Program-made: the position numbers and the translations under genes
In this document: positions 1 to 27,377 of the stretch, piece by piece
Numbering within the stretch: the stretch's first letter is position 1
How the letters are laid out: every line of letters starts with the position of its first letter
Notes under the pieces: model-generated
What the model was told of the DNA's origin: nothing
Seen by the model: only the letters and a program-made list of their open reading frames with translations
The model's database searches: none
Virus record (IMG/VR): IMGVR_UViG_3300042305_002047
Location: 1-27,377 of that record
Length of the DNA: 27,377 bases
Origin: a virus
Direction: 5' to 3' (one strand)

Positions 1-117
1 GTGGGCCTCGCCGCGGTGACGGCGCTCACCCGCGCGTGCGACGTGGTGGTCCCCGACCCGCCCGGCGAGGTGGTGCAGCTGCTCCCGGTGCGCTTCGACG
101 CGGGAGCGCGGGAGTGA
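1..117 (+). CDS. C-terminal end of an unknown protein, open to the left edge
   Basis: An open frame runs from the first base to a TGA at 115-117 (38 residues visible). The GTG at position 1 could be the start, but the frame is open at the edge, so it is more likely the tail of a longer gene. The peptide alternates hydrophobic and charged residues (CDVVVPDPPGEVVQLLPV) with high GC at third codon positions, which looks coding. No family is recognisable. Its stop overlaps the GTG of the next small frame (GTGA), the joining style seen throughout the window, which suggests it belongs to the phage. If the nearby core is attP, this is the end of the phage late region. Confidence 0.5.
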   Translation: MGLAAVTALTRACDVVVPDPPGEVVQLLPVRFDAGARE

Positions 118-242
118 GCCGCGTGCGCCGCCTCTGGCTCACCCTCGCGCTGCTGGTGCTGCGCCCGCGGCCGTCGGTCGGCGTGCTGCACCGGCTGCAC
201 CGCCCGCGGGATGCGCGCGGATCGCGCTGCGGGCGGTGGTAG
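114..242 (+). CDS. Small hypothetical protein with an N-terminal hydrophobic stretch
   Basis: This 42-residue frame starts with GTG at 114, overlapping the previous stop as GTGA, and ends with TAG at 240-242. Residues 7-16 (LWLTLALLVL) are hydrophobic and preceded by arginines, which would fit a short membrane anchor; the rest is Arg/His rich. The translational-coupling overlap is the main support. Its size and position after a late-type gene could suit a lysis accessory protein, but nothing in the sequence proves this. It could also be a chance frame, since long open frames are common at this GC content. Confidence 0.35.
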   Translation: MSRVRRLWLTLALLVLRPRPSVGVLHRLHRPRDARGSRCGRW

Positions 243-251
243 GCTAGTCCC

Positions 252-269
252 GCGCCGTCGACCCGGCGC
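252..269 (+). terminator. GC hairpin after the 114-242 frame
   Basis: GCGCCG (252-257) and CGGCGC (264-269) form a perfect 6-bp stem with a 6-nt loop, 10 bases after the last stop. There is only a TT after it, so it is a weak terminator candidate. Confidence 0.25.
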
Positions 270-306
270 TTGCGCCTCGCGGTCGCGTCCGCCCCACGAC
301 ACGGGG

Positions 307-395
307 CACTCCCCCGCACCGCCCCGCGTCCTGCGACGGCGACACTCCCCCCGCCTCCAACCCGCCACGGTCCACCGGGATCTGCCACACTCCCC
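307..395. repeat. Three direct copies of CACTCCCC in a gene-poor stretch
   Basis: Exact 8-mers occur at 307-314, 343-350 and 388-395 within the non-coding stretch 243-397. They lie 240-320 bp from the attachment core, so they could be arm-type integrase or excisionase sites, or operators for the gene at 398. Function is inferred only from position. Confidence 0.45.
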
Positions 396-397
396 GG

Positions 398-625
398 GTG
401 ACCCCCGCCGACCTCGCCCACCTCGCCGCTGTCGCTGACCGCGAGCTCGCCCGCTGCGCCACGGAGGCCGAGCGCGTGGCCGCGAGGCGCATGGCGTGGG
501 CGCTGGTGCGGGCGATCTCAGCCGCGCCCGTAGGGGTGAACGACTCACCCGTAACCGGGCACGCTTCGGCGCCCGTCGTCGCTGGCACCCCTCACCCGGC
601 CGACAAACGCCGACGAATGCCGTAA
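398..625 (+). CDS. Small hypothetical protein convergent with the integrase
   Basis: This is a 75-residue protein with a GTG start at 398. The first 40 residues are Ala/Arg/Glu rich and strongly helix-forming (ADLAHLAAVADRELARC, then an ERVAARRMAWALVRAI segment), while the C-terminal half is Pro/Thr/Arg rich and looks unstructured. No family is recognised. It converges on the integrase and their 3' ends overlap by 34 bases. No good Shine-Dalgarno precedes the GTG (CTCCCCGG instead), so the start is uncertain. The last CACTCCCC repeat sits three bases before the start codon, so that repeat could regulate it. Confidence 0.5.
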   Translation: MTPADLAHLAAVADRELARCATEAERVAARRMAWALVRAISAAPVGVNDSPVTGHASAPVVAGTPHPADKRRRMP

Positions 626-1941
626 GATCCGGGTTCGAATCCCTCTCCCAGAACCTCACCAACGCGCTGCGCCGCAGGCACTTTCGCGCTTTCGGCCTCG
701 ACGCGCTCACCCCTACGCTCACCCGCAAGCCTCGCGGCGAGGGTCGCGGCGAGCTCCAGCCGGAGCATCTCGGCGCACTGCCGCTGCCACGACGGGGCGA
801 CGTAGGCGTCGCGGGCGCTGCCCCCTGACGGGGTGTGCGTCCACCTCGACGCGATGGACTCGGCCATGCCGGCGTCGGCGCAGAGGGACGCGAACGTGTG
901 TCTGAGGTCGTGGACCCTGTGCGCCGCGAGCCCGGCCCCGGTGAGGTCGCGCTGCAGGTCCCGCCACACGGCGGATTGCCGCCGCGCGCTGCCCACCGAG
1001 GGCACGGCCCGATGCGCGCGCGCCGGGACCACGAGGTCAGCCGGCCTGGGCTCGCGCCCGTACCAGGTGCTCCACCGCGCGTGCCAGGCCGTGAGCACCG
1101 CGCCGAGCACCGGGTGCAGCGGGACCTCCCTCACCGCGCGGGTCTTCGTTGCGCGTCGCTCCCCGGTGCGCCCGTCGACCTGCTCGGCGAGGACCACCGC
1201 GTCGAGGGGCTCGCGCGGCGACAGGTCGCACCATCGCAGGCCCGCGGCCTCACCGAGCCGCGCGCCCGTGAGCAGCAGCAGGGCGTAGAGCACGGCCCGG
1301 TCATCCTCGATGCCGCCGTCGCCGAGGAGCTGCTCCACCTCGAGGCGCGAGAGCCGGTAGCCCCGCCGTCGCTCCGGGTGGGCGTCCTCGGCGCCCGGGA
1401 GCACGTCGCCCGGGATCACCGCACACGGGTCCTGCGAGAGCAGGCCGTCGAAGACGGCGCGGCTCAAGGCCCGGCGCAGCACGTCGTAGGCGTTGCGCAC
1501 CGTGCGCTCGGCGGGCGGGCGGTCGTAGCGCGTGCGTCGCCCGCGGACCTCATCGAGCCACGCGGCGACGTCCCGCGGGGTGACCGTGCGGAGCTGCTGC
1601 GCGCCGAGGCGGCTCCCCGCGAGGTAGAGCGCCACGCGGCGGGCGTCGGTCGCCGCGGTGGTGTAGCTCTGCGCGGCGCACCAGCGCGCGACCCACTCCG
1701 CGACCGTGGCCCCGGGCGGCGGCGCGGCCGATGGCGGGGACCACTGCCCGGCGTCGTAGAGGGCTTGCGTGCGGCGGGCGAAGGCGAGGGCGTAGGCGGC
1801 GGTCACGGCGCCCTCGGTGCGCGTGATGCGGACCTCGGCGCGGGGGGAGCGGCCTCGGACGTGGGGCTCGCGGTGGAGGGTGACGCGGGCGTAGCGCACG
1901 CCGGCGCGGAGGATCACGGAGCCCTGGGGGCGGCGGGGCAT
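592..1941 (-). CDS. int: Tyrosine-type site-specific integrase
   Basis: This 449-residue tyrosine recombinase integrates and, with a directionality factor, excises the phage genome. Residues 80-175 form a SAM-like core-binding domain and 195-390 the catalytic domain. The catalytic set is visible: Arg228 (TGARLGE), Lys266 (TKTRAV), His344/Arg347 (HDLRHTF), His369 (RWTHT) and nucleophile Tyr380 (RDAYVAP). The N-terminal part could be an arm-binding domain. About 69 residues follow the tyrosine, an unusually long tail. Its last codons (GEGFEPGS) are the reverse complement of a tRNA T-arm-like sequence, so the attachment core lies inside the gene. The ATG at 1941 has no strong Shine-Dalgarno. It is the last gene of the leftward operon, 12 bases after the excisionase-like gene. 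Confidence 0.93.
   Translation of the reverse strand: MPRRPQGSVILRAGVRYARVTLHREPHVRGRSPRAEVRITRTEGAVTAAYALAFARRTQALYDAGQWSPPSAAPPPGATVAEWVARWCAAQSYTTAATDARRVALYLAGSRLGAQQLRTVTPRDVAAWLDEVRGRRTRYDRPPAERTVRNAYDVLRRALSRAVFDGLLSQDPCAVIPGDVLPGAEDAHPERRRGYRLSRLEVEQLLGDGGIEDDRAVLYALLLLTGARLGEAAGLRWCDLSPREPLDAVVLAEQVDGRTGERRATKTRAVREVPLHPVLGAVLTAWHARWSTWYGREPRPADLVVPARAHRAVPSVGSARRQSAVWRDLQRDLTGAGLAAHRVHDLRHTFASLCADAGMAESIASRWTHTPSGGSARDAYVAPSWQRQCAEMLRLELAATLAARLAGERRGERVEAESAKVPAAQRVGEVLGEGFEPGSYGIRRRLSAG
629..655 (+). other. attP: Candidate attP core: tRNA 3'-end-like sequence within int
   Basis: GGGTTCGAATCCC at 631-643 has the invariant T-loop TTCGAAT flanked by a 3-bp GGG/CCC stem, followed by TCTCCCAGAACC, which resembles an acceptor-stem 3' strand and ACC end. 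Pairing fails beyond the third stem base (CC opposite TC), and no D-arm or anticodon arm lies upstream, so this is only the 3' part of a tRNA gene. It lies in the int 3' coding end, the classic location for a tRNA-integrating phage core. Confidence 0.65.
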
Positions 1942-1953
1942 GGGTCGGGGAGG

Positions 1954-2268
1954 CTATCCCCGTCCGAGCTCGCGGTCGATCTCACCGAGGGTCTGGTCGA
2001 CGGTCTGCCGTTGCCACGCCGGGACCGGGCGCGCAGGGGCGTCGAGGCCCACGCGGTCGACGTCGGCGACGGCCACGAGGGCAACGCCGCCGACCTCGCG
2101 GATGGACACGCCTGCGCGCTGGCACCACTCGCGGAAGGCCCGCGCGGTGGGGAAGCCTCGGGCCGCGGCTTCGCCCGAGAGCGTGCGCCAGGCCACCCGG
2201 GCGTCGTTGGACGCGACGGCATCGGCGAGGGCCGCGGTGAGGGCGGCGATGCGCTGCGGGTCAGCCAC
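1954..2268 (-). CDS. Putative excisionase-like or helix-turn-helix DNA-binding protein
   Basis: This 104-residue protein lies immediately upstream of the integrase in the same operon. Residues 39-71 (ARAFREWCQRAG then a VSIREVGG turn and ALVAVADVD) resemble the winged-helix fold of excisionase/AlpA-type proteins, in which a recognition helix is followed by a beta wing. A position next to int also suits a recombination directionality factor. The GTG start at 2268 overlaps the upstream stop (GTGGCTGA), and the next residues are ADPQR. The frame can be extended upstream to 2331, but that part lies inside the neighbouring gene and was discarded. The excisionase role is inferred from position and a weak motif. 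Confidence 0.7.
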   Translation of the reverse strand: MADPQRIAALTAALADAVASNDARVAWRTLSGEAAARGFPTARAFREWCQRAGVSIREVGGVALVAVADVDRVGLDAPARPVPAWQRQTVDQTLGEIDRELGRG

Positions 2269-2959
2269 GGCTTTGCATCGCCCCCCGCCGCACCCACGCC
2301 ACGAGCGTCTCGCCCGTCGCGTCGGCGTCACGCCAGCCCGCTGCCGTGGCCGCAGCGCGCAGGGCGTCCACGCACGCCACGAGGGGCGCTTGCTGCGCGA
2401 CCGTGGCCGCAGCGACGGCGCCGAGGTCGTGGTGCGAGTGCGTACGCAGCGCGGGCGGCGCGCCCTTGAGCGCGTTGGCCACGGCCGTCAGGATGCCCTC
2501 TTGCCGCGCGATGAGGTCGTGCTCGCCGTCGCGTTCCGCGCGCAGGGCGTCCCGCTCCGCGGTCACGCGCTGTGCGGCTTCGACCACCGCCTCCCCGTCG
2601 CGAGGGTCGACAATGCGCGCGACCTCTCGGACGATGTCCGCGAAGAACCCCGCGCGAAGCGTGGCGCTGCCGCAGGCGGTCGACGCTGCGCGGTGGTCCA
2701 CGATCAGGCCATCCCGCTCCGCGGTCACGGCGGCGAGCTGCGCGGCGAGCTCTGCGCGCGTCGGCTCGCCGGGGGCGAGGATCTCGCGAGGGCGGTCCGG
2801 CCACCGCAGCGTGAGGCGCACCACCGCAGCCCACGGCACAACGCCGAACTCAATGCCATGCAACGCCGAGCCCTCCGCGCTCCACTCACCGCTGCGCCGA
2901 ACGACCCGCACCTCCCGCACCTCGCCCGACGCGAGGACCACCCGCCACGTCTCAGCCAC
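2261..2959 (-). CDS. Hypothetical coiled-coil protein
   Basis: This 232-residue protein of unknown family starts with GTG at 2959, preceded by GGAGGTG at 5-base spacing, a strong ribosome site that decides the start. Residues 1-60 look like a beta-rich domain (ETWRVVLASGEVREVRVV). Residues 70-95 and 130-160 are Ala/Glu/Arg-rich helices with coiled-coil character (AELAAQLAAVTAERDGL; RVTAERDALRAERDGEHDL). The C-terminal 50 residues are alpha-helical. It overlaps its neighbours at both ends. Small coiled-coil proteins are common in phage early regions; no function can be named. Confidence 0.75.
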   Translation of the reverse strand: MAETWRVVLASGEVREVRVVRRSGEWSAEGSALHGIEFGVVPWAAVVRLTLRWPDRPREILAPGEPTRAELAAQLAAVTAERDGLIVDHRAASTACGSATLRAGFFADIVREVARIVDPRDGEAVVEAAQRVTAERDALRAERDGEHDLIARQEGILTAVANALKGAPPALRTHSHHDLGAVAAATVAQQAPLVACVDALRAAATAAGWRDADATGETLVAWVRRGAMQSRG

Positions 2960-3329
2960 GGGACACCTCCGCTTCCACCACCGCGAGGGCATACCTGCAC
3001 CCGCGGGCCATCGCCTCATGCCACGCGAGCCGCGCCGTGAGCCTGTCGCGCAGCGCGGTCACGACCTCGCGCGCCGCACGGGTCGCGTGGTGGCCGTCGA
3101 GGGCGACGCGCGCCCCGGTGCCCCACTCGCCCACGCGGACGCTGATGGTCGCCACCGTGCTCGGCGCGCGGACGCCGCGAGCGTCGCACGACACGTCGAC
3201 CTGGACGTGGGCGCCGGGGACGTGCGGGCGCACCGCGTCACGGATGCGACCCGCGAGCGACAACAGCGCCGCGCGGTGGGTGTCGGTGGCGTGGTCCTCG
3301 CCGTCGAGGATGGTCAGCCGCGTGGTCAT
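2952..3329 (-). CDS. Hypothetical early protein
   Basis: This 125-residue protein starts with ATG at 3329, preceded by GGAGGTG at good spacing and overlapping the upstream stop as ATGA. Its composition is mixed alpha/beta: an N-terminal MTTRLTILDGEDHATDT, a helix around 20-35, beta strands around 45-80 (VQVDVSCD, VATISVRVGEWG) and a C-terminal helical stretch (REVVTALRDRLTARLAW). No recognisable motif or family. The same leader sequence (GGAGGTGTCCCG) precedes this gene and the next one, so they may be translated at similar rates. Confidence 0.72.
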   Translation of the reverse strand: MTTRLTILDGEDHATDTHRAALLSLAGRIRDAVRPHVPGAHVQVDVSCDARGVRAPSTVATISVRVGEWGTGARVALDGHHATRAAREVVTALRDRLTARLAWHEAMARGCRYALAVVEAEVSRG

Positions 3330-4066
3330 CGGGACACCTCCGCGCCGTCGCCCCGCGTCACCACGCCACGGCGAACGCCGCTCGCGATGAGCTTCTCCGG
3401 GGTCATCCACTTCGTCTCTCCGGTCGTGGTTCGCACCATGACCTCCACGCCGCGAACCGTTCCGGTGATGGAGTTCCACCCGCCAAGGTCCGCGTTTGCG
3501 ATGCGCCCCGCGTCCGCCGATCCGTGCGCCGCCACGACGTGGTTGATGCGCACCGAATCCACGGCGCCGCTCTCGCGAGCGACAGTCTCGTCTTGGCCCA
3601 CCACGAAGATCCGCAGCGGGCGCACGCGCGAAAGCGTGCGGACCCGATCGCGCCACGCCGTGAGCAGCGCGGGGATGCGGCCGTCATAGTGGAACGGGTC
3701 GAGGTCCGTCGCGCGGATGCTCTCGGCGAAGTCGGGATCGACGCCCGCCAGCGCGTTGAACAGCGCCTGACCCGGCCGCGGCGCGGCCTCCAGCTCCCGC
3801 ACCCGCGCCATCGCGAGCGCGTGCTCCGTGGTGCGCGTCTCCAGCGTGGCGGCGAGGGCGTCGCGCTCACGCTCGGCGCGCTGCAGGTCCCCGATGAGTC
3901 GCGCGATCTCCGTGTGCTCCCCGTGCTCCGTGTCCATCGTCATCCCCTCGCGGGCCGTGCCCGCTGTGTCTCCACACCGCCTGCCGTCGCCCGCGGGGCA
4001 CCACGCCCTCGGCCGGTGCCACCACAGCAGGATCAGCCCCCACGCCCGACACGCGCCCGCGTCCAT
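3326..4066 (-). CDS. Hypothetical coiled-coil protein with alternative starts
   Basis: Starting at the ATG at 4066, which overlaps the DpdA-like stop as TGATG, gives 246 residues. An internal ATG at 3937 has GAGGGG seven bases upstream and would give 203 residues beginning MDTEHGEHTE. I prefer the long form because the extra 43 codons keep very high third-position GC in this frame only and the overlap style matches the operon. The extra part is Trp/Cys rich (CRAWGLILLWWHRPRAWC). Residues about 50-95 form a coiled coil (QRAERERDALAATLE). A beta-rich C-terminal half (GTVRGVEVMVRTTTGETKW) may be a small SH3-like or substrate-binding fold. The family is unknown. Confidence 0.68.
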   Translation of the reverse strand: MDAGACRAWGLILLWWHRPRAWCPAGDGRRCGDTAGTAREGMTMDTEHGEHTEIARLIGDLQRAERERDALAATLETRTTEHALAMARVRELEAAPRPGQALFNALAGVDPDFAESIRATDLDPFHYDGRIPALLTAWRDRVRTLSRVRPLRIFVVGQDETVARESGAVDSVRINHVVAAHGSADAGRIANADLGGWNSITGTVRGVEVMVRTTTGETKWMTPEKLIASGVRRGVVTRGDGAEVSR

Positions 4067-4842
4067 CACGCGACCCCCGCGAGGCAGAGCTGCCGCTGTC
4101 GACTCAGCGACGCGAGCAGGTCATCGCGCCACGAGAGCGCCCACAGCGGGCAGTTCGCGCAGTTCTTGTGGCGCCCGCGGCACTCTGGCAGCGGCAGCTC
4201 ACGCCGCGCGTTGTAGCTCCAGGCGAGGGAGTCGGCAGACGCGAGCACGTCGGCGCTCGCGCGCAGCCCCGTGGCCTTGAAGCCGAAGCCGTGAAGCTGC
4301 AGGCCCGCCTCTGCGAGGCCGCGCATCAGCACCGACGCGGTCATGGTGTTTTGCCTGCGGCACACCGTGCCCACACCCACCACGGGCTCGCGCGCCAGGT
4401 CGATGCCCGCGCGGTCGTAGTCCTCGACGTGCCGCCAGTAGTCCGCCAGCCCCCACCCCTGCAGCACGGGGATCACGGGGGCGCCGAGGGCGCGCAGCTC
4501 CAGCACCGAGGCAATGGTGCGGCGCTGGTGTTCCTCGACGGCAAGGCCCGTGGCCTTGAGCATCACCGGCTCGCACATCCAATCTTGAGGTGAGGCCCAC
4601 GCGAGCCCGCCGACCTCATCGCGGTAGCGCAGCACGGCGCGCGCGTACTCCGCGGCCGGGAGGGTCCAGCGGCCGTTCATGGACAGCTCGGTGAACCCAC
4701 CCGAGTCCAAGGCCCACGACCCGACCGCGCGCGGGAGCGTCTTGTAGCGCCCGAGACTGCGGTGCGACACGAACAGCGGCACGTCGGTGAACCGCGCATC
4801 CGCGAGCCAGTGCGGGTGGTGGGCGCCGAGGAAGAAGTTCAC
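4066..4842 (-). CDS. dpdA: DpdA/TGT-like 7-deazaguanine DNA modification enzyme
   Basis: This 258-residue TIM-barrel protein of the tRNA-guanine transglycosylase superfamily resembles phage DpdA-type proteins, which exchange guanine in DNA for a 7-deazaguanine such as preQ0. Visible landmarks are LDSGGF at 45-50 (the TGT DSGGFQ active-site strand with its Asp), PQDWMCEP at 85-92, PVLQGW at 125-130, VGVGTVCRRQ at 155-164, HGFGFKATG at 184-192, ASADSLAWS at 201-209 (likely nucleophile Asp204), and a Cys/His cluster C221, H225, C228, C231 that could replace the TGT zinc site. The GTG at 4842 has GCGAGG five bases upstream. It overlaps both neighbours. No folE, queC, queD or queE gene lies in the window, so the base precursor must come from the host or from elsewhere in the phage. 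Natural target and base are inferred. Confidence 0.82.
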   Translation of the reverse strand: MNFFLGAHHPHWLADARFTDVPLFVSHRSLGRYKTLPRAVGSWALDSGGFTELSMNGRWTLPAAEYARAVLRYRDEVGGLAWASPQDWMCEPVMLKATGLAVEEHQRRTIASVLELRALGAPVIPVLQGWGLADYWRHVEDYDRAGIDLAREPVVGVGTVCRRQNTMTASVLMRGLAEAGLQLHGFGFKATGLRASADVLASADSLAWSYNARRELPLPECRGRHKNCANCPLWALSWRDDLLASLSRQRQLCLAGVA

Positions 4843-4961
4843 GCGCACCTCGCCGTGACCGCGGCGCACACGGGCACCGCGACGCGCGGATAGGGCTTCG
4901 ACACAGGCAGCGTCGCCCGCTCCAGCAGCGCCCGCAGGCGCGTCGTCTCGTCGGCGCTCAC
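4839..4961 (-). CDS. Very small hypothetical protein
   Basis: This 40-residue frame starts with GTG at 4961, overlapping the upstream stop (GTGA), and its own stop overlaps the GTG of the DpdA-like gene (GTGA). An N-terminal helix (ADETTRLRALLERAT) is followed by a hydrophobic strand-like tail with two cysteines (VAVPVCAAVTARC). The coupled overlaps on both sides are the main evidence that it is translated. It might be a small partner of the DpdA-like enzyme or only a coupling peptide. No family is recognised. Confidence 0.55.
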   Translation of the reverse strand: MSADETTRLRALLERATLPVSKPYPRVAVPVCAAVTARCA

Positions 4962-5251
4962 GCCACGCCCTCCGTGCTCGCCACGACGGGCGCGGCCGGG
5001 GTGAGCGTGCGCCAGCGGCCGGGGGCGATCTCCTCGACCTCCTCCCACAGCAGCGCGCGGAAGTGCCCGACGGTCGGCATCCCCACCGGGCACCAGCACG
5101 GGCCGTCGTCGTCGACGCCGCGCACCTCGTGGGCGATGCCGTCGACGATCACCACCTGGTCGCGCTGCATCCCGCGGATCACCACGGGCGGCGGCTCGTC
5201 GGGCGCACGCTCCCGCACGCGGGGCGCGTCGAGCAGCAGGGCGAGCTGCAT
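4958..5251 (-). CDS. Small protein with an N-terminal clamp-binding-like peptide
   Basis: This 97-residue protein starts with ATG at 5251 and overlaps the upstream stop as TGATG. It opens MQLALLLDAP, in which QLALL resembles the QLxLF sliding-clamp-binding consensus. The rest looks like a small beta-rich domain: VVIRGMQRDQVVIVDGIAHEV (positions 28-48) reads as two strands with a turn, followed by DDDGPCWCPVGMPTVGHFRALLWEEVEEI. The CWC pair could bind metal but lacks obvious partners. The family is not recognised. It sits in the DpdA/kinase segment of the early operon. Confidence 0.7.
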   Translation of the reverse strand: MQLALLLDAPRVRERAPDEPPPVVIRGMQRDQVVIVDGIAHEVRGVDDDGPCWCPVGMPTVGHFRALLWEEVEEIAPGRWRTLTPAAPVVASTEGVA

Positions 5252-5502
5252 CACAGCGCACCCCCGACGCGCACCATTGCGCGCCACCGGCGATCCGCCT
5301 GGACCCACACCGTCGCACCCTCGGGCACGTCGCCCGCGACCCACGCGCGGCCCCGCGGGGCGTCGTCGCGCACCACGTGGTCACGCGCGGTGTCGTGGCC
5401 CGGCGCGAGCACGCAGAGCGCGTCGGCGGGGATGGACACGGGCTCGCTGCCCTGGACGTGGCGCATGGGGACCGTGCGGGCTGCTAGCTCCAACTGCGTC
5501 AT
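5251..5502 (-). CDS. Small beta-rich protein starting MTQLEL
   Basis: This 83-residue protein starts with ATG at 5502, overlapping the kinase stop as ATGA. It opens MTQLELAA, a QLxL clamp-binding-like peptide nearly identical to that of the gene ending at 6517 although the codons differ. The remainder looks like a compact all-beta domain (SEPVSIPADALCVLAPG, DDAPRGRAWVAGDV, ATVWVQADRRWRAMVRV). No catalytic motif or recognised family. Its neighbours are a P-loop kinase upstream and another clamp-motif protein downstream. Confidence 0.7.
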   Translation of the reverse strand: MTQLELAARTVPMRHVQGSEPVSIPADALCVLAPGHDTARDHVVRDDAPRGRAWVAGDVPEGATVWVQADRRWRAMVRVGGAL

Positions 5503-6041
5503 CGAAGCACCCCGCGCGCCCATGCGAGCAGCCCCGCGGCCACCGCGTCGGCGGGGCGGGAGGTGTCGAAGCGCGGCACTGCGGTCCCCGCCCACCACGC
5601 ATAGGCCTCGCGAAGCTTGCGGTGCATCTCGTTCGCGGGCGTGCCGCGCGCCTTCAGCCGCGCATCGAGCACGGGGTCGGGCGCCCACAGCAGCGCGCCG
5701 TCACAGCGAGGGAGCCACCTCGCCTCGGCGTGCGCGAGGTCGGTCAGCCCGAAGAGGTTGCGGTGTTCGAGCTTCAGCAGCGCCGCCATCGCGCTCCCGA
5801 GGCACCACGTCGAGGGCGTCCACCGATCTGCCACGATCACCGCGGCGGTCGTGTTGCGGACCATCTCGTGCCGCTGCCGCGCGTAGTCCAGCGCCGCGGC
5901 CACAACGTCGTCCGTCACGGGCTTCGCGTGGTGGAACGCCACCGCGTCGACGCCCTCGGCGCGCAGGGCAGCGGCGAGGCGGTCGGCGTGCGTGCTCTTG
6001 CCGCAGCCGTCGGGGCCTTCGAGCGCGAGGATGCGTGTCAT
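5499..6041 (-). CDS. Thymidylate-kinase-like P-loop nucleotide kinase
   Basis: This 180-residue P-loop kinase resembles thymidylate kinases, which phosphorylate dTMP to dTDP for DNA synthesis. The Walker A motif GPDGCGKST is at residues 9-17, a kinase-type HHAKP segment at 37-41 and the dTMP-kinase signature DRW at 72-74. The LID region near 130-150 (RLKARGTPANEMHRKL) carries basic residues. The length is slightly below that of a typical 200-residue enzyme. The ATG at 6041 overlaps the upstream stop as ATGA. In phages such enzymes feed the dNTP pool, and some act on modified nucleotides; here it lies three genes upstream of the DpdA-like enzyme. Substrate specificity cannot be read from the sequence. 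Confidence 0.85.
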   Translation of the reverse strand: MTRILALEGPDGCGKSTHADRLAAALRAEGVDAVAFHHAKPVTDDVVAAALDYARQRHEMVRNTTAAVIVADRWTPSTWCLGSAMAALLKLEHRNLFGLTDLAHAEARWLPRCDGALLWAPDPVLDARLKARGTPANEMHRKLREAYAWWAGTAVPRFDTSRPADAVAAGLLAWARGVLR

Positions 6042-6520
6042 CGCCCCATCTCCCCGCGGATCATCTCCGCGATCTCCGATGCCCTCTGCTCCACGCCCTC
6101 GCCTCGCGGCAGCACCCGGTCGAGCCGCGTGAGTTCACGCGAGAGCGCGGCGAACTCCGGCTCGTGCCGGTCGTTGAGCAGGTCGAGCAGCACCGCGCAC
6201 AGCACGGTCGCGCGCGGCTCCGCGCTGGCGTTGATCGCGTCGGCCATGCGCGTCATGGCCCGCACGCAACGGGCCTTGTAGCCGTCGTCGGTGGTGATCC
6301 GATGCGCGCGGGACACGGCCTTGCACGCCGCGAGCACGTCGCGGTCATGCGGCGCGGGCGGGCGCGGCACCGAGGCGCTGGTGCACCACGAGTCCGCCGC
6401 CGCCGTCGCGATCAGCGCGAGGTCCAGCCGCGCGCTGCCGCGGTGCGGGGTCGTCACGTGGATCGCGAGGTCCACGAGGGAGTGCCGCGGCATGGGCCGC
6501 AAGAGCATCGCGGGGATCAC
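6038..6520 (-). CDS. Hypothetical helical protein
   Basis: This 160-residue protein of unknown family starts with GTG at 6520, overlapping the upstream stop as GTGA. It is predominantly helical: LDLALIATAAADSWC near 34-48, ARCVRAMTRMADAINA near 86-101 and TVLCAVLLDLLNDRHEPEF near 107-125, ending in a charged helix (EQRASEIAEMIRGEMGR). The fold could be a small helical bundle. There are no catalytic motifs. It shares the operon with the kinase. Confidence 0.68.
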   Translation of the reverse strand: MIPAMLLRPMPRHSLVDLAIHVTTPHRGSARLDLALIATAAADSWCTSASVPRPPAPHDRDVLAACKAVSRAHRITTDDGYKARCVRAMTRMADAINASAEPRATVLCAVLLDLLNDRHEPEFAALSRELTRLDRVLPRGEGVEQRASEIAEMIRGEMGR

Positions 6521-6759
6521 GCCACACCTCGCAGCCGCACCGTCACGGGCGTGATGTCGTCCAGCACGTCCAGCGTGGGCACCTCGGCCCTGCTCTCGTC
6601 GCGGAGGTGCGGCGCGACGATCCGCACCACGCGCTCGACCTGCGCCTCGCGGGCGAGCCATGCGCGGTGGCGGCGGCGCAGCATGTCCAGGCGCTGCCCG
6701 CGGGTGAGCGCGGGCGCGGCGGGCACGAGCTCGAGCTGCGTCATGTGTAGCTGCGTCAC
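6517..6759 (-). CDS. Small protein with tandem MTQL-type N-terminus
   Basis: This 80-residue protein starts with GTG at 6759 (GTGA overlap) or with the internal ATG at 6744. Translation from GTG gives VTQLHMTQLELVP, in effect two consecutive TQL starts; from ATG it begins MTQLELVPAAP. QLELV resembles a sliding-clamp-binding pentapeptide. The middle is a basic helix (GQRLDMLRRRHRAWLAREAQVERVV split around residue 35), and the end is an acidic/hydrophobic segment. It could be a small DNA- or clamp-associated protein; no family is known to me. Confidence 0.68.
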   Translation of the reverse strand: MTQLHMTQLELVPAAPALTRGQRLDMLRRRHRAWLAREAQVERVVRIVAPHLRDESRAEVPTLDVLDDITPVTVRLRGVA

Positions 6760-7358
6760 GGCTGATCCCTCCGAAAGTCCATGCTGGTGCCGTCGCGCAT
6801 CGTCAGGCGCATCCATCGCGCGGCCTCGCCTTCGAGCTGCGGCCACACCTTGTCGCGCTTACGGCTCTTCTCGACGCGCGCGGACTCGGCAATGTAGGCC
6901 GCGTCGCCCGCCTGATACGTGACCACGTCGAACGGGAGGCGCTTGCCGTCGTCGCCCTCCCACCGCAGCGGATCGCGCCACTCGGTCGGGTAGATCAGCC
7001 ACCCCAGACCGAGCAGCGGCGACGACATGCGGCGGTGGTCCTCGCCGCGCGTGAGCAGGTCGACCTGAACCCGCGCGCCGTCTTCGCCGCGGACGTAGCG
7101 GTAGCGGCTCGATGTGCCGTCGGGTCGCTTGCCGCCGCCCATCGGCGAGACAGAGAGCAGCGGCACGCGGGCGCCGTCTGCGGCGCGGAGGTACGCCGGG
7201 CCGTTCCTGTGGACCCCGGTGCATTCGCCGTGCGTCGGGTGGCGCCACTGCTCCACGGTCTGACGCGGCCCCGCGTCGGGGTCCGTGGGGCGCGCGGGCA
7301 CGAGCGCAGCCGCGGGCGTCGGCGGCGCCGCGGGCTTGAGCAGGTCCATCTGCGTCAC
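6756..7358 (-). CDS. Hypothetical protein starting MTQMDLL
   Basis: This 200-residue protein starts with GTG at 7358, overlapping the upstream stop as GTGA. The N-terminus MTQMDLLKPAAPPTP places a QxxLL clamp-binding-like peptide before a Pro/Ala-rich linker (residues 8-40). The folded part contains short strands around polar loops (GPAYLRAADGARVPLLSVS, TSSRYRYVRGEDGARVQVD), followed by LGLGWLIYPTEWRDPLRWE and a C-terminal helix-strand region. No known motif is visible. A linker plus peptide suggests tethering to a partner such as the replisome, which is inference. Confidence 0.72.
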   Translation of the reverse strand: MTQMDLLKPAAPPTPAAALVPARPTDPDAGPRQTVEQWRHPTHGECTGVHRNGPAYLRAADGARVPLLSVSPMGGGKRPDGTSSRYRYVRGEDGARVQVDLLTRGEDHRRMSSPLLGLGWLIYPTEWRDPLRWEGDDGKRLPFDVVTYQAGDAAYIAESARVEKSRKRDKVWPQLEGEAARWMRLTMRDGTSMDFRRDQP

Positions 7359-7567
7359 GACCGCACCCCCGCCACGTTGACCGCCGCGACCGTGGCGCCG
7401 TGGCTGCACTCGCCGAGGGCGCGCTCGATCCGGTGCGCGTGCTCGCTGTCGGGCTCGCTGCGGTCGAGCACGTCGGCCAGGCGCGAGAGCCGCGCGGACA
7501 GGTCGCGCGCCGCGGCGGCGAGAGAGCCCGCGGTCGGCGGGCGGGTCGTGGTCGTCTCGGAGGTCAT
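7355..7567 (-). CDS. Small helical protein
   Basis: This protein has 70 residues from ATG 7567, or 73 from ATG 7576. The second start lies nine bases after GAGGAG and is preferred; the first directly abuts that site. A Thr-rich N-terminus (TSETTTTRPP) precedes an amphipathic helix (AAARDLSARLSRLADVLDR) and a polar tail. It is the first gene after a 147-bp gap that follows the HNH gene, so it is the only operon member here without translational coupling. No family is recognised. Confidence 0.62.
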   Translation of the reverse strand: MTSETTTTRPPTAGSLAAAARDLSARLSRLADVLDRSEPDSEHAHRIERALGECSHGATVAAVNVAGVRS

Positions 7568-7686
7568 CGTCGTCATCTCCTCGTGTGCGTGCCGTCGCTC
7601 GGTGCGTCCGGTGAGGCGCCGCGGTGGAGGCTCGGATCCGTGCGCGACCCGGGGGGAGTCACGCGATGCCGAGCCCCCGCCGCGAG

Positions 7687-7705
7687 GCCCCGCGGGGTGC
7701 GGGGC
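7687..7705 (-). terminator. Hairpin just after the HNH gene
   Basis: GCCCCGC (7687-7693) and GCGGGGC (7699-7705) form a perfect 7-bp stem with a 5-nt loop, 10 bases downstream of the HNH stop on the minus strand. No T-tract follows, so it may pause or attenuate rather than terminate. The remaining gap (7577-7686) shows no clear promoter or gene. Confidence 0.35.
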
Positions 7706-7714
7706 GTGCGGGGT

Positions 7715-8164
7715 CTACGTGACGTGTCGGTACACGGCGCCCTTCCGCACGTTGGTGATGGTGCAAGCCGCCACGCCCATCTCTGCCGCCAAGACCTTCG
7801 AGGGCTCAGCCGTGCTTCGAATCCGACGCACCTGATCCTCGGTCAGCGCGCGCCTGGGGTGCCCCGCGCGCGCCATGTCGTCCATGTTCTGCTTGTGCGT
7901 GCCGACGTAGAGGTGATCCGGCCGAACGCACTTGCGGTTGTTGCAGCGGTGACAGACGAACATGCCCGCGGGGACCTCTCCGACGAACAGCAACCAGTAG
8001 ACCCGGTGGGCCGGGTAGCTCATCCCGCGCGGCCCACCTGTCGCTTGCGGGTAGCCGTGACTGCCGAGCGATCCGCGGTGCTCCCAACAGCCATCACCGA
8101 ACGTGACGCGCTGCCAGAACAGCCGCTTGTGGTTTTCGCTGCGCGATGCGTCGCCCGTGCTCAT
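7715..8164 (-). CDS. HNH homing-type endonuclease
   Basis: This 149-residue HNH nuclease resembles free-standing phage homing endonucleases, which cut DNA lacking their insertion. Visible residues are His53 (AHRVYW), CHRCNN at 71-76, Cys79 and PDHL at 82-85: the zinc knuckle and the asparagine/histidine positions of the HNH fold. THKQNMDDM follows at 89-97. Residues 107-149 form a helix-turn-helix-like tail (LTEDQVRRIR, SKVLAAEMGVAACTITNVRKG) typical of DNA-recognition modules in these enzymes. The ATG at 8164 overlaps the upstream stop as ATGA. It sits between replication/recombination genes and the one large gap in the operon, as expected of a mobile insert. Confidence 0.88.
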   Translation of the reverse strand: MSTGDASRSENHKRLFWQRVTFGDGCWEHRGSLGSHGYPQATGGPRGMSYPAHRVYWLLFVGEVPAGMFVCHRCNNRKCVRPDHLYVGTHKQNMDDMARAGHPRRALTEDQVRRIRSTAEPSKVLAAEMGVAACTITNVRKGAVYRHVT

Positions 8165-8679
8165 CGCGCAGCCATGTCAAAAGGGATGGAATCCTCCCCC
8201 TCGCCCGCGTCGAACCCGCGCGGCGGCTGGCGCGGCGCGGGCGCGCGCTGCGGGGCGGGGCGGGTGGGCGCGGTGCCCTCGCCGTCGACCGCGGCGATGA
8301 GCTCCAGCATCTGCTCGCGCGTCGGCGCCTGGAACACCTTGGGCGCGAGCGGTGCGTTGATGTACTTCGCCTCCGGGTAGCCCCGGTCGTTCTGCACCAC
8401 CTCAAGCGACGCGAGGCCCGCGTCGATGCGCTCGGCGCCCGTCACCAGCGCGCGCAGGCTCGTCCGCAGCCCCATCGCGCGCAGCGCCTCCATGCTGCGG
8501 TCGGCGCCCGTGCGGCCGTTGGCGTCGGTGCGGTCGGTGTCGAAGTACAGCCGCCCGCGAACGGTGGCGCCCTCCACGTCGAAGTTGATCGTCAGGTAGG
8601 GCTTGCCGTCCTTCGTGGTGTCCCACGCCCACGCGGTCGCGCGGGCTGAGTAGGTGCCGGGCTCGATGGTCTTTCGCAT
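8161..8679 (-). CDS. DUF669-like single-stranded-DNA-binding-type protein
   Basis: This 172-residue protein lies next to RecT. The N-terminal half resembles phage DUF669 proteins: IEPGTYSARATAW, DGKPYLTINFDVEG and VRGRLYFDTDRTD form an OB-like run of strands. After a helix there is a Pro/Arg-rich linker (about 135-155) and an acidic tail, EGEDSIPFDMAAR, in which DSIPF mimics the SSB C-terminal tip, although five residues follow it. The ATG at 8679 is two bases after the RecT stop; a GTG at 8685 overlapping that stop is an alternative start. Role inferred: coating ssDNA for annealing and replication. Confidence 0.75.
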   Translation of the reverse strand: MRKTIEPGTYSARATAWAWDTTKDGKPYLTINFDVEGATVRGRLYFDTDRTDANGRTGADRSMEALRAMGLRTSLRALVTGAERIDAGLASLEVVQNDRGYPEAKYINAPLAPKVFQAPTREQMLELIAAVDGEGTAPTRPAPQRAPAPRQPPRGFDAGEGEDSIPFDMAAR

Positions 8680-8681
8680 GT

Positions 8682-10019
8682 TCACGCCGCCTTGCTGCTG
8701 TCGTTGCTGTTGCTGGCTGGGGTCGCTGTCGTGGCCCACATGGCCACGAGGTCGCGCGCCGCGGCGTCGAGCTCCGCGGGCGTGCGGGTGTCCGTCGTGT
8801 CGACGCGCTCGATGCGTCGCGCCGTGTGCGCGTAGACCTCGCGCACGAGCGGGTTCGTCAGGATCTCCGCGGCGTGCTTGCACGCGCTGCGGTACAGGTG
8901 CGTGCGGGCCGATACGGCCGCGAGCCGCGCGAGCGCTTCGACGGCCACCGCGTCGTTGCTCGCTGCCACGCGGGCGGGCACCGTCGCGAGGGGCTCGGCG
9001 TCGCCCTGGGGAGCGCGCTCGCCACCGCCCGGCCCGCCGTCGGGGCCGTCGTCATCGAGCATCGCCCGCACGTCAGCGAGCGCTACGCCGAGGCTCTTGA
9101 GCGTGCGGCCCGCCATCTGCCGCGCCGTGTGGGCGTACCACTTGCCGCCCATGTCGCCGCGCTCGCGCCAGGCCGCGAGGGCGTCGTCGGCCGTGGGCGC
9201 CGACGCGAGGCGGTCGTAGAGCACGCAGAATCCGAGCGTGACCTGCGCGGCGTTGGACAGCAGCACCTGCACCTCGCTGCCCACGAGCACCGCGAGCCGC
9301 GCCGAGATCCACAGCATGACGTGCGTCTTTGCCTCGTCGATCGCGCCCTCCCGCGTCAGGCTCGCGCTGTGCGCCGCCCACGCGTCGAGCAGGAGCTTCA
9401 AGCCGTCGTCCTGCGTGGCGCTGGTGAACGCATCGAGCGCGCTCGGCCCCGCCTCAAGCGCGGGGACCTCGGGCGCGTCGTGCGTCACCGTCGCGCGCTC
9501 AGCGCGGCGCGGCTCCTCGGGGATTTCCCCTTCGACGTACACCCCGAGAAGGAAGTCGGGGTAGACCATGCGCCCGAGCTCCGCGGAGCACCGCGCGCGG
9601 AGCATCGCGTGGGGGTACGCGCGCCAGTTGTCCTTGTTGGCGAGCCCCGCACGCTTCGCCATCTCCATCGTCCACGTGTGGCGCACGGGCGCGTCGTCGC
9701 CCTTGCGGCGCGTCTCGATGGTGCACTTCTCCGCGGTGGACTCGATCACCACCCACGAGGCGCACTCGCCGCTCTTGCGGACGATCCCGACGATCATGTC
9801 GGAGCTCGTCACGGCCTTGCCCTTCACCACGTGCGTGCCGCGCAGCGCCGCGGTGGGGTCCAGGCCGAGCGACCGACCCGTGAGGATGATCACCATCGCC
9901 GCGGCTTCGTTGGCGACGCCGAACATCCCGGACTTCACCGCGAACGTTGCGACGCGCATCAGCGCGCCCAGCTCGCCCTCGGCGGGCGCGCCCGCCATCT
10001 GCACAAGCTCACTGCTCAT
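8682..10019 (-). CDS. recT: RecT-family ssDNA annealing protein, extended C-terminus
   Basis: This 445-residue protein has an N-terminal 175 residues with the RecT layout: FAVKSGMFGVANEAAAMVII, LGLDPTAALRGTHVVKGK, the signature NWRAYPHAMLRARC at 131-144 and YPDFLLGVYVEGEIPEE at 153-169. RecT proteins anneal complementary strands during phage recombination. About 270 further residues (180-445) exceed the usual 270-residue family length and carry helical segments, a Gly/Asp-rich linker near 330-345 and a Ser/Asn tail; no second domain is recognised. The ATG at 10019 follows GGAGGAG at seven bases and lies inside the end of the upstream gene. No RecE or exonuclease partner is adjacent; the VRR-NUC protein lies in the other operon. 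Confidence 0.85.
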   Translation of the reverse strand: MSSELVQMAGAPAEGELGALMRVATFAVKSGMFGVANEAAAMVIILTGRSLGLDPTAALRGTHVVKGKAVTSSDMIVGIVRKSGECASWVVIESTAEKCTIETRRKGDDAPVRHTWTMEMAKRAGLANKDNWRAYPHAMLRARCSAELGRMVYPDFLLGVYVEGEIPEEPRRAERATVTHDAPEVPALEAGPSALDAFTSATQDDGLKLLLDAWAAHSASLTREGAIDEAKTHVMLWISARLAVLVGSEVQVLLSNAAQVTLGFCVLYDRLASAPTADDALAAWRERGDMGGKWYAHTARQMAGRTLKSLGVALADVRAMLDDDGPDGGPGGGERAPQGDAEPLATVPARVAASNDAVAVEALARLAAVSARTHLYRSACKHAAEILTNPLVREVYAHTARRIERVDTTDTRTPAELDAAARDLVAMWATTATPASNSNDSSKAA

Positions 10020-10383
10020 TGCTCATCTCCTCCGTCTCCACCCACAGCCGCACCGCGCGCCCCTGGGGGTCTTGCGCGGCAGCCTCGATCCAGTCCCGCA
10101 TGGCGCCGCACGCGCGCGGGTCGCACCGCTTCGTGCTGTACGCGACGCCGTCGAGCGCCGGGTGCGCGTCCACGTCCTCGATGGGGCGGCGGCGCGGCGC
10201 GGGGGGCTGCACGTGCGGGGTGATCTCCTCGTGCACCGCGACCGCAGCGTCGAGCGTCGAGCCCGACGCCGTGCCGATCGCCACGCCCGCGCGGTGCAGC
10301 GTCAGCGTCACGCGGCCGGCGGCGTGGCTCTCGGTCCACTCGCACCGCAGGCGAGCGCACAGGGCGGCGAGACGCGCGCTCAC
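10009..10383 (-). CDS. Hypothetical early protein
   Basis: This 124-residue protein starts with GTG at 10383, preceded by GAGGTGG and overlapping the upstream stop (GTGA). The N-terminal 60 residues alternate helix and strand (LAALCARLRCEW, RVTLTLHRAGVAIG, STLDAAVAVHEEI), suggesting a small double-stranded-RNA-binding-like or ferredoxin-like alpha/beta fold. The C-terminal half has a Pro/Arg linker and a helix with CDPRACGAMRDWIE. No family is recognised. Its last 11 bases overlap the recT start and carry the recT ribosome site. Confidence 0.7.
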   Translation of the reverse strand: MSARLAALCARLRCEWTESHAAGRVTLTLHRAGVAIGTASGSTLDAAVAVHEEITPHVQPPAPRRRPIEDVDAHPALDGVAYSTKRCDPRACGAMRDWIEAAAQDPQGRAVRLWVETEEMSNEQ

Positions 10384-10559
10384 TGGCCCACCTCGCGGTC
10401 GAGCGTGCGACCGTCCAGGTCGCGTCGCAGGGCCACGTGGCAGGGCGCGCACACCGCGTCACCCGCGAGCAGCCACGCGATGCGCGCGAGCGCCGTGGTG
10501 AGGTGGCGGTGCTCGGGCGCGGCCCGGCCGCAGCGAGCGCAGTAGACGGGGGCGGTCAC
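10380..10559 (-). CDS. Tiny zinc-ribbon-like protein
   Basis: This 59-residue protein starts with GTG at 10559 and ends with TGA at 10382-10380; both ends overlap neighbours as GTGA. CxxC at residues 7-10 and CxxCH at 37-41 are spaced like a zinc ribbon or treble clef, with a helix (TTALARIAWLLAGD) between them. It begins VTAPVYCARCGR. It belongs to a run of four small genes of similar size just downstream of the leftward promoter, three of them Cys-rich. Likely role: metal-stabilised binding of DNA or protein; not proven. Confidence 0.7.
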   Translation of the reverse strand: MTAPVYCARCGRAAPEHRHLTTALARIAWLLAGDAVCAPCHVALRRDLDGRTLDREVGQ

Positions 10560-10732
10560 GACTGCACCGCCGCGTCGTCGCCGTCACGGTCGCCGCACCA
10601 CGCGAGCTGCCACGGCTGCGGGTCCAGGGGCTCCGCGTCGAGCGCGAGCATCCACGCGTCCCGGTGCTCGTCGCACACGGTCTGGTACGCGGGGTCAGCC
10701 GCGAGCATGGCGTCGATCTCCGCGCCGGTCAC
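10556..10732 (-). CDS. Tiny acidic hypothetical protein
   Basis: This 58-residue protein starts with GTG at 10732 and overlaps both neighbours as GTGA. It is acidic and Trp rich (AEIDAMLAADPAYQTVCDEH, AWMLALDAEPLDPQPWQLAWCGD), with two isolated Cys and one His that could coordinate metal only weakly. The acidic, helical character would fit a DNA-mimic or inhibitor type of early protein, which is speculation. No family is recognised. Confidence 0.62.
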   Translation of the reverse strand: MTGAEIDAMLAADPAYQTVCDEHRDAWMLALDAEPLDPQPWQLAWCGDRDGDDAAVQS

Positions 10733-10956
10733 AGCGACACCGCCACGGGGTAGCGGTCCGCGAGGTCGCAGGCGACGGTGCCGATGTGCACCACGCGGGG
10801 CGCAGGGCGCGGGGCGACGCGGCGCAGGCAGTCGAGGCACACCACCGCGGTGGCGGCGTCGAGCAGGAGCGCGTCGGCCTGCTCCTGGGTGAGCGCGTGC
10901 TCCTCGTCGGTGCAGACGCACAGGCAAACCCGGCAGCGACTCTCGGCGCGGGTCAC
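10729..10956 (-). CDS. Tiny Cys-rich zinc-finger-like protein
   Basis: This 75-residue protein starts with GTG at 10956 and overlaps both neighbours as GTGA. The Cys pattern is C8xxC11xC13xC15 followed by C40xxC43, with the helix EEHALTQEQADALLLDAA between them: a plausible zinc-binding knuckle. The C-terminal part (PRVVHIGTVACDLADRYPV) adds another Cys. Part of the small-protein cluster at the head of the leftward operon. No specific family is recognised. Confidence 0.65.
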   Translation of the reverse strand: MTRAESRCRVCLCVCTDEEHALTQEQADALLLDAATAVVCLDCLRRVAPRPAPRVVHIGTVACDLADRYPVAVSL

Positions 10957-11183
10957 AGCGACACCGCCGCGCCGCCGAGGTCCTCGCGGACCATCGCCGC
11001 GTGCTCGTCGCACACCACGTCGCCGACGCGCTCGCCGAGGTGCGCAGCCGCGGCGCTACCGAGGTAGTGCACGGGCGACGCGACCGGCTCGCCGCAGTAG
11101 CAGCAGCAGGTGGGGGGCTCGGCGGGAGCGCTGGTCAGCCAGCGGTCGAAGAGCGGGAGGGGGCGGGCGACGGGGAAGAGCAC
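10953..11183 (-). CDS. First gene of the leftward operon: tiny Cys-rich protein
   Basis: This 76-residue protein starts with GTG at 11183, with AGGA seven bases upstream, about 38 bases after the predicted PL start site. Cysteines at 26, 27, 28 and 30 plus C58 and H61 (VVCDEH) suggest a zinc knuckle. The N-terminus MLFPVARPLPLFDRWL contains LPLF, faintly like the clamp-binding peptide seen in other genes of this operon. It overlaps the next gene as GTGA. As the first gene transcribed from PL it is likely made earliest. No family is recognised. Confidence 0.68.
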   Translation of the reverse strand: MLFPVARPLPLFDRWLTSAPAEPPTCCCYCGEPVASPVHYLGSAAAAHLGERVGDVVCDEHAAMVREDLGGAAVSL

Positions 11184-11223
11184 GGCGGGTCCTGGCGCCC
11201 CGGGGGTGATGTCCGGGGGGCAG

Positions 11224-11266
11224 CACAGTTGTACGGCCTGCCCCTGCGGCCGTCAATACACTTGTG
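11224..11266 (-). promoter_or_regulatory. PL: leftward early promoter with two operators
   Basis: On the minus strand, TTGACG (11256-11251), a 17-bp spacer and TACAAC (11233-11228) form a sigma-70-type promoter, with a start near 11221. One operator-like dyad abuts the -35 (TACACTTGTG, plus 11257-11266) and another covers the -10 (CACAGTTGTA, plus 11224-11233); centres are 33 bp apart. PR has the same geometry. Confidence 0.78.
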
Positions 11267-11275
11267 CTGTTTTTT

Positions 11276-11770
11276 CTACGCCACCCGCAAAGCTGTGTGG
11301 TCCTCCAGGGTTACGAGCCGCATCCACGCGAACCAGCACGGCACCCCGCACGCCGCGGCGAGGTCCAGCGGGGAGCCGCCGCGATGCGCAGCGGCCACCT
11401 CGATCGGGCACCCGAGGGACAGCGCGAGCGCCCACACGTCGGGGTGCTCGTGCCGCAGTTTCAGGCGCCGCAGGTAGCCGTGCGAGGTCTCGTGGTAGAC
11501 GATCACCTCGCCGCGGGCGGCGTCGCGCTGCGGCCGGGCGAACACGATCCCGGCCGCGTGGATCCCCGGCGCCTCGGGCGGGAGCTGCGCGCGGACCACC
11601 GCGAAGCCGAGCGCGTTGGCGATCCCCTCGGCGCCAGGCGCGGGGGCCTCCATCGCCGCGCGGCACGCTCGAGCAACCGCGGCGATGCCCTCGATGTCAG
11701 CGCTGCTAAGCGTGCGCCGACCGCTCTGCAGTTCGGCCCACGCCTGCCGCGCGATTTCGTCCCCGAGCAT
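11276..11770 (-). CDS. ImmA/IrrE-like metallopeptidase
   Basis: This 164-residue protein carries the zinc protease motif HETSH at residues 93-97 (HExxH), followed by HEHPDVWALALSLGCP at 107-122, as in the ImmA/IrrE family. Such proteases cleave phage or ICE repressors to trigger induction. The first 50 residues are helical and precede a strand (ALGFAVVRA). It lies directly downstream of the XRE repressor in the same direction, the usual family pairing, with a 78-bp gap (11771-11848) that shows no gene. The ATG at 11770 has no good Shine-Dalgarno. The stop lies 10 bases from the PL operator. The repressor as its target is inference. Confidence 0.82.
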   Translation of the reverse strand: MLGDEIARQAWAELQSGRRTLSSADIEGIAAVARACRAAMEAPAPGAEGIANALGFAVVRAQLPPEAPGIHAAGIVFARPQRDAARGEVIVYHETSHGYLRRLKLRHEHPDVWALALSLGCPIEVAAAHRGGSPLDLAAACGVPCWFAWMRLVTLEDHTALRVA

Positions 11771-11848
11771 CGGCAGAGGATGACGCGCGACAGTTCACAC
11801 GGTCAACCCGCGCCGATACGCCAGAAAGGCCGAGAGCTCCAGCGTTCG

Positions 11849-12349
11849 TCAACCGCGGCGTGACAGGGTATGTCCAGGCGGCGCAGGGATGTACTTCACG
11901 AGCACATCGGCGATGTCGGCGAGCATCGCGGGGGTCAGCGGGGCGATCACCAGCGGGTCGCCGTCGCCGAGCGCGTCCCACACGTAACCGGGCATCCCGG
12001 GGCGCAGCGCCTTCGCCGCGGTCAGGTGGCGGTCGAAGCCCTCGCGGTTGCGCATCCGCGGGTCGGAATCCTCAGGGACCACGCGGACATCGACGGGCGC
12101 GGCCTCGGTGCGTGCGCCCTCGCCGTCCTCAAGCCACCGCAGCGAAACGCCCGCGCCCGCGGCGATTTTCGACAGCGTGGCCCGTCCGACTCGCTTCGTG
12201 CCGCGCCGCAGAATCAGCGTGATGTGCGAGTCCGACAGCCCCGACCGCTTCGAGAGCTCGTACGGGGTCCACCCGTGCTCGTCGAGGAGGCTCTGGATGC
12301 GCAGCGCGACGGGGTCCACAAGGCTCAGGTTACCGGGCTCAATACACAT
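11849..12349 (-). CDS. XRE-family phage repressor (CI-like)
   Basis: This 166-residue protein starts with ATG at 12349 after a strong GGAGGG ribosome site. Residues 12-75 form an XRE helix-turn-helix domain: ALRIQSLLDEHGWTPYELSK, SGLSDSHITLILRRGTK, VGRATLSKIAAGAGVSLRWLE. The C-terminal 85 residues (EDSDPRMRNREGFDRHL, VLVKYIPAPPGH) show no Ser/Lys LexA-type autocleavage site, consistent with control by the ImmA-like protease instead. It is divergent from the Cro-like gene and sits among five operator-like dyads, one of which covers its own start codon. It should silence PL and PR and control its own promoter. Confidence 0.87.
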   Translation of the reverse strand: MCIEPGNLSLVDPVALRIQSLLDEHGWTPYELSKRSGLSDSHITLILRRGTKRVGRATLSKIAAGAGVSLRWLEDGEGARTEAAPVDVRVVPEDSDPRMRNREGFDRHLTAAKALRPGMPGYVWDALGDGDPLVIAPLTPAMLADIADVLVKYIPAPPGHTLSRRG

Positions 12350-12381
12350 GTACACCCTCCGCGCATGACAACGACCGCACG

Positions 12382-12410
12382 GTTGTATTGACCTCCGCGC
12401 GCACATCTCG
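12382..12410 (-). promoter_or_regulatory. PRM: candidate repressor promoter
   Basis: TACAAC (12387-12382, minus strand) matches the -10 box of PL and PR, but 17 bp upstream there is only CGAGAT, no -35. An operator dyad (12411-12420) abuts the missing -35, which would suit activation by bound repressor, as at lambda PRM. Inferred. Confidence 0.45.
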
Positions 12411-12416
12411 TACAAC
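12388..12416 (+). promoter_or_regulatory. PR: rightward early promoter, near-leaderless
   Basis: TTGACC (12388-12393), a 17-bp spacer and TACAAC (12411-12416) point to a start near 12423, only about two bases before the ATG at 12425. There is no Shine-Dalgarno before that ATG, so the first mRNA is probably leaderless. Confidence 0.75.
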
Positions 12417-12424
12417 TGTACGCG

Positions 12425-12673
12425 ATGGACCTCACTGCCCGACTCAAGGACATGCGGGAGCGCGCGGGGCTGACCGCTGCGCAGCTCGCCACCGCCGCCG
12501 ACGTCACCGTCGGTTACATCCACCAGCTCGAACGCGGTGACCGCGGGGAGCGCCTCGCCGCGGGTGTCGCGGTCAAGATCGCCCGCGCGCTCGGGGTGTC
12601 GGTCGAGGAGCTCGTTGCTCCCGACCCCGTCGAGAACATCACCCCCTCCCCTGCCGTGGGAGACGCCGCGTGA
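12425..12673 (+). CDS. Cro-like XRE helix-turn-helix regulator
   Basis: This 82-residue XRE protein is the first gene of the rightward operon. Residues 1-66 form the helix-turn-helix fold: LTARLKDMRERAGLTAAQLA, TAADVTVGYIHQLERG, AAGVAVKIARALGVSVEELV. A short unstructured tail follows. It is transcribed divergently from the CI-like repressor and, by analogy with Cro, probably binds the same operators and turns down repressor and early promoters. Translation seems leaderless. Its stop overlaps the next start (TGATG). Confidence 0.85.
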   Translation: MDLTARLKDMRERAGLTAAQLATAADVTVGYIHQLERGDRGERLAAGVAVKIARALGVSVEELVAPDPVENITPSPAVGDAA

Positions 12674-12990
12674 TGCTCCCCTCGCACAACACGGGCCATG
12701 CAGCGCACACCGCGCACGCGCGTAGCACAGCGCCGGGTGAGCGTGGCGCCGCGCCTCACCGTGACACCGGGGCCGTGGCGGCGTTCGTCGCCTTCGCCGG
12801 CGCCCTGCTCGCCGTCGTCGGCACCGTGCTGGTGCTCGCCGGGCTGCACCACGCGGGCGGCGCGCTGCTCTTCGTGGCGACCGTCGCGGCGGTGGGGGTC
12901 ATCTCGCTCTCTACGCTGCGTCAGCGGGCCGACGGTTACACCGCCGCGTCGAATGCGCCGAATACCTCCCGCCAGGCAGGTGGCGCGTGA
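12673..12990 (+). CDS. Small two-helix membrane protein
   Basis: This 105-residue protein starts with ATG at 12673, overlapping the Cro-like stop as TGATG (a GTG at 12670 is the alternative). A His/Ala-rich N-terminus precedes two probable membrane helices at about 34-58 (AVAAFVAFAGALLAVVG onward) and 61-80 (AGGALLFVATVAAVGVISL), with a polar, basic C-terminus. It would sit in the inner membrane. Its place right after cro would suit a superinfection-exclusion or host-takeover role, but nothing specific is visible. Confidence 0.7.
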   Translation: MLPSHNTGHAAHTAHARSTAPGERGAAPHRDTGAVAAFVAFAGALLAVVGTVLVLAGLHHAGGALLFVATVAAVGVISLSTLRQRADGYTAASNAPNTSRQAGGA

Positions 12991-13217
12991 GCCGGTGCAC
13001 CCCCCACCGCGACACCGAGCGCGTGCTCCGCGCGCTGCAGCCCGGTGACCCCGTGGGCATCACGCGCGACGGGCAGACCCGGTGGGGCGAGGTCGTGGGC
13101 CTGGAGCTCGACGGGCTCGAGGTGCGCTACCCCGCGGGCGACACCGAGACGGTCGTGCCCTGGAGCGCGTCGCGGCCCGACCGGATCACGCCCGCGGAGA
13201 TCGAGGTGGCGGCGTGA
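12987..13217 (+). CDS. Small beta-rich hypothetical protein
   Basis: This 76-residue protein starts with GTG at 12987, overlapping the previous stop as GTGA. Residues 19-60 read as an SH3-like or KOW-like beta barrel: GDPVGITRDGQTRWGEVVG, LDGLEVRYPAGDTETVVPW. Such small barrels often bind nucleic acid or protein partners. It ends with a helix (PAEIEVAA). No family is recognised. It is coupled to both neighbours by GTGA overlaps. Confidence 0.7.
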   Translation: MSRCTPHRDTERVLRALQPGDPVGITRDGQTRWGEVVGLELDGLEVRYPAGDTETVVPWSASRPDRITPAEIEVAA

Positions 13218-13780
13218 GCGCGGTCCATGCGGCCACGGCGCGGGCGGCGCGCGAGCCGGGGCGGGTCGTCTGCGACGCCTGCGGGCGCGAGGCGCCCCGC
13301 GCGGAGATGATGCGCGACGCCGACCCCGACACCGAGTCGGGCTACGTCTGCGCCGAGGGCCACGGCTGTCTCGTGGTGCTCACCCCGGAGATGCGACTCG
13401 CGGGCATCGTGGTGAGCGCACCCGTCGTGGCGGCGGCACCGTCGGAGACGCCCCCCGCGATGACGGGCACCGTGTGGGAGCGCGCCGAGGCGAAGCGCGC
13501 GGTCAAGCGGCTGTCCGCGCTCGCGGACGCGGAGCTGCTCGTGGGCGGGTCGGCGCACGTCACGCCCGCGGACATGACCCCCTCGGAGGCGGCGGCGGTG
13601 CGGCGCGCGCTGCGACGGGTGACCGCGCGCTTCGGGCGACTCGCCGTCGAGGTCGCGCTGCGTGGGCAGCAGCCGGGCGCGGTCGAGAGCGCCGCGCTGA
13701 GCTACGGGCAGTGCGCCGCGGTGCTCGCGCGATGGATGCGCGACGAGAAGGTGCGGCGCACCCCGGAGCGTGCCGCGTGA
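13214..13780 (+). CDS. Hypothetical zinc-finger protein of the replication operon
   Basis: This 188-residue protein starts with GTG at 13214 (GTGA overlap). Near the N-terminus C20xxC23 and C46xxxHxC52 (VVCDACGRE; YVCAEGHGC) form a likely zinc-ribbon domain. The rest is helical: a basic helix around 95-110 (ERAEAKRAVKRLSALADAEL) and a C-terminal bundle (EAAAVRRALRRVTARFG, GQCAAVLARWMRDEKVRR). It may bind DNA or a replisome partner. No family is recognised. It lies two genes before the SF2 helicase. Confidence 0.72.
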   Translation: MSAVHAATARAAREPGRVVCDACGREAPRAEMMRDADPDTESGYVCAEGHGCLVVLTPEMRLAGIVVSAPVVAAAPSETPPAMTGTVWERAEAKRAVKRLSALADAELLVGGSAHVTPADMTPSEAAAVRRALRRVTARFGRLAVEVALRGQQPGAVESAALSYGQCAAVLARWMRDEKVRRTPERAA

Positions 13781-13998
13781 TCCGCGTCCGCGCCTGCCCC
13801 GACTTCCCCGCGCACGCCCGCGTCGTGGCCGCGCCGCTGTGCCCCGCGTGCGTGGCCGACCCCATCGACGTGCTGCTCGCGGCGGGGTGGACCCCGGCCG
13901 ACACACGCGCGCGCGGGCTGTGGCGTGACCCCGCGGACGGCGTGACCCGCACCGAGGCGCATGCGCTGCGGCTGGCGGGCAAGGACGCGGCCCGCTGA
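13777..13998 (+). CDS. Small Cys-containing hypothetical protein
   Basis: This 73-residue protein starts with GTG at 13777 (GTGA overlap) and its last base is the first base of the helicase ATG (TGATG). Cys7, His13, Cys22 and Cys25 (CPACVADP) could make a zinc site. The remainder, IDVLLAAGWTPADTRARG followed by WRDPADGVTRTEAHALRL, looks like a short helix-hairpin unit of the kind seen in small phage proteins that precede helicase genes. The function is unknown. Confidence 0.68.
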   Translation: MIRVRACPDFPAHARVVAAPLCPACVADPIDVLLAAGWTPADTRARGLWRDPADGVTRTEAHALRLAGKDAAR

Positions 13999-15290
13999 TG
14001 CAGCTCCGCCCGCACCAGACGCGCGCCATCGACGACGTGCGCGAGGCCTTCCGCCGACACCGCCGCGTGCTGCTCGTGGCGCCGACGGGCTTCGGCAAGA
14101 CCGCCGTCAGCGCGCAGCTCATCGCGTGGGCCGTGGCGCGCGGGCGCCGCGTGCTGTTCCTGGTGCACCGCCGCGAGATCGTGCTCGACACGCACCGCCG
14201 CCTCCCGGGCTCGGGGCTGGTGATGGCGGGCGAGGCTGTGACCGAGGCGCCCGTCCAGGTCGCGTCGATCCAGACCGTCGTGGCGCGCGAGCAGCACCCG
14301 CCCGCGGACCTCGTGGTGTGGGACGAGGCCCACCACTGCGATGCCGATACCTACCGCGCCGTCGCCGCGCAGTACCCGCGCGCGTGGCACCTCGGGCTCA
14401 CAGCCACGCCGCAGCGCGCGGACGGCGCAGGCCTGCGCGACGCGTTCGACGAGATCGTCGTGGGCGCCACCGTCGCCGAGCTCGTCGAGGGCGGATACCT
14501 CGCGCCGGTCGACCTCGTGCACCCCCCGAAGCGCCTCGCGGGCATCGCCGTCAACGCGGTGGACGCGTGGGCCGAGCACGCCGGGGGACGGCCGACCGTG
14601 GCGTTTCACGCGACGGTTGCGGAGTCCCGCGGGTTCGTCGAGGGCATCGCCGCGCGCGGCATCGAGGCGCGGCACATCGACGGCGGCACCCGCACCCGCG
14701 AGCGCGACGACGCCCTGCGGCTCTTCGCGGCGGGGCGCGTGCAGGTGCTGTCCAACGCGTTCGTGCTCACCGAGGGGTGGGACTGCGCGCGCGCCAAGGT
14801 GTGCCTGCTCGCGCGGGGCTGCGGTAGCGACGCGACCTTTCTGCAGATGGTTGGACGCGTGCGGCGTGTGGAGGCGCCCGGCGAGCGCGCGCTGATCATC
14901 GACCTTGCGGGCGTGGTCCATGAGCACGGGCACCCCGACGAGCCGCGGGAGTACACGCTCGACGGCATCCGGCGCCCGAAGAGCGATCGGCCCTGGATCA
15001 CGCAGTGCCAGGCGTGCGGGTGCGTGGTCGAGGGTGCGAAGCGCGGGCTGCGCTGCCCCATGTGCGGCGCCGCGTGGCCCACGCCGAAGCCCGTGCGCGT
15101 GCAGCGCGCGGCGCTCGGCGCGTCGGTGATCGTGCCCCGCGCGGTCAAGGACGCGCGGCTCGCGGAGCTGCTGCGCACGGCGCATGAGCGCGGCTACCGC
15201 CCGGGGTGGGTGGGCGTGCGGTTCAAAGAAGAGTTCGGCCACTGGCCTGCGGGGATCCCGTCGGCGTTCGGACAGCGGAGGGCGTCGTGA
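13998..15290 (+). CDS. SF2 DEAH-box helicase
   Basis: This 430-residue superfamily 2 helicase of the RAD25/type III restriction-like group has RPHQTRAI at 4-11 (Q-like motif), Walker A GFGKT at 31-35, DEAH at 109-112 (WDEAHH), TATP at 135-138, motif V GWDCARAKV at 260-268 and motif VI QMVGRVRR at 283-290. Cys337/340 and Cys353/356 make a C-terminal zinc ribbon. ATP-driven unwinding or remodelling of DNA during phage replication is the expected role. The ATG at 13998 overlaps the previous stop (TGATG) and the end overlaps the nuclease start (GTGA). Phage helicases of this type are often followed by VRR-NUC nucleases, as here. Confidence 0.92.
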   Translation: MQLRPHQTRAIDDVREAFRRHRRVLLVAPTGFGKTAVSAQLIAWAVARGRRVLFLVHRREIVLDTHRRLPGSGLVMAGEAVTEAPVQVASIQTVVAREQHPPADLVVWDEAHHCDADTYRAVAAQYPRAWHLGLTATPQRADGAGLRDAFDEIVVGATVAELVEGGYLAPVDLVHPPKRLAGIAVNAVDAWAEHAGGRPTVAFHATVAESRGFVEGIAARGIEARHIDGGTRTRERDDALRLFAAGRVQVLSNAFVLTEGWDCARAKVCLLARGCGSDATFLQMVGRVRRVEAPGERALIIDLAGVVHEHGHPDEPREYTLDGIRRPKSDRPWITQCQACGCVVEGAKRGLRCPMCGAAWPTPKPVRVQRAALGASVIVPRAVKDARLAELLRTAHERGYRPGWVGVRFKEEFGHWPAGIPSAFGQRRAS

Positions 15291-15625
15291 AGGAGTCGGA
15301 GATCCAGGACGCCGTGCGCCTCGCGCTCGGCACGATCCGCGGCGTCTGTTGCTGGCGGAACAACTGCGGCACCGCCGAGCACTGGACCGGCAGCGGCGTG
15401 CAGCGCGTGCGCTACGGCCTCGCGCCGGGGAGCGCCGACCTCGTGGGGCTGGTCGATGGGCGGTTCTTCGCGCTGGAGATCAAAGCACCGGGCGGGCGCG
15501 TCGCCCCCGAGCAGGAGCAGTGGCTCGCGCTCGTGCGGCGCAACGGCGGCTTCGCCGCGGTCGTGCGCAGCGCCGACGAGGCCCGCGCGTGCGTCGAGCG
15601 CTGCAGGGCGGGGGCGTCGCAGTGA
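15287..15625 (+). CDS. VRR-NUC domain nuclease
   Basis: This 112-residue single-domain VRR-NUC (PD-(D/E)xK-type) nuclease has GVQRVRYGLAPGSADLVG at 37-54, with Asp51, then FFALEIKAPGG at 60-70 supplying Glu64 and Lys66, followed by APEQEQWL. The N-terminal helix KESEIQDAV is also typical. Stand-alone VRR-NUC proteins act on branched or structured DNA and are frequent in phages beside a helicase. The GTG at 15287 overlaps the helicase stop (GTGA), which strongly suggests co-function in replication or recombination intermediates. Confidence 0.9.
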   Translation: MKESEIQDAVRLALGTIRGVCCWRNNCGTAEHWTGSGVQRVRYGLAPGSADLVGLVDGRFFALEIKAPGGRVAPEQEQWLALVRRNGGFAAVVRSADEARACVERCRAGASQ

Positions 15626-15927
15626 GCGCGCAGCCCGAGCACCTCACCCGCCTGCTCTCGGAGCACCCGCGCGTCTACACCCGCGAGGAGTCCCCGGGCG
15701 ACTGGACCGCGAGCGCGTGCGGATGCGTCGCCCACGGCCCCACCGAGGCGGGCGCGCGGCAGCAGCTCACCGCGATGCTCGTGCGCGCGGCGCTGCTGCA
15801 GGCCGATGACTGCGACCGTGACGCCGAGCGCGCACGGGCGCGGGCCGTGGCGTGCGAGCGCCGGGCTCGGGCGCTGCGGGATGCCGTCGCGGCGGCGGTC
15901 CTGAGCGACGTCGGGGGTGGTCGATGA
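15622..15927 (+). CDS. Hypothetical small protein with helical C-terminus
   Basis: This 101-residue protein starts with GTG at 15622 (GTGA overlap). The first 50 residues include SACGCVAHGPTEAGARQQL, a polar patch with two Cys and a His. The C-terminal half is a long charged Ala/Arg helix (DCDRDAERARARAVACERRA) with coiled-coil character. It overlaps the next gene as ATGA. No family is recognised; a structural or adaptor role in the replication operon is only a guess. Confidence 0.66.
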   Translation: MSAQPEHLTRLLSEHPRVYTREESPGDWTASACGCVAHGPTEAGARQQLTAMLVRAALLQADDCDRDAERARARAVACERRARALRDAVAAAVLSDVGGGR

Positions 15928-16304
15928 GCCAGCAAGCCGACCTCTTCGCCGACGCCCTGCCCACCCTCGCCGCGGGCGTGGCCGTCTCCGGCCCGCTCGT
16001 CGCCGTGGCCGTGCCCCGCCCGCGCCGGCGCCACTGGACCCGCGTGTGGGCGCACGAAGCCGCCGAGCCCACCTACGCCGCGCGCGAGGCCGTGCTGTGG
16101 ATCGCCGAGCACCGCACCAGCGCCGAGCCCCTCGCCGTGTGGCTGCGGCAGCTCCCCGCGATCCAGGGGCTGCGCCGCGACGCCACCCCCGTGCTCACGC
16201 AGGCGCGCCTCGTCCTCGCCCATTCCCGCAGCGGCGAGGACCACCCCGCCGTGCTCGCAGCCCTCGATGCCCTCCGCTCGCACGCCCCCATGGAGTCGCC
16301 GTGA
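15924..16304 (+). CDS. Small protein with N-terminal QADLF clamp motif
   Basis: This 126-residue protein starts with ATG at 15924 (ATGA overlap). It begins MSQQADLFADALP, in which QADLF closely fits the bacterial sliding-clamp-binding consensus QL(S/D)LF. After a hydrophobic linker the rest is helical and aromatic (RRRHWTRVWAHEAAE, REAVLWIAEHRTS, PLAVWLRQLPAIQGLR). It immediately precedes the primase-helicase gene, so it could link that enzyme to the host beta clamp; this is inference. No named family is known to me. Confidence 0.72.
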   Translation: MSQQADLFADALPTLAAGVAVSGPLVAVAVPRPRRRHWTRVWAHEAAEPTYAAREAVLWIAEHRTSAEPLAVWLRQLPAIQGLRRDATPVLTQARLVLAHSRSGEDHPAVLAALDALRSHAPMESP

Positions 16305-18382
16305 TGACCGCCCCGTCGAACGCTCCCGCCAAGCTCTCCCGCATGGGACGCGCCGCGCTGCACTACGCGTCGCAGTTCGGCTGGCGCGTGTTCCCGCTGC
16401 ACTACACCGACGACGCCGGGCTCTGCTCGTGCGGCAAGGCAGACTGCGGTGGGCCCGGCAAGCACCCCCGCACGCCCCGCGGGTGCCTCGACGCGTCCAC
16501 CGAGCCCGACGTGATCCGCGCGTGGTGGACCCGGTGGCCTGACGCCAACGTGGGCATCGCCACGGGTCACGGCCTGGTGGTCATCGACGTGGACCCGCGC
16601 AGCGGTGGCGACGACGGCATGGTGGACCTGCGCGCCAAGCTCGGCGCCCTGCCCGACACCGTCGAGGCGCTCACAGGCGGCGGCGGCAGGCACGTCTACC
16701 TTTCGACGACGGTGGAGGTCCGCAACAGCGCCGGCGTCCTCGCCCCGGGCGTCGACGTGCGCGGCGATGGGGGCTACGTCGTCGCCCCGCCGTCCACCCA
16801 CGCGAGCGGGCGCACCTACGGGTGGGAGGTCACCTCGCGCCCCGACGAGGTCGAGCTCGCGCCCGTGCCCCAAGCGTGGCTCGACGCGATGACCGCGCGG
16901 CCCAAGCTCCGCGTGATCCCGGGCGCCAAGGGTGAGCCGTTCCCCGAGGGGCAGCGCAACGCGAGCCTGTACAAGCGCGCGTGCTCCATGCGCGCAGCGA
17001 GCTTCGATGAGCCCGCCATCCTCGCCGCGATCATGGCAGAGAACGACGCGCGATGCGTCCCTCCGCTCGACCCCGCCGAGGTCAAGGCCATCGTCGCGAG
17101 CGCGTGCAAGCACCCCGAGGGGCACAGCGCCGAGGTCAAGGCGCGCATCGCGGCGAGGGCAGCGGCGGCAGACGAGGGGCTCCCTGCGCCCGAGCCGAAG
17201 AACACGACGGGCGAGTGGGAGGCCGACCTCTACCGCACGCCCAAGGGCGCCGTGCGCAACACCTTCGCCAACCTCTGCGCGATCCTGCGCAACGCCGAGG
17301 AGTACGGCGCGCGCCTGCGCTACAACGACATGATCATCGCCCCGACCCTCGACGGGCGAAAGCTCGAGGAGGCCGAGCTTGGGCTGATGCGCGAGGCCAT
17401 CGAGCGGCGCTACGGGATCAGCCCCGGCGCCGACGCGCTCGCGCAGGCCCTGCTCGCGGTCGCGTGGGAGCGCCGCTACCACCCGGTGCGCGACTACCTC
17501 AACGGCGCCGTGTGGGACGGCGTCCCGCGGCTCGACACCGTCGCCGCGCGCATCCTCGCGGCCGAGCCGAGCCCCATCAACACCACGATGGTCCGCGCCT
17601 GGTTCGTCTCCGCGGTCGCACGCGCGATGGACCCGGGGTGCAAGTGCGACACCTCCCTCGTGCTCGTCGGCGCGCAGGGCGCGCGCAAGAGCACGTTCTT
17701 CTCCGTGCTCGCCGGCGAGTGGTTCTCGGACACCGCCGTGGACATCGAGAACAAAGACGCGATGCTGCAGATCAACGGCGCCTGGATCTACGAGCTCGGC
17801 GAGATCGAGCACGTCACCGGGCGCGCACACGCGGGGCGCATCAAGGCGTTCATCTCCTCCGCGAAGGACACGTTCCGCGCGCCCTTCCACCGCACGCTCT
17901 CGGCGTTCCCCCGGTCCAACGTGATCGTGGGCAGCACCAACGAGGACCAGTTCCTCAACGATCCCACGGGCTCGCGCCGGTTCCACTGCGTCCGCGTCGG
18001 TGCGCGCGTGGACATCGAGGCGCTCAAGGCCGAGCGCGATCAGCTTTGGGCCGAGGCCGTTGCCGCCTACCAGGACCGCGAAGCGTGGTGGCTCACCGCG
18101 GAGGCCGAGGGCGCTCTGCGCGACGCGTCCGACGAGTTCCGCGTCGTCGACCCGTGGGAGGCGTCGATCGTGCGCTGGATCGAGGACCGCAACCCCGTCG
18201 ACATCCTGCGCCCGGTCACGACGCAGAGGATCCTCGTCGACGTGCTCGGGCTGCGCCTGCCGGACGTTGGGCAGCGCGAGGCCATGCGGGTGGCCGCGAT
18301 CATGAAGCGCATCGGGTGGGCGAACCGCGTGGCGCGCATCGAGGGCGGCAAGCTCGCCCGCGTCTGGGAGGTCGGGACGTGA
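16304..18382 (+). CDS. Primase-polymerase / VapE-type helicase fusion
   Basis: This 692-residue replication protein has an N-terminal Prim-Pol (AEP-type) domain at residues 10-200: CSCGKADCGGPGKHP at 41-55 (zinc-binding insert), VVIDVDP with Asp95/Asp97 at 92-98, GGGGRHVYL at 125-133 and DVRGDGGYVVAPPS at 151-164. A primase C-terminal-like helical region lies near 215-270. From about 350 it is a VapE/VirE-family SF3-like ATPase: Walker A GAQGARKST near 457, Walker B IYELGEIE near 491, then SSAKDTFRAPFHR and SNVIVGSTNE. It should prime and unwind at the origin. The ATG at 16304 has GGAG eight bases upstream and overlaps the previous stop; a GTG at 16301 is an alternative. The iteron-like region follows directly. 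Confidence 0.92.
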   Translation: MTAPSNAPAKLSRMGRAALHYASQFGWRVFPLHYTDDAGLCSCGKADCGGPGKHPRTPRGCLDASTEPDVIRAWWTRWPDANVGIATGHGLVVIDVDPRSGGDDGMVDLRAKLGALPDTVEALTGGGGRHVYLSTTVEVRNSAGVLAPGVDVRGDGGYVVAPPSTHASGRTYGWEVTSRPDEVELAPVPQAWLDAMTARPKLRVIPGAKGEPFPEGQRNASLYKRACSMRAASFDEPAILAAIMAENDARCVPPLDPAEVKAIVASACKHPEGHSAEVKARIAARAAAADEGLPAPEPKNTTGEWEADLYRTPKGAVRNTFANLCAILRNAEEYGARLRYNDMIIAPTLDGRKLEEAELGLMREAIERRYGISPGADALAQALLAVAWERRYHPVRDYLNGAVWDGVPRLDTVAARILAAEPSPINTTMVRAWFVSAVARAMDPGCKCDTSLVLVGAQGARKSTFFSVLAGEWFSDTAVDIENKDAMLQINGAWIYELGEIEHVTGRAHAGRIKAFISSAKDTFRAPFHRTLSAFPRSNVIVGSTNEDQFLNDPTGSRRFHCVRVGARVDIEALKAERDQLWAEAVAAYQDREAWWLTAEAEGALRDASDEFRVVDPWEASIVRWIEDRNPVDILRPVTTQRILVDVLGLRLPDVGQREAMRVAAIMKRIGWANRVARIEGGKLARVWEVGT

Positions 18383-18389
18383 GCCGGTT

Positions 18390-18709
18390 GTTACGGGTTA
18401 CGCCCGATACACTCAATTCCCGTAAGTGGGGATCGCACTTCGGAGGGTCACCCCGCCACTCCACCCCTACACGGGAGGCGTGGGGGTGTAACCCCTGTCA
18501 CAACGCCTATAAACAAGGCAGTTACACTCTACATACATATACTGTAACAGGGTGTAACACTGTAACTACAGGCGTTTTCGTTCAAGCTCTGCCGTTCGCG
18601 CGTAACGGAACGCGGAGTAAGCGCGGTCGCAGGGTGTGCCGCAACGTGTGCGCGTGTAGGTTCGGTGCCTACTCCTGCGCACCCCTGCGCACGCCGGAGG
18701 GCTGTTACA
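18390..18709. repeat. TGTAAC iteron-like cluster, candidate replication origin
   Basis: Six TGTAAC hexamers occur in both orientations at 18487, 18521 (inverted), 18543, 18553, 18561 and 18704 (inverted). Three CGTAAC variants lie at 18390, 18397 (both inverted) and 18601. An AT-rich island at 18507-18545 lies in the middle, a sharp contrast to the surroundings. The whole stretch 18383-18925 has no convincing gene. Its position right after the primase-helicase gene fits an origin. Confidence 0.6.
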
Positions 18710-18794
18710 CCCGCCCTCTGCGGGCCGTCCCTGTGACCCCCTCCCGCGCCCTCCCTCCCCTCGCACGCCCCGACGCCCACCCCGTGCCCTGCGC

Positions 18795-18879
18795 GCGCCC
18801 TGGACGGCGTCCTGGCGCAACGGCGGGCCACGTCCGCGCCCCCTCGCCGCACGGCCCCTACGCGGCGCCCTGGACGGCG
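18795..18879 (+). repeat. 15-bp direct repeat upstream of the terminase genes
   Basis: GCGCCCTGGACGGCG occurs exactly at 18795-18809 and 18865-18879, 70 bp apart, in non-coding DNA. The second copy contains the putative -35 box of the terminase promoter. It could be a packaging or regulatory site; function unknown. Confidence 0.45.
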
Positions 18880-18904
18880 CGGCGTGAGTGACATAGGCTG
18901 TCAC
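18871..18904 (+). promoter_or_regulatory. Putative late promoter with dyad over the -10 box
   Basis: TGGACG (18871-18876), a 17-bp spacer and TAGGCT (18894-18899) make a weak sigma-70-type promoter 20-30 bases before the small terminase. A perfect dyad, GTGACA (18888-18893), five bases, TGTCAC (18899-18904), is centred on the -10, so a protein bound there would control it. Confidence 0.5.
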
Positions 18905-18925
18905 CGGTAACCCTCGGACGACCTG

Positions 18926-19447
18926 ATGCCGAAGCCGCGCAGCAACGTGACCCCGCTCCCGACCGGGACGACGACCCGCCGAGGTGGCGCAGCCGGGTCA
19001 AACGTGCCGCCTCCGACGCACACCCGGCTGCGCCGCGACAAGGTGGCGCTGCTGCTGTGCCAGGGGCACCGCCCGGGCGCCGTCGTCGCGAAGATCGCCG
19101 AGGAGTTCGGCGTGTCCGAGCGCGTGGTCGAGGAGGACATCGGCCGCGTGCGCGACCAGTGGGCCGCGGAGGCAGCGGAGGAGCGCCCGCGTGCCCGCGA
19201 GGAGATGCTCGCCAAGATCGACGCCGCGCACATCGCCGCCCTGGACGACGGCAAGCACGGCGACTGCGCCCGCCTGCTCAAGCTCCGCGCGGAGGTGCAG
19301 GGCCTGGTGGGCCCGCGCAACGTGGCCATCGCCGTGAGCTCTGCCGAGGCGCTCACCGAAGAGGAGATCCGTGACCGAGCCGCTGCCCTACTCCGTCGAG
19401 CTCGCGAGCGCGTTGCTGGCGGAGTGGGATCACCTGACGGCGGCTGA
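18926..19447 (+). CDS. terS: Small terminase subunit (TerS-like)
   Basis: This 173-residue protein lies directly before the large terminase, the expected place for the DNA-recognition subunit of the packaging motor. Residues 35-70 form a helix-turn-helix: RLRRDKVALLLCQG, GAVVAKIAEEFGVSERVVEE, DIGRVRDQW. The middle is a long charged helical oligomerisation region (EERPRAREEMLAKIDAAH), followed by LLKLRAEVQGLVGPRNVAIA. The N-terminal 30 residues are basic and disordered. The ATG at 18926 has only a weak ribosome site. The C-terminal 77 bases overlap the large terminase in another frame, an unusually long overlap here. The assignment rests on position plus the helix-turn-helix. Confidence 0.78.
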   Translation: MPKPRSNVTPLPTGTTTRRGGAAGSNVPPPTHTRLRRDKVALLLCQGHRPGAVVAKIAEEFGVSERVVEEDIGRVRDQWAAEAAEERPRAREEMLAKIDAAHIAALDDGKHGDCARLLKLRAEVQGLVGPRNVAIAVSSAEALTEEEIRDRAAALLRRARERVAGGVGSPDGG

Positions 19448-20795
19448 GCGCCGGGAGCTGCACGAGCTCCTCGAGGCGGCGCGTGCGCGCGAGGAGCCGA
19501 CGGGCCTGCTCGATTTCGTGCCGCGCCTGTCGCGCGGGTACGAGCGCCCGGCACACCTCGCGTCTGTCGCGTCCCTGTTCGAGCGCGCGTTCGCCGGCGA
19601 GGCGGTGTTCGCGTGCGTGTCGGTGCCGCCGCGGCACGGCAAGACCGAGATGGTCCTCGCGGCGCTCGCGTGGTGGCTGTCGCGTCGGCCGGCCGACGCC
19701 CTGGGCTACGTGAGCTACGCGTCGAGCTTCGCGGAGTCCAAGAGCCTGCGGGCGCGGGACTTCGCCACGGCGCAGGGGGTGAAGCTCCACCCGGCGCGGT
19801 CGACCCTGTCGGAGTGGCGCACCACCGAGGGCGGCGGGCTGCTCGCCACGGGCATCGGCGGTCCGCTCACCGGGCAGGGCGTGCGCCTCGCGGTGGTGGA
19901 CGACCCGGTGAAGAACCGCGAGGAGGCCGAGTCGGCGCTGATCCGCCAGCGCACGTGGGATTGGTTCACCAGCACGCTGTGGACGCGCATCGAGCCGGGC
20001 GGGAGCTGCATCGTGGTGCACACGCGCTGGCACGAGGACGACCTGATCGGGCGCCTCGCGCGCGGGGAGATGGGCGACGCGGCGCAGTGGGAGGTGGTGA
20101 ACCTCCCCGCGGTGGACGATGCGGGCGCGCCGCTGTGGCCCTCGAGGTGGCCGCTCTCCGAGCTGGCGAAGAAACGCGCGGCGAACGAGTACGACTGGCA
20201 CTCCCTGTTCATGGGCGCCCCGCGGGCCCGGGGCGGTGAGGTGTTCCGCACGCCGACGCGCTACACGACGCCCGACCTCGCGGGCGCGCGCATCGTGCTC
20301 GCCGTGGACCCCGCGGGCACCGAGTCCACCCGCGCCGACTGGACCGTCGCGGTGGCCCTCGCGATGCGCGGCGCAGGGACGACGCTGCGGGCGGACGTGG
20401 TGGACGTGCTGCGGCTGCAGCGCGAGCCGGGCGACGTCGCGCGGGAGCTGCACGCCTGGCAGCGCAAGCACGGGATGGCCCCGCTGCACATCGAAGCGAG
20501 CCGGGACGGCAAGAGCATCGCGCGGGCGCTGCGGTCCATCGAGCCGGGCCTGCGGCTGTCGGAGGTTGCACCCAGGGGCGACAAGTTCGTCAGGGCGCAG
20601 CCGGTGGCAACGGCGTGGAACGAGGGCCGCGTGCGGGTGCCTGCGAGCAGCCAGGGCGCGCCGTGGCTCGGGGCGTTCCTCGACACCGTGTGCCGCTTCA
20701 CGGGCGTGAGCGACCGCCACGACGACGACGTCGATGCGCTGGCCTACGCATGGACCGCGGGCACCGGGTCGGGCGTCACGCAGTTCTCGCGGTGA
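19371..20795 (+). CDS. terL: Large terminase subunit (packaging ATPase/nuclease)
   Basis: This 474-residue terminase translocates and cuts the concatemer. Walker A VPPRHGKTE is at 85-93, Walker B VRLAVVDDPV at 171-180 (D177, D178) and the coupling-like segment VVHTRWHEDD at 215-224. The C-terminal RNase H-like nuclease shows AVDPAGTES at 311-319 (Asp313), HIEAS at 373-377 (Glu375) and DDDVDALAYA at 451-460. GTG at 19371 is used, within the end of terS. The closest recognisable grouping is the Terminase_6 family; headful versus cos packaging cannot be read. A 90-bp gap follows before the portal gene. Confidence 0.95.
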   Translation: MTEPLPYSVELASALLAEWDHLTAAERRELHELLEAARAREEPTGLLDFVPRLSRGYERPAHLASVASLFERAFAGEAVFACVSVPPRHGKTEMVLAALAWWLSRRPADALGYVSYASSFAESKSLRARDFATAQGVKLHPARSTLSEWRTTEGGGLLATGIGGPLTGQGVRLAVVDDPVKNREEAESALIRQRTWDWFTSTLWTRIEPGGSCIVVHTRWHEDDLIGRLARGEMGDAAQWEVVNLPAVDDAGAPLWPSRWPLSELAKKRAANEYDWHSLFMGAPRARGGEVFRTPTRYTTPDLAGARIVLAVDPAGTESTRADWTVAVALAMRGAGTTLRADVVDVLRLQREPGDVARELHAWQRKHGMAPLHIEASRDGKSIARALRSIEPGLRLSEVAPRGDKFVRAQPVATAWNEGRVRVPASSQGAPWLGAFLDTVCRFTGVSDRHDDDVDALAYAWTAGTGSGVTQFSR

Positions 20796-20857
20796 CCCGC
20801 CCGGGTCTGTCGGCTGCGCGCACCCCCTCGCCCGCACCCCGTCACCCGCAACGCTTT

Positions 20858-20890
20858 GACATATCCCGTCCACCCGTGACAGGATATGTC
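20858..20890 (+). promoter_or_regulatory. Inverted repeat enclosing the portal start codon
   Basis: GACATATCC (20858-20866) and GGATATGTC (20882-20890) form a perfect 9-bp stem with a 15-nt loop between terL and portal. The candidate ATG (20886-20888) and the AGGA before it lie in the right arm, so the mRNA hairpin would hide the start. TTGACA at 20856-20861 overlaps the left arm. Confidence 0.5.
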
Positions 20891-22520
20891 CGCCGTGCCC
20901 CCGGTCGACCTCATCACCGCGCTGCGCAAGCGGAACCCCGCACACGACGGGCCGCTCGGCGCGCAGCATTGGCAGCTGGTCGACGACGCGGTGACCGGGC
21001 AGGGCGGGTTCCTCGCGGGCCTGCGCGACCTGCGCGTGCACGACTACGGCCCCGGTGGCGTGGTGGGCGGGACGCTGCTGCTGCGCGTGGGCGACGGCGA
21101 GACGTACCTGCAGCAGTTCCCACGCGAGACGTCCGACGACTTCACCGCCCGCGTTCGCGCGAGCACGTACGACAACCACGTTGCCCCGGTGCTGCGGTCC
21201 TACACCGGCCAGCTCTGGTCGGATGCCCCGGTGCGCGACACGAGCATCGAGGCCGTGCGGCGGTTCTGGGACGACCCCGACGCGGGGCTCGGCAAGGTCG
21301 ACGCGTGGGTGGCGCAGGGCTCAGACGCGGCGCTGCGGCACGGGTGGGCGATGGCGCTCATCGACCGCCCCGAGGGCGACCGGCCGGCGACCGACCCGGG
21401 CACGACGGCTCGATGGCTTGACCCGCGCGAGGTGGCCGACTGGCAGATCGACGCGCGCGGCGAGGTCGTGGCGCTCAAGCTCCGCTCCGAGACGCACGAG
21501 CGCGACCTGCTCACGGGCGAGGAGATCGAGCGCGAGACGTACACGCTGTGGACGCGCGCGGCCTGGCGGCGCATCACGCTCGTCGAGAAGGGCGAGAAGT
21601 ACGAGCTCGAGACCGACACGGGCGACGTGCCGCACGCCCTCGGCCGCGTGCCGGTGGCGGTGCTGCGGTGGGTACCGTCGATGGCGCCGAGCGAGCTCTG
21701 CGCGCCCTCGGTGCTGAGCGGGAGCGTGGCCGCTGCGGTCGAACTGTTCAACGTCCAGAGCGAGCAACGCCAGGGCGAGAGGGACACCGCGTTCTCGATC
21801 CTGTGCGTGCAGACTGACGACACGGCACGCGTCGAGGGTACGAAGCTCGGCACGCAATCGGGCATGACGTACCCGCTGGGCGCGGCCCCGCCGTCATTCA
21901 TCGCGCCCGACCCCTCGGTGCTGATCCACTACGGCTCGCGCGTCGACGCGCTGACCACGCGGATCTACGAGGCGGCGTATCAGGAGCGGCCCTCCGCGCA
22001 GGCCATCGCCCCGGAGTCGGGCGTGTCGCGCGGCTACCGCTTCCGGCAGATGTCCGCGCTGCTCGTCGTGGCGGCGTCGCAGCACGAGGCCTTCGAGCGC
22101 GAGGTGGTGGCGATCCTCGCCGCGTGGGACGGCGCCGACGCCTCGGCGTGGCAGGCCGCGACCACGATCACCTACCCGCGGCGGTTCGACCCGCTCGACG
22201 CCGAGACGCGTGCCGACCGCGCCATGGCGGTGATCGAGAAGGGTGACCAACTCGTGCCCGAGCTCGTGGCGCTCGCGCGCGCCGACATCGGCCGGGCGCT
22301 CTACCCGCGTCTCGCGCCGGATGCCGAGGCGCGGCTGCGGGCGCAGCTCGAGGCGCGTGCGGAGCGTGAGCGTGCGGCCTACGAGACGACTGCCGCAGTC
22401 CAGACCATCGACGCCGCGACGACCGCGGCGGTGAACGACCTCCCGGCACCCGCGCCGGGCGAGTTCGTGCCTTCTCTCGCGGGGCCAACGGCCGCGGACA
22501 CGACTGCGGCGGGAGCGTGA
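20886..22520 (+). CDS. Portal protein
   Basis: This 544-residue portal forms the dodecameric channel for DNA entry at one capsid vertex. It directly follows the large terminase. The N-terminal part shows the portal-like segment TYLQQFPRETSDDFTARV (about 77-94) and YDNHVAPVLRSYTGQLW, as in DUF4055/gp6-like portals. The middle is beta-rich wing-type sequence (LDPREVADWQIDARGEVVAL), with HALGRVPVAVLRWVP and helical crown-type segments after 270. The Ala/Pro/Thr-rich C-terminus is probably disordered. The ATG at 20886 lies in a hairpin arm; a GTG at 20895, ten bases after AGGA, would remove three residues and is a real alternative. Confidence 0.88.
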   Translation: MSAVPPVDLITALRKRNPAHDGPLGAQHWQLVDDAVTGQGGFLAGLRDLRVHDYGPGGVVGGTLLLRVGDGETYLQQFPRETSDDFTARVRASTYDNHVAPVLRSYTGQLWSDAPVRDTSIEAVRRFWDDPDAGLGKVDAWVAQGSDAALRHGWAMALIDRPEGDRPATDPGTTARWLDPREVADWQIDARGEVVALKLRSETHERDLLTGEEIERETYTLWTRAAWRRITLVEKGEKYELETDTGDVPHALGRVPVAVLRWVPSMAPSELCAPSVLSGSVAAAVELFNVQSEQRQGERDTAFSILCVQTDDTARVEGTKLGTQSGMTYPLGAAPPSFIAPDPSVLIHYGSRVDALTTRIYEAAYQERPSAQAIAPESGVSRGYRFRQMSALLVVAASQHEAFEREVVAILAAWDGADASAWQAATTITYPRRFDPLDAETRADRAMAVIEKGDQLVPELVALARADIGRALYPRLAPDAEARLRAQLEARAERERAAYETTAAVQTIDAATTAAVNDLPAPAPGEFVPSLAGPTAADTTAAGA

Positions 22521-22523
22521 TTC

Positions 22524-23180
22524 GTGGAGACCACTGAGCAGCAGACCCAGGCAGAGGCGGCGCCCCCGGCGCCCGAGAAGACCCTCACGCAGAGCGAGGT
22601 CAACGCGATCATCGCCCGCGAGGTGCGCAAGGCGCGCGCGATGCTGGAGCCTGCCGCCGCCGAGGCCGAGAGCCTCAAGGCGCGGCTTGCGGAGATCGAG
22701 GCCGAGCGCGTGCGCGCCGAAGAGGAGAAGCTCACGGCGACGCAGCGGCAGGAGCGCAAGCTCGCCGCGGAGCGCGAGGGCTACCAGAAGCAGATCGCGG
22801 ACCTCGGCGCGAAGGCGCAGGCCGAGATGCAGCGCCGGCACGGGCTGATGGTGCAGCACGCCGCGGCGTCGCGCATCGGCACCGTCGCGACGCGGCTGTT
22901 CAACGCGGAGATCGCCCCGGAGATCGAGTCGCTCGTCTCGAGCGCGATGGCCGTGGAGATGGCCGACGGTCGCGAGGTCGTGACCATCCGCGTGGGCGAC
23001 GACGTGGAGCCCATCGAGACGGGCTGGCAGCGGTTCGTCGACGCGAAGCTGTCGAAGTTTTTCAAGGCCGTGGGCGGCGCCGGTGCGGCCCACGGCGGCA
23101 GCGGTGGCGCGGGTGGTCGGGCCGCGTTCGCCGGGATGACCCCGACCGAGAAGATCGCGGCAAGCCTCAAGGGCCGCTGA
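22524..23180 (+). CDS. Capsid scaffold protein
   Basis: This 218-residue protein lies between portal and major capsid and matches phage scaffold architecture: an acidic, Gln/Pro-rich N-terminus, a long coiled coil about 35-105 (EVNAIIAREVRKARAMLEPA, then EAESLKARLAEIEAERVRAE), and a C-terminal globular end with a Gly/Ala linker and GMTPTEKIAASLKGR. It helps assemble the procapsid and then leaves. GTG at 22524 has GGAG eight bases upstream. No separate protease gene is seen, so the scaffold is probably expelled rather than degraded by a phage protease encoded here. Confidence 0.82.
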   Translation: METTEQQTQAEAAPPAPEKTLTQSEVNAIIAREVRKARAMLEPAAAEAESLKARLAEIEAERVRAEEEKLTATQRQERKLAAEREGYQKQIADLGAKAQAEMQRRHGLMVQHAAASRIGTVATRLFNAEIAPEIESLVSSAMAVEMADGREVVTIRVGDDVEPIETGWQRFVDAKLSKFFKAVGGAGAAHGGSGGAGGRAAFAGMTPTEKIAASLKGR

Positions 23181-23185
23181 TCCGC

Positions 23186-23205
23186 GGCGGGCCATGCGTC
23201 CCGCC
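23186..23205 (+). other. Hairpin between scaffold and capsid genes
   Basis: GGCGGG (23186-23191) and CCCGCC (23200-23205) form a 6-bp stem with an 8-nt loop in the 48-bp gap before the capsid gene. There is no T-tract; it may stabilise or process the highly expressed capsid mRNA. Confidence 0.3.
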
Positions 23206-23228
23206 CCGAACCCACAGGAGCACGCGTC

Positions 23229-24470
23229 ATGGCTATCTCTCTCGTTGAACTGCTGAAGCTCACCAACAACCCGCTGATCCAGGGCGTGATCGAGAACATC
23301 GTCACGTCGGACCAGCTCGTCGCGAACCTGCCGATGGTGCCCGTGCGCGGGAAGTCGTTCGACTTCAACCGCGAGAAGGCGCTGCCCGCGGTGTCCAAGC
23401 CCTCGCCGGGCGCGACGATCACCGTCACCGACGCGCTGACCTTCTCGCGCGTGTCGGCCTTCTGCCGCTCGCTCGTGGTGGACCAGGAGCTCAACACCCT
23501 CGACGCCGCGCAGTTCGGAATGGCCAATGCGAAGGCGACGGCGATCTCCAAGGCGTCCAAGGCCATCGGCCGGAGCTACGGGAGCGACGTCATCTCCGGC
23601 AACGCGAACTGGACCGTCACGGTGGTGGAAGTCGGTTCGTCCGGCGCGAGCGGCGCGACCATCGTGGTCGGCCCCGGGCACGACCCGGCGCTCGGGCCGG
23701 GGCTCATCCGCTACACGCACTCGGGCACGACGGTGCAGTACAAGGCCCCGGGCGATGCCGAGTTCGGCACCGCCGTGACCTACTCCTCCGCGGTCAAGGT
23801 CTACTCGTCCAGCGAGGACAAGTGGGTCAACGTGACCTTCGCGGGCACGCGCACCACGAACGGCACGACGGTGTTCACCTTCGCGCCGACCTCGAGCACG
23901 ACCCCGATCGACGGCCTGCTGCGGCTCATCACCAGCGGGCAGACCGTGAGCTCCTCGGGCAGCAACGGCGACGCGATCTCGCTCGCGACGCTCGACCAGC
24001 TCGCGGACCTCGTGAAGGTCGGCCGCGGCAAGGCCTACGTCATGAACTCCCGCACGCGCCGCAGCGTGATGGCGCTGCTCCGCGCCCTCGGCGGCGTGAC
24101 CATGATGGAGATCTCGCAGAGCTACATCCCGGCGCTGCGCGAGACCGTGGTGGTCCCGAGCTACAACGGGCTCCCGATCTTCGTGTCGGACTACTGCCCG
24201 CTCGACCGCTCCAAGGGGTCGCTGAGCACCGGCGCGGTGGTCTTCTGCGCGTCGCTCGACGCCGACGAGGGCGTGCACGGCTTCTACGCCGACAGCGCGA
24301 TGGGCGACGAGCTCGCGCACGAGCTGATCGCGTCGGAGAACGGCATCACGGTGCTGAACCTGGGCACCTCGTCGTCGGTCGACAGCCAGAAGGTGCGCGT
24401 CAAGGGCTACATGGGCCTCGCCGTGCGCTCCGACCTCGCCATCGCGATGGCCGACGAGATCACCAACTGA
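23229..24470 (+). CDS. Major capsid protein (HK97 fold)
   Basis: This 413-residue major capsid protein of the HK97-fold type has a helical N-arm (SLVELLKLTNNPLIQGVIENI), an E-loop-like region (GKSFDFNREKALPAVSK), a P-domain spine helix (AISKASKAIGRSYGSDVISG) and an A-domain near the end (YIPALRETVVVPSYNGLPIFV; GVHGFYADSAMGDELAHELI). Residues about 130-245 include a Thr/Ser/Gly-rich beta insertion that could be a surface domain. It is preceded by AGGAG at nine bases. Third-position GC and the Asn/Ser/Thr content suit an abundant structural protein. It shares the operon with the scaffold and portal. Confidence 0.9.
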   Translation: MAISLVELLKLTNNPLIQGVIENIVTSDQLVANLPMVPVRGKSFDFNREKALPAVSKPSPGATITVTDALTFSRVSAFCRSLVVDQELNTLDAAQFGMANAKATAISKASKAIGRSYGSDVISGNANWTVTVVEVGSSGASGATIVVGPGHDPALGPGLIRYTHSGTTVQYKAPGDAEFGTAVTYSSAVKVYSSSEDKWVNVTFAGTRTTNGTTVFTFAPTSSTTPIDGLLRLITSGQTVSSSGSNGDAISLATLDQLADLVKVGRGKAYVMNSRTRRSVMALLRALGGVTMMEISQSYIPALRETVVVPSYNGLPIFVSDYCPLDRSKGSLSTGAVVFCASLDADEGVHGFYADSAMGDELAHELIASENGITVLNLGTSSSVDSQKVRVKGYMGLAVRSDLAIAMADEITN

Positions 24471-24495
24471 CAGCGCCACCGGGAAGGAACTGCCG

Positions 24496-24771
24496 ATGCC
24501 CGTCTCCGAAGCCCGCCACGACGACGTCCCCCTGCTCCGTCTCGCGTTCCCCTCGTGCACCGGGCACATCGGGCACGTTGCGCCGCACGGGGTGTCGTTC
24601 GTCGACGGCGTGGCGCAGAACGGCGTCACCGAGGCCGCGGCCACGCGGATGATCGGGTGCATCGGGCCTTCCCTCGTCATCGTCGGCCCGTGGGAGGACT
24701 CCTCCGCTCCCACGGGCCCGACGCCCCCCGCCGAGCCCACCGCGCGCGCCCGCGCCCCGCGGAGGCCGTGA
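24496..24771 (+). CDS. Small head-region protein
   Basis: This 91-residue protein follows the capsid gene and starts with ATG at 24496 after GGGAAGGA. A beta-rich start (DDVPLLRLAFPSCTGHIGHV) with HVAPHGVSFVDGVAQNGVTE is followed by a Pro/Thr/Ala-rich disordered tail. Small post-capsid genes of this size are often decoration or head-completion proteins, but there is no motif. Its stop overlaps the next start (TGATG). Confidence 0.66.
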   Translation: MPVSEARHDDVPLLRLAFPSCTGHIGHVAPHGVSFVDGVAQNGVTEAAATRMIGCIGPSLVIVGPWEDSSAPTGPTPPAEPTARARAPRRP

Positions 24772-25172
24772 TGGTGTGGGCGACGACCGCCTCGATCAAC
24801 GCCCGCACCGTGCTCGCGGCGCCTGCCCTGACGGCGTACAGCGCCGCGGCGGTGGCGCGCGGTGACGCGGCGATCACCAACTACGACGCCCTGATCACCG
24901 CGGCGCACGCGCAGGTCGTGGAGATCCTGCGCCAGCGCGACATCACCGAGGCGATGGTCACATCCACGGCGGGCGTGACGCGCGCGGAGACGGACCTCGC
25001 GGTCGCGTTGCTGTTTGAGGCGTTGCAGCAGATCGCGCGCGACGGCACGGGCGACCAGTACGCGCAGCAGGCCAAGATTTTCCGCGACAGCTTCGAGCGC
25101 GAGATGGACCGCGCGCAGCCGATCGACGACGTGAAGGGCACCGGCCGGGGCTTCAGGTGGGCGCGTGGCTGA
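24771..25172 (+). CDS. Head-tail connector-type protein
   Basis: This 133-residue all-helical protein starts with ATG at 24771 (TGATG overlap). It resembles gp6-like head-tail adaptors in size and helix pattern: TTASINARTVLAAPALTAYS, AAHAQVVEILRQRDITEAMV, TDLAVALLFEALQQIARDG, IFRDSFEREMDRAQPI. The position after the capsid also fits. A specific family assignment is inferred from location and helicity. Confidence 0.72.
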   Translation: MVWATTASINARTVLAAPALTAYSAAAVARGDAAITNYDALITAAHAQVVEILRQRDITEAMVTSTAGVTRAETDLAVALLFEALQQIARDGTGDQYAQQAKIFRDSFEREMDRAQPIDDVKGTGRGFRWARG

Positions 25173-25650
25173 CCTCACGGGCGTTGCCACGAAGCTGCAG
25201 GCCCTGGCGGTGGGCGCGGTGTCCACGCTCAAGGGCGTGCAGGCGCACGGCGACATCACCGACCCGGAGTTCCCCGGCGCGCACTTCCACCGCGGGCTGT
25301 CGGTGGGGATGCCGGCGACCGACTACCGCACGGGCGAGACGGGCATCAACCGCGCGATGTCGCCGCGCTACAAGCTCTGCCGCCTCATGGTGCGCATCGG
25401 CTACTCGTTCGGCCGCGACGAAATGGCCGTGGGCGCGACGGTGCGGAGCTCGTTCGACGACGCATCGCTCGACGCGCAGAGCGACATGGACGCGATCGAG
25501 GCCGCGGTGACGCAGACGACGGCGTGGGCCGGCGCGTCGCCCGCGTGGGTGAGCGCACGCAGGTCGGGGGCGACGAGCTTCGAGCGGATCGCGGACCTCA
25601 ACCGCGCGCTGGCTACGGTGTTCTTCGACGTGGAGGTGTCCATCTCATGA
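25165..25650 (+). CDS. Neck or tail-completion protein
   Basis: This 161-residue protein starts with GTG at 25165, inside the end of the adaptor gene. It is alpha/beta with a central strand pair (YKLCRLMVRIGYSFGRD) and C-terminal helices and strand (ERIADLNRALATVFFDVEVSI). Its length and place suit a neck or tail-terminator protein of a tailed phage. No motif confirms this. Its last residues overlap the next ATG (ATGA). Confidence 0.7.
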   Translation: MADLTGVATKLQALAVGAVSTLKGVQAHGDITDPEFPGAHFHRGLSVGMPATDYRTGETGINRAMSPRYKLCRLMVRIGYSFGRDEMAVGATVRSSFDDASLDAQSDMDAIEAAVTQTTAWAGASPAWVSARRSGATSFERIADLNRALATVFFDVEVSIS

Positions 25651-26171
25651 GCGCCATCAAGGTCAAGAGCAACGTCAGCGCGTTGAAGCTCCTGGAGCTG
25701 CAGCTCCGCGACGTCGTGTCGAAGATGGGTCAGACGTGGGCGATTGCCTTCGATGGCCCCGCGACGGCGCGCAAGGCGTACCCCACGCTGCGCCCGCGCA
25801 AGGGACCGGCGCCCGCGCAGCCGACGAACGCGGAGGTGCTGCAGTACCTCGAGGCGCGTGGCCGCACGCTCACGAAGCTCGACGCGCAACTCAAGGAGCG
25901 CGCGCTCCGGTACGCGCTCGGGCGGTTCCAGGGCAAGGCGATCCCGCAACCGCAGAACGTGATGTTCGCGCTGGCGCCGTTCATCAAAGAGACCTTCCTC
26001 GCGCGCGCCCTGCACAGCGGCGCCGACATCGAGGGGCAGATCCCGGCGAACACGGCGAAGTGGACCGAGCGCAAGCGCAAGCTCGGGCTGTCGACGAACA
26101 AGATGAAGGCGAGCGGTCAGCTCGCGTCGTGGCTCAAAGATTCGCGGTTCCGCGTGGTGCGGGTGAAGTGA
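25647..26171 (+). CDS. Head-tail joining / minor tail-type protein
   Basis: This 174-residue basic protein starts with ATG at 25647 (ATGA overlap; GGAGG lies 11-15 bases upstream). It is rich in Lys/Arg and helices: SALKLLELQLRDVVSKMG, AEVLQYLEARGRTLTKLD, LKERALRYALGRFQ, FALAPFIKETFLARALHSG. The end, TERKRKLGLSTNKMKASGQL, resembles HK97 gp10-like neck proteins. Ten bases separate it from the tail-tube-like gene. A connector role is likely; the precise name is not certain. Confidence 0.7.
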   Translation: MSAIKVKSNVSALKLLELQLRDVVSKMGQTWAIAFDGPATARKAYPTLRPRKGPAPAQPTNAEVLQYLEARGRTLTKLDAQLKERALRYALGRFQGKAIPQPQNVMFALAPFIKETFLARALHSGADIEGQIPANTAKWTERKRKLGLSTNKMKASGQLASWLKDSRFRVVRVK

Positions 26172-26181
26172 GGGAAATGCG

Positions 26182-27377
26182 ATGACCTGGTCGGACATCA
26201 ACAAGCACAACGGCATCGTGCGGATCGGCGCGGAGTCGACCTTCGGCACCACGTCGAGCAACATGAAGGCGCTGCTCAACCGCGCGGACCCGCCGTGGCC
26301 GCTCGCGGGCAAGACGCAGCAGATGATCGCGCGACAGGACTCGCTCACCTCGCGCCGCGCGTACCAGACGCCGGTCAAGGGGATGAAGTCGGGCTCGCCG
26401 GTGGCGCTCGCGGTGGACGTGAAGCCGCCCTCGACGCGGCTCAACGCGGCTGCGACGCCGGTGGTGTTCTCGAACGCCTCGGCGCTCTCGCACCAGCTCC
26501 TGTGGCGCGCGGCGATGGGCGGCGAGCTCACGCCGGCGGCGGGGTCCGCGGTGGTGAGCGTGTCGAGCGCCGACGTGACGGTGACCACGGGGCACGGCAC
26601 GCGGTTCGCGGTCGGGCAGTGGCTGCTCTACGAGGCCACGTCGGGCGCGCTGTCGCTGCACCAGGTGACGGCCATCGCGACCGACGTGGTGAGCGTGCAG
26701 CCGCCGCTGCCGGGCACGCCGCAGGCGGGCGAGGTGATCCGCAACCTGTACAACTACTTCCTCGCCGAGGACGACACGCAGACGTTCACCGTGGACCACG
26801 CGCCCATCGAGGCGGGGAGCAACGAGGCGCAGAGCCGTGGCCGCGGGTGCGTGTTCTCGCCGGAGCTCACGCTCGCCATCGGCGGCGTGCCGATGCTCGC
26901 GCTCAACGGCACGAGCGCGGATCACGACGGCTTCGGCGACCTGTCGCTCTCCGAGACGGCGGTGTCCGACGACATGGCCGCGCCCTTCGCCCTGGACGTG
27001 TCGAGCGGCAACGGCGGGCTGTGGCTCGCGTCGAGCCTGGGCACCCTGCCGAGCGCGTCGCTGATCACCAGCGTCAGGCTCACGGTGCCGCGGCAGTGGC
27101 AGGACATTCCCGGCGCGGGCGGGGTGTCCTCGCTCGCTGCGCGCAAGGAGGTTGCGAGCCCGCAGCAGCAGGTGCAGGTCGAGATCACGCTGCGCGGTGG
27201 GACCGCCGAGGTCACCGCGTTCGCGAACATGAGCTCGCGGCACCTCGTGCTGTTCGGCTTCTCGGGCACGGGCACGAGCGGCCGGGCCTTCCTCGTGCAC
27301 GTGCCCAACGCGGTGCCCGCGGTGCCGCCGACGGTGCAGGTCGACGGGGAGCTGGCGTTCTGCCGCGCGGTGCTCAC
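26182..27377 (+). CDS. Tail-tube-like structural protein, cut by the window edge
   Basis: A long frame starts with ATG at 26182 (MTWSDINKHNGIVRIGAEST) after GAGGGAAA and runs off the window with 398 residues and no stop. It is Gly/Ser/Thr/Val-rich and beta-strand heavy (SAVVSVSSADVTVTTGHGT; VSVQPPLPGTPQAGEVI; QVQVEITLRGGTAEVTAF), as expected of a tail tube or a related tail protein. Position after the neck genes supports that. It is long for a simple tube, so it may carry an extra Ig-like domain. The assignment is by position and composition only. Confidence 0.72.
   Translation, partial: MTWSDINKHNGIVRIGAESTFGTTSSNMKALLNRADPPWPLAGKTQQMIARQDSLTSRRAYQTPVKGMKSGSPVALAVDVKPPSTRLNAAATPVVFSNASALSHQLLWRAAMGGELTPAAGSAVVSVSSADVTVTTGHGTRFAVGQWLLYEATSGALSLHQVTAIATDVVSVQPPLPGTPQAGEVIRNLYNYFLAEDDTQTFTVDHAPIEAGSNEAQSRGRGCVFSPELTLAIGGVPMLALNGTSADHDGFGDLSLSETAVSDDMAAPFALDVSSGNGGLWLASSLGTLPSASLITSVRLTVPRQWQDIPGAGGVSSLAARKEVASPQQQVQVEITLRGGTAEVTAFANMSSRHLVLFGFSGTGTSGRAFLVHVPNAVPAVPPTVQVDGELAFCRAVL

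Follow-up and report, generated by a model that had tools for sequence, protein, structure and literature searches.

Candidate clamp-binding peptides at the starts of small orphan proteins in an uncultured temperate phage

Gene content of the window and starts of the five proteins

The window analyzed here is the whole of viral record IMGVR_UViG_3300042305_002047 (IMG/VR), 27,377 bases of an uncultured temperate phage. No close DNA match to the 27,377-base window was found among deposited phages, and a host search with the primase as the query against genome contigs gave a best match of no more than 50% identity. Besides the features listed in Table 1, the window encodes an HNH endonuclease, a ResIII helicase, a terminase, and a RecT-like protein whose Pfam match is sub-threshold. 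The stretch from the integrase to the SSB-like and RecT genes is a variable cargo region with a counterpart in a relative, L013. It holds DpdA, kinase-like, HNH, and orphan genes in the window, and a C5-methyltransferase-like gene (by sequence reading) together with other orphans in L013; a homologue of protein C is among the few genes common to both.

Genes were predicted with a custom caller that relies on codon use and statistics, Shine-Dalgarno (ribosome-binding) sequences, and 4-bp overlap starts, and that makes no use of the motif discussed below. It returned 45 genes, 42 of which were used after three doubtful ones had been dropped. The first-pass annotation had described five small proteins, here called A to D and F, with similar N-terminal peptides. 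Both the peptides and their coordinates are correct by sequence, and the motif-blind caller independently chose the starts of all five. For C, where 6744 and 6759 had been offered as alternatives, it selected the GTG at 6759, which has GGAGG upstream and overlaps the stop of D. Genes A, B, C, and D form one minus-strand chain with 4-bp overlaps, and F lies on the plus strand; the coordinates agree with the earlier placement of four peptide genes beside the DpdA-like and kinase genes and of the fifth before the primase-helicase. Pfam and PHROG searches gave no matches for A, C, D, and F and only nonsignificant ones for B; an AAA+ domain of the DnaA/Hda family was accordingly not found in any of them.

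Table 1. Positions of the features in the window and in the other viral loci discussed
Feature	Record	Coordinates	Strand	Length	Start, N-terminus, or assignment
Integrase-like gene	Window	592-1941			Identity read from sequence
Variable cargo region	Window	592-8685			Integrase to SSB-like/RecT genes
DpdA-family transglycosylase, near A	Window	4066..4842	(-)		PF23859 4.6e-80, phrog_1279 1.1e-87; untagged
Protein A, orphan	Window	4958..5254	(-)	98 aa	GTG at 5254 (first-pass start, ATG at 5251); VMQLALLLDAP
Protein B, orphan	Window	5251..5502	(-)	83 aa	MTQLELAARTVP (begins MTQLELAAR); partial motif, Ala at position 5
Thymidylate/deoxynucleoside-kinase-like P-loop protein, adjoining B	Window	5499..6041	(-)		phrog_761 7.9e-12, Thymidylate_kin 6.9e-6 (slightly under the Pfam cut-off); untagged
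Protein C	Window	6517..6759	(-)	80 aa	VTQLHMTQLELVPAAP, also given as VTQLHMTQLELVP; partial motif
Protein D, orphan	Window	6756..7358	(-)	200 aa	VTQMDLLKPAAP (begins VTQMDLLK; QMDLL)
Protein with PLPLF near its start	Window	10953-11183	(-)		VLFPVARPLPLFDRWLTSAP
Nuclease-like gene and F	Window	15287-16304			Likeness of the nuclease-like gene judged by eye
Protein F, directly before primase-helicase	Window	15924..16304	(+)	126 aa	MSQQADLFADALP (begins MSQQADLFAD; QADLF)
Prim-Pol + PriCT_1 + VapE-like primase-helicase, after F	Window	16304..18382	(+)		Untagged
Counterpart of cargo region	L013	11272-17238			
Homologue of C	L013	11879-12079			No peptide
SbcC-like recombination subunit	L052	6119-8500	(+)	793 aa	MTQLDLF
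Two tagged proteins	L054	2038-4387	(+)		VSAVAQFDLF; MTQLDLF (166 aa)
Small protein with two motif-like peptides	L079	8073-8279	(-)		MTQLDLF; HQIDFFAG
Nuclease-like gene and gp66 of phage POI1126	L178	1953-3375			MTQLNLF (gp66)

Agreement with the clamp-binding motif and excess over chance

The consensus QL(S/D)LF of the beta-clamp-binding motif (CBM) reportedly goes back to Dalrymple in 2001. The motif and this consensus are reviewed in PMC11139829: it spans 5 to 6 residues, with Gln at position 1, Leu favored at position 2, Leu or Met at position 4, and Phe, Leu, or Ile at position 5 or 6. Gln is an important contributor, and changing the last residue to Ala or Gly strongly weakens binding (PMC11139829). 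Proven clamp motifs include QADMF in Pol III alpha and the N-terminal QLSLPL of Hda (PMC11139829).

Gln is present at position 1 in all five proteins, and position 4 is occupied by Leu in A, B, D, and F and in the second copy of C, whose N-terminus repeats xTQL imperfectly in tandem. At position 5 or 6, A (QLALL as a pentamer, QLALLL as a hexamer), D (QMDLL), and F (QADLF) have Phe, Leu, or Ile; B (QLELAA) and C (QLELVP and QLHMTQ) do not. The earlier statement that all five peptides lie close to the consensus is thus borne out for A, D, and F and fails for B and C, which have no aromatic or aliphatic residue there. Lacking this residue, B and C were not filed as CBMs, and the finding is one of three candidate motifs (A, D, and F) and two partial ones. 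The candidates resemble the CBM in Gln 1, Leu 4, and Leu or Phe 5, and QADLF of F is a single residue away from QADMF of Pol III alpha; the difference, apart from position 5/6 of B and C, is that the carriers are orphan phage proteins. Elsewhere in the window, a protein with PLPLF near its start has a clamp-motif-like peptide without the Gln.

The excess of such peptides was evaluated with a strict pattern, Q..[LM][FLM] beginning at residues 2 to 7, and with a looser one, Q..[LM]. Strict matches were found in 3 of 42 genes (A, D, and F), compared to a mean of 0.17 when the 30 N-terminal residues of each protein were shuffled (P = 4e-4), and the looser pattern matched 5 of 42 genes where about 0.7 to 1.2 were expected (P = 1e-3 to 4e-3); both P values are optimistic through selection, as the motif was noticed before testing, while the consensus itself had been published earlier. 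Strict matches were rare in the other fetched loci, at 2 of 1,262 genes and none of the 1,075 at a G+C content above 60%, and none occurred among 587 background overlap-start genes. Searched at full length, the proteins of the window give five strict matches, three of which lie at residue 3 or 4. N-terminal tags were rejected as a general mark of DpdA neighborhoods, since no strict match occurred in the G+C-rich loci, of which many had been retrieved through DpdA or the primase.

Chance combined with an N-terminal bias could produce such a set: overlaps would force the starts, Q-L-x-L would arise by accident, and the five would have been picked for their likeness. The 4-bp ATGA/GTGA overlaps do force M/V-T or M-S starts, each match covers just 4 to 5 residues and is incomplete in B and C, the looser motif is expected at the frequency given above and was noted post hoc, and the bare start MTQL(D/E)L was not enriched in 296 Actinomycetota genomes (15 occurrences versus 33 and 12 for its scrambles). 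We nevertheless regard this explanation as unlikely, given that the strict matches exceed the shuffles, that the overlap-start background contains none, and that the key positions are conserved in F.

DNA-level likeness, homologues, and predicted structure

At the DNA level, B, C, and D share the word TGACGCAG. The window has four copies of the word TGACGCAGNT, one each at the starts of B and D and two at that of C; 0.35 occurrences were expected, and no shuffle reached a count of four. The tandem copies in C, GTGACGCAGCTACAC and ATGACGCAGCTCGAG, are imperfect and agree in 11 of 15 bases. Identity ends after about 10 bases, and the Leu codons of the peptides differ (TTG, CTC, CTA, and CTG). 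The first-pass view that the peptide rather than the DNA is conserved was therefore right about the codons and overstated otherwise, because B, C, and D have TGACGCAGNT exactly in common. CTA accounts for only 2 of the 682 Leu codons of the window, both within the peptides at the starts of B and C. Rare codons were discarded as a sign of selection on the peptide, since the N-termini of untagged genes are about equally rich in them (8.6% against 9.1%).

As far as can be read from these words, part of the likeness among B, C, and D may stem from short duplication in the operon, which leaves A and F unexplained. Taken further, a start cassette (RTGACGCAG followed by a Leu or Met codon) would have been duplicated among operon neighbors without any clamp function, so that the resemblance of B, C, and D would be inherited DNA. 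The four copies of TGACGCAGNT, all at these starts, the tandem repeat in C, and the homologue of C, which lacks the extension and is preceded by a ribosome-binding site of its own, are in keeping with this. It is an improbable explanation of the whole set, considering the varied Leu codons, the short extent of identity, and the match of A and F to the peptide without the DNA word; such duplication would also be compatible with function.

Homologues were found for F and C. The relatives of F start with MSEQPDLF (L004/L013) and MSDQPDLF (L005; GTG read as M) and are 90 to 91% identical to it. Across QADLF, QPDLF, and QPDLF the residues Q, D, L, and F are kept, whereas residues 3, 5, 11, and 14 of the protein vary; coming from three sequences about 91% identical, this is a weak indication that Q-x-D-L-F is conserved. 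A final scan gave no further relatives of F, and the F gene is absent beside the primase relative of L006 (about 60% identity). The single homologue of C, in L013, is 38% identical over about 60 residues. It begins at residue 17 of C, has a strong ribosome-binding site of its own, and carries no peptide. The expectations attached to the first-pass annotation were that homologues keep Q-x-x-L and that the first residues are the best-conserved part. QxDLF is retained in the relatives of F. Conservation in C is lowest at the first residues, the first 16 and with them the peptide being missing from its only homologue, an outcome that the first-pass annotation had named as refuting evidence and that counts against a tag in C.

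Searches for relatives of D gave none in viral contigs, phages (tblastn), or 198 genomes of one phylum; B had no tblastn match in phages or fetched loci, and A had no convincing homologue in the fetched loci (best E value, 0.042). Taken together, tblastn against phages with D, B, and F and against all fetched loci recovered only the partner of C in L013 and the two relatives of F.

An AlphaFold2 model of F built from three sequences had a mean pLDDT of 55, with residues 1 to 17 unstructured at low confidence (pLDDT, 34 to 41) ahead of an alpha/beta domain. Protein D, folded alone, reached a pLDDT of 37, making the model unusable. Neither of these low-confidence models places the peptide in a folded core.

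MTQLDLF starts in viruses and the possible role of the peptides

To survey the full consensus more widely, DNA encoding M-T-Q-L-D-L-F from a start codon was counted in 2.9 million viral contigs, with the codon-order scrambles M-T-L-Q-L-D-F and M-T-D-L-Q-L-F as controls. MTQLDLF starts were found 34 times, compared to 4 and 5 times for the two scrambles. The 34 matches represent about 13 to 15 unrelated families, mostly 58 to 220 residues long and in many cases preceded by a plausible ribosome-binding site, whereas the scrambles yielded one and about three plausible genes. Carriers include an MT-A70 methyltransferase (L065), an SbcC-like recombination subunit (L052 and L078), a DUF6074 protein, a protein with weak regulator-like matches (L082), and, contrary to a role on DNA, a CHAP-domain protein (L077). 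One contig (L054) encodes a pair of tagged proteins separated by about 850 bases: VSAVAQFDLF begins an N6 DNA methyltransferase, and MTQLDLF begins a protein of 166 residues. A homologue of the L062 carrier in Ochrobactrum phage POI1126, 50% identical and annotated to start with MTQLNLF, keeps the tag while the residues that follow differ.

Tagged viral genes may tend to adjoin methyltransferases. By rough scoring, a DPP[WY] protein lies within three genes of 3 of 11 tagged viral genes, against a background of 5.5% of genes with the broader [DNS]PP[YWF], and methyltransferases were also found nearby, by Pfam or by eye, in L054 and L057. Separately, a small protein of L079 bears a peptide resembling the clamp motif close to each of its termini (MTQLDLF and HQIDFFAG) and adjoins a gene with a DPPY methyltransferase motif. 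MTQL(D/E)L without the terminal Phe was rejected as an enriched start on the bacterial counts given above, and by inspection nearly all of its 15 matches appeared to be internal or noncoding. Enrichment was thus seen only for the complete motif, which weakens the case for B and C, although the two collections compared differ (viral versus bacterial).

The reading that we favor, tentatively and at a little under even chances, is that in A, D, and F an otherwise unrelated small protein bears a CBM at its extreme N-terminus and docks with it on the host clamp, B and C being degenerate. It draws on the motif match, its closeness to the start and its excess over chance, the QxDLF of the relatives of F, the low-confidence prediction of a disordered N-terminus in F, and the viral enrichment of MTQLDLF. 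The missing residue at position 5/6 and the homologue of C without the peptide speak against B and C, which probably do not have a clamp-binding tag. The proposal that the peptides place accessory proteins on the host replisome is accordingly plausible for three of the proteins and unsupported for the other two. The clamp would be that of the host, since no DnaN domain was found in the window; the record may be incomplete. The peptides of A, D, and F would be disordered and exposed, would bind the hydrophobic pocket of the host's beta clamp, and would keep the small proteins at the fork while phage DNA is being synthesized. Judging from gene order, DpdA or the primase, for example, could be carried along to new DNA as a partner. 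B (QLELA) and C (QLELV) would be degenerate copies with weak or no binding, either decayed tags or products of short duplication.

Rather than riding on the clamp, the tags might block it, competing with host polymerases or repair factors and slowing host replication. Overexpressed MGPRQLDLF inhibits growth of E. coli, and Gp168 of phage Twort inhibits the clamp (PMC11139829); the carriers here are likewise small orphans. Yet Gp168 acts at the DNA channel and not at the CBM pocket, F is located in the replication operon, the phage has an integrase, and its Prim-Pol/VapE module would be expected to need the host polymerase and clamp, which makes blocking quite improbable. Another phage or host protein might recognize N-termini with Q-L-x-L, those of B and C among them, which would account for Q-x-x-L in all five proteins and for position 5 in only three. 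Nothing tested points to such a partner and we know of none that binds these N-termini, so we give this explanation very little credence.

Docking of A, D, and F on the clamp could be an instance of a broader pattern, in which phages use a portable N-terminal clamp tag, gained and lost by unrelated cargo, to load DNA-modification and accessory factors onto the host replisome. New phage DNA would then be treated while being made. The instances would be the window and the viral families with MTQLDLF starts, roughly 13 to 15 in number; in several of these the tagged protein is a DNA methyltransferase or has one as a neighbor. This generalization is speculative, and we hold it to be rather unlikely.

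Both the motif and its N-terminal placement are already known. Hda and HdaA, which are accessory replication proteins, carry a clamp motif (QLSLPL in E. coli and QFKLPL in Caulobacter) (PMC3836487) in a disordered segment at the very N-terminus, as proposed for A, D, and F. In Caulobacter, the N-terminal motif of HdaA is necessary but not sufficient for localization, and its first 10 to 50 residues alone did not localize YFP (PMC3836487). Hda, however, is a host AAA+ regulator, whereas the carriers here are small phage proteins, several in a single phage and unrelated to each other. The transposases of insertion sequences are an example of mobile elements recruiting the host clamp via a convergent, repeatedly evolved QLxLF peptide. 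Their motif nearly always lies at the C-terminus and belongs to the transposase itself (PMC4549789), unlike the N-terminal peptides on cargo proteins described here. Closest in form are gp66 of Ochrobactrum phage POI1126 (YP_010665205.1; MTQLNLF) and the viral MTQLDLF proteins, which are small phage proteins with a CBM right after the start codon. They have the full consensus QL(D/N)LF, unlike A to D or F, and no sequence relation to these was noticed.

In the open literature searched, we found no description of several tagged orphans in one phage or of viral families starting with MTQLDLF. Many small phage proteins are without homologues. If our reading is right, a start-proximal QxxL[FL] peptide would be a clue, from the sequence itself, to where featureless phage proteins act, and a fork-placing tag would turn such proteins into testable candidates for accessory factors of replication, modification, or repair. 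Clamp recruitment by mobile elements, known for transposases, would then extend to phage cargo genes. The gene for gp66 lies in an operon with an annotated DNA methylase. Two genes before it, POI1126 has a nuclease-like gene that appears VRR-NUC-like by eye, and a similar gene precedes F in the window.
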